From contig NZ_OY787453.1 in NCBI RefSeq assembly GCF_963678795.1, positions 1,798,001-1,862,000 on the forward strand: a DNA stretch of 64,000 bases, read 5' to 3'. How positions within the stretch are numbered: the stretch's first letter is position 1; each line of letters starts with the position of its first letter. Below, in pieces: positions 1 to 64,000 of this stretch. The notes beneath the pieces are model-generated. The model did no database searches. It had not been told where the DNA came from and saw only the letters and a program-made list of their open reading frames with translations. Source of the stretch: an uncultured Methanoregula sp. (GTDB lineage Archaea > Halobacteriota > Methanomicrobia > Methanomicrobiales > Methanospirillaceae). The translations under genes were made by a program, and so were the position numbers.

Positions 1-757
1 GGATGAACAGGAGCAGGTTGATCACCGAAAAGGTCAGGGCCTGCTGGATCCCGGATGGATATATCCAGGATGCCAGTGAAAGCTGGACCCCCTCGCGGTA
101 GGGGTCGAAAAGGATGGCCGGGGTGAAAGCCGGGTTGAAGGGGAACTCCATAAGCACGCTGACCCATCCATAAAGTGGTCCCAGGATAGTGAGGAACGGA
201 TCATTACGCGGGAACCAGCCGGGAGAATAATAGTAAATACTGAAGAGCAGCATGCCTGCAAGTGCCAGAACAAATGACCACACAACGATTGTTTTTATGT
301 ATTTTTTTGCCACGTTAAGTCCTTCAAAGAACGACGCAGAACCCTCTTTCCCTGACGGGATGCTCAGCACAAGACCCGCCAGCAGGAACACGAGGCAGAA
401 CAGTGTTGCGAACTCGATGATGAAGGTCAGGACAACCCATTCGGTTTCACCGATATACGGCTGCATGGCCCAGGTGATGTAACCGAGTGCCCCCTGGGCG
501 ATGGTGGTTCCTGCCAGCACGAGCCCGGCAAGGAGCGTAAACCAGAGGAGCTGCCGGTTCCGGTTCAGGGTCCTCATCCCCGACAGGGCAAACCCGATTC
601 CCCGGCGAATAGATCCCGATCCGCCGCCACCTCCGTCAGGCTGCCCTTCGCAGGCAGATTCCGGCGGGAAACCGAAACCGGTCTGCAGAGGATGTACTGC
701 CGGTGCTTTCCGGCACAGGCCGGACCAGTGTTCGGCAATTTCGGATAGACGGGTCAT
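1..757 (-). CDS. Integral membrane protein, truncated by window edge
   Basis: The frame is open from an ATG at 757 through base 1, so the C-terminus lies outside the window. My translation starts MTRLSEIAEHWSG, has a low-complexity glycine stretch near residues 45-50, and then at least four hydrophobic segments (around residues 70-90, 105-130, 155-175 and near the window edge). This indicates a multi-pass membrane protein. The start overlaps the stop of the upstream HTH gene by ATGA, so the two are almost certainly co-transcribed and translationally coupled. I do not recognise the family. The pairing with a small Cys-containing HTH protein suggests a regulator/membrane-sensor or regulator/transporter pair, which is inference. 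Confidence 0.75.
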   Translation of the reverse strand, partial: MTRLSEIAEHWSGLCRKAPAVHPLQTGFGFPPESACEGQPDGGGGGSGSIRRGIGFALSGMRTLNRNRQLLWFTLLAGLVLAGTTIAQGALGYITWAMQPYIGETEWVVLTFIIEFATLFCLVFLLAGLVLSIPSGKEGSASFFEGLNVAKKYIKTIVVWSFVLALAGMLLFSIYYYSPGWFPRNDPFLTILGPLYGWVSVLMEFPFNPAFTPAILFDPYREGVQLSLASWIYPSGIQQALTFSVINLLLFI

Positions 758-1203
758 TTTACACACTCCCTGATTTTTGTGAGTAATTCTTCAGCCATTT
801 TTGTCGGGTCCTGGGTCTTTTCGAGTTTTATCCCCAGCTCGGCTGCGAAGTCCCAGATGAACTCGATGCATTTCGTGAATTCATCGCATGCCTTACAGTC
901 GCCGTCATGCTCGTACCAGACCTGCATGCCGTGCTTCTCCGAGACGAAGATGTAGGCATTTGTCTGGAACGGGATGGACCGCCCGAACAGGACGCCGCGT
1001 TCCACATCGATCTTCTCAATCTGGATCCGGTTTGCGTGGGCCATCTCCCGGAGCGAGGCATCGATCTTCTCGTTCATCGCGAGGAGTGCCTGGGAAACTC
1101 CCTGCCTTGTTATCCCGAGCAGGTTTGCAATGGAGACATTCGACATCCCGCTGCGCCGCATCTTCCAGAACCCGAATTGTTTCTCATTCGTTGGAAGGAA
1201 CAT
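754..1203 (-). CDS. Helix-turn-helix protein with Cys cluster
   Basis: A 149-residue protein with a predicted helix-turn-helix at about residues 10-45 (recognition helix around ITRQGVSQALL). The C-terminal half carries C103, C106 and C112 (CKACDEFTKC), a possible metal or Fe-S ligand set. It is the first gene of a two-gene operon with the membrane protein that overlaps its stop. Upstream on the minus strand there is a TATA-like box at 1228-1237 and a perfect inverted repeat at 1205-1226 between that box and the ATG, so transcription is probably near-leaderless and autoregulated. I considered the methanogen regulator Tfx and rejected it because the C-terminal half does not look like that family. 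Exact family unknown. Confidence 0.75.
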   Translation of the reverse strand: MFLPTNEKQFGFWKMRRSGMSNVSIANLLGITRQGVSQALLAMNEKIDASLREMAHANRIQIEKIDVERGVLFGRSIPFQTNAYIFVSEKHGMQVWYEHDGDCKACDEFTKCIEFIWDFAAELGIKLEKTQDPTKMAEELLTKIRECVK

Positions 1204-1204
1204 G

Positions 1205-1226
1205 TGTAAATGTATGGATATTTACA
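1205..1226. promoter_or_regulatory. Inverted repeat operator upstream of HTH gene
   Basis: TGTAAAT at 1205-1211 and ATTTACA at 1220-1226 are exact inverted copies separated by 8 bp. They sit between the minus-strand start codon (1203) and a TATA-like element at about 1228-1237. A protein bound here would cover the expected transcription start, consistent with autorepression. Confidence 0.45.
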
Positions 1227-1509
1227 ATATAAAACTATGTGCGTTTGTTGGCCGGTAGATCCTTTATCCCCACTCTGACGGAGTCCGTAGTTCAGCGCCG
1301 CTCCCCACCGGATTTTTTCCACTTGCAATCAGCCGTACCATACGGACATGGATCATCCCGCCGGCACCGGGCGGGAACCGGGAAAGGGTAAGTGGGGCCG
1401 GAGGCGACGGGCCTGCCGGGATCCTGCATCAGGGGCATTATTGCTTTTAAAAAAACGGGGCGGTGACGATTCCCAACCGGCAGGGCTTTTCCGGCGCGGG
1501 TCCCGGCCA
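1227..1509. other. Intergenic region
   Basis: The stretch between the HTH gene and the CPBP protease gene holds the minus-strand TATA-like element at its left end. I see no convincing gene; the short frames here have no recognisable protein character. Confidence 0.5.
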
Positions 1510-2523
1510 TCACGGGGATCCGTCTGCTACCGGGCTGTCGATCCATAACCGGGACTTCAGGAGTATTGCCGCAAGGATGCCTATCAGGAGGAGGGCCGGG
1601 AGGAATGCAACAATAACCTGCCCGTTTGCGATATAGGGGTAGCCGATATTGACGATGCAGTCCGTAATGGCATGGAGCAGGACAGCAATCCAGATGCTTC
1701 CGGTCTTTAAGACCGCGTAGCTGAATATGATGCCGATCACTACCGTCCAGACGAGATACACGATATTACCGGCAATAAGGTTGTCCGGGAAATTCAGCCC
1801 CATGAGCATCAGCGGAAAATGCCAGAGGCCCCAGAGAAGGCCGATAAGGACTACTCCTTTGTACCCCCCGAAGAGCGCAAACATCCGGTCCTGGAGGTAA
1901 AACCGCCAGCCGTACTCCTCGCCGAGGAATTTTGGCCAGGATACAAAGAAGGTCACAAGGTACAGGCCAAGGAACGTGAGAAAGAGGGTCGGGTTGAAAC
2001 CCTGGGCCGGAACGCCCAGGCCGGAGTAATAACTGATGAGCAGCCCGAGGATGAACAGGCCTGCGAAGATGACCGAGAGTACAAGGTAATACCGGTAATT
2101 TCTCCCGAAGGATAAACGGGCCGGGACCAGGTTCTCCCGCCAGGGCTTGTTCAGGTTCTGGATGACTATTACGACAAACGCGAGGACCGATACTACTACC
2201 GTGAGGAGGGGCAGCGGCCCGATGGTTCCGAGAAGGGGCTGGTATACTGACTCGACCAGGGATACCGCTGAGGCAAAGAGGAAAACGAGAAGGAATATCT
2301 TTGCCTCCCGTGTCAGGGCAGCGGATTTGAAATACACCATGCAGATGATTGCCGAGACTGCCGGGATGTACATCGGCACATTCATGATCTTGTTTGAGAG
2401 GATCCCGGGGCCATGTATCGCAATGCCGGTGAGCTCAAGGAGATAGGTTGCACCAAAGGTAAGGACCAGAAAAACGATCAGTTCTTTCCGGTATTGTTTC
2501 CGTTGTGGCAGTGTCGTTGTCAT
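1510..2523 (-). CDS. CPBP family intramembrane metalloprotease
   Basis: A 337-residue polytopic membrane protein with the three hallmark CPBP (Abi/Rce1-like) motifs: EEYGWR at residues 202-207, an FxxxH-like WGLWH ending at H235, and HAITD with H284 and D288. These residues form the intramembrane glutamate protease site of the family. There are roughly eight hydrophobic helices. The gene stands alone, with intergenic DNA on both sides. Family members process prenylated or small secreted proteins; the substrate here is unknown. Confidence 0.88.
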   Translation of the reverse strand: MTTTLPQRKQYRKELIVFLVLTFGATYLLELTGIAIHGPGILSNKIMNVPMYIPAVSAIICMVYFKSAALTREAKIFLLVFLFASAVSLVESVYQPLLGTIGPLPLLTVVVSVLAFVVIVIQNLNKPWRENLVPARLSFGRNYRYYLVLSVIFAGLFILGLLISYYSGLGVPAQGFNPTLFLTFLGLYLVTFFVSWPKFLGEEYGWRFYLQDRMFALFGGYKGVVLIGLLWGLWHFPLMLMGLNFPDNLIAGNIVYLVWTVVIGIIFSYAVLKTGSIWIAVLLHAITDCIVNIGYPYIANGQVIVAFLPALLLIGILAAILLKSRLWIDSPVADGSP

Positions 2524-2771
2524 GAAAGTACGCCCTTCGGGAATACCGGAAGCAGGAAAAAACCGGAGCGGTAACAGCCGTTCATGACAGTGGTGAGGTG
2601 TTCTTCGCTTTTAACCTTGTCAAATCACGCGGGGGTTTTTACCTGTCCCTGTTCTCCCATGAACCGGTGATCTTCCCTGCAGGGCAGGAGCCGGATGCGG
2701 GTTGCAGGACTCAGGGCAGAATCAGAATCTTCCCCGCAAGAATTCAGAAAGAACCCTGAAATCCGGCAACG

Positions 2772-2784
2772 TTTTTAAAAAAAT
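2772..2784 (+). promoter_or_regulatory. TATA-like promoter element
   Basis: The A/T-rich run TTTTTAAAAAAAT lies about 38 bp upstream of the ATG at 2819, giving a predicted transcription start only about 10 nt before the start codon. Confidence 0.4.
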
Positions 2785-2818
2785 CTATGGCTGATCATTA
2801 CGGACGAATCCATGTAAT

Positions 2819-3469
2819 ATGGTCCAGTTCCCGTTTACCGCAGTGCAGTTCCTGGATGTTTTTTTCCGCTATAACCTGACCGTCTGGCCGGCACAACTGA
2901 TCCTCTGCCTGCTGGCAATTGCAGCAGCAGTTTGTGCGATCAGAAAAACGGCATCATCAGACCGGATACTATTCTGCATACTCGGTTTCTTCTGGCTCTG
3001 GATGGGCCTGGTTTATCATATTCTCTTCTTCTCGTCGATAAACACGGTTGCGTATCTTTTCGGGATTTTGTTCATCGTCCAGGCACTCGTTCTCTGGTAT
3101 TTTGGTATGGTCAGGAAAGTAACGGGTTTCCATGCATCATGGGACGCATTCTCTATCGCCGGTGTTGCTTTCATCTTCTACAGCCTGATCCTGTACCCGG
3201 TTATCGGCACGGCTGCCGGCCACCCGTTCCCCTGCCTTCCGACCTTCGGCCTGCCCTGCCCGACAACCATATTCACGTTCGGGATCTTCCTCCTTGCCGA
3301 CCGGAAAGTGCCACTCTTCCTGGTTGCAATTCCCCTTCTCTGGTCCTGCATCGGATTTTTCGCTGCCCTGTCACTGGGCATTGTGGAAGATTACGGTCTT
3401 CTCATTGCGGGAATTGCCGGTACAATCCTCATTATCATAAAAAACCAAAAAAGCAATGCGGCTTCGTGA
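2819..3469 (+). CDS. DUF6064-like membrane protein
   Basis: A 216-residue protein with about seven hydrophobic helices and short loops. The N-terminus (FTAVQFLDVFFRYN) and the organisation resemble the uncharacterised family I know as DUF6064; the name is from memory and was not searched. It contains a conserved-looking loop GHPFPCLPTFGLPCPTT that carries two cysteines. It is monocistronic with its own TATA-like element. No function is known. Confidence 0.7.
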   Translation: MVQFPFTAVQFLDVFFRYNLTVWPAQLILCLLAIAAAVCAIRKTASSDRILFCILGFFWLWMGLVYHILFFSSINTVAYLFGILFIVQALVLWYFGMVRKVTGFHASWDAFSIAGVAFIFYSLILYPVIGTAAGHPFPCLPTFGLPCPTTIFTFGIFLLADRKVPLFLVAIPLLWSCIGFFAALSLGIVEDYGLLIAGIAGTILIIIKNQKSNAAS

Positions 3470-3664
3470 ACGTTCAGGCAAAACTTCCGGGAAAATTGTA
3501 CACTAATTTTTTCCTTTTGGAAATCCCCCTGTAACCCGTGTATCCACCGGCAGTTCCGGGGCAGGGACGGGTACGGGTTTTCCCGGGCTAAGGGGTTTTG
3601 GGAAAAGAAAGAGGGAGGTTCGCCAGCGAGGGGGCTTTTGGTGCGGGGGATTTGCGGTCCGGGA

Positions 3665-4120
3665 TTATTTTTCGGGAAGGTGACAGCCCTTCTTTGCAAT
3701 CCATATCCCGACCGGTCCCGCGACCAGGCCGGAGAGATAGATCAGGATCAGGAAATACGGGAACTGCTTCAGCCAGCCGGTGAGGAAGTACGGGCGGGCA
3801 ACCGGCGGCAGGAAGTACCAGACCATGAAAAGGGACATGATCGTTGCCATGATCAGAGCCACGACAGCAGTCGAGACGAGATGGTGCAAAAGGCCGGGCG
3901 GTTGTATCTTGCAGGCCGCAGCAATCCCGTCGCCCCAGGGCTTGAGCGGGAGTACCAGGGAGGCTGTCATGCTGATAACAAAGGAGAGAATGAAGCCTTC
4001 GAGAAACATATGCAGGCTGACGGAACCCAGGTTTATGACTGGCATGAAAAAACTGACAACCGTGCAGAGGACAAGCGACATCCACAATGCGATAATGATC
4101 TCGAATTTATCGAAATTCAT
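3665..4120 (-). CDS. Small four-helix membrane protein
   Basis: A 151-residue protein with four predicted transmembrane helices (about residues 8-30, 38-60, 82-105 and 118-142). The arrangement loosely recalls DUF2798-type proteins, but I am not confident of a family. It is convergent with the preceding membrane protein gene. Its promoter region lies in the AT-rich stretch around 4121-4290. No catalytic motif is visible. Confidence 0.6.
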   Translation of the reverse strand: MNFDKFEIIIALWMSLVLCTVVSFFMPVINLGSVSLHMFLEGFILSFVISMTASLVLPLKPWGDGIAAACKIQPPGLLHHLVSTAVVALIMATIMSLFMVWYFLPPVARPYFLTGWLKQFPYFLILIYLSGLVAGPVGIWIAKKGCHLPEK

Positions 4121-4374
4121 GGATATTCCCCGCTTTCATCATGGTCCGCCATTCCCGGGTCAGCGATCCGTCACGTTCCGGTTCTTCTTTGCGGATGCCG
4201 GATCCCGGCATGCTCATCGGGTTCATACCGGAAAATAGTGAGAGGAGTCATGGCTTAACATTGTCGAAATAAATGAGAGAGTTAAATCTCAATCAGGGGA
4301 GGTGCGAGGAAATGGCACCATGCAATGGTCCGTGATACGGTTCCGCATATTTCTGTTGGGGCATCTGTTTTTTG

Positions 4375-5613
4375 TCACTTCCGGGCCAGCGTTTCGTCAA
4401 CCCAGTCGTAGATTCGCTGGTTTGAGAGAAGCCGGGCTCCTTCCTGGCAGTGGAGCCGGGCTCCTTCTTCCGCGGTAAACGCGATGAGTGTCTTCTCGCA
4501 TGTAAGGGCATCATAGAGCTGATCCGCCTGCCCGGCAAAGAACTGCTCGCCTTCAACATCCAGGACGAGCGTGGGACACCGGATCAGGTGGGCACAATCC
4601 TTCAGCGTGCAGGGTTCCTGGGCCAGGGCAAATTCCGCCGGAGTTTTTACGCCAAAGACCCACATCCCGTGGGTTACACCCCAGTGGGTTTGGGTACTTT
4701 TCGCACAGGCTTCGTAAACAAAACGGTTATATTCATCCGGCCGGGTTTGTAAAAATTCCAAAAGTCCGTTGCGGGTAAGCCCGGCATTGCGTGCATTGTT
4801 CCCGAAGATATCGTACACCCCGCCGTTTGCAATGCAGGCTGCAAGCCGGTGCTCAAACGCTGCGGCCCGGGGTGCAAAATACCCGCCCATGGAAAGTCCC
4901 ATCAGAATTATCTTTTCCCGGTCAACATCGGGACGCGTGACGGCATAGTCAACTACCGGTGTAATCACCTTTTCCCAGTCGTACCGGAACGGGATTTCCT
5001 GCTTCCGGATAACAACGCCCTGTCCGGGTCCCTCGAATACCAGGCAGTGATATCCCCGGCGCAGGGCATCGCAGACACATTCCAGGTAAACTTCCTCAGC
5101 GGACCCGTCAAAACCTGAATGGATGATCAGGGTCGGCGCCGGTCCGGAGTCACCTTCAGGCTTCCAGAAATATCCCGGCAGATTCGTGCCTTCATAGGGA
5201 ATTTCGATCTCTTCAAATGAAACGCCGGTGAGTTCCATGGAAGAAAGAAATGCTGCATGCATTTTTTCCCAGAGATCCAGAATTTCGGGATCTTTGGGAG
5301 TGTCATGGAGATAGAAATCTGCACTCCGGTAGTATTCACAGGCCCGGAGATATGCGTCCCGGGCGCTGACACGATGATTTTTTGCCTTGCAGTCATTTCC
5401 GATCTTCATTATCCGATCGGCAATCGCTTTCCACTCGTTGCACCAGCTTCTGGCCGGGGGGAGCACGGACGGGTCCGTATTCCTGATCCGCCATGCGGTT
5501 TCCAGGCATTCCCCGATATCCGACCCGTGTTCGAGCGCTTTGGCAAGAACGCGGATAAATTCAAAATAGTATGACGGATCGTCAAAAATAATCGTATCCG
5601 GTCGGTTCTCCAT
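4375..5613 (-). CDS. Alpha/beta hydrolase, FrsA/dienelactone-hydrolase-like
   Basis: A 412-residue protein with an N-terminal helical cap of about 130 residues followed by an alpha/beta-hydrolase core. The nucleophile elbow is GLSMGG with Ser241. The oxyanion region reads HSGFDGSAEE near residue 165. The likely acid is in LDVEGEQ and the catalytic His in GARLHCQEG near the C-terminus. Length and cap resemble the FrsA and 2,6-dihydroxypseudooxynicotine hydrolase group of soluble esterases or C-C hydrolases. It is monocistronic with an AT-rich element just upstream of 5613. The substrate cannot be told from sequence. Confidence 0.85.
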   Translation of the reverse strand: MENRPDTIIFDDPSYYFEFIRVLAKALEHGSDIGECLETAWRIRNTDPSVLPPARSWCNEWKAIADRIMKIGNDCKAKNHRVSARDAYLRACEYYRSADFYLHDTPKDPEILDLWEKMHAAFLSSMELTGVSFEEIEIPYEGTNLPGYFWKPEGDSGPAPTLIIHSGFDGSAEEVYLECVCDALRRGYHCLVFEGPGQGVVIRKQEIPFRYDWEKVITPVVDYAVTRPDVDREKIILMGLSMGGYFAPRAAAFEHRLAACIANGGVYDIFGNNARNAGLTRNGLLEFLQTRPDEYNRFVYEACAKSTQTHWGVTHGMWVFGVKTPAEFALAQEPCTLKDCAHLIRCPTLVLDVEGEQFFAGQADQLYDALTCEKTLIAFTAEEGARLHCQEGARLLSNQRIYDWVDETLARK

Positions 5614-5705
5614 ACTATTGCATAACAGGAAAAGATGATAAATTTACGGAAATTTTCTCCCGCCGGACAGGGGGTGCTGTTGGACGTCGGGATCGCATGG
5701 TCAGG

Positions 5706-5838
5706 TATGTCTCCGGCACTCGTCCCACCGTCCGGTCCTGTCACGCGGAAATCCATTCCTGCCGGCACGAAGCCCGGGTCCCTCTGGCAAAAAATCCGGA
5801 TGGCGCTATTCGACATGGGCGTCGGCAGGGGCGGGGGG
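5706..5838. repeat. Dispersed repeat R1, copy 1
   Basis: About 130 bp highly similar to 10028-10201 and 12743-12917. Shared blocks include CCGGCACTCGTCCCACCGTC, GCCGGCACGAAGCCCGGGTC and GGGCGTCGGCAGGGGCGGG. This copy lacks the right-hand part shared by the other two. It occupies the gap between the hydrolase and PIN-toxin genes. It is not coding in a consistent way, although the minus strand stays open. Confidence 0.85.
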
Positions 5839-5978
5839 TTGTCACGGTGCCTGTGATTCGCAAACCCGATGGCACAATTTAACGAGGGCAAAACAGGAAC
5901 CGGGGATTTGGAGAAATACCAGAAAGTATACGGTTTTTTATCCTCACCGCGATGCACTCATTTTCACACCATCCAACG

Positions 5979-5990
5979 ATAATATAAAAG
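5979..5990 (+). promoter_or_regulatory. TATA-like promoter of PIN/antitoxin locus
   Basis: ATAATATAAAAG lies about 48 bp upstream of the ATG at 6038, a reasonable archaeal TATA box for the toxin-antitoxin-like operon. Confidence 0.45.
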
Positions 5991-6037
5991 TCTGAATATC
6001 CGGATTAGAATGAACAGGTTGACCCGGGTAATGCCCA

Positions 6038-6487
6038 ATGAAAATCTACATGGATGTCTGTTGTTTATGCAGACCGTTTGATGATCTCCAGAACAGGAAA
6101 ATCCGGCTGGAAGCGGTAGCGATCCTCACAATCCTTGACCGGTGCAGTCAGGACTGGGAACTGGTTGGTAGTGCAGTAATAGACGATGAAATCTCACGTC
6201 TCGCAGATATTGAAAAACGGCTGAAGGTCGAGCAGAAGCTTACGCTCATCAGCGAATATATCGAACTGAATGAGACAATTTTCAGCAGAGTAAGAGAGTA
6301 CCAGAAAGCCGGTCTTAAACTGTTCGACGCTCTCCATATCACATGTGCAGAGAGCGGAAAAACTATTTTCCTCACAACAGATAATAAGATTATTACTCTG
6401 GCAGGAAAAATCCCTGCAATAACCATAACGGTACAGAACCCGGTACACTGGCTCATGGAGGTGTCGGCCGATGAAAACAATCAGTGA
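6038..6487 (+). CDS. PIN-domain RNase, VapC-like toxin
   Basis: A 149-residue PIN-like protein. It has an N-terminal acidic residue in MKIYMDVCCL (D6), a central acidic cluster (VIDDEIS) and a C-terminal KLFDALHITCAE plus FLTTDN block, matching the acidic metal-binding layout of PIN ribonucleases. The 3' end overlaps the next small gene (ATG at 6471), so they are translationally coupled. The order is toxin then antitoxin-like, the reverse of classic vapBC. The N-terminal CCLC cluster is unusual. Target RNA unknown. Confidence 0.8.
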   Translation: MKIYMDVCCLCRPFDDLQNRKIRLEAVAILTILDRCSQDWELVGSAVIDDEISRLADIEKRLKVEQKLTLISEYIELNETIFSRVREYQKAGLKLFDALHITCAESGKTIFLTTDNKIITLAGKIPAITITVQNPVHWLMEVSADENNQ

Positions 6488-6683
6488 AGTACGAAAGGAA
6501 GGTATTCAGGCACTCACAAAGACGCTCGGGCCGGTAGATATGGCCCGGTTTATCCAGAGCTTTGAGACCGGCTCCGGCGATTACACGAAAGAGCGGCAGG
6601 AATGGTTACCGGATAATCTCAATGCTATAAAGAGCGATCTGCTTGAACGTGAGAAAAAACGGAAGACCAGGAAACAGAACTGA
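6471..6683 (+). CDS. Small antitoxin-like protein
   Basis: A 70-residue protein overlapping the PIN gene by 17 bp. It carries a motif FIQSFETGSGDYTKER in the middle and a basic, coiled C-terminus. The hydrophilic, charged composition and coupling to a PIN gene fit an antitoxin. The same ETGSGD motif recurs in the next gene, so this is a small family present twice here. The antitoxin assignment is inferred from context; no DNA-binding motif is obvious. Confidence 0.72.
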   Translation: MKTISEVRKEGIQALTKTLGPVDMARFIQSFETGSGDYTKERQEWLPDNLNAIKSDLLEREKKRKTRKQN

Positions 6684-6714
6684 TTGTCAGACACGGTGCG
6701 TTTCATCCCGACTC

Positions 6715-6936
6715 ATGTGGAATACAATAAGCGCCAAAACATTGCATCAGGTTCAGCAGGAGGGCCTTGATGTACGGGTGGAGAACCTAGGGCCGGACAA
6801 TGCAATCCGGTTCCTCCAGGTCTATGAGACCGGGAGCGGCGACTGGACCGGGGATCGTAAAAAAATCCTGGAAAAAGACCCGGATAAAATCATCATACGC
6901 ATCATGGAGAAACAAAAAAAAGTTCCTGCTCCGTGA
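6715..6936 (+). CDS. Second antitoxin-like paralogue
   Basis: A 73-residue protein starting at MWNTISAK; an in-frame extension upstream to 6643 is possible but overlaps the previous gene and lacks homology. It shares FLQVYETGSGDWTGDR with the preceding gene. It has no PIN partner after it, since the following 700 bp are non-coding. It may be a solitary antitoxin copy, or the remnant of a second toxin-antitoxin unit that lost its toxin. Confidence 0.65.
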   Translation: MWNTISAKTLHQVQQEGLDVRVENLGPDNAIRFLQVYETGSGDWTGDRKKILEKDPDKIIIRIMEKQKKVPAP

Positions 6937-7228
6937 AGCCCGGACCGCATTTCTTTTTACGATATTTTTTTGTATCCTTTTTTAAAATGTAATTTCTGAA
7001 TTGATGCTGCACATCTGCCCAGCGGGAATTCAGTGAGAGGGCCGAGCGATCAGGCGGTGTGTATCCAAGGAAAAATCGCCTTTTCCGGAGGCATCCCCCG
7101 GGTGTATCCGGCACCCTCTAATCCGGGCCCGTTGCGAGCCCGGATTACCCTTTCCGGGGGGTCATTTCCGGAATTTATGGCAAAAAACAGTGCACGTGTA
7201 CGCACTTTTCCAGGAAAACGATTTTAAG
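6937..7228. other. Intergenic region left of repeat R2
   Basis: No gene recognised. It contains a T-rich tract just after the antitoxin-like gene (about 6951-6983) suitable as an archaeal terminator, followed by GC-rich non-coding sequence. Confidence 0.45.
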
Positions 7229-7620
7229 AGCGATTTACGGCAAACGGGGCATATTTAAGAATTTTATAGAATGATTTTATACGCGTTTGGGAGGCGTTTC
7301 TCAGGTGGATCGGGGAGTGGGAGGGGCGGAAAATGAAAGGAAGGCCTGTTTTGGGGGTTTCTGCCGGAAAAAACCGACCTTCATATTCGCGTTCTGTTCG
7401 CGTTTCCCTGCCCGGATTGGCAAAACCCCGTTCCCGGAAAACCAGCTGCCGGAACACCGTTAAGGACCATTGTATGAGGTGCATTTCAGCCGATTTCGGG
7501 CAATCTGGGTAATTTCCTTGCGAATTCTCCACACGAACAGAATCCGGGGCCGATTTGCTGTCCACTGTCGGTGCCGGAAATCCGCTGGTGGAAAACGAAG
7601 CCCGTATCGGGCGTATTTCG
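7229..7620. repeat. Diverged repeat R2, copy a
   Basis: Similar to about 12327-12665. Shared blocks are GCAAACGGGGCAT, CCTTCATATTCGCGT, GAGGTGCATTTCAGCC, and the pair TCCACACGAACAGAATCCGG / CCGATTTGCTGTCCACT. A shorter piece (GCGGAAAATGAAAGG plus GGCCTGTTTTGGGGGT) also recurs at about 8995-9023. The copies are diverged and contain no convincing gene. Confidence 0.7.
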
Positions 7621-7664
7621 GCCTGGGGGAGTATGAGGAAGAAAGGGATGGCGGAAGGATGCTG

Positions 7665-8492
7665 TCAGTGCGTGCCCGCCGCGAGATCCTTCCAGATCGG
7701 GCCGTCGAATACACCGTTTCTGGCTTCTTCTTCCATTGCAAGGAAGAGGGAGTACGGGACGGCCAGCGTGAAGATGTTCTCCGGGATGGCTGCCCCGACA
7801 GTCAGCCGGGCTGCAAGGTCCGTGTTCCCGAGCACTGCACGGGGATGGTCCTGCCGGGCCTCGTGATACGCGTACGCCCCGATCTGCTGGCAGGCTGCCA
7901 TCGGCGGGACAAGTACCGGATCGATCCCTTCGCGGACAGCGGCAACCAGGGTGATGAGCCCGACAAGCTGGAGTGGGTCGGCAGCAAAGACAACAACAAC
8001 CGGCGTTTCTCCCTCATTCACCTTATCGAGCTGGGTGAAGATCACATAGCGTTCTTTGATATCCGTGATCGGGAGCTCTTCCGTCATCCATTTTCTTGCC
8101 TTTGCCGGGGACGTATGCAGGCGCTCGCCCTCAAGGAACTTGGCCCGCTCGTTTGCGGGAACCCGGTTTACCACCGCACCGTATGCTTCCCGGTTGCTGC
8201 TGCTCTCCACGCCTTTGCAGAAGAAGGCAGACATGAAATCGAACCCGGCCCCGCCGAAGGCATCCGGGTACCCGGTGCCGAAGCCGAGGCCGGCTTTTGC
8301 ACCCGGGCAGCCGTAGGACTCACGGTCGAACGCGGCGGTCTTTCCTTTGGTCAGGACCGAGGCAAAGAATGGCATGATGCAGGCCCGTGCACCCGGCTTG
8401 ATCCGGAGCGCCTTTTCCGGCGCAGTATCGCTCCAGAGGATCGCAACGGGCGGGTATGCGAGACCGGCTTTTTTCGCTGTGATGCTTTTCAT
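7665..8492 (-). CDS. DUF169 family protein
   Basis: A 275-residue soluble protein that I recognise as DUF169-like from its overall pattern, with MKSITAKKAGLAYPPVAI at the start and ESYGCPGAKAGLGFGTG in the middle. It has cysteines at the conserved-looking SYGCPGA and FFCKG positions. A GGTGA Shine-Dalgarno-like sequence precedes the ATG and a TATA-like TTAATATAC lies about 40 bp upstream. The biochemical role of DUF169 is unknown; the conserved cysteines suggest metal or cofactor binding, which is inference. It is a single gene between repeat-rich intergenic stretches. Confidence 0.82.
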   Translation of the reverse strand: MKSITAKKAGLAYPPVAILWSDTAPEKALRIKPGARACIMPFFASVLTKGKTAAFDRESYGCPGAKAGLGFGTGYPDAFGGAGFDFMSAFFCKGVESSSNREAYGAVVNRVPANERAKFLEGERLHTSPAKARKWMTEELPITDIKERYVIFTQLDKVNEGETPVVVVFAADPLQLVGLITLVAAVREGIDPVLVPPMAACQQIGAYAYHEARQDHPRAVLGNTDLAARLTVGAAIPENIFTLAVPYSLFLAMEEEARNGVFDGPIWKDLAAGTH

Positions 8493-9550
8493 ACATTCAC
8501 CTGTGACTGATCTTCTGATTGGTACGGGCGGGTATATTAATCTGACAAAACGTTCTGCCGGAATTTCCGGGTGCCCGGATGGAGAATCCGGTGGAGAGTG
8601 GCATTAAAAAACAAGAACATTTTCACGCCCTGTCCTATGCTGAAATGATTTGACAACAGATCTAAATAATGGTGTGAGCAGACTAACGAATCGGGATATT
8701 CTGATGAGGGGAATGTACCCGGTGGGGAACCAGTGTGGTGGCCGGGCGAGAAACGAATAGGATACCCCCACCCCTGCCATGCCCGGAGGGGGAACCAGGG
8801 ACATACACACCTGCCACATCCATTCTCTGTCGGAGACCTCCCAAACCGGCAGGATCCCGATGCACAATACCAGCACTAATTCGCGAAAAACCAGCACTAT
8901 TTCCCCCCGGTTTGCCATTTTTCACGTCGGAGACGAACAGCCGTATTTAGCAGCATCTGGAGGGGCGATCGCTTCCCGGATCGACCCTGGGTGGCGGAAA
9001 ATGAAAGGACGGCCTGTTTTGGGGGTCGGGTCCAGGACAGGCATGGATTATCTTGCGGATATTCCACACCCATGCTCCCATGGGGGGATGAGACCCCGTT
9101 TCCACTAATCCGGGCTCAATTATGCCTCCGATAGCCGGTTTTGGACGTATCGCGACCGGTCAGTTTCGGGGTTTTTTGAGGGTAATTATCCGGGAAATTG
9201 CGCTAGTATCCCGGTTTGGCTGACCGTCAATATTACGCTGAGAATAACCGGAGAGTACATAACTGTTTCATTTGAGGAGCGATGAAAAACACGTATTTCC
9301 CTATTGAAGGGGGATTTCGCAAAGAACCCCGTTTTCAGAGATCCTGGATGAGGGGAACGAACATTTCTGGTACACCCGGCGGGGCGTTCTCTCCCGACGC
9401 AAAACGACAATGCGTTGCGCCGGCTTTTCGTACAAAACGGGTTGGAACCATTGCGGGGATTTTTTTTAAAAACCGCTGATGGGGAGAATAGGCTGACGCG
9501 GAAATTGGTAGAGGGGCGGGGATTTTGGCGAGTCTGAAATAATTTTTCAC
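8493..9550. other. Long non-coding region with repeat fragments
   Basis: No gene recognised; the short frames here (for example on the minus strand around 8604-8918) lack protein character. About 8990-9075 resembles parts of repeat R2 (the GGCCTGTTTTGGGGGT block and a TTGCGGATATTCCACACCCA block). Two segments near 8700-8730 and 9347-9380 share a TGATGAGGGGAA / CCCGG-GGGG pattern. This looks like decayed repetitive or mobile DNA. Confidence 0.55.
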
Positions 9551-9940
9551 TCAAAGCCCGGTTGAAAAAACAAAATTAAGGTTTGATTGATCCGGCTCAG
9601 TTTTTCAATCGGGATCATGATCGCGATGAAATTAATAAAATCAAAGCTTGACTGAAAAATAAAAATCAAAGTCTGCCGAAAAAAGTTCAATCAAGGTCTG
9701 GTTGTGAAAAGTTAACAAGGTATACAACCAGAGTACGCAGCCTTTTACGACAGAAGAGGTATCTCAATTATCGTTTTTCAATAAGAGTCTGCCCATTTTT
9801 TTTCAATCAAGGTCTGCTGAAAAAATTTCAATCAAAGTTCGTTTGAAAAATAAAAATCAAGGTTTGATTGATCTGGAACAGGTTTTCGATCGCGATCGTG
9901 ATCGCGATTGAAAATTCTCAGGCAAGGTTTGATTGAAATC
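9551..9940. repeat. Array of short TCAA-G-TTGA repeats
   Basis: About nine imperfect units of the form ATCAARGTYTGRTTGAAAAA occur at roughly 9551, 9575, 9640, 9664, 9689, 9805, 9830, 9855 and 9921. Spacing is irregular (20-120 bp). Two longer copies of about 70 bp (near 9567-9630 and 9847-9910) each end in a GATC-rich segment with ATGATCGCGAT or GTGATCGCGATTG. Many units have TCAA...TTGA dyad symmetry. No open frame runs through it. Confidence 0.65.
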
Positions 9941-10027
9941 CTGCAGGCAATTTTTAGGGGATTCCCCTGTCATGCAATGAATAATTATTGCACGAAATGT
10001 TATGATTTCACGGATACTATGTGCATA

Positions 10028-10201
10028 TATGCCACCGGCACTCGTCCCACCGTCAGGCCCGGTCACGCGGGAATCCATTCTTGCCGGCACGAAGCCCGGG
10101 TCCCTCCGGAGAAAAATCTGGCTGGCACTGTTCGATTTGGGCGTCGGCAGGGGCGGGCACGGATTTCCCTGGGTGATGTGAGGGCGGGGGAAGGGGTAGG
10201 G
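10028..10201. repeat. Dispersed repeat R1, copy 2
   Basis: About 174 bp closely matching copy 3 (12743-12917) over its whole length and copy 1 over the left 130 bp. Weaker similarity to copy 3 extends about 35 bp further left (a GAAATGTTAT block). It ends in a G-rich segment (GGGGGAAGGGGTAGGG). Confidence 0.85.
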
Positions 10202-10355
10202 TGAGGAGACAGGGGAAATCCTGATGCAGGGAATTTGCCCCGGAAGGGATTTGGTGGGCCGGTCGCTCTCTAGCGAAGAAAGGGGGAAAGAATATAGAGA
10301 TATGATGGGGGGAATAACCACAGATCGTCTAAAGAAAAAAGATGATTTGATTAAT

Positions 10356-11141
10356 TTATCCGGTTGCCATTCCACCGGACTCCTGCACATATTTCAGGAA
10401 ACGATCCTTATTTCCTCCAAAATTTGAGAATTGTTTTTCGCATATGTCAGAAAATTTCGCAAGAGTTTTCCGATTGATCTCTTCCTGGTCTTCAAAGATA
10501 CCTATGGATCGAAATTTTAAGCCCCATTTTTCGAACATGAGAAGATTGATAGTTGCTTCTCGGACACGGTCATCATTCGGTAAAGCATAGATAAGGATTG
10601 GGCCTGACGGGGTCTCGATCATATAATCTGCAGTATACCTGCAGTCAGGATCATGCGTTGGATCATGCCACTCGGCCTGAATATGTTCCTTAGGGATCTT
10701 CTCTTGAACAAACTCACGGACATCATCCATAAAAGTAGTACGGACTCGTTCGCGTGAGAGATAAGATACGTCCGATATTTTCAATACTGCCTGAATATAA
10801 CTATAGAGAGCATCACCGTACTGATCGTTGTTTATTGACAGCATCAACTCCCCGTTACGGTCCTCAACCGAGAATGCGGAGAGTGCGTTTGATATGATCT
10901 TCTGCCGTCCACCGCTTCGCAGATCCTTATCCTCAAGATCATACGTGAGGTGCATAAAGGTATGACCCTCATCAGACAGGATCCATTTATCATGCTCTCG
11001 TTTCAGGATAATCACTAAGTGATCTCCATCTTCGAAGAGGAATGGGGTGAATACATGATAGCGATCTACACCTTCGGCTTCAACGCGTATCTGATCACAT
11101 ACTTTCTGCCGGAAATCCTTGGTGATTGCTTTGACCGACAT
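10356..11141 (-). CDS. DUF1828-type protein
   Basis: A 261-residue soluble protein starting at MSVKAITKDF. The ATG shares its A with the TAA stop of the upstream gene, so translation is coupled; an in-frame start 15 bp earlier is less likely. The N-terminal third (residues about 8-90, with HVFTPFLFEDGDHLVIIL and WILSDEGHTFMHL) resembles DUF1828, which is often followed by a DUF1829-like C-terminal domain as here. Function unknown. Such genes are frequent in accessory regions of prokaryotic genomes, and the location in a repeat-rich island fits. A stress or defence role is only inference. Confidence 0.7.
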   Translation of the reverse strand: MSVKAITKDFRQKVCDQIRVEAEGVDRYHVFTPFLFEDGDHLVIILKREHDKWILSDEGHTFMHLTYDLEDKDLRSGGRQKIISNALSAFSVEDRNGELMLSINNDQYGDALYSYIQAVLKISDVSYLSRERVRTTFMDDVREFVQEKIPKEHIQAEWHDPTHDPDCRYTADYMIETPSGPILIYALPNDDRVREATINLLMFEKWGLKFRSIGIFEDQEEINRKTLAKFSDICEKQFSNFGGNKDRFLKYVQESGGMATG

Positions 11142-11635
11142 TAATTCATCCCCCATTGGGAAAGGCTATGGTTTTTCATAGAGATGGAAAATCCGCAATC
11201 TTTTAACATGCATTCGATTGCCCCATGATAATCTGCATACCGTTCTGTTTTCTCAGCATAGGTATCTTCGCGATACCCGGATTGCTGGTAGCGTTGTGTT
11301 GCCGTATGAATATGGAATCCGTAGAATTTATTTTTCTCAATATGATTGCCATGTTCATGACTTTTTCCATTGTACCTTCGGAGACGGAACTGCTGGTTTG
11401 ATCCTTTCGGAACATATACAAGGATAACAGAGAAGTCCAGCGGATTCGAGTCGCTTTGCCGGAAGATTAACCGAAAATCTGATCCATCCTCCCCAATAAG
11501 ATCTCTTTCATACTCTTTATGGCCATGTTTGGTTTTTTGTTTCCCGATTGAGAAGAAATCTTCAGGAAGTATTTTTCTCTCAGCCAATAACGATCCGATC
11601 TTTTCATCGGTAAGCTGGATCGTCATAATGTTCAA
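11141..11635 (-). CDS. Hypothetical partner of DUF1828 protein
   Basis: A 164-residue soluble protein, with a likely start at MNIMTIQL or three codons later at 11626. It is mixed alpha/beta and charged, with a His-rich segment (SHEHGNHIEKNKFYGFHIH) near the middle. It resembles the uncharacterised group I know as DUF6978; the label is from memory. It is immediately upstream of, and stop/start-coupled with, the DUF1828-type gene, forming a two-gene unit. No catalytic motif can be assigned, although the H-rich strand could bind metal. Confidence 0.68.
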   Translation of the reverse strand: MNIMTIQLTDEKIGSLLAERKILPEDFFSIGKQKTKHGHKEYERDLIGEDGSDFRLIFRQSDSNPLDFSVILVYVPKGSNQQFRLRRYNGKSHEHGNHIEKNKFYGFHIHTATQRYQQSGYREDTYAEKTERYADYHGAIECMLKDCGFSISMKNHSLSQWGMN

Positions 11636-11728
11636 TTTAACTCCGGATATAATAATACTGCTCTTAAATCATCAGGGGAGACAATTATAATTTCTTGAGG
11701 AAGAACAAGCGCGGAGAAGGAAAGAAAA

Positions 11729-11896
11729 TTATCTTTCCTTTTTCACACCCTTGAAAGGTGTCCCATCTTGTTTTACGTTCATAAATTGACCGGTGGTTGT
11801 ATCCCGTTTCACATACTGGTCGGTCTTTGGATTGAGAACCTGACTTCGATCATCTACTGCTCCTCTTCGAAAACCTTTGTCTGTGTTCTTTGCCAT
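11729..11896 (-). CDS. Small basic protein (TGQFMNVKQDGTPFKGV family)
   Basis: A 55-residue, Lys/Arg-rich protein starting MAKNTDKGFRRG. Its core NPKTDQYVKRDTTTGQFMNV and the ending DGTPFKGVKKER match a short, widespread bacterial and archaeal hypothetical family. A longer start at 11917 adds seven residues without support. It lies near a likely horizontally acquired two-gene module. Function unknown; the size and charge would suit a nucleic-acid-binding or antitoxin-like role, which is speculation. Confidence 0.65.
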   Translation of the reverse strand: MAKNTDKGFRRGAVDDRSQVLNPKTDQYVKRDTTTGQFMNVKQDGTPFKGVKKER

Positions 11897-12326
11897 TTCT
11901 GTTCTCCATGGCAACAATCCTCAGGGATTTTCTGGAAAATTGTTGTCAGGTGATAATTGTTCATTGATAAAATGAAGAATCTCAATGCGGAGTGAAAGTA
12001 GAAGCAAGTGTGATGGCTGCTATCGTCCCCATCAAGGTTTCCCGGATAGGGGAGATTGCCGGAAAATTCTGGTGCGGGAGATCTTTCCTAGGGGGTACCG
12101 GAAAAGGGCCAGCTAAGCCCGGATCCGACCCCCTTCCCGGCTCTCCGGCCGATCACCAGTGCGAGAAAAGATCCTCATCTCGAACAGAAAGGGACTATTT
12201 TGACAAATTTCCGGGGCAGAAAGTGCCCCTGAATACCCGGATAACCGGAGTGCGGGCGTATTTTGAAAAGGGTGTCCTGTAATTCGCTGAAAAATACGAC
12301 CCTCAAAAAACCTGTTTTTTAAATCG
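11897..12326. other. Intergenic region left of repeat R2 copy b
   Basis: No gene recognised. Base composition shifts from AT-rich near the small basic gene to GC-rich towards the repeats. Confidence 0.45.
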
Positions 12327-12665
12327 GGCTCCGATTGGCAAACGGGGCATTTTAAGAGGGGATTGCATTTTAAAGGTTTTTCGAAGATTTCATAGGGGTG
12401 AACTGACGAAAAAACCGGCCTTCATATTCGCGTCCTTCTGGCTTTTTCCCCTTCAGAAGACCTTACGCATATCTCGGAAAAAGAGGCTGCCGGACGACCA
12501 GACAGGGCTGTTCTACGAGGTGCATTTCAGCCTGTTTTTGACAAAATAACCGATTATATTGCGATTTCTCCACACGAACAGAATCCGGGCCCGATTTGCT
12601 GTCCACTTCCGGGGCAAAGTATGCCAGAAATGGAAACGGGGCGCTGTACGGGCCCGGATTGGCCC
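12327..12665. repeat. Diverged repeat R2, copy b
   Basis: The counterpart of 7229-7620 with the same order of conserved blocks, about two-thirds identical by eye. It lies immediately to the left of repeat R1 copy 3. Confidence 0.7.
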
Positions 12666-12742
12666 GGGGAAGGGATGGTCATATCGCTAGGGGTACATCG
12701 GGTTTTGCGAAATGTTATCGTTCCGGAGACCCTGTGTGCAAT

Positions 12743-12917
12743 TATGTCTCCGGCACTTGTCCCACCATCCGGCCCGGTCACACGGGAATCCATTCTTGCC
12801 GGCACGAAGCCCGGGTCCCTCCGGAGAAAAATCCGGTTGGCGCTGTTCGACATGGGCGTCGGCAGGGGCGGGCACGGGTTTCCCTGGGTAATGTGGGGGC
12901 GGGGGAAGGGGTAGGGA
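12743..12917. repeat. Dispersed repeat R1, copy 3
   Basis: Near-full-length copy of R1. The sequence after it encodes GLMQRMFAGD before a stop near 12976, reminiscent of the C-terminal tail of type I restriction specificity subunits, though this may be chance. Confidence 0.85.
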
Positions 12918-12993
12918 GGTGGTGGGAAGGCGCTTCGGGTGAGGGGCTAATGCAGAGGATGTTTGCTGGGGATTAATCAAGTAAATTCTCCTT

Positions 12994-13925
12994 TTAATGG
13001 GCATTTATTTGATTCGTATCTGCTTTTGTTTTAGGAGAGTTAGGGATTTTCTTTGCAATTTCTTCTAATTGGGTAATCATTGATAACAACGCGGGCTGTT
13101 TCAGATATACATAAAGCAGATAACAGTAAAACTGCTTTAATTCGGCGAACAACTCATAAATCTCACTTATTTCGAAGGGAATATCTCCAATAATCATTTT
13201 TTTATTATCCGAATCAAAATACGCATCTGCATGTGCTTGCTTGTTACGGAATTTTTGGTTTTCTAAAATATTACAAGAATTAAGTGATAAGTAACGTTCT
13301 TTTTTCAAAAAATTTACTAAGTCTTGTTTTAATATCGTGCGTCCTTTGCTTTTTTCCTTTGAGTATTGATTGAGTAATTGTAGTGAATAACGATCATAAG
13401 TCTTCTTCTTCACAGCAATTGCAAGAGAAAATTCTGTTATTATTTGTAACGTTATTTCTTGAAATGAAACAAAGAGAGATGAAATGAGAAAAAGATCTTT
13501 CTCAGTTGTATTTTCTGATATTTTGGTTTCTTTCATTTGATCTGCAACTTGGTAGAAGTACCAAATTTTTGAAAAATGATTCCAAATTCGGTTTTCAATT
13601 CCTTTACCGTTTGTCACTTTGAAAAGATCAAAAACCATCCTATCTATGAAATCCTTACAATTGGAGTCAATCCCTTGGGATTCATCCTCAAATAATTGAA
13701 GGAAACCCTTGATAAATTCCGGATATCCATTCACTAATTCGAAAAATTCTTCTTTTGTTGTGGGAGTAATTTCTTCGATACTATCATCAAAAATTCGAAC
13801 AATTTTTTGGGGTATTGGCTTGCCGGTTTCCGTTTCGATTTTTCCAAAATCTTTATGAATTTTATCTTTTACGGTTTTTTTAGAAGATTAAATTTTATTT
13901 TTTCGTTATCAGATGTATTTTCCAC
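12994..13925 (-). pseudogene. HEPN-like gene with -1 frameshift at an A7 run
   Basis: The main frame (residues from 13734 down to 12994) encodes a helical, AT-rich protein with RNKQAH, an Rx4H pattern typical of HEPN RNases, within FRNKQAHADAYF. The frame has no good start at 13734. It stays open upstream to about 13884 with protein-like sequence (TVKDKIHKDFGKIETETG). In the next frame, a GTG at 13925 preceded by GGAATAACT encodes MENTSDNEKIKFNLLKK and meets this frame at seven adenines (13875-13881 on the plus strand). A -1 slip at A AAA AAA would join them. It is therefore either a frameshifted gene or a programmed frameshift. Base composition differs sharply from neighbours, suggesting transfer. 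Confidence 0.6.
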
Positions 13926-14011
13926 AGTTATTCCTTCTTCAATTTAGTCATTTTTTTTATGGATATTTAATGATCTTGAACCTGACGCTTTACCTCCAGC
14001 AACATTTCGCA

Positions 14012-14167
14012 CGTATCATGGAGAGTGAGGAGCGGATTCGTGAGTGGCGGGTGGTTACTGGAAAGAAGAACAAAGGGTTGAGCGAGGGGGTTATCCAGCG
14101 GGCATTTGCCGGGGAGTTATCGACTACGGGGATGCGTGGGAAAATAAAGATGTTCTTCGACGTGTGA
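14012..14167 (+). pseudogene. Possible hsdS 3' remnant
   Basis: The frame ending at 14167 contains ERIREWRVVTGKKNKGLSEG then VIQRAFAGELS. Type I restriction specificity subunits often end with a helix and a ...QxAFxGEL tail, so this may be the last piece of a lost hsdS. The rest of the gene and any hsdR or hsdM are absent. The match is short, so confidence is low. Confidence 0.3.
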
Positions 14168-14242
14168 AAATGAATGATGATATTAATAATTAAATTAGAA
14201 GTTGGGAGTTACCTTATAATTTGTCGCGTTTGATTTGTTTTC

Positions 14243-16315
14243 TCAATCATATTCATCGAAATCCCTGTTCCTTTCGATGTAACTAGTCACCTCCTCATCG
14301 GAAATAATGCAGTGTTTTCTTCCAGTTCCGGATCTGCTTGTCATTCTTTCGGAAGATAAGATCCTGTGATGCGTCGCAAGCAGATCTCTTATGCTCTTTT
14401 CACATCGATATTCATCGGGATCAAGAGAAAATAACTTTAACAACGCCTTCTCGTATGTTCTCCAGGTCCCAGGATCATCCGGGTTGCGACCAAGAGATTT
14501 CCGGTACGTCCGGATTTCATCTTTGATTTCAGACAGTGTTTGTGTCGTACCTGGAGTACTATTGTTATTCTGCGGTTCCCAGCACCATTCGGGATTCAAT
14601 TGCGATCCCTTGAGAAGATGCCCGGTTTTCTCGCTTGGAACCTGAATATTCGAAGCAATTCCAACACTTTCAAGCAAATCCGTGATAATATTGGCAGTCC
14701 GAAGATCTGAGTCCAGATATTCTTTTATCCGCAGGTCAAGACCATCGGGAGTATTTTCCCTGGTATCATCCCGGCAGTTTTGGGGAAGTTTCTTTCCCGG
14801 CATAGAATTCAGGATCTCCAAGGTTGCCTTAACAAGGTTTTTCCGGATATAGATCCCCCGACTTTTAATGGGAAAATCTGAATACCTTTCTTCAAGGATC
14901 CTGCAAGCCCGCTCGAAAAGATCCTGCGGTATTGGACTGTAGGAGTAGGGGGTTTTAGAAAAAGATGTACTTACCTGATGGGCTGTTCCTGGTTCTGGTT
15001 TACTAAGTATATCCTTGAATTCCGTGGACTCTTTCACAGGTTTATTCAAGTGTTTCCTCGGTTCTGGAGTAACATGAGATGTTTTTTTATGTTTTTGGAC
15101 AGCCGCCATTCTCTGATCCTTTTTTCTTTTATCAAGGTAAATCGCAGTCCCAATGATAACTATGAATGCGAGGATAATTGCTATAAGAACCGGACCAAAC
15201 GTGATTCCTCCATTAACCGAATTTTTTTGAGAGACAATGACATGGGTAGGAACTGAAGAATCCGATGAAGATCCTGTTTCTTGCGGGATGTAATCCGGAT
15301 TCGTGATAACGAAGGCTTCACGATCTTTTACTAGTCCGGCAATAAGTGAACCATCCCCCGTTATTGAAACTCCCTCTACGGTATCGCTGGTGGGATATTT
15401 CCAGAGACTTTTTCCGTCTCGATCCAATAGATAGATATTATTATATTCCGAACCAGCCACAACAAAGGATCCATCATCAGAGATGGCAACAGGTCCAATA
15501 TGCGTTCCGGGAGTGGTTTTCCAAAGTAGATTTCCCTGCCGGTCGAAACAATATACGTAACCATTCGTGCATCCCACGACAATGTATCTCCCGTCTCCGG
15601 ATATCGCAACCCCGTGTCCTTCGTTAAATCCTTCATAATCGGTGTAATGATTTTTCCACAGAAGAGTTCCTGATCTATCGAAAAGATAAACCGTATTGTA
15701 AAGATCGGTTAGTGCTGCAATGTAGTTGCCATCACCAGAAATTGCCACACCATTCAAAGAGAGTCGTTCATTCTTTATCGAATAACTCCAGAGACCCGAA
15801 CCTTTTTCGTTGAGCAGCTTAATGGTCCCATCTCCTTCGCCAAGCGCGATAGATCTACCGTCACGGGAGATTGCGACACCGGCAACTTCTCTTCCGGGTA
15901 TACCGAACAATCCTGTCGCATAACTCCAGAGAAGGTTCCCATCTTTATCATAAAAATAGGCATTTTTATCGGCAGATCCTGCGACAATATACCGGCCCTC
16001 ATCCGCGATTGCTGTACTCCATATTGTCTTTGAATCCCCAAGTGGTGTCCTGATCCAGAGTGCAGACCCTTTACTGTCAAAAACCGTTACACCGTTTGAT
16101 ACTACCGCGGCAGTATATGTGCCATCTTTTGATATGGAGATGCTATTTTGGGGATAATTTTTTGACTCTGTCCAAAGAGTCTTTCCTGAATATTGGATAT
16201 TATCCTGACCATATGCTGGAGGACAAATTATAAACAAAAAAATGAAAAAAAAAGTTAAGAGTGAAAAATAATTTAAGAAAAACAAATGTTTAAACTTGAA
16301 TTTCTCAACCATCAA
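14243..16315 (-). CDS. Membrane-anchored beta-propeller protein
   Basis: A 690-residue protein. It has an N-terminal signal or anchor (about residues 10-36), then roughly seven repeats of the type VAISxDGxYIVAGSxDxxxYxxDxxGxLLW (residues about 40-340), matching PQQ/WD40-like propellers. One transmembrane helix follows (about 370-392), then a 300-residue soluble C-terminal region with a helical segment (residues about 450-560) and a basic linker. Topology predicts an extracellular propeller and a cytoplasmic tail. It is monocistronic, AT-rich like the HEPN-like gene, and at the edge of the accessory region. The cytoplasmic domain is not one I recognise; an extracellular sensing role is inferred. 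Confidence 0.75.
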   Translation of the reverse strand: MMVEKFKFKHLFFLNYFSLLTFFFIFLFIICPPAYGQDNIQYSGKTLWTESKNYPQNSISISKDGTYTAAVVSNGVTVFDSKGSALWIRTPLGDSKTIWSTAIADEGRYIVAGSADKNAYFYDKDGNLLWSYATGLFGIPGREVAGVAISRDGRSIALGEGDGTIKLLNEKGSGLWSYSIKNERLSLNGVAISGDGNYIAALTDLYNTVYLFDRSGTLLWKNHYTDYEGFNEGHGVAISGDGRYIVVGCTNGYVYCFDRQGNLLWKTTPGTHIGPVAISDDGSFVVAGSEYNNIYLLDRDGKSLWKYPTSDTVEGVSITGDGSLIAGLVKDREAFVITNPDYIPQETGSSSDSSVPTHVIVSQKNSVNGGITFGPVLIAIILAFIVIIGTAIYLDKRKKDQRMAAVQKHKKTSHVTPEPRKHLNKPVKESTEFKDILSKPEPGTAHQVSTSFSKTPYSYSPIPQDLFERACRILEERYSDFPIKSRGIYIRKNLVKATLEILNSMPGKKLPQNCRDDTRENTPDGLDLRIKEYLDSDLRTANIITDLLESVGIASNIQVPSEKTGHLLKGSQLNPEWCWEPQNNNSTPGTTQTLSEIKDEIRTYRKSLGRNPDDPGTWRTYEKALLKLFSLDPDEYRCEKSIRDLLATHHRILSSERMTSRSGTGRKHCIISDEEVTSYIERNRDFDEYD

Positions 16316-16616
16316 TTTGATCCGTATTTTGTATACGATTAACCTTTATATTCGAGTTTAATGAATTACCCAAGTACTGCTCCTTGAAAAAAAAGACTTG
16401 CACCACAATTACCCAATAAGATGAATTAATTTACATTAGGGGCCAGGCGTAAGATTTGATAAGTAAACGATTGATATCTGATTTTCTCTCTCTTAAAAAA
16501 ATCCTCATCAACCGATAACCGATCAGAACCAAATTTCCAATGTAATAATTTTCACTGTTAGCCGTGTATTATATTGAAAAATTTCATTCTCCCCCCCACT
16601 GCACCACTCCGGCACC
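16316..16616. other. Intergenic region between propeller gene and aromatic operon
   Basis: An AT-rich, divergent intergenic region with no gene recognised. The minus-strand promoter of the propeller gene is expected near its left end (AT-rich around 16330-16350). Confidence 0.45.
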
Positions 16617-16633
16617 GTGCTAAGCATTAGCAC
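16617..16633. promoter_or_regulatory. Palindrome upstream of aromatic operon promoter
   Basis: GTGCTAA GCA TTAGCAC is a perfect 7-bp inverted repeat with a 3-bp centre, ending 5-6 bp before the putative TATA box. That is a typical position for an archaeal activator or repressor operator. Confidence 0.5.
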
Positions 16634-16638
16634 ACACA

Positions 16639-16648
16639 CTTAAATACA
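16639..16648 (+). promoter_or_regulatory. TATA box of aromatic operon
   Basis: CTTAAATACA resembles archaeal box A. The expected transcription start about 25 bp downstream falls at or next to the ATG of a short ORF at 16669, implying a leaderless leader peptide. Confidence 0.5.
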
Positions 16649-16668
16649 AAAACCTCATACCAGTAAGT

Positions 16669-16734
16669 ATGCAGGACGAGTGCTACAGCATTCATGAGGG
16701 TTTTTTTGCCCGTGAACGCCTTTATCTCTGTTAG
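16669..16734 (+). CDS. Putative 21-codon leader peptide
   Basis: An ATG-to-TAG frame of 21 codons lies between the operon TATA box and the first aldolase gene. Its codons include TAC (position 6), TTT TTT (12-13) and TAT (19), so four of 21 residues are aromatic, with two Cys codons. It sits upstream of a hairpin and T-rich tract. Arrangement and composition resemble amino-acid-responsive leader peptides, but ribosome-mediated attenuation is not established in archaea, so this is a hypothesis. Confidence 0.35.
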   Translation: MQDECYSIHEGFFARERLYLC

Positions 16735-16783
16735 TTCACCCGCCCGCTGCATCAGCAAAACCGTTTCTGGAGAACCAAAAGCA

Positions 16784-16835
16784 GATACCGCAGGGTATCG
16801 CTTCTTTGGCTTTTTTGGCTTTTATTATTGGTATC
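16784..16835 (+). terminator. Attenuator-like hairpin with T-rich tract
   Basis: GATACC (16784-16789) can pair with GGTATC at 16794-16799 over a GCAG loop. A T-rich stretch (16801-16828) follows directly. A second GGTATC at 16830-16835 gives an alternative partner for the same left arm. The element lies inside the leader, 65 bp before the first structural gene. Confidence 0.4.
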
Positions 16836-16899
16836 GTTAAGCCCTCTGGTTTGCACTAAAAAATTCGTGTGAATGCAGGGGGAGGATGTTGTTGTTACT

Positions 16900-17691
16900 A
16901 TGAGAGGAAAGGAAATCCGTCTTGAAAGGATCATGAACCGGAATACGAAAAAAACGATCATCGTACCCATGGATCACGGGGTCAGCAATGGCCCGATCCC
17001 GGGGCTGATCGACATGGGCCAGGCCGTGAACCTGGTGGCGGAAGGCGGGGCGAACGCGGTAATCGGCCACGTGGGCCTTGCACTCCACGGCCACCGGCAG
17101 GGCGGCAGGGACGTGGGGCTGATCCTCCACCTGTCCGCGAGCACGATGCTTGCGCCGGACCCAAACGAGAAGGTGCTCGTCAATACCGTGCAGAATGCGC
17201 TGAAGATGGGCGCCGACGCGGTCTCGATGCATGTCAACATCGGGGCCGAGAGCGAGGCAAAGATGCTCCAGGACCTCGGCATGGTAGCGGTGGAATGCAT
17301 GGAATGGGGCATGCCGCTCCTTGCCATGATGTACCCGAGGGGCAAGAACATCCCGACCTCGAACGATCTCGAGCAGGTCAAGCTCGCGGCCCGGGTGGCA
17401 GCCGAGCTCGGCGCCGATATCGTGAAGACGGTGTACACCGGCGACCCCGAGTCCTTCCGCGAAGTGACCCGGGGCTGCCCGGTGCCCGTGGTGGTTGCCG
17501 GAGGTTCAAAGACCGATGACCGCACAACGTTAGAATTAATTGAAGGTGCGATGGCAGGCGGGGCGGCCGGGATCTCTATTGGGAGGAACGCCTTCCAGCA
17601 CCGCAGCCCGGACAGGTTCGTCCGGGCAGCGGCCTGTATCGTGCACAAGAACAAGAGCGTCGATGAGGCGCTGAAAATTATCAACGGGTAA
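16900..17691 (+). CDS. DhnA-type class I aldolase, paralogue 1 (ADTH synthase candidate)
   Basis: A 263-residue class I aldolase of the DhnA/MJ0400 group. In archaea lacking DAHP synthase, such enzymes make 2-amino-3,7-dideoxy-threo-hept-6-ulosonate (ADTH) from 6-deoxy-5-ketofructose phosphate and aspartate semialdehyde. Key residues are D25 (VPMDHG), Y145 (MMYPRGK) and Schiff-base K176 (DIVKTVY). The start at [12 protein letters not shown] was chosen by alignment with the next gene; an ATG 27 bp upstream is also possible. A GGGGGAGG lies 14 nt before the chosen ATG. It is the first gene of the aromatic operon. Which of the two paralogues is the ADTH synthase cannot be settled by eye. Confidence 0.85.
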
Positions 17692-17705
17692 CCTGAGGTG
17701 AGATC

Positions 17706-18491
17706 ATGATTGGAAAGGATATACGCATTGAACGGATTATGGACAGGAACACGGGCAGGGCGGTCATCGTCCCGATGGACCACGGGTTCTCGATGGGGCA
17801 GATCGACGGCCTTTTGGACATGACGCAGGTCATCTCGGACGTTAGCAACGGTGGCGCGAACGCGATCATCCTCCACAAGGGCCTGGTCAAGCGCGGGCAC
17901 CGGAAGCACGGCCGCGATATCGGCCTCTTCATCCACCTCTCGGGGAGTACCTCCCTGAACCCCGACCCGAACGACAAGGTGCAGGTCTGCACCGTGGAAG
18001 AGGCAATCGCGCTCGGGGCCGACGCGGTCTCGATCCATATCAACCTCGGCTCGCCCAGCGAATCGAAGATGCTGGAGATCGGCGCCAACGTTGCCCGGGA
18101 CTGCAACCGCTGGGGCATGCCGCTCCTTATCATGAGCTACCCGCGGGGCAAGGGGATCGACTCGTTCTCGGCACAGTCCATCGGTCACGCGGTTCGCGTT
18201 GCCGAAGAGCTGGGCGCGGACATGATCAAGACCAACTACCCCGGCAACCCGGAAGCGTTCAAAAAGATCGTCAAAGCCTGTTCGGTGCCGGTCTTCATTG
18301 CCGGCGGCGAGAAGTGCGCCGACCTCGAATCCTTGAAGATCATCCAGGACTCGGTCCATGCCGGCGGGGCCGGTGTCTGCGTGGGAAGGAATGCCTTCCA
18401 GCGCAAGGACACAAAAGCGTTCGTCCAGGCACTCTGCAACGTGGTGCACCACAACGTGGACCCGGCAAAGGCGCTGGAGCAGCACCAATGA
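17706..18491 (+). CDS. DhnA-type class I aldolase, paralogue 2
   Basis: A 261-residue paralogue of the preceding gene, 14 bp downstream, starting MIGKDIRIERIM, with D25, Y145 and K175 conserved. In Methanocaldococcus the two paralogues MJ0400 and MJ1585 act as ADTH synthase and as the fructose-bisphosphate-cleaving aldolase that forms 6-deoxy-5-ketofructose phosphate. The tandem pair here suggests both early steps are encoded together. The stop overlaps the start of the dehydroquinate synthase gene (ATGA). The assignment of roles between paralogues is inference. Confidence 0.85.
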   Translation: MIGKDIRIERIMDRNTGRAVIVPMDHGFSMGQIDGLLDMTQVISDVSNGGANAIILHKGLVKRGHRKHGRDIGLFIHLSGSTSLNPDPNDKVQVCTVEEAIALGADAVSIHINLGSPSESKMLEIGANVARDCNRWGMPLLIMSYPRGKGIDSFSAQSIGHAVRVAEELGADMIKTNYPGNPEAFKKIVKACSVPVFIAGGEKCADLESLKIIQDSVHAGGAGVCVGRNAFQRKDTKAFVQALCNVVHHNVDPAKALEQHQ

Positions 18492-19474
18492 AGCAGTTCT
18501 GGGTCGACATCCGGCCATGGAACAAGGAGATCGCGACAACGGCGATCGAGAGCGGGGCGGACGCGATCGTTGTTGACCGGGCAGAGGACGTGAAGAGGCT
18601 CGGCCGCATCACCACCATTGCCCCGGACGGCGACATCAAGCCCGGCACGGACGTGACCGAGTGCACCATCACGGACAAGGCGAGCGAGAACGCGGCGGCA
18701 GCGCAGGGGAAGCACAAGCCCGTCATCGTCACGACAAGCGACTGGACGGTCATCCCGCTCGAGAACCTCGTTGCCCAGTCTGAGCATATCATTGCCCGGG
18801 TAAAGGATGTAAAAGAGACGGAACTTGCCATCCACGTGCTGGAGAAAGGCGTGTACGGCATTCTCCTGAAAACCGACAGCCCGGCAGTAGTAAAAGCCGT
18901 TGCAGCAATCCTGAAGGCATCGACCGGCAAAGTAGGGCTCGTTCCCTTCACGGTAACAAAGATCGTGCCGGTCGGGATGGGCGACCGGGTCTGCGTGGAC
19001 ACCTGCTCCATCCTCTCGGACGGCGAGGGCATGCTGATGGGGAACACCTCATCGGCCATGCTCCTTGTCCATGCCGAGACGCTCGAGAACCCGTACGTTG
19101 CCCCCCGCCCGTTCCGGGTGAACGCCGGGGCAGTGCATGCCTACATCCTCCTCCCGGACGGCAGGACCGCGTACCTGTCTGACCTCGCCATAGGCGGCCA
19201 GGTGCTGGTCTCCGATGGCAAGGGCACGGCGCATTCCGCCATCATCGGCCGCACCAAGATCGAGCGGCGCCCGCTCCTCCTCGTGGAGGCAGCAGCAGGA
19301 ACGTCAAAGGTAAGCCTGATCCTCCAGAACGCCGAGACGATCCGTCTTGTCGGGGAGGACGGGAACGCTATCTCGGTAGTCCACCTCAGGGTTGGCGACA
19401 AAATCCTTGGCAGCATACTCGAAGGCGGAAGACACTTTGGCATGGCAGTCAAAGAGACGATCCGCGAGAAGTGA
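18488..19474 (+). CDS. aroB': 3-Dehydroquinate synthase II (archaeal AroB')
   Basis: A 328-residue protein starting MKQFWVDIRPWNKEI, of the archaeal MJ1249 family, which oxidatively deaminates and cyclises ADTH to 3-dehydroquinate using NAD. Family signatures include VDTCSILSDGEGMLMGN, FRVNAGAVHAY and SDGKGTAHSAIIGRTKIERR. The ATG overlaps the stop of the upstream aldolase, so the longer upstream reading frame is not used. It sits between the ADTH enzymes and tyrA, as expected for the pathway. Confidence 0.95.
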   Translation: MKQFWVDIRPWNKEIATTAIESGADAIVVDRAEDVKRLGRITTIAPDGDIKPGTDVTECTITDKASENAAAAQGKHKPVIVTTSDWTVIPLENLVAQSEHIIARVKDVKETELAIHVLEKGVYGILLKTDSPAVVKAVAAILKASTGKVGLVPFTVTKIVPVGMGDRVCVDTCSILSDGEGMLMGNTSSAMLLVHAETLENPYVAPRPFRVNAGAVHAYILLPDGRTAYLSDLAIGGQVLVSDGKGTAHSAIIGRTKIERRPLLLVEAAAGTSKVSLILQNAETIRLVGEDGNAISVVHLRVGDKILGSILEGGRHFGMAVKETIREK

Positions 19475-19476
19475 TC

Positions 19477-20301
19477 ATGAAGGCAGGCATTATCGGCGGC
19501 ACCGGCAGGATGGGCAGGCTCTTTGTCCCGGTCTTCGAGAAAGCGGGGTACGAGGTCCTGGTCTCGGGAAGGAAGACTGCCCTGACCAGCGCCGACATTG
19601 CGCGGCAGTGCGACCTCGTCATCGTCTCCGTCCCGATCCGTGAAACCGTGAAGGTAATCGGAGAGATAGCCCCGCTCATGAAACCCGGCCAGCTCCTCTG
19701 CGACTTCACCTCCCTCAAGGTGGAGCCGGTAAAGGCGATGCTGGAATCCGGCGCGGACGTGATCGGCCTGCACCCGATGTTCGGCCCCACCGTCAGGTCG
19801 ATCAGCCGCCAGACCATCATCCTCTGTCCCGCACGTGCCGGCAAAGAACGCGTTGACGCACTCGTTGCACTCTTCGAAGCCCAGGGCGCGATCTGCACCA
19901 TCGCGACACCGGAGGAGCATGACCGGATCGTGGCGGTTGTCCAAGGGCTCACCCACTTCGTCACGCTCTGCATGGCCGAGACGGTGCGCAGGCTTGGCAT
20001 GGATATCCGGGCAACGCAGGCCTTCACGAGCCCCGTGTACCAGATCGAACTCTCGCTCATGGGCCGGCTCCTCTCGCAGGACCCGGCACTGTACGCAGAC
20101 ATCCTCCAGCAGAACCCCGCTGTTCCCGAAGTCCTTGCCGCATGCCGCAGTTCCGCCGCTGACCTCTCCGCGATCATCGAGGCAAAGGATGCGGAGCAGT
20201 TCTGCAGGTTCTTTAAAGAGAACAGCCGTAACCTCGGGAGTTACTGTGACGAGGGACAGAAGACAACCGATGCGCTGATCGAATGCATGGTGAACAAATG
20301 A
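19477..20301 (+). CDS. tyrA: Prephenate dehydrogenase
   Basis: A 274-residue NAD(P)-dependent dehydrogenase for tyrosine synthesis. It has an N-terminal Rossmann motif GIIGGTGRMG and the TyrA pattern DFTSLKVEPVKAML followed by HPMFGPT. The C-terminal helical part contains VQGLTHFVT. A GTG two codons upstream (19471) overlaps the previous stop and is an alternative start. No chorismate mutase or ACT domain is fused. The stop overlaps the pheA start. Confidence 0.93.
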   Translation: MKAGIIGGTGRMGRLFVPVFEKAGYEVLVSGRKTALTSADIARQCDLVIVSVPIRETVKVIGEIAPLMKPGQLLCDFTSLKVEPVKAMLESGADVIGLHPMFGPTVRSISRQTIILCPARAGKERVDALVALFEAQGAICTIATPEEHDRIVAVVQGLTHFVTLCMAETVRRLGMDIRATQAFTSPVYQIELSLMGRLLSQDPALYADILQQNPAVPEVLAACRSSAADLSAIIEAKDAEQFCRFFKENSRNLGSYCDEGQKTTDALIECMVNK

Positions 20302-21098
20302 ACCTCATCACCCTTGGGCCAGAGGGGACATTCTCCCACGAGCTCGCACTGAAGATAGCAGGGAAGACAAAAGAGACCATCCTTCTTGTCCCGACCATCC
20401 ACGGGATCATGTCCGCGGTTGCGCGGGGCGGGGGGGACGGGATCGTGCCCATGGAGAATTCCGAAGCAGGGAGTGTCGGGGAGACGCTCGACGGCCTCAC
20501 CCGCTTCCCGCTCTCCATCACTGCCGAGATGTACATGCCCATCCACCACAACCTTGCATCCGCCGATCCGCTCTCGAAAATCCGGGTCATTTATGCCCAC
20601 CCGCAAACCAACGAGCAGTGCAGCGAATGCATCGAGAAGTGGGGGATACCGGTCATTCATACCAGCAGCAATGCCATAAGCGCCATCGAGGCAAAAAAGA
20701 CGCCCCATGCCGGGGCCATCCTCTCGGAAACGGCCGCATCCATCTACGGCATGCCCGTCATTGTCAGAAATACCCAGAACAATGCAGAGAACATCACCCG
20801 GTTTGTCCGGATCTCGACAGAACCGGTACGGGACAGCAACCCGGAGAAATGCAGCATCCTGATCGATCCGAGGACAGACAGGGCCGGCCTGCTCCACGAT
20901 CTCCTCCATGCATTTGCCGAGCGGAAGATCAACCTGACACGGATCGAGTCCCGGCCATCCAAACGGGGCATCGGCAACTATGTTTTCTTCCTCGATTACG
21001 CGTGGTCGGAAGAGACCGCCGACGCGCTCGATGAACTCCGGAAGATCACGACGATAAAAGAGCTGGGCTGTTACAGCCGGGTGGAGGTAGCACCATGA
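20298..21098 (+). CDS. pheA: Prephenate dehydratase
   Basis: A 266-residue enzyme starting MNLITLGPEGTFSHE. The catalytic PDT domain covers about residues 1-175 (TLGPEGTFSHELA, VPMENSEAGSVG, plus a Thr-containing segment NITRFVRIS). A C-terminal ACT domain (about 185-265) carries the allosteric ESRPSK motif for Phe binding. It converts prephenate to phenylpyruvate and is probably feedback-inhibited by Phe. The start was chosen by ATGA overlap with tyrA. No chorismate mutase domain is present here, so that activity must be encoded elsewhere. Confidence 0.95.
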   Translation: MNLITLGPEGTFSHELALKIAGKTKETILLVPTIHGIMSAVARGGGDGIVPMENSEAGSVGETLDGLTRFPLSITAEMYMPIHHNLASADPLSKIRVIYAHPQTNEQCSECIEKWGIPVIHTSSNAISAIEAKKTPHAGAILSETAASIYGMPVIVRNTQNNAENITRFVRISTEPVRDSNPEKCSILIDPRTDRAGLLHDLLHAFAERKINLTRIESRPSKRGIGNYVFFLDYAWSEETADALDELRKITTIKELGCYSRVEVAP

Positions 21099-22363
21099 TC
21101 GTCAGGCCGGACCGCACGGAGAACGTAGACCTCGTGATGACCGCCCCGCCATCGAAGAGTTATACGCACCGGGCGCTCATCTGCGGGGCTCTCGCCTCGG
21201 GAACCACGACGATCATAAACCCGCTGGAGGCCGAAGACACAAGGCTCACCATCACAGCCCTCAGGATGCTTGGGATCCCGGTGGACGTGAACAACGATCG
21301 CGTCATTATCGGAGGGTGTGACGGCAGGATCCCGCTGGAATCCCCCGTGACCCTTGATCTCGACAATTCCGGCACGAGCCTGCGCCTCCTCACCACGCTT
21401 TCGCTTCTTGCCGGGCACCCGGTAACCCTGACCGGCAGCGCACGCATGCAGGAGCGGCCGATCGGCCCCCTTGCAACGGCCCTCCGGTCGGTCGGGGGAA
21501 CGGTGCGGTTCCTCAAAAACCCGGGCTTTCCCCCCCTGGAAGTCAGCGGCCGGCTTCGCGGGGGGAGAGTTGAGATTGACGGCTCGATGAGCAGCCAGTT
21601 CATCTCTTCCATCCTGATAGCCGCACCCTATGCAGAGAACGGGACAATGGTCATCCTTCCTGCACTCCCGGCGTCAGCCTCGTATCTCGATATTACTCTC
21701 GAGGTCATGGCCGAGTTCGGGGCACGGGTGATCCGGAACGAGTACGAGTGGTTTGCCGTAGACAACCGTCAGGGGTATACCGGCAGGAATTACATGATCG
21801 AGGGCGACTACTCCTCGGCTTCGTACTTCTTTGCGATAGCGGCTGTCTGCGGCGGCAGGGTGAGGGTCGAGAACCTTGCCCCCGCATCCCTGCAGGGAGA
21901 CCGCAGGTTCCTTGACGCGCTGCGTGCCATGGGATGCTCCGTGACCTGCTCCGGCAGCATCTCGGTAACGGTCGAACGGACCGGAGAGCTGAACGGGATA
22001 ACCTTTGATATGTCATCCTCTCCCGATACCGTGCAGACCCTCTGCATGGTGGCAGCAATGGCAGAAACGCCCACCACCATCACGGGTATCAGTCATTTGA
22101 AATTCAAGGAGAGCGACCGTATCAATAGTACAGCGGATCTGTTACGGTCGCTTGGCGGGAAGGTCGAGGTTGGAGAGGACAGCATCACCGTCTTCCCCTC
22201 GCCCCTCCATGGCGGCACCATCGATCCGGCAAACGATCACCGCACCGCGATGAGTTTTGCGGTGCTCGGGCTGGGTACCGGGGGCATTACGATAACGGAT
22301 GCTGCGTGCGTGAACAAGTCATTCCCGGGCTTCTGGGAGAGCCTGAAGGAGGTTATCCGGTGA
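21095..22363 (+). CDS. aroA: 5-Enolpyruvylshikimate-3-phosphate synthase
   Basis: A 422-residue EPSP synthase. It contains APPSKSYTHRALI (phosphate-binding Lys/Ser), LDNSGTSLRLL (the LxNSGT signature), SSQFISSILIA, EGDYSSASYF and a C-terminal LKFKESDRI with DHRTAMSFAV. Length is normal. Both ends overlap neighbours by a few bases, consistent with one polycistronic message. It acts in the cytoplasm, adding the enolpyruvyl group of PEP to shikimate 3-phosphate. Confidence 0.97.
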   Translation: MIVRPDRTENVDLVMTAPPSKSYTHRALICGALASGTTTIINPLEAEDTRLTITALRMLGIPVDVNNDRVIIGGCDGRIPLESPVTLDLDNSGTSLRLLTTLSLLAGHPVTLTGSARMQERPIGPLATALRSVGGTVRFLKNPGFPPLEVSGRLRGGRVEIDGSMSSQFISSILIAAPYAENGTMVILPALPASASYLDITLEVMAEFGARVIRNEYEWFAVDNRQGYTGRNYMIEGDYSSASYFFAIAAVCGGRVRVENLAPASLQGDRRFLDALRAMGCSVTCSGSISVTVERTGELNGITFDMSSSPDTVQTLCMVAAMAETPTTITGISHLKFKESDRINSTADLLRSLGGKVEVGEDSITVFPSPLHGGTIDPANDHRTAMSFAVLGLGTGGITITDAACVNKSFPGFWESLKEVIR

Positions 22364-23751
22364 ATCGTATTGTCCTCACCGGCTTCCGGGGGACCGGCAA
22401 GACCGAGATTGGAAAGATCCTTGCACAGGAAAAACAGGTCCGGTTCCTGGATACGGACACGCTCATCGAGCAGAAGACCGGCCGTTCCATCCCGGACATC
22501 TTCCACGAGGAAGGGGAGGAACGTTTCCGGAAGATCGAGCGCGATGTCATCGCCTCCCTTCCCGAAACCGACGCGATCATCAGCACGGGAGGGGGAGCGG
22601 TCGTGGATCCAGAGAACATGGAGCACCTGAGAAAGGACAGCACGCTCGTTCTTTTGTATTCCGACATCGACACCATCGAACAGCGGTTAGAGAGATCCCC
22701 CCGGCCCCCGCTCACGAACCTGCCGCTCCGGGAAGAGATCGCGGAGATGATGGAACGGCGCCGGCAGAACTACCATGCGGCAGCCGACTTCTGTATTGAC
22801 ACGAGCGAGACCACGCCCGCCACGGCAGCGGAGACAATCCGGCGCATCATGAAAACCGGGGTTCCCGGACCAAAGGAGCGCAGGGAAGCCCTCGCGTTCT
22901 TCCGGACCGGCCGGATACCTGCCCCGGGCATGCAGAGACTCGAAACACTCCTCCGGGACGTCCCGGAGGATCCGGGAACCCGTATCCTCGGCGTTGCCGG
23001 GTATCCCTGTGCCCACAGCAAGGGACCCCGCCTCTTCAACAACCTGTTTGTGCACTACCATCTCAACTACCACTACACGCTGTTCGAGGGCCCGGGGATC
23101 GAAGAGATCATGAAGATCGCCCGGGAGATCGACGCGAAAGGGCTCTCGGTCACGATCCCGTTCAAGCAGGACGTCATCCCGCTCCTCGACGAGATCGATG
23201 AGCACGCGGCGCAGTCAATCGGGGCGGTGAACACGGTTGTCTTTGCCTGCGGGGCGGCAACCGGTTACAACACCGACTGGCTGGGGGTACGAAAACCCCT
23301 CGTTGCGCTGAAAGGTGCAAAAGCCGTGCTGCTCGGTGCCGGCGGTGTTGCATCGGCTGCAGCCTATGCACTGAGGGATCTTGACATGGACGTGACCATC
23401 CTCAACCGCACGCCACAGAACGCGAAAGCTCTTGCGGAGCGATCCGGCTGCCGCTGGGCCGCGTGGGATACGTTTGACGACATCCACCCGGACCTGGTGG
23501 TGAACGCAACCCCGCTGGGGATGGAACCGGATGTAAGAACTCCGCTCCGGCCCGGCCAGCTCTACCGGGAACTGACGGTATTTGACCTTGTTTATACGCC
23601 GCCGATCACCCCGCTCATCGAAGCTGCACGGGCAGTCGGCTGCCCGACCATCACGGGAACAGACCTGTTCATCGAACAGGCAAAAGAGCAGTTCTGGCTC
23701 TGGTTCGGGATCGATGTTCCCGCCGAAACCATCAGGAAGTATATCTCATGA
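22360..23751 (+). CDS. aroK-aroE: Shikimate kinase-shikimate dehydrogenase fusion
   Basis: A 463-residue fusion starting at a GTG with an excellent GGAGGT site 7 nt upstream. Residues 1-165 are a bacterial-type P-loop shikimate kinase: Walker A GFRGTGKT (8-15), FLDTDTLIEQKTG and STGGGAVV. Residues about 200-463 are AroE: GVAGYPCAHSKGP, SVTIPFKQDV with the catalytic Lys, GAVNTVV, GYNTDWLG and a nucleotide-binding LLGAGGVASAAAYAL. Archaea commonly use an unrelated GHMP-type shikimate kinase, so a bacterial-type kinase fused ahead of the dehydrogenase is notable. One protein would do two consecutive steps. Confidence 0.93.
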   Translation: MNRIVLTGFRGTGKTEIGKILAQEKQVRFLDTDTLIEQKTGRSIPDIFHEEGEERFRKIERDVIASLPETDAIISTGGGAVVDPENMEHLRKDSTLVLLYSDIDTIEQRLERSPRPPLTNLPLREEIAEMMERRRQNYHAAADFCIDTSETTPATAAETIRRIMKTGVPGPKERREALAFFRTGRIPAPGMQRLETLLRDVPEDPGTRILGVAGYPCAHSKGPRLFNNLFVHYHLNYHYTLFEGPGIEEIMKIAREIDAKGLSVTIPFKQDVIPLLDEIDEHAAQSIGAVNTVVFACGAATGYNTDWLGVRKPLVALKGAKAVLLGAGGVASAAAYALRDLDMDVTILNRTPQNAKALAERSGCRWAAWDTFDDIHPDLVVNATPLGMEPDVRTPLRPGQLYRELTVFDLVYTPPITPLIEAARAVGCPTITGTDLFIEQAKEQFWLWFGIDVPAETIRKYIS

Positions 23752-24737
23752 ACACCTTTGGCAGAAATTTCCGTATCACAACGTTCGGCGAAAGCCACGG
23801 GACAGCAGTAGGAGCAGTCATCGACGGCTGCCCCGCGGGAATGCCCCTCTCTGATAACGATATCCAGCCCCTCCTTGACCGGAGGAAGCCCGGTACCTCC
23901 CCCCTCACCTCGGCCCGTAAGGAAGCCGACCGGATCGAGATCCTCTCCGGTATATTCGAAGGCCGGACCACCGGCACCCCCATTGCCGTGATCGTCAGGA
24001 ACGAAGACAAACACTCCGGCGACTATGATGCTCTCCGGGAAGTCTTCCGGCCCGGCCACGCCGATTTCACGTACCAGGCAAAGTACGGGATACGGGACCA
24101 CCGGGGCGGCGGCAGATCCTCGGGAAGGGAGACCGTCGGCAGGGTCGCGGCCGGTGCGGTGGCAATGAAGTTCCTTGCCGGGAAAGGAATCACGGTTGAG
24201 GGCAGGATCCTCCGTGTCCACGGGAAAACAACCCCGGAAGAGATCGGGCGGGAGATCATTAGTGCAAAAAACGCCGGAGACTCAGTTGGCGGAATTGCAG
24301 AGATCATTGTTCGGGGATGCCCGACGGGGCTTGGCGACCCGGTCTTTGGCAAGCTCGATTCCCTGATTGCCGGGGCGATGATGGGCATCGGGGCGGTAAA
24401 AGGCGTTGAGATAGGCGACGGATTTGCGGCTGCGGGAAAATTCGGGAGCGAGAACAACGACCCGATGACTGCCAGTGGTTTTGCCAGCAACCACGCCGGC
24501 GGGATCCTTGGCGGGATATCCTCCGGGCAGGATATTGTCGTGCGAATTGCGGTGAAGCCGACACCCTCGATAGCAAAGCCCCAGAAGACACAAGACATCC
24601 ACGGCAACGTGGTCGAGATCACGGTTGGCGGCCGGCACGATCCCTGCATTGTTCCCCGGATTATCCCGGTAGCCGAAGCCATGCTTGCGCTGGTGCTGGC
24701 GGATGCCGTGCTGGAGCAGGAGAAGTACCGGGCGTGA
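23748..24737 (+). CDS. aroC: Chorismate synthase
   Basis: A 329-residue, FMN-dependent last enzyme of the shikimate pathway. Signatures are GESHGTAVGAVIDGCPAG near the N-terminus, a YGIRDHRGGGRSSGRE loop and a C-terminal [18 protein letters not shown]. The ATG overlaps the fusion-gene stop. A T7 tract 67 bp downstream may terminate the operon. The last 114 coding bases plus 7 following bases are present again at 37753-37873. Confidence 0.97.
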   Translation: MNTFGRNFRITTFGESHGTAVGAVIDGCPAGMPLSDNDIQPLLDRRKPGTSPLTSARKEADRIEILSGIFEGRTTGTPIAVIVRNEDKHSGDYDALREVFRPGHADFTYQAKYGIRDHRGGGRSSGRETVGRVAAGAVAMKFLAGKGITVEGRILRVHGKTTPEEIGREIISAKNAGDSVGGIAEIIVRGCPTGLGDPVFGKLDSLIAGAMMGIGAVKGVEIGDGFAAAGKFGSENNDPMTASGFASNHAGGILGGISSGQDIVVRIAVKPTPSIAKPQKTQDIHGNVVEITVGGRHDPCIVPRIIPVAEAMLALVLADAVLEQEKYRA

Positions 24738-24741
24738 TGCG
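24621..24741 (+). repeat. aroC 3' end, repeat copy A
   Basis: A 121-bp segment ending just past the aroC stop, matched with one mismatch by 37753-37873 in the same orientation. This is the copy that belongs to the intact gene. Confidence 0.95.
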
Positions 24742-24804
24742 GGCGGCACTTCCTGGATACGGCTGTCCGAGGTATTTTCCTGAAAAACCGGGATAGAAAA
24801 GATC

Positions 24805-24811
24805 TTTTTTT
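24805..24811 (+). terminator. Poly-T terminator after aroC
   Basis: Seven consecutive T residues lie 67 bp after the aroC stop with no strong hairpin before them, the usual form of archaeal intrinsic termination. The rest of the gap to 25143 shows no convincing gene; a short minus-strand frame at 24838-25092 is doubtful. Confidence 0.4.
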
Positions 24812-25143
24812 AAGGAATTTCGCAACCCCATCGAACGTTACCAGTTGAAAAAAGGAAGCGGGGCCTGCTCCAATACAACGATAATCCCATCGATTGACAC
24901 AAGTACCCATTCAAAAAAGAAATCATACAACGCGGGAATGTAACAAAGGTACCGGGACATCTCTGCATCCCGGGAAGATTGTAAAAAAAGCAAAGAGTAC
25001 CCGAAAGCAAACCGAGTCACGCCCTTTCCCGGAAGTTGAAAGGCTTCCCGCATGTATTCTGAAACCTGATACCTTACAGGAAAAACCCACACCCGGATTT
25101 ATGAAAAACGGGTTGGGCATCCTGCCATCCATGGGCAGGTGCG

Positions 25144-28100
25144 TCAATCATAATCGCGGAAGAGTGCCGGGTTCTGTCTCCGGATCCACCAGCGCCGGAC
25201 CAGGTACCCGCCCCCGATGAGCAGCACCACTGCTACGATGCCGATGATAATGGGTATGACCGGGAAGGCGGATTCCAGCTGAGCCGGGACAGCGGTAGTG
25301 GTTGTAGTGACAGGCCCGGTCTTTGTCCGGGACGGTGTTACACGCGAGGTCCCGGTTGTCTGAACCGGTGCCCCGTACGTGTGAACGGTTTTTACCGATG
25401 TGTTCTGTGCACTGACAGAATTGTTGAGCTGCCCGGTGATGGCAAACCGCGAGAACCCGGATCCCAGGGCTGTATAATAAGCCCGTCCGTCCTTGACGGT
25501 GTCGAGAGTGGTGGGAAGGGCCTCCCAGGTCTTGCCACTGTTGTGGTAGAGAACAATATCATCAGGGACAAGGTTATGCTCGGTGATCCAGGACAGTGGC
25601 ACAAAGAAATTGATCCTGGTATCAGTAATCTCGGTGAACCGCGCCGGCGAGATATCGGCATACTCGTATACGATGCCGGGCGGCGGGGATATGCCGGTAC
25701 CGGGACCAGACACTTCGGTAGCGGTCACGATCATGTCCCTGACTTCAACTCCGGTCACATCGATGCTGATGATAGAGGTACGACCGATCTGGCCGACGTT
25801 CACTGAAACGGTGGACAGCGGCTGCTGCAGCGGGGCTTTCATGGCCTGCTGTTCTGAGGATTTCGACGATGGCCATCCGTCTCCGCCATTCGGTGTGACG
25901 GTTGGCACCGTAGTCGGTACCGGGGGTGTAGTTACACCCCCAAGCCCGAACGTCGAAAGAGTATCCGCCTGCGCCGTGAAGTAATCGGTGGTGCCGTCGC
26001 CGCCGATATACGTTGTCAGCAGGACTTCAGGTATGCCGGTATCAGGGATGTGGAAGATCCGGATTGCACCGGTCCCGCCGTGGGCCAGCACCCAGGTATG
26101 GCTCGCGGAGAGGTTGATGTAGATCGGATGCGAGCCGGACAGGTTGGCATTGAACGCGTCATCCCCGGTCACGAACAGTGTATAGCCGAGATCGAGCTGT
26201 TTGCCGGGCACGGTCTGCTGGAACAGGTTCTGGATCGTCGCGTTCGCTCCCGGGACAATATCCCGGCCGAATGCCGCCCCTTTTACGAGAGTCGACTGTT
26301 CAAGAGTGAACTGGGACTCGGCAGTCCCTACACCGATGAGGACTTCAGTATACGGCAGGGTTGTCATTGAAACATGGTTGACCTGATCGGCATAGATATA
26401 CGCGGAGTTGTTACTGACGTTGGTTCCGGTCACCACAATACGGTGCCAGCCGACCGGCTGGTAATCCACGATGCTCGTCGACAGGTTGCTGACCGTGCCT
26501 CCCGAATTCCGGACATCCGTGATGTTGAACAGGAAGTCATTGTTCGTGGTGTTCATCAGGGTTACCCCGTGATATACCGCGGGGCTCTGGTTGACCGGGG
26601 TCGTAACCGAGATAACCCGGCTCTGGGTCTTTGTTCCGGTTCCGATCGCGTTGGTAGCCGAGAGGCTCACGTCATAGATTCCGATGACCGTATAAGTATG
26701 GGACGGGTTCTGCGCTGTGCCGGCAGATCCATCGCCGAAATTCCAGTTCCAGCTGGTCGGGCTGTTGGTCGAGGTGTCAGTGAATGCCACCGTCAGGGGA
26801 CCTACACCGGTCACCGGAGTGAGCGTGAAATCGGCGGCCGGGACCGGGCCAGGAGAAGCCGACGTGAACACGACCGAAGCATTGGTCCCCGTCTGACCGT
26901 CAGGGTTCGTCACTGCCACCGTCCAGGCGCCAACTATGACATTCGCCGGGATCGTGCCGGTCAACGATGTCGACGACGAACGGACAACAGCGGTCAGCGG
27001 AATGTTACTGAACCCGGCACGCGTCAGGTTGACAATTGGAGTCGTCACGTTGAACTCCCGGCCAGTTATGGTCACGACAGTCGCCGTTGTGTTGAGACCC
27101 GTTACCGGACTGATGCCGATCACGACCGGCGCCGGAACCGGTGCATACACGGTATACCCGTTCTCAAGCGACCCTTCCTGCTTGTCCGGGTTCACCACAA
27201 ACACGTTCCACACGCCGGATACTACTCCGGCCGGGACCGTCCCGGTGATTGATGTTGCTGAAGTCTTGCTCACATCACTCAACGACACATTACTGAATCC
27301 TGCCCGGTTCAGTCTCACCTCAGACCCGGTTGTCGTGTTGAACCCGCTCCCGGTTATTGTCACTGCCGTAGTCGTCGAGTTCACTCCGGTCGGTGGAGTG
27401 ATTCCTGTCACTACTGGTGCCGGGATGAGCGCAGTCACCGTGAAGCCGTTCGATAACGACCCTTCCTGCTTATCCGGGTTCACTACGAACACGTTCCATA
27501 CGCCGGATACTACTCCGGCCGGCACTGTCGCCGTGAGACTCGTAGACGATGTCTTGCTGACATCACTCAGCGTGATATTCGCAAACCCGGCACGGTTCAG
27601 TTTTACATCAGACCCAACCGTCGTGTTGAACCCGGTCCCGGTTATTGTCACTGCCGTAGTCGTCGAGTTCATTCCGGTCGGTGGAGCGATTCCGGTCACT
27701 ACCGGCGCCGGGATGGGCGAAGTCACCGTGAAACCGTTCGCAAGCGATCCTTCCTGCTTGTCCGGGTTCACTACGAACACGTTCCATACACCGGATACTA
27801 CTCCGGCCGGGACTGTCGCCGTGAGACTCGTAGATGATGTCTTGCTCACATCACTCAGCGTTACGTTCGCAAACCCGGCACGGTTCAGTCTTACATCAGA
27901 CCCGACTGTCGTGTTGAACCCGGTCCCGGTTATCGTCACTGAGGTAGTCGTCGAGTTCACTCCGGTCGGTGGAGTGATTCCGGTCACTACCGGCGCCGGG
28001 ATGGGCGCAGTAACCGTGAACCCGTTCGCAAGCGATCCTTCCTGCTTATCCGGGTTCACTACGAACACGTTCCATACACCGGATACTACTCCGGCCGGGA

Positions 28101-31100
28101 CCGTCCCGGTAATTGATGTTGTTGAAGTCTTGCTAACATCCGTCAGGGTTACGTTCGTAAACCCGGCACGGGTCAGTCTTACATCAGATCCGGTTGTCGT
28201 GTTGAACCCGGTCCCGGTTATCGTCACGGCCGTGGTTGTCGTGTTCACTCCGGTCGGAGGAGTGATTCCGGTTACCACTGGTGCCGGGATGGGCGCAGTC
28301 ACATTGAACATTACCGAGGCATTGACCGCCTCCTGGTGGTCCGGGTTGATGATCACGACGTTCCAGGTCCCGGGAATAATTCCTTCCGGTACTACCCGGG
28401 TCAGGATTGTCAGGGTCGGGGGCGATGCCAGGACTTCCGTCAGCGTTATGTTGGCATAGCCGGACCGCGTAAGATTCACGGTCGGTTCAATGGTTGTATT
28501 GAACCCGGTACCGGTTATGGTGACCAGGGTTGTCGAGGTATTGAGCCCGTATGACGGTTCAATGGAGAGGAGTCTGGGCGCCGGGGCAGGTACCGTTGCC
28601 GTGAAGGTCACCGAGGCATTCGTCCCTTCCTGCTTGTCCGGATTCACCACAAACACATTCCATACGCCGGATACTACTCCGGCCGGCACTGTACCGGTAA
28701 TTGATGTTGATGAGGTCTTGCTCACATCACTCAATGTCACGTTCGTAAACCCGGTACGGGTCAGTCTTACATCAGACCCGACCGTCGTGTTGAACCCGGC
28801 GCCCGTCACCGTCACTGCCGTGGTTGTCGAGTTCATGCCGGTTGACGGGATGATGCCGGTTACCGCAGGTGCCGGAATGGGCGCAGTCACCGCAAACCCG
28901 TTTGTTAATGCCGCACTCTGGCCGTCCGGGTTGGTAACAACAATATTGTAAGACCCGGCAATCGCACCCGTGAGATTGACCGAGCAGGTGATCTGTGCCG
29001 GGGAGACAATATTCACACCGGTTCCCGGGATCAACCCGACATCCACGATCTCAAGTGCATTGTCCCAGAGGGTGCTCGCCACGTAAGCATACCTGCCGGA
29101 GACAAAGACGCTCCGCGGGTCCTGCAGGAGTGCACTGCCACCGGTTACGAGACTGCCCGCATGTTTGGGATCTGCAGAGTTCGTCACGTCCACGATCTCC
29201 AGCGCCTGGCTTTTCTCGCTGGCGATATACGCGTTATTGCCGGAGACAAAGATGCTCATCGGGCTGTCAAGGAGTGCTCCCCCGGCCCCATTTGCAAGAC
29301 TACCCGCATGTTTGGGATCTGCAGGGTTTGTCACATTCACGATCTCAAGTGAATTACCGTTCTCGCTCACGACATACGCATAATTGCCCGCAACAAATAT
29401 GCCCCGGGGATCGTTGAGAAGTACACTGCCACCGTTCATGAGCTTGCCCTTGTGGACAGGACCGCTCTTGTTGGTCACATCCACGATCTCGAGCGCCTGG
29501 CTCCCGCCACTGGCAACATACGCGTAATTGCCTGCGACCTTCACATCCGCTGCTCCGATAAGGGCTGCCCCCCCGGTCGTTCCGGAGAGCAGGCCCTCGT
29601 GCCGGGGCGATGCCGGGTCGGTCACGTTCACGATCTCAAGAGCGTCGTAGTTCGAATCCGATACATATGCATAATTACCGGAAACGAAGACGCTTGCCGG
29701 ATAAAGCAGGGCGGCTCCCCCTTCGCCATTCGTGATCTTCCCTTTGTGCCGGGGAGATGCCGGGTCTGATATGTCGACAATCTCCAGCGCCTGGCTGCCG
29801 GTTGTCGTCACATATGCGTAATTGCCCGAGACAAAGACACTAATCGGGTTGTTCAGAGCAGCGCCATCCTGCCCGTTCACGATCTTTCCTTTGTGCCGGG
29901 GCAAGGCCGGGTCCGTCACGTCAACAATTTCAAGCGCATTGCTGGCATAGCTTGCCACATAGGCATAATCGCCGGCAACATAGACGCTCCGTGCAGCGTC
30001 CAGCATGGCCCCGCCGGTCCCGTTCGTGATGCTTCCTTTATGCACGGGATGTGCCGTTACCGGTGTGAAAAACACGGAAGCACCGGACTGGAAATTCGTT
30101 CCCGCCAGGTTGGTGATACTGATACTTGACGTGTTGAGACCGGTTGACGGGGTGATCCCGGTAACCGTGGGTGCCGGGACAGGTGCTGATACCGTGAACC
30201 CGTTTGCAAGAGCACCTTCCTGCAGGTCAGGATTCACCACATAGACGTTCCAGACGCCGGAAATTACCTTGTCCGGGACGATAGCGGCGAGAGATGTCGG
30301 TGATGCAACGGTCACACTGGTCAGCGTCACGTTTGAAAAACCGGCCCGGTTCAGCCGGACGGCAGGAACTGTTGTCGTGTTGAACCCGGTTCCCGTCACA
30401 GTCACGGATGTTGTTGTCGTGTTGGGACCAGTTGACGGGGTTATCCGGGTAACCGTGGGGGCCGGTGAAGGTGCAGTTACCGCAAAAGTCACCGAGGCAT
30501 TGGTGGCTTCCCGTCCGTCCGGGTTGATTACCGTCATATTCCATACGCCGGCAACCAGGTGTTCCGGCACGACGGCTGCAAAGGAAGTACTCGAACTGAT
30601 GCTGCCGGGAAGGGTAATATTACTGTACCCGGACCGGCTCAGGTTGACCGCAGGTGCGGTTGTGGTGTTGAACCCGGTTCCGGTTATCACGATCTCGGTA
30701 ACCGTTGTATTGAAACCGGTTACCGGGCTGACAGACAGCAGCATGGGCGCCGGGGCCGGGGCTGTGACCGTGAAGGTCACGGACGCATTGGTCCCGTTCC
30801 GGCCATCCGGGTTCACCACGGTAACGTTCCAGGGACCGGCAACAATGCCGGCCGGTATAGTCCCGCTCAGGAGAGTTGCCGAGGCGGCGCTCACACCGGT
30901 CAGGGGCACGGTTGCATAGCCGGCCCGGCTCAGGTTCACAGCCGGGGCAGGACTCATGATGAACCCGGAACCGGTTATTGTCACAGATGTTGCAGTGGTG
31001 TTAAGACCGGATGACGGGAGTATGCCTAAGAGGACCGGTGCCGAAGCTGAAACGTTGATGAACGTTACCTGGCTCGACACGTTGAACCCGTTCGCATTCG

Positions 31101-34100
31101 TAGCGTTCAGCTTGATCGAGAAGTTTCCCGCTCCAAATACCGAGCTTGGACTTTGGGCAGTGCTGAACGTGAACTGCGTATTGTTGCCCATCACATTTGT
31201 CGCGTTCCAGATCCAGGCTGTCGGCGTGTTCGTGGACATATCCGTGAACTGGACCGTCAATGGGGCAGTCCCGGCTGTTGTGTTGACCGTGAACCCCGAT
31301 ACCGGCGCCGGAACTTGCGGGCTCACGTTCACCCAGAGGGTCTGGTAGGATACATTCTTTCCACCTGAATTAACGGCCGTCAGGTTGACACTCCAGTTCC
31401 CGGTCCAGAACGTATCTCTCGCGTTCTGGGATGTGTTGAAGACCGTCCATGAAGGAGAGGTCAGGTTGCTCCGGGCCCATGACCACGATGCCGGGGAATT
31501 CGTTGACATGTCCGTGAACTGTAGCACGAACGGGGTTGTGCCTTCCCACCCCGGCGAAGAAGTGTTGACTGCTATGGATATGTTTGTGGAACCAAAACCC
31601 GCCACGGGAGCCGGGCTCTTTCTGAACTCAAGGCGCGCTCCGAGAGCCTCATGCGAAAACGACGCATAGTTATCCACAACCAGACTCCCGTCACCTGCGC
31701 CCCCCTTATCATACCAGGCGCCGCCAGAAAACAGAATATTCGGGGTGGCAGTAACAGATGTCGGAGACCAATACTTATCCGACAAATAGGTGGTTTCTGA
31801 ACCTGCTCCACCCGTTTGTGACGGCAGGAATAACGGTCGGGCAATATCCGTGTTCAATAAATTCGTCTGGTATTCACCATTGGAAGTGTCGGTGACGAGC
31901 ACAAGTCCTCCGACAGACTGGCGGTCGTTTTCATCTAATAAATCTTTAAAAATGGTATTCTGACCGGTCAGTCCCAATCCGGTTGCGTTGATTACATTCG
32001 TAGTCCCAGGTGTCTTAAATGCATTGAATCCGTCCTGGAACTGCCAGACATTGCCCCACAGGTTTTCTATACCCCGATAGGATACAGGAGTGTAACCATT
32101 TGTACCGGTCCCGCTACCTGTTGCATTTATTGTGAAGATTGCGTTGTTGATGCCGTCCGCTCCACTGGCTGAGGCGGCACCAGTATCGACAATTCCCCTC
32201 GATCCCGTCCATGCGACCTGGCTGTTTAAGGTAACCATCTCGGTGTAGAACAGTTGCCGTAACGCGGATAATGTCCAGATGTTGGTTATACCCCAACCGG
32301 CACCTTTGTTTTCAGCATACGTTCGTGCGGTACCGAGCGTAATTGACACAGCCGGTACTTTTCCGGTTGCACTTTGTAATGTATTGCCAACCAGATTTGC
32401 ATCGAATCTTCCCACGTAATAGTAGGGCGCCGGTGTGCCTGCATCGGTTCCGACACCCCGCTGGTTGAACATCGGCGCTACCGTGTAATGGAGAGCATCC
32501 TGCGGAACAGGCGATATCCAGTACGAGAGATTCCCGTTGGCATAGGTGCTGCAGGTGTAAAACCGCGGGATCTCTACCATGACATCCCCGTATGTGCCGG
32601 ACAAATCCAAACCATCCCCACGGTTGTTGGTACCGTAGAGAACCGGTGTTGAGTTGCTTGCATTCACCACAACCGTTTTCATACCGCTCCACGGCAGATG
32701 GGTATTGAACCAGTCCCCGGTCGCGTTCGGAATTACCGTCCCGTCCGAGTCGATCTGGTACAATCGTGGTGATGAATCCGAAGTGTTCCACCGGAATCCG
32801 ATAACACCGTCGATCGGGGCACCCCTGTAGGTGTACGATGTCGCAGTTGTGCCCGCGGGGGTCGTGACCAGGACCGTAACCGGCCCGGCTCCGGCGGAAC
32901 CAGCTGGCGCGGTCATGTTGATGGCAGTTGCAGTGTTGGCGTTGATGCTTGCCGCTGTGCCACCGAATGTTACCGAAGTCGCCCCCGCCAAGTTCGTACC
33001 GGTGATGTTGACCAGTGTACCAGCAGCTAACGGGCCGGAACCCGGCGAGATGGCGGTGATGGTCAGCGTCGATCCCGAAACGTTAACAAACGTGGTCTGG
33101 CTCGATACATTGAAGCCGTTCACGTTTGTGGCATTCAGCTTGATCGAGTAGTTGCCCGCCCCGAATACCGAGGTCGGGCTCTGAAGGGTACTGAACGTGA
33201 ACTGCGTATTGTTGCCCATCACATTTGTCGCGTTCCAGATCCAGGCTGTCGGCGTGTTCGTGGACATATCCGTGAACTGGACCGTCAATGGGGCAGTCCC
33301 GGCTGTTGTGTTGACCGTGAACCCCGATACCGGCGCCGGAACTTGCGGGCTCACGTTCACCCAGAGGGTCTGGTAGGATACATTCTTTCCACCTGAATTA
33401 ACGGCCGTCAGGTTGACACTCCAGTTCCCGGTCCAGAACGTATCTCTCGCGTTCTGGGATGTGTTGAAGACCGTCCATGAAGGAGAGGTCAGGTTGCTCC
33501 GGGCCCATGACCACGATGCCGGGGAGTTCGTGGACATGTCCGTGAACTGCATAACAAACGGGGTTGTGCCTGCCCACCCCTGCGAAGAAGTGTTGGTTGC
33601 CAGGGATATGTTTGTGGAACCAAAACCCGCCACGGGCGCCGGGCTCTTTCTGAACTCAAGGCGGGCGCCAACACCGTTATCGGCATATGATGATGTTCCA
33701 TATAGATACAATTCGTCGATCCCCGCGTCCCCTCCGAAATTCCATTGGCCACCTGACCACAGGATATTTGGAGTGAGATCGGCATAATAATTAAACATAT
33801 AATAATCCGATAAATACGTGTTTTGTGAACCGCCAACTTCTGACGGCAGGAACAACGGTCTGGCACTATCCTTGCTGACCCAATTCTTCTGATAGCCCAT
33901 TGTATTACCGGCGAGTGATCCGACCGATTGCACGTCGTTAGCGTTCATCGGTATTTGAAATGTTGTACTCTGACCGGTCAGTCCTAATCCGGTTGCGTTG
34001 ATAACACTCGTATCTGTTTTTGTTGCGGTAATCCCGTCCTGGAACTGAGCCACATTACCCCACAGGTTTTCAATACCCCGGTAGGAAACCGGCGTCTTAC

Positions 34101-37100
34101 CATTTGTACCCGTCCCATTGCCGGTGGCATTAATTGCATAGATTGCTGTGTTGATACCATCTGCTCCACTGTTTAATTTGTCACCCGCATCGACAATTCC
34201 TCGCGATCCCGCCCATGCAGTCTGACTGTTCAAGGTAGCCATTTCGGTATAGAACAGTTGGCGGATCCCGGAGTATGTCCAGATGTTGGTTACACCCCAC
34301 CCGGCTCCTTTGTTTTCCGCATACGTTCTTTGGGTACCGGCATTCAGCGATACCGCCGCTGTCTTTCCGGTTGCGCTTTGGAATTTTGTTCCTGCCAGGT
34401 TTGCATCGTATCTTCCCACATAAATGTAGGGTGCAGGGGTGCCTGCATCGGTTCCGACACCCCGCTGGTTGAACATCGGGTGTACGGTATAATGAAGAGC
34501 CTCCTGGGGAACGGGGGATATCCAGTACGAGATATTCCCGTTGGCATAGGTGCTGCAGGTGTAAAACCACGGGATCTCTACCATGACATCCCCGTATGTG
34601 CCGGACAAATCCAAACCATCCCCACGGGTGTTGGTACCGTAGAGAATTGGAGTGGAGTTGCTTGCATTCACCACAACGGTTCTCATACCGCTCCACGGCA
34701 GATGGGTATTGAACCAGTCCCCGGTCGCATTTGGAATTACCGTCCCGTCCGAGTCGATCTGGTACAATCGTGGTGATGAATCCGATGTGTTCCACCGGAA
34801 TCCGATAACACCGTCGATCGGGGCACCCCTGTAGGTGTACGATGTCGTAGCTGTGCCGGCAGGGGTCGTAACCAGGACAGTAACCGGCCCGGCTCCGGCG
34901 GAACCAGCTGGCGCGGTCATGTTGATGGCAGTTGCAGTGTTGGCGTTGATGGTTGCCACTATGCCACCGAATGTTACCGAAGTTGCCCCCGCCAGGTTCG
35001 TGCCGGTGATGTTGACCAGAGTGCCGGCAGCTAACGGGCCGGAACCCGGCGAGATGGCGGTGATGGTCAGGGTCGATCCCGACACATTGACAAATGTTAC
35101 CTGGCCCGAAACGTTGGACCCGAACGAGTTCGTTGCATTCAGTTTGATGGAATAATTGCCAGCACCAAAAACCGACAACGGGTTCTGGGCCGTGCTGAAC
35201 GTGAACGGGGTGTTGTTGCCCACAACGTTTGTTGCGTTCCACTGCCAGCCGGTCGGGGTGTTCGAGGACGTATCCATGAACTGGACGGAGATGGGCGCGC
35301 TCCCGCTTGTCGGGGTCGCGCTGAAACCGGCTATGGGAACGGGGGCAAAGATATAGGCCTGGCCCGCATTGGTATATCCCCCGGATGTAGCATAGTTATC
35401 CCCGACCACGATCGTACCATTGGAAATGCCGACCGATTGACCGAAGTGGCCACTCCCTGTAGAATTAAGAGCCGCTACCTGACCCCATTGGTTCAATCCT
35501 CCCTGGTCCTTCTGAAAGACATAGGCCTTGCCCACATTTGCAGTATAATATGCCCCGATTACGGCTATGTCATTGGAAATGCCGGCCGAATTGCCGAAGT
35601 AGGAACTCCCTGAAGCACTGAGAATCGCTACCTGACCCCATTGGTTCAATCCCCCCTGATCCTTCCGGAAAATATAGGCCTTGCCCCCGGATCCAGTAGA
35701 ATATGCCCCGACAACGGCCGTGTCATTGGAGATGCTGGCCGACTGGCCGAAGTAGGCATTCGCAGCGGCATCTGAAGCAGTGAGAGCCGCTACCTGACCC
35801 CAGTGGTTCAGCCCTCCCTGGTCCTTTCGGAAGATATACGCCTTGCCCGCAGTGGTATATGTTCCGACCGTAGCATAATTTTCCCCGACTACGGCCGTAT
35901 CATTGGAAAGACTGACTGACCAGCCGAAAAAGTTACCCGCGGCCGGTACTGTAGCATTGAGAGCCGCTACCTGACCCCAGTGGTTCAGCCCTCCCTGGTC
36001 CTTCCGGAAGATATACGCCTTGCCCGCAGTGGTATATCCCCCGGCTGTAGCACTACGTGCCCCGACTATGGCCGTGTCATTGGAAATGCCGACCGAATAG
36101 CCGAAGTAGGCTCTCAGGCCCGGGTCTGAAGCATTGAGAGCCACTACCTGACCCCAGTGGTTCAGCCCTCCCTGGTCCTTCCGGAAGACATACGCCTTGC
36201 CCGCCTGGATCTGGGTCGATTGAGCATACATTGCCCCGACTATGGCCGTGTCATTGGAGATGCCAACCGATTGGCCGAAATAGTTATTCGCGGCAGGTAC
36301 TGTAGCATTGAGAACCGCTACCTGACCCCAGTGGTTCAGTCCCCCCTGGTCCTTCTGAAAGATATATGCCTTGCCCGCTTGGGCATATGTTCCGACCGTA
36401 GCATAATATTCCCCGACTACGACTGTGTCATTGGAAATAGCGGCTGACCAGCCGAAGTAGGCACTTGAAGATGGCACAGAAGCCGAGAGAGTGGTAACCT
36501 GGGTCCAGGTCGGGTCTATGGTCACCGGGTACACTGCGTCCCGGTCGTCAACCTGCCAGGTAAGCCGGGTGCCGTCAAGGATCATTGCGGCCGGAAGCGT
36601 CCTGCCGGTTGCATCATACGCCCTGAGACCCGAGTACCTGATAACCGAGCCGTTCCGGTCCGAGAAGACGAGCGTCTGGCCATTCATCGCAGGCGTGAGC
36701 GTGCCGGAGAGATCGAACGCAGCCCGGAGATTTCCCGTACCTTCCGGGCGGCTCGTGATGGTCATGCCCTGCTCGATCCCTGCATTGCCGTTGATGTACC
36801 ATTCCGTTCCTGCGCCCCGGGCAATTTCAAGCCGCGTCCCTTCGGCATGGATTTTCCCGGCAGGGATATTCGTGATACCCGGGTCCCGCCCGATCCCCGC
36901 GAGCTGCATACCGGCCGAACCCCGGTTGCCGGTAATTATGATGCCACCGGTGTCCGTAGTCCCAAATGCCATGTTCTGGTTGTAATTTTTCGCTGTCCAT
37001 GCCCCGGACCGGTCATCGTACCGGAATGCAGCAAGCGATGTCTGGACGCTCTTCTCAAGCGAGCCCATCCCATCGGGACTGATCCCGTTCAGGTACTTTT

Positions 37101-37440
37101 CCCGGCTCTCCGGCGCGGATGTGAATGAAAGGGTCCCGGCCAGCAGGGATACCGGGCTTGCACCGGCCGGGTCCATGGCAGATAACGTGGTCGTGTCAAT
37201 ACCTGAGAACACCGGGAGAACTGCGGAGACAGGTACAGCAAGGGAGAATAGCAGGAAAATGGCGATACAGGTAACCAGAAAAGGGTGTGTCCGGAAGCGG
37301 CACCGGTCGGAGCAGGGGGGAGGCCCGGAGGGCGCGCTGACGGACGGAACGATGATAGGGCGGCACAGGATCCGGAAAGGAATCATTTTCAGGAGGTAAA
37401 AAAAAAGATTGGGGGCAGCAGGAACCATTGGAAAGCTCAC
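25144..37440 (-). CDS. Giant multidomain surface protein
   Basis: About 4098 residues. Order: signal segment (about 54-73); seven FG-GAP-like repeats (about 320-700) sharing GKAYIFRKDQGGLNHWGQVA; PKD and IPT/TIG; two copies of an unrecognised module starting DGVIGFRWNTSDSSPRL; more PKDs; IPT domains (three whole, then one split by a seven-repeat LVIVD propeller, then about seven more); a classical PKD; a PGF-pre-PGF-like region; a C-terminal membrane helix ending RRWWIRRQNPALFRDYD. N-glycosylation sequons are very frequent. The TATA box at 37446-37455 lies so close to the GTG at 37440 that a downstream start (ATG at 37428 or 37386) is more likely. Probable role: cell-surface or adhesion protein. 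Confidence 0.9.
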   Translation of the reverse strand: MSFPMVPAAPNLFFYLLKMIPFRILCRPIIVPSVSAPSGPPPCSDRCRFRTHPFLVTCIAIFLLFSLAVPVSAVLPVFSGIDTTTLSAMDPAGASPVSLLAGTLSFTSAPESREKYLNGISPDGMGSLEKSVQTSLAAFRYDDRSGAWTAKNYNQNMAFGTTDTGGIIITGNRGSAGMQLAGIGRDPGITNIPAGKIHAEGTRLEIARGAGTEWYINGNAGIEQGMTITSRPEGTGNLRAAFDLSGTLTPAMNGQTLVFSDRNGSVIRYSGLRAYDATGRTLPAAMILDGTRLTWQVDDRDAVYPVTIDPTWTQVTTLSASVPSSSAYFGWSAAISNDTVVVGEYYATVGTYAQAGKAYIFQKDQGGLNHWGQVAVLNATVPAANNYFGQSVGISNDTAIVGAMYAQSTQIQAGKAYVFRKDQGGLNHWGQVVALNASDPGLRAYFGYSVGISNDTAIVGARSATAGGYTTAGKAYIFRKDQGGLNHWGQVAALNATVPAAGNFFGWSVSLSNDTAVVGENYATVGTYTTAGKAYIFRKDQGGLNHWGQVAALTASDAAANAYFGQSASISNDTAVVGAYSTGSGGKAYIFRKDQGGLNQWGQVAILSASGSSYFGNSAGISNDIAVIGAYYTANVGKAYVFQKDQGGLNQWGQVAALNSTGSGHFGQSVGISNGTIVVGDNYATSGGYTNAGQAYIFAPVPIAGFSATPTSGSAPISVQFMDTSSNTPTGWQWNATNVVGNNTPFTFSTAQNPLSVFGAGNYSIKLNATNSFGSNVSGQVTFVNVSGSTLTITAISPGSGPLAAGTLVNITGTNLAGATSVTFGGIVATINANTATAINMTAPAGSAGAGPVTVLVTTPAGTATTSYTYRGAPIDGVIGFRWNTSDSSPRLYQIDSDGTVIPNATGDWFNTHLPWSGMRTVVVNASNSTPILYGTNTRGDGLDLSGTYGDVMVEIPWFYTCSTYANGNISYWISPVPQEALHYTVHPMFNQRGVGTDAGTPAPYIYVGRYDANLAGTKFQSATGKTAAVSLNAGTQRTYAENKGAGWGVTNIWTYSGIRQLFYTEMATLNSQTAWAGSRGIVDAGDKLNSGADGINTAIYAINATGNGTGTNGKTPVSYRGIENLWGNVAQFQDGITATKTDTSVINATGLGLTGQSTTFQIPMNANDVQSVGSLAGNTMGYQKNWVSKDSARPLFLPSEVGGSQNTYLSDYYMFNYYADLTPNILWSGGQWNFGGDAGIDELYLYGTSSYADNGVGARLEFRKSPAPVAGFGSTNISLATNTSSQGWAGTTPFVMQFTDMSTNSPASWSWARSNLTSPSWTVFNTSQNARDTFWTGNWSVNLTAVNSGGKNVSYQTLWVNVSPQVPAPVSGFTVNTTAGTAPLTVQFTDMSTNTPTAWIWNATNVMGNNTQFTFSTLQSPTSVFGAGNYSIKLNATNVNGFNVSSQTTFVNVSGSTLTITAISPGSGPLAAGTLVNITGTNLAGATSVTFGGTAASINANTATAINMTAPAGSAGAGPVTVLVTTPAGTTATSYTYRGAPIDGVIGFRWNTSDSSPRLYQIDSDGTVIPNATGDWFNTHLPWSGMKTVVVNASNSTPVLYGTNNRGDGLDLSGTYGDVMVEIPRFYTCSTYANGNLSYWISPVPQDALHYTVAPMFNQRGVGTDAGTPAPYYYVGRFDANLVGNTLQSATGKVPAVSITLGTARTYAENKGAGWGITNIWTLSALRQLFYTEMVTLNSQVAWTGSRGIVDTGAASASGADGINNAIFTINATGSGTGTNGYTPVSYRGIENLWGNVWQFQDGFNAFKTPGTTNVINATGLGLTGQNTIFKDLLDENDRQSVGGLVLVTDTSNGEYQTNLLNTDIARPLFLPSQTGGAGSETTYLSDKYWSPTSVTATPNILFSGGAWYDKGGAGDGSLVVDNYASFSHEALGARLEFRKSPAPVAGFGSTNISIAVNTSSPGWEGTTPFVLQFTDMSTNSPASWSWARSNLTSPSWTVFNTSQNARDTFWTGNWSVNLTAVNSGGKNVSYQTLWVNVSPQVPAPVSGFTVNTTAGTAPLTVQFTDMSTNTPTAWIWNATNVMGNNTQFTFSTAQSPSSVFGAGNFSIKLNATNANGFNVSSQVTFINVSASAPVLLGILPSSGLNTTATSVTITGSGFIMSPAPAVNLSRAGYATVPLTGVSAASATLLSGTIPAGIVAGPWNVTVVNPDGRNGTNASVTFTVTAPAPAPMLLSVSPVTGFNTTVTEIVITGTGFNTTTAPAVNLSRSGYSNITLPGSISSSTSFAAVVPEHLVAGVWNMTVINPDGREATNASVTFAVTAPSPAPTVTRITPSTGPNTTTTSVTVTGTGFNTTTVPAVRLNRAGFSNVTLTSVTVASPTSLAAIVPDKVISGVWNVYVVNPDLQEGALANGFTVSAPVPAPTVTGITPSTGLNTSSISITNLAGTNFQSGASVFFTPVTAHPVHKGSITNGTGGAMLDAARSVYVAGDYAYVASYASNALEIVDVTDPALPRHKGKIVNGQDGAALNNPISVFVSGNYAYVTTTGSQALEIVDISDPASPRHKGKITNGEGGAALLYPASVFVSGNYAYVSDSNYDALEIVNVTDPASPRHEGLLSGTTGGAALIGAADVKVAGNYAYVASGGSQALEIVDVTNKSGPVHKGKLMNGGSVLLNDPRGIFVAGNYAYVVSENGNSLEIVNVTNPADPKHAGSLANGAGGALLDSPMSIFVSGNNAYIASEKSQALEIVDVTNSADPKHAGSLVTGGSALLQDPRSVFVSGRYAYVASTLWDNALEIVDVGLIPGTGVNIVSPAQITCSVNLTGAIAGSYNIVVTNPDGQSAALTNGFAVTAPIPAPAVTGIIPSTGMNSTTTAVTVTGAGFNTTVGSDVRLTRTGFTNVTLSDVSKTSSTSITGTVPAGVVSGVWNVFVVNPDKQEGTNASVTFTATVPAPAPRLLSIEPSYGLNTSTTLVTITGTGFNTTIEPTVNLTRSGYANITLTEVLASPPTLTILTRVVPEGIIPGTWNVVIINPDHQEAVNASVMFNVTAPIPAPVVTGITPPTGVNTTTTAVTITGTGFNTTTGSDVRLTRAGFTNVTLTDVSKTSTTSITGTVPAGVVSGVWNVFVVNPDKQEGSLANGFTVTAPIPAPVVTGITPPTGVNSTTTSVTITGTGFNTTVGSDVRLNRAGFANVTLSDVSKTSSTSLTATVPAGVVSGVWNVFVVNPDKQEGSLANGFTVTSPIPAPVVTGIAPPTGMNSTTTAVTITGTGFNTTVGSDVKLNRAGFANITLSDVSKTSSTSLTATVPAGVVSGVWNVFVVNPDKQEGSLSNGFTVTALIPAPVVTGITPPTGVNSTTTAVTITGSGFNTTTGSEVRLNRAGFSNVSLSDVSKTSATSITGTVPAGVVSGVWNVFVVNPDKQEGSLENGYTVYAPVPAPVVIGISPVTGLNTTATVVTITGREFNVTTPIVNLTRAGFSNIPLTAVVRSSSTSLTGTIPANVIVGAWTVAVTNPDGQTGTNASVVFTSASPGPVPAADFTLTPVTGVGPLTVAFTDTSTNSPTSWNWNFGDGSAGTAQNPSHTYTVIGIYDVSLSATNAIGTGTKTQSRVISVTTPVNQSPAVYHGVTLMNTTNNDFLFNITDVRNSGGTVSNLSTSIVDYQPVGWHRIVVTGTNVSNNSAYIYADQVNHVSMTTLPYTEVLIGVGTAESQFTLEQSTLVKGAAFGRDIVPGANATIQNLFQQTVPGKQLDLGYTLFVTGDDAFNANLSGSHPIYINLSASHTWVLAHGGTGAIRIFHIPDTGIPEVLLTTYIGGDGTTDYFTAQADTLSTFGLGGVTTPPVPTTVPTVTPNGGDGWPSSKSSEQQAMKAPLQQPLSTVSVNVGQIGRTSIISIDVTGVEVRDMIVTATEVSGPGTGISPPPGIVYEYADISPARFTEITDTRINFFVPLSWITEHNLVPDDIVLYHNSGKTWEALPTTLDTVKDGRAYYTALGSGFSRFAITGQLNNSVSAQNTSVKTVHTYGAPVQTTGTSRVTPSRTKTGPVTTTTTAVPAQLESAFPVIPIIIGIVAVVLLIGGGYLVRRWWIRRQNPALFRDYD
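26980..28300. repeat. Tandem 288-bp repeats encoding IPT domains
   Basis: Within the giant gene, the segment around TTCCTGCTT...CCGGGTTCAC recurs at 27175, 27463, 27751 and 28039, exactly 288 bp (96 codons) apart, with very high nucleotide identity. Further diverged units continue to about 29000 (for example at 28626) and 30200-31000. Confidence 0.9.
31060..32890. repeat. Segmental duplication in giant gene, copy 1
   Basis: PKD, PKD, unknown globular module and IPT, highly similar to 33085-34920 (offset 2028 bp at the PKD end, 2004 bp at the globular-module end). Long identical stretches occur, for example around 31171-31480 versus 33199-33508. Confidence 0.9.
33085..34920. repeat. Segmental duplication in giant gene, copy 2
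   Basis: The second copy of the 2-kb PKD/IPT/globular unit. The central part, around 33680-34200, is the most diverged, while the ends are nearly identical. Confidence 0.9.
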
Positions 37441-37445
37441 GAGGA

Positions 37446-37455
37446 TATATATAAT
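37446..37455 (-). promoter_or_regulatory. TATA box of giant surface gene
   Basis: TATATATAAT (plus-strand reading) is a strong A/T-only element on the minus-strand upstream side. The predicted transcription start near 37423 argues that translation begins at 37428 or 37386 and not at the GTG. Confidence 0.5.
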
Positions 37456-38415
37456 GTAAACAAGTTTTTTTATGGATAATTAATCTGCCGAAATATATTT
37501 GAGTACTTATTTCGTGAAATATTTTTTTTCAATAAAAAAAAAGGAATGCTGCCACAAAGGAGGCCCGGAACCTGCCTTTGTCCGTACCGGAGATCGTTGT
37601 TGTAGGAATACCGGAAATGGCCGGCGCTGCGGCACGGGCAGTACCGGCAGGGAGAATGATTGCGATAATCGGGAGGTTGAACGAGGGTTTCCTGCGATAC
37701 CTCTTCGGAATAGTATGAAACCCGTGATCGAAACGGGAATATAGTGGATAACACGGTTGGCGGCAGGCACGATCCCTGCATTGTTCCCCGGATTATCCCG
37801 GTAGCCGAAGCCATGCTTGCGCTGGTGCTGGCGGATGCCGTGCTGGAGCAGGAGAAGTACCGGGCGTGATGCGCCGGGCTCTGCCGGCACATATTGATCC
37901 GGATCTTTTCCGGAAAAAAATGCTTTTTCCGATTAACACCGTGAGGGGGAAATTGAAGTTCCCGGCTCTGGAGAAACGCAAATGAACGGGGCTCACACCA
38001 GAACTATGAAAATCGTATCGACGCGAGCGTTCCCCGCCTCATGGCCTCGGTACGGCACGGCGGGGCAATTACCATTTTTCAGACATGAGCAGGTAATTGA
38101 AGCGCCGCGGGGGCGTCCCTTCGGCGCGGCGCAGGTTATCGTAAAGGGGTAAGGGGGTGCAAGGCCCCATCATCATATCAAAGAAGTGTAATGATTTTCA
38201 TGGGAAATGATTTTTGAACCTGTTGACGTTCCCGGGGCTTCCCCCCGCCACAGGAGCACTCTTCGGGGCAGCGGCAGGCATCACTCCAAAAAGAAGAGCA
38301 TACCCCGGACATTCATAATATCGGAATTTTCTGTTTTCATTCTGCCGGGTGAATTCTCCGGAAGCATTTGGCAATGCTGAACCCCTTACGATACGGCAGC
38401 CTCCCTCCCGCCGTA
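37456..38415. other. Intergenic region containing the aroC-end copy
   Basis: No intact gene recognised. It holds the duplicated aroC tail (37753-37873), a GC-rich partly palindromic segment at about 38100-38140 (GCGCCGC ... GCGGCGC), and otherwise unremarkable sequence up to the stop of the histidine kinase gene. Confidence 0.55.
37753..37873 (+). pseudogene. Duplicated aroC 3' fragment, repeat copy B
   Basis: 121 bp identical to 24621-24741 except for one base (GGCGGC-A-GGCACG for GGCGGC-C-GGCACG). It includes the last 38 codons and stop of aroC but has no upstream reading frame. Same orientation as aroC, 13.1 kb away, on the far side of the giant surface gene. Confidence 0.93.
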
Positions 38416-40542
38416 TCATTTCCTGAACGTAATATCGAGTGCCTCACCAAGCTCCCGGAACCCGTAGGGCTTGATGATCGCTGCCACAAAACCAAATGAC
38501 TGGTAATCGACGATCATCGGGTTCGTGGAGTAGCCGCTTGAGATGATCGCTTTGACAGAGGGATCGAGTTCCTTGAGTTTTGGCAGCGTCTCCTGTGCCC
38601 CGAGTCCCCCGGGGATCGTGATATCAAGGATCACCGCGTTGAATGGTTTTCCCGCACGAATTGCGTCCGCGTATATCTCCAGGGCTTCCTCGCCGTTGTG
38701 GGAAACGGAGATATCATATCCCAGGAACTTGAGCATCTCGCCGGTTGCGGAGAGGATGGCATCTTCGTCATCCATGAGGAGGATCTTCTGCCGGCTCCCG
38801 CTTTTCTGGAGCTCTGCAGGCACGGCAGTATCGCGGGCTTCGGGTGCGAACTTCTCGTAATGCGCCGGGAAATACAGGGTGATCTCGATCCCTGACTCGG
38901 CATGGGGACGGATATGCAGGACGCCGCCGGCCTTCCGGATCATCGATTCGGCTACCGAGAGATCAATAGCCGTTGCCGGGGAGGAACCTGCCAAAAAGAG
39001 CGCCTGGAGTTCTTTCTTTGGCATGGAAAAGACTTCGGTGCTCAGCCGGATCCTGGCGTAATCTGCCGGTGAGAGCATCTTATGATCCGGTGTGCCGGAG
39101 ATGATGGTATCAGCAGATATCTCGATCAGACCCTGTGCCGGGATGAACCCGGAGAGGAATTCGAAAAGATAGCCAAAGATCTGCCGGATAAGATCTTCAT
39201 CAAGCGGCATACGCTGGACATCCTCCGCAATGGAAAACGTACACCGGGCCTTCGATCCGCTGACCGACTGCAGGCTCACGTTCCGGAGGATACCCGCAAG
39301 GTCGGCGGATCTTTCCGCGGAGGTATCGCCCCCCGAGTACATGAGCATCTGCTCGGAGATCTCGCGGGCCCGGAGCACGCTCTCTTCCGCAAGGGCGAGC
39401 CTGCCATACGCCACGTTCCCTTCATCGATCGTTGTCCGGGCAAGCTGGATATTGGCAAGGACGGAACTGAGGATATTGTTGAAATCATGGGCAATCCCCT
39501 TGACCATCAGGTTGAGGGACGCGGGGTGCTGTTTTTGTATCCTTGTGTATTCCGGGTTCTTCCCGGCTTCGCCAAACGCGATTAACATCCCGCAGACCCG
39601 GCTGTTCCCGTCAAGGATCGGGTCAAGGCTTATCGAGAGGGTAATAGGTTTTTTGTCGCGGGACAGGATCGGCATATCCTCCAGGATCATCCCTTCTGCA
39701 CCGGATGCAAGGACCGACCGGAGGCTTTTTTCCATCCGGGAGGACTGCGCGGGATCCCCGCACGGCAGAACCGCACCGATATCATTGCCGGCACATTCTC
39801 TTAAAGACCAGCCGAGCATCTGCCCGGCAACTTCACTCATCAGGACAATCCGGCGATCGGTGCCAATCGTTATCACGCCCGTACCCCCGCTCTCCGTTAC
39901 GATCGTGTCGGGGCGCAGATCGATCTCCAGTGCATCGATGGCAAGATTCCGCTCCGTTACTTCGAGATACTGAAGCAGCCGGTGGAGCTGGGCATTGGTC
40001 TTTTTCAGCCGGGCTGTGCGCTGTTCGATGACAGCTTCAGTATGGTCTTTGAGTTTTTGCAGGTCCTTTTCAATTGCCCTGATCCGTTTTTCGGCCCCGC
40101 ACCTGCCGAGGGTCGCCGTGATCGCAAGCCGGAGATCCTCTGCACTCGCAGGCTCTCTCAAAAACCCGCAGGGTCCCGGTATTACTCCGGGAGCCTGTTG
40201 TCCTTCGGGCGCGGAATGGGCAAGGAAGAGCACCGGAATCTGTGCATGGAGAAGGACCTGCTCTTCGATCCAGGAAGCCTCACCCGTTTTCCCGGTGCCG
40301 GTATCCACAAGAACGATATCCGCGCCTTCCCGGAGGGCAACCGCCACTGCATCGTTACGATCATGGATCCTGGCAACTACCGGGTATCCGCACGTTTCCA
40401 GCAGCGGCATAATCCACGAGCAGCTGCCGGGACTCTCTTCAGCCAGCATGACGCGGATCTGGTATCCGGAATCTGCGTCTTTGGCATTCTTCATGGATTT
40501 TTTGGATCTGACTGGTTTTCCCGCTCGCATAGTATCCCTCAT
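38416..40542 (-). CDS. Hybrid sensor histidine kinase, degenerate ATPase domain
   Basis: About 708 residues, soluble. An N-terminal receiver-like domain (about 28-145, D in IVLVDTGTG) is followed by a coiled coil (about 150-200), a PAS domain (about 205-335), a HisKA-like segment with GIAHDFNNILSSVLAN, a HATPase-like region (about 440-560) and a C-terminal receiver (about 585-708; DDEDA, AVILDITIP and IIKPYGF). In the ATPase region the usual N-box and DxGxG motifs cannot be found, so autophosphorylation is doubtful. The start overlaps the stop of the upstream helical-protein gene (ATGA). Confidence 0.85.
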   Translation of the reverse strand: MRDTMRAGKPVRSKKSMKNAKDADSGYQIRVMLAEESPGSCSWIMPLLETCGYPVVARIHDRNDAVAVALREGADIVLVDTGTGKTGEASWIEEQVLLHAQIPVLFLAHSAPEGQQAPGVIPGPCGFLREPASAEDLRLAITATLGRCGAEKRIRAIEKDLQKLKDHTEAVIEQRTARLKKTNAQLHRLLQYLEVTERNLAIDALEIDLRPDTIVTESGGTGVITIGTDRRIVLMSEVAGQMLGWSLRECAGNDIGAVLPCGDPAQSSRMEKSLRSVLASGAEGMILEDMPILSRDKKPITLSISLDPILDGNSRVCGMLIAFGEAGKNPEYTRIQKQHPASLNLMVKGIAHDFNNILSSVLANIQLARTTIDEGNVAYGRLALAEESVLRAREISEQMLMYSGGDTSAERSADLAGILRNVSLQSVSGSKARCTFSIAEDVQRMPLDEDLIRQIFGYLFEFLSGFIPAQGLIEISADTIISGTPDHKMLSPADYARIRLSTEVFSMPKKELQALFLAGSSPATAIDLSVAESMIRKAGGVLHIRPHAESGIEITLYFPAHYEKFAPEARDTAVPAELQKSGSRQKILLMDDEDAILSATGEMLKFLGYDISVSHNGEEALEIYADAIRAGKPFNAVILDITIPGGLGAQETLPKLKELDPSVKAIISSGYSTNPMIVDYQSFGFVAAIIKPYGFRELGEALDITFRK

Positions 40543-41738
40543 GTAAGTGTTTTGATCTTCAGGACCGTCAGGCAGTACCCGTCTATGGAATCGATCAGCG
40601 CTTTTTTTGCCTGCCTTACTTTCTTCTCATCACTGGAATGCAGGTCGGAAGCAACGTATTCGAGCAGGGTAACAAAGAACTGGTCATGGGTAAATTTCTG
40701 TTTGATCTCATCCATGCACACCCGTGTTTCCGGCACGTTGCCGCTCACCATCTCGAAGGCAAAATCCAGAAGGGCAAGCATGTTCTGCGGGATCCTGTTC
40801 ACCAGTGCCAGCTTCCTGAAACGGTGGTATGTTTCAACCTTGGTAGTGATGATTGCGACCTTGAGCCCGTAATAGATGGGCTCGAGCTCGTCCGGGTAAT
40901 ACTGGCACATCTGCTTGACAACCCCGGCAACCCCCGCAGCATCCCGTTTCTCCATCTTGAGGTTGTAGGACTCACGCAGGAAGAACATGTCATTTGCGAA
41001 ACGTTCTATGGCAAGTCCCAGGATCTCTTCCCGAAGATCCATCCGCTGGTCCTTTGTTGCCTTCTCCACTCCGTATACAAGGAACGTCCGCTCGCTCGGG
41101 AACCACTCGATTGCCTGCCGGATCATGAACCAGAAATACTTGTCGATGACGGGATCATCATAGATGTTCATTTCCTTGAGCCAGTTGACCGGGGGTCTCA
41201 TGTGAACCAGTTCGATCATCTGCTCGCGTGCAGGCAGGGCCCTCTGGGTGCGGTGGCGGGGCGTGTCTCCCATACCGTGAGAGGTGCTCTGCTGCGTTGA
41301 GAGGACAAAATGGCAGTAGGCAACAGCAGTACAGATGCTCGCATCGAGATTACGGTAAGGTACCAGTTTATTGATTGCATCGGTGTACCTGCCGGCACTG
41401 ATCATGCGAAGACCAAGGGATATGTGACAGAGAGCGTTACTGGACCGGTTGCGCTTGTTCCTCATTGCATAATCAAAGAGCTTCTCTACAGCTACGATAT
41501 CGTCGGCCTTCCGGCTTTTCCGGAAGACATGGATTGTGATGTTGTCAATGAACTGATCATGGAGCTCGTCGCTCAGGTCGGGAACCGATTTTTCGAGCGT
41601 GGCAAAGAGCTGGGCAAAAAAAACAGGAACATTCGTATCAATGGTCTCGATATTCTGGTTGATATATTCAAAATAGGTTTTTTTAATTTGTTCGAGTTTG
41701 GCCTTGATGACAGCATCCGGCTGCCAGATATCCCTCAT
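40539..41738 (-). CDS. Helical-repeat protein, unknown
   Basis: A 399-residue, entirely helical soluble protein that may contain degenerate TPR-like repeats (for example ALCHISLGLRMISAGRYTDA). I do not recognise a named family. It is translationally coupled to the downstream hybrid kinase, so it may be a scaffold or signalling partner of that kinase. A strong TATA-like element (41759-41770) places the transcription start very near the ATG at 41738. Confidence 0.72.
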   Translation of the reverse strand: MRDIWQPDAVIKAKLEQIKKTYFEYINQNIETIDTNVPVFFAQLFATLEKSVPDLSDELHDQFIDNITIHVFRKSRKADDIVAVEKLFDYAMRNKRNRSSNALCHISLGLRMISAGRYTDAINKLVPYRNLDASICTAVAYCHFVLSTQQSTSHGMGDTPRHRTQRALPAREQMIELVHMRPPVNWLKEMNIYDDPVIDKYFWFMIRQAIEWFPSERTFLVYGVEKATKDQRMDLREEILGLAIERFANDMFFLRESYNLKMEKRDAAGVAGVVKQMCQYYPDELEPIYYGLKVAIITTKVETYHRFRKLALVNRIPQNMLALLDFAFEMVSGNVPETRVCMDEIKQKFTHDQFFVTLLEYVASDLHSSDEKKVRQAKKALIDSIDGYCLTVLKIKTLT

Positions 41739-41758
41739 AGGCTATAATTAAAGTGCCG

Positions 41759-41770
41759 TTTATAAAAAAT
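41759..41770 (-). promoter_or_regulatory. TATA box of helical-protein/kinase operon
   Basis: TTTATAAAAAAT (plus-strand reading) lies about 25 bp upstream of the start codon at 41738, consistent with a leaderless mRNA. Confidence 0.5.
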
Positions 41771-41972
41771 TTTGTACTGCGTGCCCGGAATTTTGGGACT
41801 CTCATCGTGACGCGGCAGGCCGGTCCTGATAGTAATGGTACCATGTAAAACGGTAGCGGGGATACGGGAGAAAATACAAAGCAGACCGGATAGCTTGCGG
41901 GGGAACAGCCGGACAGGTGGGCGGGCCAGGAATTTTTAAGGGGGATACCACCCGTTTGTAAAAAAAAAAGAA

Positions 41973-42467
41973 TTATCTCATTGCCTGGACCTGTTCGTCC
42001 ATCACCTTGTAACGGGTGCCGGACGAGACCACAAATACCTCGCAGCGATCGCTTCCCGAAGTACCCGGGGCTACGATCTCCATGCCGGCTGCCAGTTTTT
42101 TGCCGTCATTCATCACATACTCCTTGTACTGCGTGGGCGAGCTGTAGACCCGGAGGGTGATCGTGTTGGTGTAGAGATTTCCCGGGCCTCCCTCGTACAG
42201 CAGGTGAATCTCGGAGGTTGGCCGGTCCTTTGTCAGGGCGAGGCTGATCTGCTGTGCTGAGGGCATCGTCTGGATCGGCTCGCTGCCCGGGGCAATTGTT
42301 GCAACCGTGACGGGAGCCTGCGTGGGAACCGCGGTTGGTGCCGAAGTGGGTGCGGGAGTTGCAGCGGGAGCAGGTGCGGACGTTGCGCAGCCCGCGACGA
42401 GTACGAACATCAGAACCGCGATAGCGGCGATGAGAATAGTTGTACGGGACATAGGAGATGCTTGCAC
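41973..42467 (-). CDS. Secreted lipoprotein-like protein
   Basis: A 164-residue protein with an N-terminal signal peptide (about residues 8-26) and a lipobox-like VAGC with Cys at about 27. A Pro/Thr/Ala-rich linker (about 28-65) follows, then a roughly 100-residue beta-rich domain. Archaeal lipoproteins anchored this way are common in methanogens. The start may be MSRTTILIA at residue 6. The domain is not recognised; it is monocistronic. Confidence 0.75.
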   Translation of the reverse strand: MQASPMSRTTILIAAIAVLMFVLVAGCATSAPAPAATPAPTSAPTAVPTQAPVTVATIAPGSEPIQTMPSAQQISLALTKDRPTSEIHLLYEGGPGNLYTNTITLRVYSSPTQYKEYVMNDGKKLAAGMEIVAPGTSGSDRCEVFVVSSGTRYKVMDEQVQAMR

Positions 42468-43017
42468 TCCATACGTAATCTCCTTTGCGTTTTTTCCAGG
42501 AACTCATAGCCGGCCCGACAGACTGGCCGGGTTTCCCGGCGAAAAAAACTATTGCCTGAATACGGGCAGGATTATGATTTAAGGGAGCCCCGGCGGTTTC
42601 CTGATCAGGTCTGGGATCCCGTTGATGCCGGACTGCAGGAGCACAGTCAAAACCTTCATATGAAAAGAAGTCGATTCAAATCATGCCTACGGGCAGGATG
42701 GGTTCAACAGAGTTTCGTCGCTTGGTGAACCCGGCCTTTTTTCCTGAACAATAATTCATGAGTGCCCGGTTTTTTTCCAGGATCATCACGAACTATCATC
42801 AGAATAATTACTACAATTATTCATAAGTAAATCGCAAAGCAATGCCATGCGTTAAAAAGCAAATTGAAACTGATAAAAAAAATTCACGACACGGTGCCGG
42901 TTTCACATTTTTTGTCTCCAACCGGATAACAGCTGCTGCATGGTACGTCTTTTGTCAGGAAAGCCATTCGCTCATACCGGACCGGCGAGAGAAAAACAGG
43001 GTGCGGGAAACACGGGA
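42468..43017. other. Intergenic region
   Basis: Convergent/divergent spacer between the lipoprotein gene and aroD. No gene, tRNA or clear repeat recognised. An AT-rich segment at about 42780-42890 could hold promoter or terminator sequence. Confidence 0.45.
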
Positions 43018-43650
43018 TCAACCGAGAAGCATCTTCTTCAGCTGCACGAACTCGCCGACAGAATACTGCCCCTCGGCAGTGGTCTTCCCGACATGGCAGT
43101 ACACCAGTTCGGAGCCAAAGAGCGGCAGCACCGCCCGGGCAAACCGGAACCTGCTGCCCATGACACCGGTACAGATCGGGAGTTTTATCTCGTGCGTGAA
43201 TGCCAGGAGCTCGATGATGTCGTTCTCGTTCTGCGGGGTCATGATGATCTTTACAATATCCCCGAATGCCCGGAGCTCGCGCTCAAGCACGAAAAGGACC
43301 GGAAGCGGCATCATGATCGGGGCATGGTGGGATGCGATGATCTTCTTTCCCGCCAGTTTTACGCATGCCGCGTTCCGTGCAAAACGCTGCTCGACATCAA
43401 CGTAATCCACGAGCGGGAGAACGGGGAGGATCTTCTTCTCCCATTCGTCACCATCCCCGAAATACCGGCCGCCTTCCTGTGCCGAGCGGAATGTTGCGAT
43501 GATGGGAAGCTGCGAGAGTTTCCTGCACTGCTGCACCGCTGCAACGGGATCGATCTCCATGAGATCCAGCCGGAGTTCGATCATGTCCGCCCCCTCTTTT
43601 TCGGCAAGGGCGGCATCCGCCGGATCCGTGAGCGCTGCAACGATTTTCAT
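43018..43650 (-). CDS. aroD: 3-Dehydroquinate dehydratase, type I
   Basis: A 210-residue class I (Schiff-base) dehydratase converting 3-dehydroquinate to 3-dehydroshikimate. Visible features are the N-terminal IELRLDLME, the catalytic His in IIASHHAPIM, the Schiff-base Lys likely in DIVKIIMTPQNENDI, and a C-terminal SRFRFARAVLPLFGSELVY. It supplies the one shikimate-pathway step missing from the 16.9-24.7 kb operon and is located about 19 kb away on the other strand as a single gene. Confidence 0.92.
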   Translation of the reverse strand: MKIVAALTDPADAALAEKEGADMIELRLDLMEIDPVAAVQQCRKLSQLPIIATFRSAQEGGRYFGDGDEWEKKILPVLPLVDYVDVEQRFARNAACVKLAGKKIIASHHAPIMMPLPVLFVLERELRAFGDIVKIIMTPQNENDIIELLAFTHEIKLPICTGVMGSRFRFARAVLPLFGSELVYCHVGKTTAEGQYSVGEFVQLKKMLLG

Positions 43651-44095
43651 GTACCCGGTGTTCGCTCGCGGCTCACAAAAAGGTGTTCATAACAATTTCT
43701 GGTACAGACCAGTACCAGCCAGGTTCACACCGGAATGATAAGAAAATTCATTGTGAGGGAACCCGGTCTCATGGCCCCTCCGGGGGAACAACGGGATTGG
43801 GAGGTTGTGATTATTTTTTATCTTTGTTAAAATCCTCTATTCCTTTTATACGCTGATTCTCTATCTATAAAGAGCGTGACCCCCTCTCTCCCCCAAGTCT
43901 GTCCCTCATCGGGGTTTCCACAAAGCGTATTTTTCTTTTTTTTAATGATCCGCCCCGGGGGCGCCCCTTTGAGGTGCAGCGGCGTTTATCATTAAATCGG
44001 GGATAAGAAAAAACGATTAACATACGGATGCTGACGAAAAATTTCCCCCGGAAGATACCTGTTTATCCCCCTGCAGGGAAACACTATACCAGACT
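43651..44095. other. Intergenic region
   Basis: Divergent spacer between aroD and the exporter-like gene. No gene recognised. A T-rich stretch at about 43930-43945 and a GC-rich block at about 43955-43985 are present; the latter weakly resembles 38105-38145. Confidence 0.45.
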
Positions 44096-44632
44096 ATGGA
44101 ACCCGGGAAGATCTCCACAGTCCTGCGCCGGCTGGCACGGGCACTGGCACGATGTGTTCTTGTCGCCATTCTCCTTCCCCTTCTCCCGGTCCTCTTCCTC
44201 GGAATTCCCCTGGCGGCGACTCTCACGGTCATTACTACCGGATTCATCATCGAATATGGCGCAGCCCCGGTCGGCCTTGCGCTGGGTTTATCGCCATGGA
44301 TAGTCTTCTATATCCTGATGTGCACCGAGACCGGCATCTTCCTTGGCCTGTATGATATTTTTAATACCATCGGAGAGACATCTCCTCCCGTTGCCCGTTT
44401 CCTTGAAAAGACGCACCAGTACTCCCGCAGCTCGAAGAGCGTGGAGCGCTACGGCATCCTCGCTCTTGTGCCCTGCGAGATCCTGATCGGGGTCTATTTC
44501 TGTGCACCGGTCTCGTGGGTGCTCGGGTGGCGGGAGAACCGTGCCCTTCTCGTAACAATGACGGGGTACGTTCTCTCCCTCATCATAACCATAATCCTCA
44601 CCATGGGACTCTTCGGGGTGCTGCTGCCATGA
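44096..44632 (+). CDS. Small multidrug export-like membrane protein
   Basis: A 178-residue protein with about four to five transmembrane helices. The pattern VITTGFIIEYGAAPVGLALG and ETGIFLGLYDIFNTIGE resembles the Sm_multidrug_ex (COG2426) family. The 3' end overlaps the U32 gene (ATGA), so the two are likely co-translated. Substrate unknown; the export role of the family is itself weakly supported. Confidence 0.75.
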   Translation: MEPGKISTVLRRLARALARCVLVAILLPLLPVLFLGIPLAATLTVITTGFIIEYGAAPVGLALGLSPWIVFYILMCTETGIFLGLYDIFNTIGETSPPVARFLEKTHQYSRSSKSVERYGILALVPCEILIGVYFCAPVSWVLGWRENRALLVTMTGYVLSLIITIILTMGLFGVLLP

Positions 44633-47292
44633 CGGCTCCTTACCCGTCGCCCGGTACGCACGGGCCCACCCCGGTTCCCGAGCTGCTCGCCCCGGCGGGC
44701 TCCATGGAGTCGTTCCGGGCGGCAGCAGCAGCTGGCGCCGACGCGATCTACCTGAGCGGAAAGCGGTTCGGGGCCCGGAAATTTGCCGCCAACTTCTCGG
44801 ATGAAGAGATCGAAGAAGCCATCCGGTACGCCCATGCCCGGGGCATCCGGGTCTATGTCACGGTCAACACCCTCATCCACGACCGCGAACTTGCCGTTGT
44901 TGCAGAATACCTCCTCTGGCTTTACGGGATCGGCGCCGATGCAGTGCTCGTGCAGGACACCGGCATTGCTGCTCTCGCACGGGAGGTAGTTCCCGGCCTT
45001 GCCCTCCATGCATCGACCCAGATGACCATCCATACCACGGGCGGGGTATGGTGGGCCGCAGAACATGGGATCTCCCGGGTCGTGCTTGCCCGCGAACTGA
45101 CGCTTGCCGAAGTACAGAGGATTGCCGGGGCTACCCGGGACTCTGGCACCGGTCTTGAGGTTTTTGCCCACGGCGCGCTCTGCTACAGTTACTCAGGCCA
45201 GTGCCTTCTCTCATCGGTCATCGGGGGACGAAGCGGGAACCGGGGCATGTGTGCCCAGCCCTGCAGGAAACCCTATGCCCTTGTTGCCGGCAATACTGAC
45301 GAGTTCGGCAGGCCGGAAAACATTAAGGAGATCGCACTTGACGAGCATTACCTTCTCTCGCCAAAAGATCTCTGCACCTGGTCCCGGCTCCCGGATCTTT
45401 CCGGCATCGTAACCTCCGTCAAGATCGAGGGGCGGATGAAATCGCCCCAGTACGTTGCCATCGTGGTCTCAACCTACCGGAGGGCCCTCGATGCAATTGC
45501 TGCCGGGACATGGAAGGAATCCCCGGGGGCACTCCGCGATCTCGCGATCGCGTTCTCCCGGGGATTCACACGGGGTTATCTCTTCGGGGACCGCCACGAC
45601 ACACTCATGGGCCGGGCTGCACCGGATAACCGGGGGCTCGAAATTGGTGTTGTCACGGGATATAACCGCGATCACGGAACTGCCGCGATCCGGCTCATCG
45701 GGGGGTATATTCCCGCTCCCGGCGACGGCATACGGTTCTCCGCCCCGCAGGCCGCGAGCGAATGGGGCTTTTCGCTCAATTCCGTGCCGGAACCGACCCG
45801 CGACGGGGTACAGATGGTCGTGCCACGCGCTCTCACCCCGGGAACCCGTGTTGCCGTCACCTTCTCCCGTGACCTTGAGAACCGGGCAAACCGTATCATC
45901 GCAGACCCGCCGCCGGACCTTGCCCGGCCCGTGCCGCTCGACCTGGCCATCTCGGTCGGGCCGGACGGGCGCATGACCATTGGCGGGCATATCCAGGTTC
46001 CGGGAAAGGATCCGGTACCATTCGATTTTTCTCCGGATTTCTGCATGGAGCCGGCCCGGTCGCAGCCACTTGGCCGGGACCAGCTGGAGCAACAGATGCG
46101 AAAGACCGGGGGTTCACGGTTTACGATCCGGCACATTTCGATCGATTATGCCGGCAACCTGTTCGCACCGGTTGCAAAGATCAACCAGGTGCGCCGGGAT
46201 CTTCTAGCAAAGGCCGAAGAAGTGCTGGTACAGGCATCGCTGCCGTCACCGGAAGCCATTGCCCGGGCACATGACCGCTGGGAGAAGATCCGCAACCATT
46301 TCCCGGTGACTAAAGATCCCGCCCGGGTCGGGGCTGATGATCCGGTTCTCGCTCTTGCCGTGTACGCGGATACCCTGGAGGGCGTGCAGGCAGCCGCCGG
46401 GTCCGGCGCGGGGATCATCTGCCTTGAGCCGGATATCGCGATGGCAGGACATGGTTGTTCCCCGCCATCTTCCCGGCAGCCGTTTGCACAAATTGTGCAG
46501 GAAGCAAGTGAGATCTGCCGTGCCGCAGGGATACGGTTCATCTGGAAATTCCCCCGTATAACGCGGGATTCATACATGGATACCGTGCTCCCGGCCCTGC
46601 CCGCACTCGCCAGCAGTGGCGTGGGTGAATGCATGGTGGAGAATGCAGGAACCGGTTTTGCCCTGCTCCGGTCTGCTCCCGGGCTTGCACTCTCGGGCTC
46701 CACCGGGCTCAATATCTTCAACAGCGCTGCGGTCAGCGCAGCAGGCCAGTACCGCACCCTCACGCTCTCTTCCGAACTTTCCGGAAACGAGATTTGCACC
46801 CTGACTGCGCTCGCCGGACAGCACGGCAATCCCCCGGCATTCGCACTCATTGTCCAGGGAACATGCGAAGCAATGATCACTGAGGACTGCATCCCCCGCT
46901 TACCCTCGCATACCTGCCCCGGCATAAACAAAAACAGAAAACAGGCACCCGCAGAATTCCTTGGCCTGCGGGATGAGACCGGCCGGGTATTCCCGGTCCG
47001 GGCCGACGGGACCTGCAGGACCCGGATCGGGAATGCCGCCGAACTCTGCCTGATCGACCATCTCCCTGCAATCCGACGGGCCGGCATCCATGAAATCGTT
47101 ATCGACTGCCGGGGAAAACCTGCCCGTTACACCAGGGAGATGACACGGATTTACCGGGAGGCTCTCGATTACACGAACTCCGGGCAGAAGACCTCACGCG
47201 ATCCGGAGCTTTCTTCCCACAAAGAAGAGGTCCGGAAGATCGCCTGCGGGGGGATCACTGCAGGCCATTATCTCCGGGGCCTCGTGGAATAG
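44629..47292 (+). CDS. U32 family peptidase/rRNA-modification-like protein
   Basis: An 887-residue U32 protein. The N-terminal domain holds ELLAPAGSMESFRAAAAAGA and the signature EVFAHGALCYSYSGQCLLSS with Cys pairs, then RGMCAQPCRKPY, which in this family can ligate an Fe-S cluster. A DUF3656-like middle region and a long C-terminal part follow. Bacterial relatives RlhA and TrhP act in hydroxylation of 23S rRNA or tRNA, not proteolysis, so the peptidase label may mislead. The start at 44629 was chosen from the family N-terminus and the overlap with the upstream gene. Confidence 0.9.
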   Translation: MTAPYPSPGTHGPTPVPELLAPAGSMESFRAAAAAGADAIYLSGKRFGARKFAANFSDEEIEEAIRYAHARGIRVYVTVNTLIHDRELAVVAEYLLWLYGIGADAVLVQDTGIAALAREVVPGLALHASTQMTIHTTGGVWWAAEHGISRVVLARELTLAEVQRIAGATRDSGTGLEVFAHGALCYSYSGQCLLSSVIGGRSGNRGMCAQPCRKPYALVAGNTDEFGRPENIKEIALDEHYLLSPKDLCTWSRLPDLSGIVTSVKIEGRMKSPQYVAIVVSTYRRALDAIAAGTWKESPGALRDLAIAFSRGFTRGYLFGDRHDTLMGRAAPDNRGLEIGVVTGYNRDHGTAAIRLIGGYIPAPGDGIRFSAPQAASEWGFSLNSVPEPTRDGVQMVVPRALTPGTRVAVTFSRDLENRANRIIADPPPDLARPVPLDLAISVGPDGRMTIGGHIQVPGKDPVPFDFSPDFCMEPARSQPLGRDQLEQQMRKTGGSRFTIRHISIDYAGNLFAPVAKINQVRRDLLAKAEEVLVQASLPSPEAIARAHDRWEKIRNHFPVTKDPARVGADDPVLALAVYADTLEGVQAAAGSGAGIICLEPDIAMAGHGCSPPSSRQPFAQIVQEASEICRAAGIRFIWKFPRITRDSYMDTVLPALPALASSGVGECMVENAGTGFALLRSAPGLALSGSTGLNIFNSAAVSAAGQYRTLTLSSELSGNEICTLTALAGQHGNPPAFALIVQGTCEAMITEDCIPRLPSHTCPGINKNRKQAPAEFLGLRDETGRVFPVRADGTCRTRIGNAAELCLIDHLPAIRRAGIHEIVIDCRGKPARYTREMTRIYREALDYTNSGQKTSRDPELSSHKEEVRKIACGGITAGHYLRGLVE

Positions 47293-47345
47293 CCCGGGCA
47301 GGGCAGAATATTCATCATACCCGGGCCAGATATACTATTCAAACC

Positions 47346-47366
47346 ATGTCCCGGCCACCGGGACAT
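47346..47366 (+). promoter_or_regulatory. Perfect hairpin next to tpiA ribosome-binding site
   Basis: ATGTCCCGG (47346-47354) and CCGGGACAT (47358-47366) form a 9-bp perfect inverted repeat with a CCA centre. It ends 3 bp before the GGAG (47370-47373) of tpiA. It could be an mRNA stem controlling translation or an operator. Confidence 0.5.
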
Positions 47367-47380
47367 AAAGGAGACGGAGA

Positions 47381-48049
47381 ATGACTTCACCCATTGTTCT
47401 GGTAAATCTCAAGACATACAAGGAAGGCATGGGCAACCGGGCCCACCTGATCGCAACCGAAGCACAACGCGTGATGGCAGAAAGCGGGGTCACGATTGGC
47501 CTCGCGCCGTCTTATATCGACCTTCACCCGCTCGCCCATCACTTCGCCATCCCGATCTACTCACAGCACGTTGACGGGTGCGAGCCGGGAGCAAATACCG
47601 GCCATATTACGGTCGAGGCTATCCGGTCCGCAGGGGCAGCCGGATCCCTCATCAACCACTCCGAGAGGCGCCTGACCCTTGCCGAGATAGAATCATCGGT
47701 CCGCGGCCTCCAGTCCCACAAGCTCATATCGGTTGTCTGTTCCAACAATGTCATGACAAGCGCCGCAGCTGCTGCGCTCGGTCCGGACTATGTTGCAATC
47801 GAACCTCCCGAGCTCATCGGCAGCGGCGTTTCCGTATCGAAAGCCAACCCCGATATCATCAAAAATTCCGTTGCTGCCGTGCACGCGGTCAATAAAAACG
47901 TCAAAGTCCTCACCGGTGCCGGCATCCAGTGCGGGGAATGCGTGAAGATTGCCATCGATCTCGGGACGGACGGCGTCCTGCTTGCCTCAAGCGTGGTAAA
48001 ATCCAAAGAGCCCGGAACCGTGCTGCGGGACCTGGTCTCAAAACTCTGA
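47381..48049 (+). CDS. tpiA: Triosephosphate isomerase, archaeal type
   Basis: A 222-residue short archaeal TIM. It has VNLKTYKEG with the active-site Asn-Lys, [11 protein letters not shown] with the electrophilic His, [15 protein letters not shown] with the catalytic Glu, and a C-terminal phosphate-binding [14 protein letters not shown]. It interconverts DHAP and GAP in gluconeogenesis/glycolysis. GGAGA lies 7 nt before the ATG, just downstream of a perfect hairpin. T7 after the stop (48078-48084) is a likely terminator shared with the convergent small gene. Confidence 0.95.
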
Positions 48050-48082
48050 TTGCCGGAGATCCCAAAAAAGGAAAACCTTTTT

Positions 48083-48184
48083 TTATTTCAGGAAAAGGTA
48101 CCAGACCGCCACAATTACGATAAAGATAACAACCCCGATACCAATTACCGTCGTACTGCTGATTTCAGTGGATTCTTCTGCCAT
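48083..48184 (-). CDS. Single-helix membrane peptide
   Basis: A 33-residue frame, MAEESTEISSTTVIG then a hydrophobic helix (about residues 13-30) ending YLFLK. The longer upstream reading is GC-rich and not protein-like. Small single-pass peptides are real but hard to prove; the clear acidic head, helix and basic tail favour it. Confidence 0.5.
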   Translation of the reverse strand: MAEESTEISSTTVIGIGVVIFIVIVAVWYLFLK

Positions 48185-48294
48185 AATAACAATCCCGCGT
48201 GACACCCGGCCACGGCAATCGATCATCGGGAGTGTTTGTATAAATATTTTGTCCGGGTGACGAGGCGGGTATCCGGAATACCGCCCGGGCAAAG

Positions 48295-48849
48295 TCAGAC
48301 AATCAGCGAGATCAGGTCATGCTTGGTGATAACTCCCCGCACCATCCGGCCCTCCACAACGAGCACCGCATGATTCTGCTGGAGGATGTTGATCACGGTC
48401 TCGACATCCATCTCCGGGGGAACTGTAGGAAAGCCGGTCTCCATGAAATCCCGGACCGAGAAATTGTGGGCCTTGTGCAGTCGCTGCTGCTCGATGGCCT
48501 TGACGATCACCGACTCTGATATGCATCCCACCGGTATCCCGCGTTCGATGACCGGGAGCTGGGAGATATTGTTCTTCTCGAAGATATCGACAGCACGGCT
48601 GATCGAGTCTTCAGGCTGCACGGAAAGGACCGGGGTATGCATGATCTGGATAGCATGGATCTTCCGGGGTTCAGAGCTGTTGAGCACATTGATGATCTTG
48701 TTGAGCGTACTGACACGGGGATCCACGTTGCCGGCTTCGATCCGCGCAACCATGGACTGGCTGATCCCTGCGCGTTTTGCAAGCTCCGTCTGTTTCATAC
48801 CGAGTGTATCGCGGCGTGAGCGGAGCTCTTCAGGTGTTGGTATATGCAT
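48295..48849 (-). CDS. XRE-family HTH with tandem CBS domains
   Basis: A 184-residue regulator. An N-terminal XRE-type helix-turn-helix (about 8-62; MKQTELAKRAGISQSMVARI) is followed by two CBS domains (about 67-122 and 130-184) separated by a short linker. CBS pairs bind adenosyl ligands (AMP, ATP, SAM), suggesting an energy- or cofactor-sensing transcription factor. The gene is divergent from the ligase operon and close to palindromes at 49039-49065, so it may regulate that operon or itself; this link is inference. Confidence 0.9.
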   Translation of the reverse strand: MHIPTPEELRSRRDTLGMKQTELAKRAGISQSMVARIEAGNVDPRVSTLNKIINVLNSSEPRKIHAIQIMHTPVLSVQPEDSISRAVDIFEKNNISQLPVIERGIPVGCISESVIVKAIEQQRLHKAHNFSVRDFMETGFPTVPPEMDVETVINILQQNHAVLVVEGRMVRGVITKHDLISLIV

Positions 48850-49038
48850 TGTTAATTACTGATGGTGATATGAATACATCAATGTTCCGGCTGATCCATC
48901 CATGGGGAGAGCCTGACGAGAATATCAGGTAAAATCCTGGTAACCGGGAGCCTTGGCCTGCCAGGAAATATGCATTGCACTCATTTTCTGCTTCAGGGCA
49001 ACATTCTTTAAAGGGGGCAGGATTATAGCTGTTATCGA

Positions 49039-49065
49039 TAATCCAACGGGAATTTTATTGGATTA
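49039..49065. promoter_or_regulatory. Inverted repeat TAATCCAA-N11-TTGGATTA
   Basis: TAATCCAA (49039-49046) and TTGGATTA (49058-49065) are an exact inverted repeat with an 11-bp spacer. It lies about 190 bp from the HTH-CBS start and 200 bp from the next gene, in an AT-rich stretch suitable for a promoter. Likely operator. Confidence 0.4.
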
Positions 49066-49149
49066 GTGTTCAACATGAACCAGTCTATTGAAAGCGACGA
49101 CGATGATGAAGGGGCCAATCGGGCTTTCCCTTCCTGTTTTGTTTTACCG

Positions 49150-49240
49150 CCGGCAGGTACTGCCGGTGTGATCCCCGCAACTTCCGGACACTATCACCGG
49201 CAGTTCCCGGTATCTTCCCGGTACGGGAGTATCCCCGTAC
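49150..49240. promoter_or_regulatory. Two GC-rich hairpins before the ligase operon
   Basis: CCGGCAG-GTA-CTGCCGG (49150-49166) and GTACGGG-N6-CCCGTAC (49221-49240) are perfect inverted repeats in the presumed 5' leader of the RLAN/ATP-grasp operon. Confidence 0.4.
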
Positions 49241-49265
49241 GCCGGTACTGCGGGTTGATTGCCGG

Positions 49266-50066
49266 ATGAACCATAGGTGGGGCATCTCCCCCTTCCCCGG
49301 AAATACGTTATCTGACGGAAACGGGATACCTTCGTGTGTCCCGCTCGTCTCGTTCAGCAGCCAGGAACAGGGCATCAGCCCGGAGGGAAGCCTGGTACCC
49401 GTGAAGGCCGGCAGCAGGCCGGTGGCAAAGAAAGAGCACAGCTTCCACAAAGATTCACAGTTATCTGTCTGGCGCGACGGTGCGCTCCATATTATCAGCG
49501 AGAGTTATGGTTACAAGACCGAAACCTATTACACCATTCTCCGGCACGAGCTCGATGGAACTGCGGTGCGGCCGGCAAGCAGTGCGGTGCTCGATGCCTA
49601 CGTTGTACCGGTCTGCCTTGAACGGGCACAAATTGCCGGTATACCGGTCTGCGAATGGGGGATCTCGATGGTGTATGCCCCGCTCCCGTCAATCCTGTAC
49701 GGCCTGAATTACTTTGCCAACACCTCCGATTTCGTTGTTGTAAAAGATAACGAGAAAGCAAAGGAGACAGTCAGGCATATCACCAACAAGGGAAAGTACC
49801 CGTTCTGCTACCAGAAACTTTCCGATAATGCGGAGGTTACCAGCTGCATTTCCATCTTTGGCAGAACAGCGACAGGTTCCGACCAGATCGACACGATTGC
49901 ACTTCAGGTCTACGATCTCTTCGCCATCCCCCTCGTCCGGCTGGTGCTGGTAAAAGATGGCGATACGTTCCGGCTCTCCTCGCTCTCCAGGACGCGGTAC
50001 ACGCAGATGTCGGTCGAAGAACGCTCTATCCTTTCTGCCTACATTTCCAACCAGGAGTTCCTATGA
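49266..50066 (+). CDS. RLAN-type (RimK-like ATP-grasp N-terminal) protein
   Basis: A 266-residue protein. From about residue 50 the pattern RDGALHIISESYGYKTETYYTILRHELDG resembles, by eye, the RLAN domain that precedes or accompanies RimK-like ATP-grasp ligases. The first 45-50 residues are Gly/Pro/Ser-rich and may be outside the real protein, so the true start is uncertain. It is the first gene of a four-gene operon and overlaps the ATP-grasp start by ATGA. Confidence 0.75.
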   Translation: MNHRWGISPFPGNTLSDGNGIPSCVPLVSFSSQEQGISPEGSLVPVKAGSRPVAKKEHSFHKDSQLSVWRDGALHIISESYGYKTETYYTILRHELDGTAVRPASSAVLDAYVVPVCLERAQIAGIPVCEWGISMVYAPLPSILYGLNYFANTSDFVVVKDNEKAKETVRHITNKGKYPFCYQKLSDNAEVTSCISIFGRTATGSDQIDTIALQVYDLFAIPLVRLVLVKDGDTFRLSSLSRTRYTQMSVEERSILSAYISNQEFL

Positions 50067-50935
50067 GCAGGCTGGGCATCTTTGTAGACCGCAAGACCAT
50101 GTCGAACGCCGAGCAGCTGGGTGCCCTGATCCGCTGCCGTGATGTTGCCGAGTACCTGGGCCATAACGTGGAGTTCCTCTTTCCCGTGGATATCAACAAG
50201 ATCCCGAAGATGGACGCCCTCTTTATCCGAACCCGGACTGACCCGATGAATGTCACCTACGTGGCATCCCGCATGGCAAGCTTCCACCACATCCCGGTCA
50301 TCGATGACCCGCAGTCCATCCAGATCTGCGGGGATAAGATCAACATGTACTCGCACCTGATCAAAAAACAGGTCTCCCTGCCCAGGACGGTCTTTTTATC
50401 CAAACAGGATCTTAATGTCGAATGCGTTACGCGCCTCTTCGATGAACTCGGCACGCCCCTAATCCTCAAGGAACCATCAACATCGTTCTCGCTCAGGGTG
50501 GAGAAGGTAACGGACATTGCCGGGTTCTTCCGCGTTGCCCGGCGGTTCATCCGGCTCTCGGACTGGATTGTTGTCCAGCAGTATATCGAAAGCAAATATG
50601 ACTGGAGAGTGGGTGTGCTTGACGGGAAGCTCCTCTACATCTGCAAGTATACAATCCCCTCCATAACGTTCAAGATCCAGGCATCCGTGAACGGGCATGT
50701 CGTGTACTGCGGTGTCGATAGCGTGCCTCCCGAGTCCGTCCCCCCGCACGTGATCCAGCTCGGTATCGATGCAGCAAATGCCATCGGCCACGGACTTTAC
50801 GGTGTGGATATCAAGAACAACAATGGCGATGCATACGTAATCGAAGTGAATGACAACCCATCTATTGAGAGCGGGGAGGATGACTGCTATCCCCGGGTAT
50901 TCGAGCAGATCGTCTCCCACCTGTTACCCGCGTGA
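50063..50935 (+). CDS. RimK-like ATP-grasp ligase
   Basis: A 290-residue ATP-grasp enzyme. Visible blocks are an N-terminal domain MSRLGIFVDRKTMSNAEQLG, an ATP-binding LILKEPSTSFS, VVQQYIESKYDWRVGVLDGK, and the metal-binding YVIEVNDNPSIESGEDD. RimK-family enzymes join amino acids, usually glutamate, through peptide bonds to a carboxylate. It is coupled with the RLAN gene upstream and the Cys-cluster gene downstream. The substrate cannot be deduced; the operon partners point to a peptide or amide product. Confidence 0.9.
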   Translation: MSRLGIFVDRKTMSNAEQLGALIRCRDVAEYLGHNVEFLFPVDINKIPKMDALFIRTRTDPMNVTYVASRMASFHHIPVIDDPQSIQICGDKINMYSHLIKKQVSLPRTVFLSKQDLNVECVTRLFDELGTPLILKEPSTSFSLRVEKVTDIAGFFRVARRFIRLSDWIVVQQYIESKYDWRVGVLDGKLLYICKYTIPSITFKIQASVNGHVVYCGVDSVPPESVPPHVIQLGIDAANAIGHGLYGVDIKNNNGDAYVIEVNDNPSIESGEDDCYPRVFEQIVSHLLPA

Positions 50936-50940
50936 TTACC

Positions 50941-51429
50941 ATGACTGACGACTGGCTTTTAAAGGCAGAGGATATCTGCCACACGTGCGGAGGACACTGC
51001 TGCGACAACGCACATCCCCCGCTGAGCTCTGAACGGATCGCGATCATCTTAAAAAAAGGTGACTTTCTCCACTGTATCGAAAAGGACGGCTACCATTTTA
51101 TCCGGTCAAAGGCGAATGGCGAATGTTGCCTGCAACGGAACGGTAAATGCCAGATCCATGACTTCAAGCCGGAAACCTGCCGGGCAGGCCCGTTTACGTT
51201 CGATGTAAAAGGGGATACGATAGAGATTTTCCTGAAATTCGAGAGCATCTGCCCTATCGTCCGTCTTCTCAAGGAAATTCCTGAAGCCTACGAGCAACAG
51301 TACAACAGGGCCGTCACTCATATCACGCGCCTTGTCTCGCTCCTTCCGGAAGACGAACTGGAAGTCATCTGCCGGATCGATGAGCCGGAGACCGAGAAGG
51401 TGGGAGAGATCCCCAGGCAGTACCTCTGA
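50941..51429 (+). CDS. YkgJ-type zinc/iron cysteine-cluster protein
   Basis: About 162 residues with the YkgJ-like pattern CHTCGGHCC near the N-terminus, CCLQRNGKCQIHDFKPETCR in the middle and a further Cys in ESICPIV. This motif set usually binds Zn or an Fe-S cluster. A GTG at 50932 overlapping the previous stop is an alternative start. The gene lies between two predicted ligase genes in one operon, so it may be a modification enzyme or chaperone for the product, but no activity is proven for the family. Confidence 0.85.
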   Translation: MTDDWLLKAEDICHTCGGHCCDNAHPPLSSERIAIILKKGDFLHCIEKDGYHFIRSKANGECCLQRNGKCQIHDFKPETCRAGPFTFDVKGDTIEIFLKFESICPIVRLLKEIPEAYEQQYNRAVTHITRLVSLLPEDELEVICRIDEPETEKVGEIPRQYL

Positions 51430-51433
51430 TCCC

Positions 51434-52543
51434 ATGACAATCGGTACCGAGCACGAGTATTCCATCAACGACCCCGGTTTTCGCCCTCTTCCGGTCTCGG
51501 ACCAGATCCTCAAATCCATCTGCGGCCGGTTCGAGAGCGAGATCGTCTTTGGCGATGTGAAACTGGGAAAGGAGCTCCAGAAGACGGTTCTCGAAATCAT
51601 CCCCCGTTCACCGTCCGGCGATCTTTTACCATTGGAAACCCGGATCCACCGGGGCGTCAGAAAATTCTATGACATCTTCCATGACCGCTATGTGCTCCTC
51701 GGCCTGGGCATGCACCCGACCCTCAGGCTGGACGAGACAGCCGTCTGGGATCATGATGAAGGTGAATACTACGAGATCTACGACCGGCTCTTCAATATCC
51801 GGCAGCACGGGTGGCTGAACATCCAGGCGCTGCAGGTAAACCTCTCCTACCGGAATGAGAAAGACCTTGTCGGCACCTACAACCGGATCCGTTCCCTCCT
51901 CCCGTACCTCATCGCGGTCACGGCTTCCTCCCCCATGGTGGAAGGCCACCTGACCGGAACCTGCGACAACCGCCTGCTCTATTACCGGGACAACCAGAAG
52001 ATGATCCCGCAGATCTGCAACAATATCCTCCCGGAGAAGATCCGGAGCACTGCCGATTATAATGCAAGGATGGACGAGGTATACGCCATCCTGCGGGGAC
52101 ACGGGGCGGAGATCCTCTGCGAGGAATGGGTCAACTCCTCGGGGCTCATCATCCGGTTCTCCCGCAGGTGCCTCGAGATCAAGGCCCTGGACGAGCAGGA
52201 ATGCGTGCACTCGGACATGGCAGTCTGTGCATTTGTCCGCTCGCTTCTCAGGAACAGGTCCTTTTCCCCTGAAACGGACCACGGCGCCCTCACCAGCCTC
52301 ATGGAGCAGGTAATACGGCAGGGAACGGAAGGCATCCGGCCGGAATTACGGAAGCTGTACTCCGCAGCATGGCAGAGTGCCACCGATGACGAGCGCCGTT
52401 ACCTGCCGGTCATCGAAAACAGGATAGAACACGGGTGCCTTGCTGAGCTGATAACGAGAGAGCTTTCCCATAACAGGGAGATCAATCCAGTCCTTGCCGG
52501 GCTTGCATCCTGCCTCCGGGAGAACCGTTCCTGGACCCCATGA
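51434..52543 (+). CDS. GCS2-like carboxylate-amine ligase
   Basis: A 369-residue protein starting MTIGTEHEYSI, a glutamate-cysteine ligase 2 (GCS2)-like fold with the conserved IGTEHEY start and, further on, GLGMHPTLRLDE, SLYLQ-equivalent NIQALQVNLSY, and RFSRRCLEIKALDEQE. Family members form gamma-glutamyl or related amide bonds using ATP. An in-frame longer start at 51332 overlaps the previous gene and is not supported. Being the last of a four-gene operon with an ATP-grasp ligase suggests the two ligases act in sequence. Confidence 0.85.
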   Translation: MTIGTEHEYSINDPGFRPLPVSDQILKSICGRFESEIVFGDVKLGKELQKTVLEIIPRSPSGDLLPLETRIHRGVRKFYDIFHDRYVLLGLGMHPTLRLDETAVWDHDEGEYYEIYDRLFNIRQHGWLNIQALQVNLSYRNEKDLVGTYNRIRSLLPYLIAVTASSPMVEGHLTGTCDNRLLYYRDNQKMIPQICNNILPEKIRSTADYNARMDEVYAILRGHGAEILCEEWVNSSGLIIRFSRRCLEIKALDEQECVHSDMAVCAFVRSLLRNRSFSPETDHGALTSLMEQVIRQGTEGIRPELRKLYSAAWQSATDDERRYLPVIENRIEHGCLAELITRELSHNREINPVLAGLASCLRENRSWTP

Positions 52544-52635
52544 TAGTGGGAATTGATAAAGCAACGGGCCACATCAGAATCACACAAACTCCTTTTCGAG
52601 TAAAGCATGGCGGGTTTCCTGAAAACCCAGACAAT

Positions 52636-53784
52636 TTATTTGGGTTCACGGTCGTGAGAGGCGGCCCCGGCAGCCCGGTTCCTGCAGTCGGGCAGCGTGA
52701 ATGAGAACGTGGCCCCTTTCCCGACCTGGCTTTCCGCCCAGATGCGTCCGCCATGACGCTCGATAATCCGCTGCACCGTTGCAACACCGATCCCGGTACC
52801 CGGAAACTCCGATTCGGTGTGGAAACGGGTAAAGGGCCTGAACAGGTTTTCTGCCTGGGCTGCGTCGAATCCCGCACCATTATCGCTGACAGAGAAGATC
52901 TTCTGCCCGGCATCGCTTGTCATCCGGGCTTTGATCTGCGCCTGGCTCGTTTTTCCCGTGAACTTCCAGGAATTATCCACAAGGTTCTGCACGGCCATGG
53001 AAATGAGGGTCCGGTCACCGTATACCACCATCCCTTCATCAATATCAATGGTCACATCCCGGCCCGGCTGCTGCTCCCTCAGATCAGTAGTAAATTCCCA
53101 TACCATCTTTGAGAGATCCACTTCCTGGCAGTCGAGAGCGAGCCTCCCTGCCCGGGAAAATTTGAGCAGGCTCTCGATCATGGTGTTCATCTTCACGCTG
53201 GCAGCACGGATACCGGTTAAGTATTTCTGGACATTTGGATCAAGACCCTTTCCCCCGATATTATGGATAACGCCGCAATAGCCATCGATTACCCTTAATG
53301 GGGCCCGCAGGTCATGAGAGATGGAATAGCAGAAGGATTCCAGTTCCTCATTTTTCAGCCTGAGTTCGATCTCCTGGCGTTCAACCGTCTCCTTGGCCCG
53401 CTTTTTTTCCGCCAGCTGCAAAATCATGTTCCGGAGTTCTGCAAACTGGAGTTCGACCTGGGTGCCTTTCTGGAGATAATATGCAGCCCCACTGTTGAGC
53501 GCCTCTATCGCAACCTCTTCCCGGCCTTTTCCGGTGAAGATGATGAAAGGCGTCTCATTTCCCTGTGCTTTTAAAGTCTTCAACAGGATAATGCTGTTCG
53601 TACCCGGGGGCAGTTCATAATCCGCCACGATCACGTCAAATGAACGGGTTTTGAGAAGCACAAGAACCTCCTCCGAGGATCGTGCCAGAGTAAAATCCCG
53701 GAAGCCCTGCTCTTCGAGCAGGATCCTGCTCATCTCAAGAAAGTCGGGATCGTCATCAACGAGTAATATTGCAATGTCGTCCAT
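52636..53784 (-). CDS. Receiver-histidine kinase
   Basis: A 382-residue soluble hybrid. A receiver at residues 1-120 (DDDPD acidic pocket, phospho-acceptor D in VIVADYELP, K in LQKGT) is followed by a coiled coil, HisKA (H in YSISHDLRAPLR), and HATPase_c with NLVDNSWKF, SVSDNGAGFD and PGTGIGVATV. All catalytic motifs look intact. The receiver-first order without a sensor domain is typical of methanogen signalling proteins. It is monocistronic and followed (on the minus strand upstream) by a REC-MCP and a REC-PAS-DAC protein. Confidence 0.93.
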   Translation of the reverse strand: MDDIAILLVDDDPDFLEMSRILLEEQGFRDFTLARSSEEVLVLLKTRSFDVIVADYELPPGTNSIILLKTLKAQGNETPFIIFTGKGREEVAIEALNSGAAYYLQKGTQVELQFAELRNMILQLAEKKRAKETVERQEIELRLKNEELESFCYSISHDLRAPLRVIDGYCGVIHNIGGKGLDPNVQKYLTGIRAASVKMNTMIESLLKFSRAGRLALDCQEVDLSKMVWEFTTDLREQQPGRDVTIDIDEGMVVYGDRTLISMAVQNLVDNSWKFTGKTSQAQIKARMTSDAGQKIFSVSDNGAGFDAAQAENLFRPFTRFHTESEFPGTGIGVATVQRIIERHGGRIWAESQVGKGATFSFTLPDCRNRAAGAASHDREPK

Positions 53785-53958
53785 CCTGGATCATCCACCC
53801 GGCCCTGCACCCGGATTCCTGCCGGAGCCTGGATACTGCTGAAATTGAAAATGTGGAGTAAGGCAGGAAAGAAGATCCCGGGCCACCGGTAAGGATACCA
53901 TGGGTTCCAGGGGGAACCCCGGCACCGGTTCTGCTGCTGCCATGAATTGTACTGCTCA

Positions 53959-56145
53959 TCAGACCGTGAACTTGGCCATCTCGCGGGAGACATTATCCGC
54001 GATCTTGTTGACGTTTTCTACAACCCGGTTCACTTCGCTCACCGAAGCGGTTGCTTCCTCGGCAGCTGCTGCAGCATTGCTTGCCTCCTTTGCAGTGCTC
54101 TCGATCTTGGAGCTGACTTCATGGACGCTTGCCGTGATCTCCTGGACCGTTGCTGCCTGCTCCTGGCTTGCGGCGGCTACTTCAGCTGCTGCATTTGCCA
54201 CACCTTCTGCCGCAACCTTGATCTTCCGGAAGGCTTCGAGCGCTTCGGCAGACATCTGGGTGCCCTTCGTAACATGGTTTTTTGCATCATCCATGGCAAG
54301 GGCAGCCTCTTTTGTCGATTTATTGAGGGTGGCGATCATCTCCCCGATCTTTTCTGCGCTGCCCCTTGATTCCTGCGCAAGGGACTTGACTTCAGTTGCC
54401 ACAACGGCAAATCCCCGGCCGGCCTCGCCCGCCCGCGCCGCTTCAATGGCCGCGTTGAGGGCGAGCAGGTTGGTCTGGTTGGCAAGGTCGCTGATCAGCG
54501 TGACGATCTTGGAGATACTCGCCATCTGGGTTTCTATATCATGGACTACATTATACACGATTGTGCTGGATTTGGCAATATCCCCCATGCCTTTCTCAAC
54601 ATTTTCAGCAATGACGGCACCGGCTTTTGAGACATCACTTGCCTGTTTTGCCTGGTTGGAGACCCCTTCCATGCTGGACGTAACCTGCTCGACAGCTGCA
54701 TTCATGTCTTCCATTGCCTTGAGCACCTGTTCGACCCCCATGGCACTCATGTCGGCGTTCTCGTTGACTTTCTGGGCATTCGTTGCAATATGGGCGGAGG
54801 CCGAGGCTACCTCGTTGAGGCTGTTGAGAGCCTCCTGCGCGGAAGATGTAAGATTTGCGGTCTGGACATTGACACCCTTGACCGCTGCAGATACGGCAAT
54901 TCCTATACTATTGAGGGACTCCTTGAAGACGAGGAAATCGCCGGCAACTTTGAGGTTGTCATCCATCCGGACAGAGAAATTCTGCCGGGCATATGCCTGC
55001 GACATCCGGAGCGCTTCATTGACGGGTTTGATAACCGCATCAAGCGTATTGTTGACACCTTCGACGATCTTCCGGTAATCTCCCTGATGCCGGTTAACAT
55101 CGGCCCGCACGTCGAGTTTTCCTGCAACGGCAGCAGCAGCAAGCGTGTTGGCATCAGCAATCATGAGCTGGAGTGCATCCCTTACTTCAGAGATCGCCGT
55201 ATTGATGATAACAAACTGGTCATGCGCTTCCTGGGTGTTCTCATTTGCGGGAGGGAGAACCAGTTTGAACTTCAGGTCGCCCTGGGCCATCCGGGTAAGA
55301 TCATCGGACAGCGTCTTGAAATAGGAGCTCTGGTATTGCGTGAATTCCGCTTTTGCGGCCTCGATCTTACGTTTTTCGGTATTGTCGTTATAGACCGCCA
55401 TCAGGGCCACGATGCTCGAGTCTTTATCCAGGAGCGGGATCGTGTGCTGTTCGAGATAATGGACGCCGGTCGGGAACTCGACAGTCACCTGGCCGGTGAC
55501 TCCTTTCTTTGTTTCAAGAGCTTCGCGGATGTTATGACCGCTCTTTTCCAGCACCTTGAAATCCCGGATACTCATGCTCTGGAGTTTTTCTTCCGTAATC
55601 CCACTCAGCACGAGGAAAGCGTCATTGGCTATTTTGATATGATAGTTGGTGTCCACCAGGATCAGTGGCTGGGGGTTCTGCATCATCATCGTGAACGCCA
55701 GCTGTTTTTGTTTTTTGGCCTCGTCCGTCTGTTTTTTTATCTTTTCGGCCTGGGCTTTCTCCTTCTCGAACTCCTCGATCTCGCGCTTCACTGCCGGGAC
55801 CAGCCGGGAGTACTGGCCTTTTACAATAAAGTCATGGGCGCCGGCCCGCATGGTGTTGACGGCAGTCTCCTCGCCCACCACACCGGAGAGGACAATGAAG
55901 GGAATGGTCACGCCCAGTTCTTTGACAAGAGCGAGCGCTTTCATGGCACCAAAATTGGGGATATTATAATCACAGAGAATAATGTCCCATGCCTCGCGGC
56001 CCAGGGCTGCTTTCATCCCCTCCGCGGATTCAACCCGTGTATGGGTAACCGCAAGGCCGCCTTTCTGGAGTTCGAGTACAACAAGCGTGGCATCATCTGG
56101 TGAATCCTCAACAATAAGCACATTAAGGTTTGGGGTCATGTTCAT
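53959..56145 (-). CDS. Soluble receiver-PAS methyl-accepting protein
   Basis: A 728-residue cytoplasmic protein without membrane helices. It has an N-terminal receiver (about 1-125; D in IILCDYNIP), a coiled coil, a PAS domain (about 150-260), HAMP-like segments (about 275-400) and a C-terminal MCP signalling domain with the hairpin tip [20 protein letters not shown] then [21 protein letters not shown]. It would signal through CheA/CheW. The receiver at the head could couple a two-component cascade to chemotaxis. No chemotaxis genes are nearby. Confidence 0.92.
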
Positions 56146-56521
56146 GTCTGTCCTTAAGTGTGTATTTCAGCGGTTCAGTCTTTATTGTTTCCCCTCATTT
56201 CGTACCAAAGAAGATCAATATTCCTCAACATGAACTCAGCACGAGCCTACCCCCGCCTTTCGCAACGGTATCCCGGGCTATGATTTCACGCTCGCAAAAA
56301 CGGTACCGGAGTTTGCCGGCCACGTACTCCTGCATGTTTTCATCGGAGATTTTATCGTTCCACCCCAGGAACCATCCGGATTCTCACTTACCATGCAGTA
56401 AACGTTTGAGATTCGCGATACGGTCGACCGGGGATGTGCAGGGCAATGTTCCTGAGAAGATCGCAATAAGGATGAAGGAAAGAGAATGCGCGATACCGGG
56501 CCGGTAACTGGTCCGGTGGAC
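56146..56521. other. Intergenic region
   Basis: Spacer between the MCP start and the DAC-protein stop. No gene recognised. Confidence 0.45.
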
Positions 56522-58204
56522 TTACAGCGTTACTTTCTTAATAATCTGTCCGTGACGGAAGACCGTTATCCCGCCGCCGCTCTGCGAGACCACAATCCCC
56601 ACGGTATTGGTCACCTGCGAGATTGCGGCAACCGAGTTGTGCCGGGTTCCCATGCCCGGCGGAAGGGAGACATTGCTCGTATCGACCGTGATGTACCGGC
56701 CAACCGCCTCGACAAAACCATCACCGGTGATGACAAACGCACCGTCAAGCTGGGCAAGGGCCTTGATATTTTCCTTGAGTTCGGCATTGGTGACTACGCG
56801 GAGCTCGGGCTTGTGGCCCTCGAACGGGTTCAGGATGATCTGACGGGATTTCTCGAGCACGTTCTTCGTGTCCCCGATCAGGAATGTCGTACCAACAGGT
56901 TTTCCTTCACGGCCCTCGATCGAGATCTCCGTGCAGATATGGAAGACCGCATCGAAGACCTCGTCTTTCACATCCGTATCCACGATTACGGTATCCTTCC
57001 AGGAATCCGTGCTTATCCGGACTTCACCGGTCCGCTGTTTCCGGTCCGTGATATCGTGACCTATGCAGAGGATCTCCACGATGTGCCCCTGCTCATCGCG
57101 GATCGCCTTGTTGATCCAGGCAATCCAGACATGGTCGCCGTTCCTGCGGATATTCTCGTTCACGTTAACGGCGTAACCTTCGGCATTGAAGCCCAGGTCG
57201 TTTACCATCATCGAGAGATCGTGCTGGACCCGGGTCTTCTGCGGGACAATGGTTCCCACAACATTCCTGCCGATAACGTCCTCGCTCGTATAATCGAAGA
57301 ATGTCAGGGCATAGTGGTTGAAGAACGTGATGTTCCCCAGGGTGTCCATCCGGATGATGATGCTCTGCGTGTTCTGGAGGATCTCCCGGTACTTGCTCTC
57401 GCTCTCTTTTACAGCATCGGCCATCTTCTGCCGCTCGGAATTATCCGTAACGACAAACGTTCCGCCCGCCGTTACATCACGGGGATCAAGTGGCTGCACC
57501 TGGACATGGCAGGGCAGGATTGACCCGTCCTTTTTTAAAAACCTGCAGTCCGCGTGCAGGAGCCCGCCGGCATCCCTCCGGATAAGGAACTCCCGGCATG
57601 CCTGCTCGTACTCTTCGGCAGTCCTGAAAAAGGAGCGGAGATCCTTTCCCACAAGACCCAGCTCTTCTGCGCCGATCATGGCGGCGAACGGGTGGTTCAC
57701 CCACCCCAGGATACCGTTTCGCATCTGGAAGATCCCAAGGGGCGTAGCCGACAGGATGGTTGCCAGCTGCTCGTTCTGGGTCTTCTGGTCCCACTCGGCC
57801 TTCCGGCGCATGGAAGTCTGTTTGATGAGATTGACCATCTCGAAGAGCTGCGGCCGGATATCACCGGTTTTAGGGAGTGAGATCTCGATCGCGGTCTTCA
57901 CTTCCTGGAGAGCGATCTTGTTTGCTCCCCTCCTGCTGAGCAGGATCACGGGCGTAGTATTCCGCATGGACTTAAGGTATTTTAAAAACTCGATCCCGTT
58001 CATGTCCGAGACGAACTCGATCCCGTTCACGTCCGGGGCCTGCTCGCAGGAGATGATGATATCGAACTTCCGGCCTTCGAGTTTCTCTATTGCATGCTTG
58101 GTGGACCGGGCTGATTCCACCTTGAACTCCCCGGTCTTTTCAAGGAATGTACGGATTTGCAGGAGAAGATCAGTATTGTCGTCGATAAACAAAACAGAGA
58201 TCAT
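56522..58204 (-). CDS. Receiver-PAS-PAS-diadenylate cyclase (DAC) protein
   Basis: A 560-residue soluble protein. Residues 1-125 are receiver-like, but the acceptor position reads IIISCEQAP (C53) instead of Asp, and DVNGIEFVS is tandemly duplicated as DMNGIEFLK (27-bp repeat, 58010-58063). Two PAS domains follow (about 135-255 and 265-390). The C-terminal 160 residues match DacZ/DisA-N diadenylate cyclases: KPVGTTFLIGD, QIILNPFEGH, DGA at 487-489, GTRH at 519-522 and VVSQSGGGITVF. Such domains make c-di-AMP from ATP. The Arg following RH in many DACs is Asn here. TATA at about 58237-58244. Predicted role: signal-controlled c-di-AMP synthesis. Confidence 0.85.
   Translation of the reverse strand: MISVLFIDDNTDLLLQIRTFLEKTGEFKVESARSTKHAIEKLEGRKFDIIISCEQAPDVNGIEFVSDMNGIEFLKYLKSMRNTTPVILLSRRGANKIALQEVKTAIEISLPKTGDIRPQLFEMVNLIKQTSMRRKAEWDQKTQNEQLATILSATPLGIFQMRNGILGWVNHPFAAMIGAEELGLVGKDLRSFFRTAEEYEQACREFLIRRDAGGLLHADCRFLKKDGSILPCHVQVQPLDPRDVTAGGTFVVTDNSERQKMADAVKESESKYREILQNTQSIIIRMDTLGNITFFNHYALTFFDYTSEDVIGRNVVGTIVPQKTRVQHDLSMMVNDLGFNAEGYAVNVNENIRRNGDHVWIAWINKAIRDEQGHIVEILCIGHDITDRKQRTGEVRISTDSWKDTVIVDTDVKDEVFDAVFHICTEISIEGREGKPVGTTFLIGDTKNVLEKSRQIILNPFEGHKPELRVVTNAELKENIKALAQLDGAFVITGDGFVEAVGRYITVDTSNVSLPPGMGTRHNSVAAISQVTNTVGIVVSQSGGGITVFRHGQIIKKVTL
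58010..58063. repeat. 27-bp tandem duplication in receiver coding region
   Basis: Two adjacent units starting AACTCGATCCCGTTCATGTC and AACTCGATCCCGTTCACGTC encode the paired NGIEF segments. Recent duplication is suggested by few differences at third codon positions. Confidence 0.85.
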
Positions 58205-58316
58205 CGGGCATCTCCCGTAAGAAATCGCGTGGAATTCACTTATATCAGGTGGATGGCCTGACGATAAATAGTTGTTGAGAACCGGGAATTATACCAGGCC
58301 GGCAGGAAAAAAGGTA

Positions 58317-58658
58317 TTATTCTGTGTGCTGGACGATTGCCAGCTGGTACATCCAGTCCATGAGCGGATGGCACTCTTCCACAATGCACTCCAGCTCGCA
58401 GCCGATGCACGGTATCAGTTCATCGCCGGCAAGGAGATCGGCAGGATTAACCGGCATCTGCTTTGCCCGCAGGAGGTAGGTCTTGATCCCGTCTTTCTTG
58501 AACTCGATCCGTTCGATGAGACCGCCTTCCTCAAGTTTTTTCACGATCCGGGAACACTTCCGGCTGTCAACACCCAGCTCTTTCCAGAGCTCGCTCTGAA
58601 GAACACCTTCAGATCTCGACTGAATCAGTTTCAGTCCTTCATCTACCGGATCTCCCAT
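58317..58658 (-). CDS. Winged-helix regulator with four-Cys motif
   Basis: A 113-residue protein. An N-terminal winged helix (about 5-72; EGVLQSELWKELGVDSRKCS and a wing IERIEFKKDGIKTYLL) resembles MarR/Lrp-like DNA-binding domains. The C-terminus contains CIGCELECIVEEC, four cysteines likely to bind a metal or Fe-S cluster. It lies 25 bp after the LSm gene and is probably in the same operon. A redox- or metal-responsive regulator is inferred. Confidence 0.8.
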   Translation of the reverse strand: MGDPVDEGLKLIQSRSEGVLQSELWKELGVDSRKCSRIVKKLEEGGLIERIEFKKDGIKTYLLRAKQMPVNPADLLAGDELIPCIGCELECIVEECHPLMDWMYQLAIVQHTE

Positions 58659-58683
58659 TTCGTATCTCCTCCAGATATGATGT

Positions 58684-58920
58684 TCAGATTACCGGCGCAA
58701 TAGTGAGGATATTATTCCCACGGATTACGACCGTGCCAAGACTCCGGCCCCTCTGGTTGTCGACAAACTCGGTTGTCTCTTCCATGTGGATGTTGAGATA
58801 TTCATCAACGGCCACGAGGCGCCCCTGCAGCTTCCGGCCTTCGTCTTTGATCTCGACGGAAATTTTTGAATCGACGAGCGCAAACACTTTCTTTATTGGC
58901 AAAACAATTCCGTTAACCAT
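58684..58920 (-). CDS. LSm (Sm-like) RNA-binding protein
   Basis: A 78-residue archaeal Sm protein starting MVNGIVLPIKKVFALVDSKI. Sm1 motif (KISVEIKDEGRKLQGRLVAVDEYLNIHM) and Sm2 motif (GTVVIRGNNILTIAPV) are complete. The open frame extends 62 codons upstream, but that part is not Sm-like, and the length matches the family only from the chosen start. Archaeal LSm rings bind U-rich RNA and tRNA precursors. It lies between the sugar-phosphate cluster and the winged-helix gene. Confidence 0.92.
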   Translation of the reverse strand: MVNGIVLPIKKVFALVDSKISVEIKDEGRKLQGRLVAVDEYLNIHMEETTEFVDNQRGRSLGTVVIRGNNILTIAPVI

Positions 58921-59210
58921 CTGCCCTAATTTGGGATGCAAGATAATTAAAGTTTGCTCATCGACAATTCTGCAGGCGGAACCTGCTGGTCCGTATGCAG
59001 GCAGGATAATCCCTGAATCAGAGATAATCAACTGCTCTTGGGAGCTTTTTTCCCATCGTGCTTCCGCACCCGCACGCTTTAGCATTGCCCATGAAATGAT
59101 AGTCACTCATACGGTTGAATCTTTTACATTAGAATAGAGAGAGTCCCCCCACAAATAGTAAAAGAGCTGGAATATCCCGGGAATCGGGCGATAACTACTC
59201 AGTAAAAAAA

Positions 59211-60308
59211 TTATTCGGGAATCGGAGCCCAACGCGTCCTGAGATCTTTTTCAACAGCAGGAAGCGTCGTATACTCCATCTCCTCGAGCGATAGGCGATG
59301 GGGTTCGAAGGGGCCCTGGGAACGGATCATATCGGCAAGATCATTGCACCTCGATCGGACCCGGTCAAATGACGGGTCATCAAACATGTCCGCGGGGCCG
59401 ATCAACTGACCATTGCAGATCTGAAAACCGAAGCAGATGACACGGGGCGGACCATCGAACCGCGCCATGTTTGCATCACAGAGACCTACCGGCATAAAGG
59501 GGCCATGGTGGGATCCCCGCATCCAGCCGGCCACAAGTACCGGGGTGCAGAAGGGTTCGAGCACTTCGCCGACAGCAGGAAAACCACTCTGGGAGCGGAC
59601 GATCATGACCGGGTCGTCCTTACCCACATATCTTCCGGCGATCAGGCTCAGGCGCTGGGTGCTGCTGGCGGCAGCAATCTCGCCATCCCGGGTGAATACA
59701 TGTTTGATGACGTACCGGGACGGTGCCCCGATATAGGCAAGAAGGCTGTAGGTCTCTTCGGGGCATTTGAACATGATCATGCGCTTTTCCATGAGGTCGT
59801 GGACTTCGAAAGTAAAACCCTTGCGCATCGAGGGGTCTATTACCAGACCAGAGGTGTTGAACGGATCGGCAAAGATCTTGTACAGGAAATAGTTCCATGC
59901 ACCCGGCTCGGTCTTGTCTGCCATAAAAATGAGTACCGGATCGCTCGCCCGCTCCTCAAATTCCATCTCCGCAACGCCGGGTCCAAGACCCTTGACATTG
60001 CCGGAAAATGCATCGGATAGCATGTCCTGGCCGGCACCATAGAGTTTCATGCTCTTTGCGATCTTTGTGCATTCCATGAAGACATCCCATGCCAGCTTAT
60101 GCACTTTTTCATTATCCACGCCATGGGTATGCGTCATGATCAGCTCAAGGTCATCACCGCAGTGCGTGACGAAGGCGTCAATAAGAAGCCGGCCCTTCTC
60201 CTCCTTGAGCATCTTTGCTGCCTTTTCCAGCAACTTCGGGTGGGTACGAGAGTGTCCGGGAAAACTGCCCACATCCGCTTTTATCACAGAGATGGTTGTC
60301 TTTGGCAT
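59211..60308 (-). CDS. fbp: Bifunctional FBP aldolase/phosphatase (archaeal, class V)
   Basis: A 365-residue FBPA/P enzyme. It starts MPKTTISVIKADVGSFPGH and has DAFVTHCGDDLELIMTH, FNTSGLVIDPSMRKGF, LIAGRYVGKDDPVMIVRSQ, MRGSHHGPFMPV and AMARFDGPPRV-like CDANMARFDGPPRV. One active site condenses DHAP and GAP to FBP and then dephosphorylates it to fructose 6-phosphate, making gluconeogenesis unidirectional. It is the last gene of the sugar-phosphate cluster. The ATG 18 bp inside the longest frame fits the family N-terminus. Confidence 0.95.
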   Translation of the reverse strand: MPKTTISVIKADVGSFPGHSRTHPKLLEKAAKMLKEEKGRLLIDAFVTHCGDDLELIMTHTHGVDNEKVHKLAWDVFMECTKIAKSMKLYGAGQDMLSDAFSGNVKGLGPGVAEMEFEERASDPVLIFMADKTEPGAWNYFLYKIFADPFNTSGLVIDPSMRKGFTFEVHDLMEKRMIMFKCPEETYSLLAYIGAPSRYVIKHVFTRDGEIAAASSTQRLSLIAGRYVGKDDPVMIVRSQSGFPAVGEVLEPFCTPVLVAGWMRGSHHGPFMPVGLCDANMARFDGPPRVICFGFQICNGQLIGPADMFDDPSFDRVRSRCNDLADMIRSQGPFEPHRLSLEEMEYTTLPAVEKDLRTRWAPIPE

Positions 60309-60350
60309 GCTACAACATTGCCGCATCCAGACAAAAATATATGGTATAGT

Positions 60351-61490
60351 TTATTGAGAGGATTTTCTGACTGCCAAGGCGGATCCGTAGGCGCCGAAGG
60401 CCCTGAAAAAGAGGAGACTCTCCGCGTAAGCCATCGCAACCATTGCCTGCTCGGTTGCTTCTTCCACGGAATAGATCTGTTTGTAGAATTCTTTTATCGC
60501 CATCTTGCAGTTCCCGTCAAAGATCTGGCGATCCTTCTTGCCGGGGTTCAGGGGCCGGTATTTCTCAAGGGTCCAGTCCTGGATCTCCTTGTATAAAGCA
60601 GGTTCGTAAATTTTGAAGGTATTGAACGCCACATCCTGCCAGAACGTCCCGACATTGCCCTTGATGATATCGCCCTTGGGGAAATGAAGGTTGATCAACT
60701 CGCGGGGAGTGCCGGTGATACCATGCTGGGCGATACCCACGTGCAGCTTGTTCTTCCGCAGGGCTTCGGCAATAGCTTTTGTCTGGGGGATGTCGATGGA
60801 GAGCTGTTCTACCACATTTCCGAGTGCATCATAGGTATGGCCGTGGGTGCTGCCGTTTGCTATGGCAAGCGCATGAGGAAAGACATTGTTCTCGTTGAGC
60901 GCCCGGATATACTCGACAGCTTCCTCGGGTTTGGTCAGGATGAGGCCTCCGGTATCCTTTCTCCCGATCTCCCCGACTTCCACTTCAAGGCCGAACTCCC
61001 GGTTGTTCATCCGGCTCTTGATGTAGCGTGCCAGTTCCGTTGTCACGCGGATATTATCTTCAAGTTCTTCCCGGACCGTCTTTCCCTCGAAATTGAAAAG
61101 GTGTGATGCATCGATCGCAAAGGAGGTGTAGCCGGCCTGCACCTGGGCATCGATCAGCTGTTTTGTTCCCTCGACCTCGGCTGCATCCCCTTTCTTGATG
61201 GTGATGTGGTCGGCATGGAGGGCCCAGACATCGAATTTCACGGCCTGCGCTGCTGCATTCATCTTTGATGAGAAATCCTTCGGGGTCATACCGGTATATC
61301 CACCCTTGAGATCGCACTCAGACCGGGCGAGTTCCATGATGACTGCCGAATCGGTATCTTTTGCAGCCTGGAAAATACCTTTCGCTACTGCAGCTATCCT
61401 CACATTTGCAGCCATGACAATGGCTTTTTTACCGGAAACACCATTCAGGATGGTTGACCCGGAGATTGGACCGAACGCGTTATCCTTCAT
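60351..61490 (-). CDS. Class II fructose-bisphosphate aldolase-like protein
   Basis: A 379-residue Zn-type aldolase. Motifs are ALHADHITIKKG, FGLEVEVGEIGRKDTG, ALAIANGSTHGHTYD and VGIAQHGITGTPRELI, giving the His/Glu/His metal set of class II aldolases. It lies 42 bp upstream of the bifunctional enzyme and 21 bp after the class I FBPase gene. It would permit reversible FBP cleavage, complementing the one-way FBPA/P. A tagatose-bisphosphate or other ketose-bisphosphate substrate is not excluded. Confidence 0.88.
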   Translation of the reverse strand: MKDNAFGPISGSTILNGVSGKKAIVMAANVRIAAVAKGIFQAAKDTDSAVIMELARSECDLKGGYTGMTPKDFSSKMNAAAQAVKFDVWALHADHITIKKGDAAEVEGTKQLIDAQVQAGYTSFAIDASHLFNFEGKTVREELEDNIRVTTELARYIKSRMNNREFGLEVEVGEIGRKDTGGLILTKPEEAVEYIRALNENNVFPHALAIANGSTHGHTYDALGNVVEQLSIDIPQTKAIAEALRKNKLHVGIAQHGITGTPRELINLHFPKGDIIKGNVGTFWQDVAFNTFKIYEPALYKEIQDWTLEKYRPLNPGKKDRQIFDGNCKMAIKEFYKQIYSVEEATEQAMVAMAYAESLLFFRAFGAYGSALAVRKSSQ

Positions 61491-61511
61491 AGACTGATCA
61501 CACCTCTTTTT

Positions 61512-62411
61512 TCATCCTTCCGACATATACTTTTCAATCAGCCCGATCTCATTCTTGCTCCCCACATAGATGGGAGTGACCTGGTCGATCGCATCGGGCT
61601 TGATCTCCAGAATATCAGCCCTGCCGTTGCTGATCGCACCCCCGGCCTCATGGATGATCTTTCCCATGGGGTTGGCCTCGTACAGCAGCCGCAGCTTCCC
61701 TTTCTCCCGCCCCTTGAACCCGGGATACGTGAACACCCCGCCCTTGTGCAGGATCTGGTGGACATCGGCCACGAAACAGCCGCTGAACCGGAGCTTGTAG
61801 CCGGAGTGTTCGAGGTGCTCGATCCAGCGGGCATGCGCCGGCAGGTAATCGCGTCGCAGCGCACCCGGGGCGTAAATTTTCCCGTCAGGGATCCGGATAT
61901 CCTGGTGCCGGAGGATGAAGTCCCCGTCCTCGTCAAGCACGAACTCGTGGACCCCCTTGCCGGTCGTCAGGGTCAGGATCGTGAGCGGCCCGTAGAGGAA
62001 ATAGAGAGCAGCTACAAGGGTTTTTCCCTTTTCGAGCACGTGACCGGGATAGATTCCGATGATGGATCCAACGCAGAGGTTGACATCAATGAGGGAGGAT
62101 CCGTCCAGGGGATCGATGACAACGCCAAACTCAAATTTCGGGTTCTCAACCTCGATGATAGTATGCTGCTCTTCGGTTGCTATGTAGCGGACAAGACGGG
62201 CTTTTTTTAAGCCGTTGATGAAAATCCCGTCCGCAAACACGTCGAGCGCCATCTGGGCTTCGCCATACGTATTGTGGGTCTGCTCGTGAGCCGGCGTTTT
62301 TGTTAAGTGAAACCCTTTTTTGACATGCTGGGCCTGCTCACTCAGAAAAAGAATGAGTTCTGTCAGGCTTTTTTCTGTTCCCGCACCGGCGAGAAATTCC
62401 TTGAGTATCAT
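61512..62411 (-). CDS. Class I fructose-1,6-bisphosphatase
   Basis: A 299-residue FBPase of the class I type. Metal-binding [20 protein letters not shown] and the substrate-binding [20 protein letters not shown] with GKIIHEAGG are conserved. An N-terminal [15 protein letters not shown] is present. The enzyme hydrolyses FBP to fructose 6-phosphate. Its co-occurrence with the bifunctional FBPA/P in the same cluster is apparently redundant and suggests separate regulation. Confidence 0.92.
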
Positions 62412-62630
62412 GATATTTCGCCTTCCTCTGCCACAAAGAGCATTAAACGATTGGATTATCCTTCGAAGGATATCCTTATCCGGTATACCTGTTTGATTCC
62501 GAGGTTTATCAGGATTATTATCCTTGCCAGACCATCTGCTCCCCGGGCACTTCCCGCAGGGATCCGGGGTGAGATCTGATTTGCAGGGACGTATCTGAAG
62601 TTACACCACGGAGATCTGGCCAGGTTGCAT

Positions 62631-63389
62631 TCACGGGTAAAGATCACGGAATAATGCTTCGTGCTTCTCCGGGTAATTGAGAAATTCCAGTAGGGGATCC
62701 CGTTTCCTGACGAGGTCGTAGAGTGGATCGGGTATGGCATCGGATACATCACTGAGACGTTGCGCCCTTACAAGTCTCAGGGTCGTATGTTCAGGATACG
62801 CAGGGTTTTTTACAAATTCCCCGTCTGCCATCTCAAAGTACGCGGCCCCGTGACGGGATTCATAGCCCAGGTAATCGCTCGAAAACCGGGATGAGACCAG
62901 GTTTGCCATCTCGAGTACCGAATCGCGGGACGGGTTGATGGTGACATGACCATAGCCGGAAGGAACCACCACGACATCTCCTGCACGGGCAGAGATCATT
63001 ACTATATCGGAACAATCCCGGGTCTGGATAAGGTAATGTGCCTCACCGGCAAGCACCTCATAGATCTCCGGATATCCTGCTCCATCAGGGTCGTCCGGGT
63101 GATAGTGGCCTTTTGTCTTGATGAATTCCCCACAGAGTTCGCGGGGCGGTATCACCGTGATGTCAAAACGGATCTGCTGTTCCTCCATCCACCGGCGGTC
63201 TTCGGGTGAAGAATTAACCCCGCGGTACATATGATACACAGGACCAGTGCATTCACAGGCAGGGTCCGCAAGTACCGCCCAGAGATCTTCAGCATAACGG
63301 ATGACGGGTGAAGGAAGCGGGTGCTCCCAGCTGGCCGGATGCATATCCATCCGGAGCATCTTATCGGGATGGGGAGACTTAATGGTCAT
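62631..63389 (-). CDS. pgiA: Cupin-type glucose-6-phosphate isomerase
   Basis: A 252-residue archaeal cupin PGI. The metal-binding cupin motif KGHYHPDDPDGAGYPEIYEV and the second block PSGYGHVTIN are visible. It interconverts glucose 6-phosphate and fructose 6-phosphate. The ATG overlaps the PFK stop, so the two are one operon. Confidence 0.93.
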   Translation of the reverse strand: MTIKSPHPDKMLRMDMHPASWEHPLPSPVIRYAEDLWAVLADPACECTGPVYHMYRGVNSSPEDRRWMEEQQIRFDITVIPPRELCGEFIKTKGHYHPDDPDGAGYPEIYEVLAGEAHYLIQTRDCSDIVMISARAGDVVVVPSGYGHVTINPSRDSVLEMANLVSSRFSSDYLGYESRHGAAYFEMADGEFVKNPAYPEHTTLRLVRAQRLSDVSDAIPDPLYDLVRKRDPLLEFLNYPEKHEALFRDLYP

Positions 63390-64000
63390 TTTCTCCCTCC
63401 GGTAACCGTATTCGCGAGTTCATAGAATTCGGGATCTACCGTTTTAAGCTGCCGGACCGCTGAATCAATGGTGATTGCAGTTATCCGGTTTGATTGCAGG
63501 GCCACCATTTTTCCGAAATCCCCGGCATGGATCAGATCTACGGCAGCAACACCGAACCGGGTGGCAAGGACACGGTCATAGGCAGTGGGCGAACCTCCGC
63601 GCTGGACATGCCCGAGCGTAGTGACACGAGTTTCCACACCGAGACACCGTTCCAGCTCTTTCCCCAGCATGTTCCCCACACCGACGAATTTTTCATGCCC
63701 GCATTCATCCCGGTCAGACTCGGGGACGGGAGGGACACCGATATCCTCCCGGTGCGCCCCTTCGGCAATAACGACAATGGAGAACTTTTTTCCTGCCTCG
63801 GAACGTGCGCGGAGTTTTTCACAGACCTCTTCAAGGGTAAAGTGTACTTCCGGGATGAGAATCGCATCCGCACCGCCGGCTATTCCTGCAGTGAGGGCAA
63901 TCCATCCGACATTGCGCCCCATCACTTCAACAACAATGATCCGGTGATGGGACTCGGCAGTGGTATGGAGCCGGTCTATCGCCTCGGTCACGGTAGAGAC
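63386..64000 (-). CDS. 6-Phosphofructokinase, PFK-A family, N-terminus outside window
   Basis: The C-terminal about 205 residues of a PFK; the frame remains open to base 64000 with VST before TEAIDRLHTTAESHHRI. It has the conserved VEVMGRNVGWIAL (MGR motif) and LGHVQRGGSPTAYDRVLATRFG. PFK-A family enzymes phosphorylate fructose 6-phosphate with ATP or PPi; the donor-specifying residues lie outside the window. Many methanogens use ADP-dependent kinases or none, so a PFK-A homologue next to FBPase genes is noteworthy. Confidence 0.9.
   Translation of the reverse strand, partial: VSTVTEAIDRLHTTAESHHRIIVVEVMGRNVGWIALTAGIAGGADAILIPEVHFTLEEVCEKLRARSEAGKKFSIVVIAEGAHREDIGVPPVPESDRDECGHEKFVGVGNMLGKELERCLGVETRVTTLGHVQRGGSPTAYDRVLATRFGVAAVDLIHAGDFGKMVALQSNRITAITIDSAVRQLKTVDPEFYELANTVTGGRK

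Follow-up and report, generated by a model that had tools for sequence, protein, structure and literature searches.

A pseudo-receiver-PAS-PAS-DAC protein of Methanoregula as a predicted PAS-gated, phosphorylation-independent source of c-di-AMP

Introduction

In many of the organisms studied, potassium levels and osmotic balance are under the control of the messenger c-di-AMP, and to our knowledge the signals that control its synthesis are largely open. A gene of an uncultured Methanoregula sp. bears on this question. It lies in a 64,000-nucleotide stretch of DNA (the window) taken from a genome of 3.1 Mb in two contigs, and a preliminary description read its product as a c-di-AMP synthase under signal control, with a diadenylate cyclase (DAC) domain fused behind a receiver and two PAS domains. 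Is such a protein likely to make c-di-AMP, what could its N-terminal domains do, and does it stand beside the DacZ of other archaea or in its place?

Results

The fusion gene and its surroundings

The open reading frame at 56522–58204 runs on the minus strand from ATG to stop and encodes 560 aa (Table 1), which bears out the earlier view of a real gene and adds its strand. A search against DisA_N (PF02457), which the preliminary description had proposed, gave a Pfam match at residues 428–553 that is far above chance (E = 4.2×10−18, 65.5 bits against a cut-off of 27). PAS is matched in two stretches, the best of which covers residues 281–387 with PAS_9 and 271–385 with PAS. The sequence marks first cited for the DAC domain are all found in the translation, the DGA and GTRH motifs at exactly the residues given and the segments KPVGTTFLIGD and ILNPF as well. 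The proposed domain order stands, but the receiver carries Cys53 at the phosphoacceptor position and should not be phosphorylatable there. The same make-up recurs in relatives at 14 named loci, whose titles read Methanoregula or Methanomicrobiales, with one given only as Euryarchaeota archaeon: 12 match residues 1–560 at 66–75% identity (best segment), one (L043) matches residues 1–559 at 44% and one (L044, 71% identity) has a broken frame with PAS2-DAC in a frame of 316 aa.

Table 1. Features of the fusion gene and its upstream region, in window coordinates
Feature	Position	Strand	Basis
Pseudo-REC-PAS-PAS-DAC gene, 560 aa	56522..58204	-	Open reading frame, Pfam and motif positions
Receiver-fold domain, residues 4-115	57860..58195	-	Pfam Response_reg, 50 bits
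Cys53 codon, phosphoacceptor position (Asp in canonical receivers)	58046..58048	-	Aligned against both canonical receivers in the window
PAS1, about residues 146-258	57431..57769	-	Pfam PAS in two stretches; confident part of full-length model
PAS2, residues 271-387, the more conserved PAS	57044..57394	-	Pfam, conservation
DAC catalytic domain, residues 428-553	56546..56923	-	PF02457, 65.5 bits; model Z 14.1 to DisA
DGA motif, residues 487-489	56738..56746	-	D487 in 103/103 distinct covering rows
GTRH motif, residues 519-522, followed by Asn523	56639..56650	-	R521 and H522 in 104/104; 523 variable
SQSGG, residues 540-544, counterpart of bacterial (V/I)SEE	56573..56587	-	S540 in 103/103 covering rows
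TATA-like TATTTATC upstream of the DAC gene (candidate promoter)	58263..58270	-	By eye
Winged-helix protein, conserved upstream neighbour	58317..58658	-	12/14 named loci
Protein with C-terminal LSM domain, conserved upstream neighbour	58684..59106	-	12/14 named loci

At 12 of the 14 named loci both upstream neighbours share the strand of the DAC gene, with a gap of 0.1 to 1.1 kb between the nearer one and its start, and an archaeal-type fructose-1,6-bisphosphatase gene follows beyond the LSM/winged-helix pair at 10. The TATA-like element listed in Table 1 suggests a candidate promoter of the DAC gene's own. A REC-histidine kinase gene is found nearby (52636–53784). Across the genome there are seven matches to TrkA_C (RCK_C), the domain via which c-di-AMP acts on potassium proteins in other organisms, and an open frame of 517 aa with the order TrkA_N-DHH-DHHA1, which could encode a c-di-AMP hydrolase. 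Candidate c-di-AMP targets and a candidate hydrolase thus exist in the same genome.

The DAC domain keeps its core residues and a predicted DAC fold

A model of the DAC region alone (166 aa, 15 sequences) reached a pLDDT of 88.5 and a pTM of 0.87, and the structure prediction suggested earlier as a check gave a DAC fold. In the structure comparison, the top 40 rows are all diadenylate cyclases with Z from 14.1 to 10.1, including DisA of M. tuberculosis (Z = 14.1), a mutant DisA of T. maritima with c-di-AMP (Z = 12.8) and the CdaA-ATP complex (Z = 11.4), and the first non-DAC fold follows at Z = 4.3. The DisA_N match is significant and the ATP-binding residues are kept in the model; the loss of either had been named beforehand as a reason to give up the cyclase reading.

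The residues D487, G488, A489, T520, R521, H522 and S540 are all present, and D487, R521, H522 and S540 are invariant, where covered, across 104 distinct archaeal DAC rows (115 rows less 11 repeats); one relative (L055) has DVA instead of DGA. The preliminary description was right that the residue following RH is Asn, and it took this as a warning about activity. In the 104 rows, that position is N in 37, M in 19, L in 17, R in 11 and S in 10, with others in the remainder. Because the position varies so freely, Asn523 falls within normal variation and the worry about activity falls away; we reject it as a sign of inactivity. The glutamates of the bacterial SEE are likewise absent from the window protein, which reads SQS, with Gln for the first and Ser for the second. 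The second position is Ser in 96 of the 103 distinct archaeal rows that cover it, and a haloarchaeal protein annotated DacZ has TRHH and SES, again with a residue other than Arg after RH. Since both features also vary in other archaeal DACs, they do not separate this protein from the archaeal members. The DAC motifs given in PMC7288161, from which the L. monocytogenes CdaA contacts were taken, include Arg after RH and (V/I)SEE. The SQS, together with a Thr at L31 of the GALI motif (by eye), means that the active site differs in detail from that of CdaA, a point that weighs against the proposed enzyme. Judged from its residues, the core active site of the DAC domain is intact, and because this core is placed behind PAS domains, signal-dependent c-di-AMP synthesis is the best reading of the window protein.

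The fusion is usually the only DAC in the genus

To see where the fusion occurs, 59 genomes of the family (at least 90% complete) were sampled, giving 97 DAC matches, with the locus fetched for each. With architecture classes assigned from our own profiles, REC/PAS-DAC, a class that requires only a PAS2 match, comprises 66 of the 97 DAC genes and is found in 53 of the 59 genomes, 44 of them with a well-scoring receiver copy and nine with only divergent or frame-broken copies. In the 29 family genomes with a single DAC, this DAC is REC/PAS-DAC in 27, a transmembrane (TM)-anchored DAC in one and cut by a contig end in one. DacZ_A-DAC occurs in only 4 of the 59.

In the window's genus group the distribution is sharper still: all 23 genomes have the fusion and none has DacZ_A-DAC. 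In 19 of the 23 no DAC besides the fusion was found, and six of these 19 are one-contig assemblies. The preliminary description had proposed a survey of related genomes for a second, stand-alone dacZ, and among these 23 genomes no DacZ_A-type gene turned up beside the fusion, so that the fusion is not accessory to a normal DacZ. In the sampled genomes of four other families of the order, DacZ_A-DAC is present in all 16 whose loci were fetched (three further genomes have matches outside the 16 classed), and a fifth family has DacZ_A-DAC beside fusions in four of five genomes.

The window genome itself bears a second DAC, 330 kb away, of 266 aa, in which Pfam sees only DAC; its N-terminal part is MIT-like by eye, and it is another fusion rather than DacZ_A-DAC. 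This gene clusters with one for a Vps4-like AAA ATPase, and a Na/H exchanger-TrkA_N-TrkA_C protein is encoded near it. On viral contigs, 20 pattern matches to DAC relatives were found and none was confirmed; on plasmids, the relatives are two Haladaptatus DacZ at 33–37% identity.

In a quick tree the DAC lies outside the DacZ clade

DacZ or DacY (CdaZ), for example DacZ of Haloferax volcanii, combines a DAC domain with an N-terminal non-catalytic domain, as the protein studied here does. The preliminary description called the KPVGTTFLIGD and ILNPF segments DacZ-like, and such a likeness holds for the DAC half only: residues 395–557 match positions 103–264 of the 270 in the DacZ equivalog model NF041371. 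The N-terminal half is unmatched and the score of 102.5 bits is far below the cut-off of 430. This cut-off cannot separate the two types outside haloarchaea, however, because one of the order's own DacZ_A-DAC proteins (L054) scores only 94 bits. The DacZ_A (PK_C-like) domain, which Pfam describes as a 'probable sensor domain', is not found by Pfam in the window protein, and two proteins of the order (L054 and L098) match it at 93 and 91 bits. The earlier contrast with a usually stand-alone archaeal DacZ was accordingly drawn too sharply, since DacZ of this order also has an N-terminal domain.

A tree of 169 DAC domains (quick search, midpoint root) places the 24 DacZ_A-DAC rows on one side of a starred branch of value 100. 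Another starred branch, of value 97, parts these and 30 wider-phylum rows (the best-scoring of a longer list, not an even sample) from the fusion types, namely REC/PAS, PKD-TM, TPR-like and other TM, MIT-like and TrkH. The tree leaves out fragments or cut sequences (L058, L059, L106 and L131), repeats (L096 and L187) and 12 named loci that duplicate other genomes, and it contains one very long branch (L182). REC/PAS-DAC requires three changes on it, of which the starred branches force one, a count that fits either a single origin of the type or more than one. On this tree, the window's DAC lies outside the DacZ clade and is not a DacZ with domains added. We infer that DacZ gave way in the family to a second, old lineage of DACs that could join freely with input domains.

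The non-DacZ DACs follow a pseudo-receiver-PAS-PAS part, PKD or TPR-like ectodomains that come with a membrane span, an MIT-like domain (next to a Vps4-like AAA ATPase) or a whole TrkH potassium transporter. Among the fusions scanned with Pfam, PKD was found only in L049 and TrkH in L050 and L059, and L002 and L011 showed DAC alone; the labels MIT-like and TPR-like were assigned by eye.

The PAS domains and a possible constitutive enzyme

In 33 genus proteins (receiver profile score >140 and PAS1 >100, a set that leaves out the divergent second copies L014, L047 and L053 and cut genes), mean pairwise identity is 83% in DAC, 80% in PAS2, where 47 of 122 positions are invariant, and 57% in PAS1, the most variable domain. 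The median dN/dS over 75 pairs, which share sequences and are not independent, is 0.037 in DAC, the lowest of the four domains, 0.065 in PAS2, 0.118 in the receiver and 0.199 in PAS1. Purifying selection acts on all four domains. The least constrained of them is thus PAS1, a supposed sensor like PAS2, and this observation speaks against PAS gating.

What the PAS domains might sense was approached from residues and models. In a phmmer alignment, His328 of PAS2 is opposite a His of the heme-PAS protein DosP, which we take to be the heme ligand. His is found at this position in only 36 of 86 family proteins, so heme could serve at most part of the family; heme sensing by PAS2 is therefore kept as a lead only, and in this column of the 86 proteins no conserved cofactor-ligating residue was found. 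With a mean pLDDT of 59.1 and a pTM of 0.34, the full-length model is too poor for the geometry between domains to be read from it, and its Foldseek matches are many PAS proteins that point to no particular ligand.

The main rival to signal-dependent synthesis is a housekeeping cyclase, in which the DAC domain would be constitutive, the pseudo-receiver and PAS domains would only scaffold or place the oligomer, and c-di-AMP levels would be set by transcription or hydrolysis. The sole-DAC status in 19 of 23 genus genomes, the failure to find a conserved cofactor residue in PAS2 and the fast evolution of PAS1 all agree with it. On the other hand, PAS2 nearly matches DAC in conservation, which is much for a mere scaffold, and related DACs bear quite different N-terminal parts (PKD-TM, TPR-like-TM, TrkH and MIT-like), as expected of a regulated output module. 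We therefore regard a constitutive enzyme as unlikely, albeit the alternative that deserves most attention.

The receiver lacks its phosphoacceptor but is maintained

Position 53 is Cys in the window protein and Asp in both canonical receivers of the same window. The phosphoacceptor Asp is absent from all 81 aligned family proteins, the window protein included (86 REC/PAS-DAC proteins minus five with a cut or broken N-terminus), which have Tyr in 53, Pro in 9, Cys in 8, Asn in 4, Arg, His and Phe in 2 each and Gly in 1, although the alignment is unsure for the 24 receivers that score <100 with our own profile or are unmatched. Restricting the count to the 57 clearly recognised receivers (profile score ≥100) leaves Tyr in 52, Cys in 3 and Phe in 2, and the 33 full-length genus proteins have Tyr in 30 and Cys in 3. 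These counts indicate a pseudo-receiver (aspartate-less), that is, a Response_reg match that would accept no phosphoryl group at the usual site, and the dN/dS ratio suggests a domain under purifying selection rather than in decay. Because of the missing Asp, ordinary two-component control of the protein is unlikely, and we reject phosphorelay control via the receiver.

Could the receiver be phosphorylated at another residue, or its Tyr or Cys be modified, so that the protein would after all be a response regulator of a two-component system? Asp9 of the metal-binding acidic pair is invariant and position 8 is Asp in 32 of the 33 genus proteins, which leaves some of the acidic pocket in place, and the REC-histidine kinase gene is close by. 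The phosphoacceptor is nevertheless missing in all 81 aligned family proteins, and the receiver Thr and Lys positions drift widely in the 33 genus proteins, which makes this explanation very improbable.

Discussion

We propose, with a probability of roughly three in four, that the window protein acts in the cytoplasm as a diadenylate cyclase under the control of its pseudo-receiver-PAS-PAS part, gated by PAS and independent of phosphorylation, and that it is usually the sole source of c-di-AMP in Methanoregula. The C-terminal DAC domain would convert two ATP to c-di-AMP, and the N-terminal domains with their connecting helices would keep the chains together as dimers or oligomers. A signal received at PAS, be it a ligand, a redox change or a partner protein, could then shift how two DAC domains face each other and so raise or lower synthesis, the receiver serving as a dimerisation or docking surface that takes no phosphoryl group. 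As the fusion is usually the sole source, the signal at PAS would set the entire pool in the cell, and the probable targets of that pool are potassium proteins of the RCK_C type. A catalytically dead DAC acting as a sensor of ATP or c-di-AMP, to which SQS in place of SEE and Asn after RH might point, is scarcely credible given the invariant core residues, the lowest dN/dS of the four domains, the lack of another DAC in 19 of 23 genus genomes and the similar departures in the haloarchaeal protein annotated (by annotation only) DacZ.

Several known systems share parts of this architecture. GdpP, a PAS-GGDEF-DHH/DHHA1 c-di-AMP phosphodiesterase, also couples PAS to c-di-AMP turnover, but it degrades c-di-AMP, whereas here PAS is fused to synthesis. 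DacZ differs from the window protein in its DacZ_A domain, and the window DAC lies outside the DacZ clade (the starred branch of value 97) and below the equivalog cut-off. For mechanism, the nearest working model is PleD (REC-pseudoREC-GGDEF), in which, according to the 2025 review PMC12632262, a dimerising pseudo-receiver input likewise precedes a cyclase that works as a dimer; PleD differs in keeping one phosphorylatable receiver, where none is predicted to be phosphorylatable here, and in making c-di-GMP with an unrelated fold. The aspartate-less receivers described in PMC4395418 and PMC12632262 likewise combine a receiver fold with a missing phosphoacceptor; in the window protein the output is a diadenylate cyclase, and the word 'diadenylate' is absent from the main text of PMC12632262. 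That review puts about 10–15% of archaeal receivers in the aspartate-less class, and its authors state that they know of no published work on the function of any archaeal member.

The class itself has probably been named already. Braun et al. 2019 (PMC6741144), after Corrigan and Gruendling 2013, divide archaeal DACs into five classes (DacV to DacZ) and list as representatives of DacX Methanoregula boonei A7I8S2, a Methanoregulaceae archaeon and a Euryarchaeota archaeon, with Methanosphaerula palustris under DacV and Methanospirillum hungatei under DacW. Because the fusion is usually the only DAC in the genus, A7I8S2 is very probably its orthologue, a likeness drawn by genus and usual sole-DAC status only, and from the genus and the members in that list the window protein is probably DacX. 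The earlier claim of a logic different from known archaeal c-di-AMP synthesis needs qualifying, as the class is probably one named in 2013. In the open-access literature searched we found no functional study of PAS-DAC, DacV to DacX, Methanoregula c-di-AMP or a TrkH-DAC protein, nor did we find there the pseudo-receiver of this fusion, the displacement of DacZ or the wider set of DAC fusions.

A broader picture can be offered, tentatively and with real doubt: the non-DacZ DACs of Methanomicrobiales may be a plug-in output domain, like bacterial GGDEF, and in Methanoregula a PAS-sensing fusion may have displaced DacZ and now run the whole c-di-AMP pool independently of phosphorylation with a repurposed pseudo-receiver.

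With synthesis and PAS sensors in one predicted soluble chain, and no other DAC found in most genus genomes examined, control of c-di-AMP levels becomes directly testable in an archaeon. The protein would also be a clean case for the role of an archaeal pseudo-receiver, with a phosphoacceptor missing from every aligned family protein, selection that is retained and an output that can be measured. The wider DAC fusions, TrkH-DAC above all, hint at the processes that c-di-AMP may serve in methanogens.

Neighbors of the DAC gene

Downstream of the DAC gene lie two signaling proteins whose receivers both have the canonical phosphoacceptor Asp, and the window also holds a sugar-phosphate cluster, parts of which are kept next to the DAC gene in named relatives. 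This cluster contains two unrelated fructose-1,6-bisphosphatases (PF01950 and PF00316), a class-II-type aldolase, a cupin-type glucose-6-phosphate isomerase and a PF00365 phosphofructokinase. Elsewhere in the window, the giant ORF probably encodes a surface protein.

Features in the window and in fetched loci (L-numbers)
Feature	Position	Strand	Remarks
Giant ORF, 4098 aa	window 25144-37440	-	FG-GAP, TIG, LVIVD, PKD repeats
REC-HisKA-HATPase	window 52636-53784		downstream of DAC gene
REC-PAS-HAMP-MCP	window 53959-56145		directly downstream of DAC gene
Sugar-phosphate cluster	window 59211-63991
Na/H exchanger-TrkA_N-TrkA_C	L096 6842-8845		same gene run as MIT-like-DAC
MIT-like (by eye)-DAC	L096 10512-11312
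Vps4-like AAA ATPase	L096 11342-12514		same gene run as MIT-like-DAC
TrkA_N-DHH-DHHA1	L198 1438-2988 (G000:C2 around 203202)	-
TrkH-DAC	L050 (G037:C6:366000-371000), ORF 678-2753	+	TrkH 163 bits
TrkH-DAC	L059 (G052:C99), ORF 456-2597	+	TrkH 165 bits; locus ends at contig edge

Other DAC proteins and a candidate hydrolase

The second DAC protein of the window's own genome (G000) is the MIT-like fusion, encoded in a gene run (6842-13965) of locus L096 (G000:C2:1514001-1534000), which also holds further ORFs of helical look; a 387 aa protein of this run has no Pfam match. The TrkA_N-DHH-DHHA1 protein of the same genome is a candidate archaeal c-di-AMP hydrolase.

Membrane-anchored fusions occur among relatives. 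A profile search found a PKD-like ectodomain, a membrane span and DAC in 13 of the 59 family genomes (loci L049, L056, L171, L172, L174, L175, L177, L178 and others); Pfam PKD was confirmed for L049, the only one of these loci scanned. In L116-type proteins, the ectodomain preceding the span and DAC is TPR-like by eye. A single relative, L055 (G029:C149), has DVA in place of the DGA core motif, possibly through misassembly of this fragmentary genome.

In two genomes of family f3, one frame encodes a TrkH potassium transporter with a C-terminal DAC domain. This fusion ties potassium transport directly and physically to predicted c-di-AMP synthesis.
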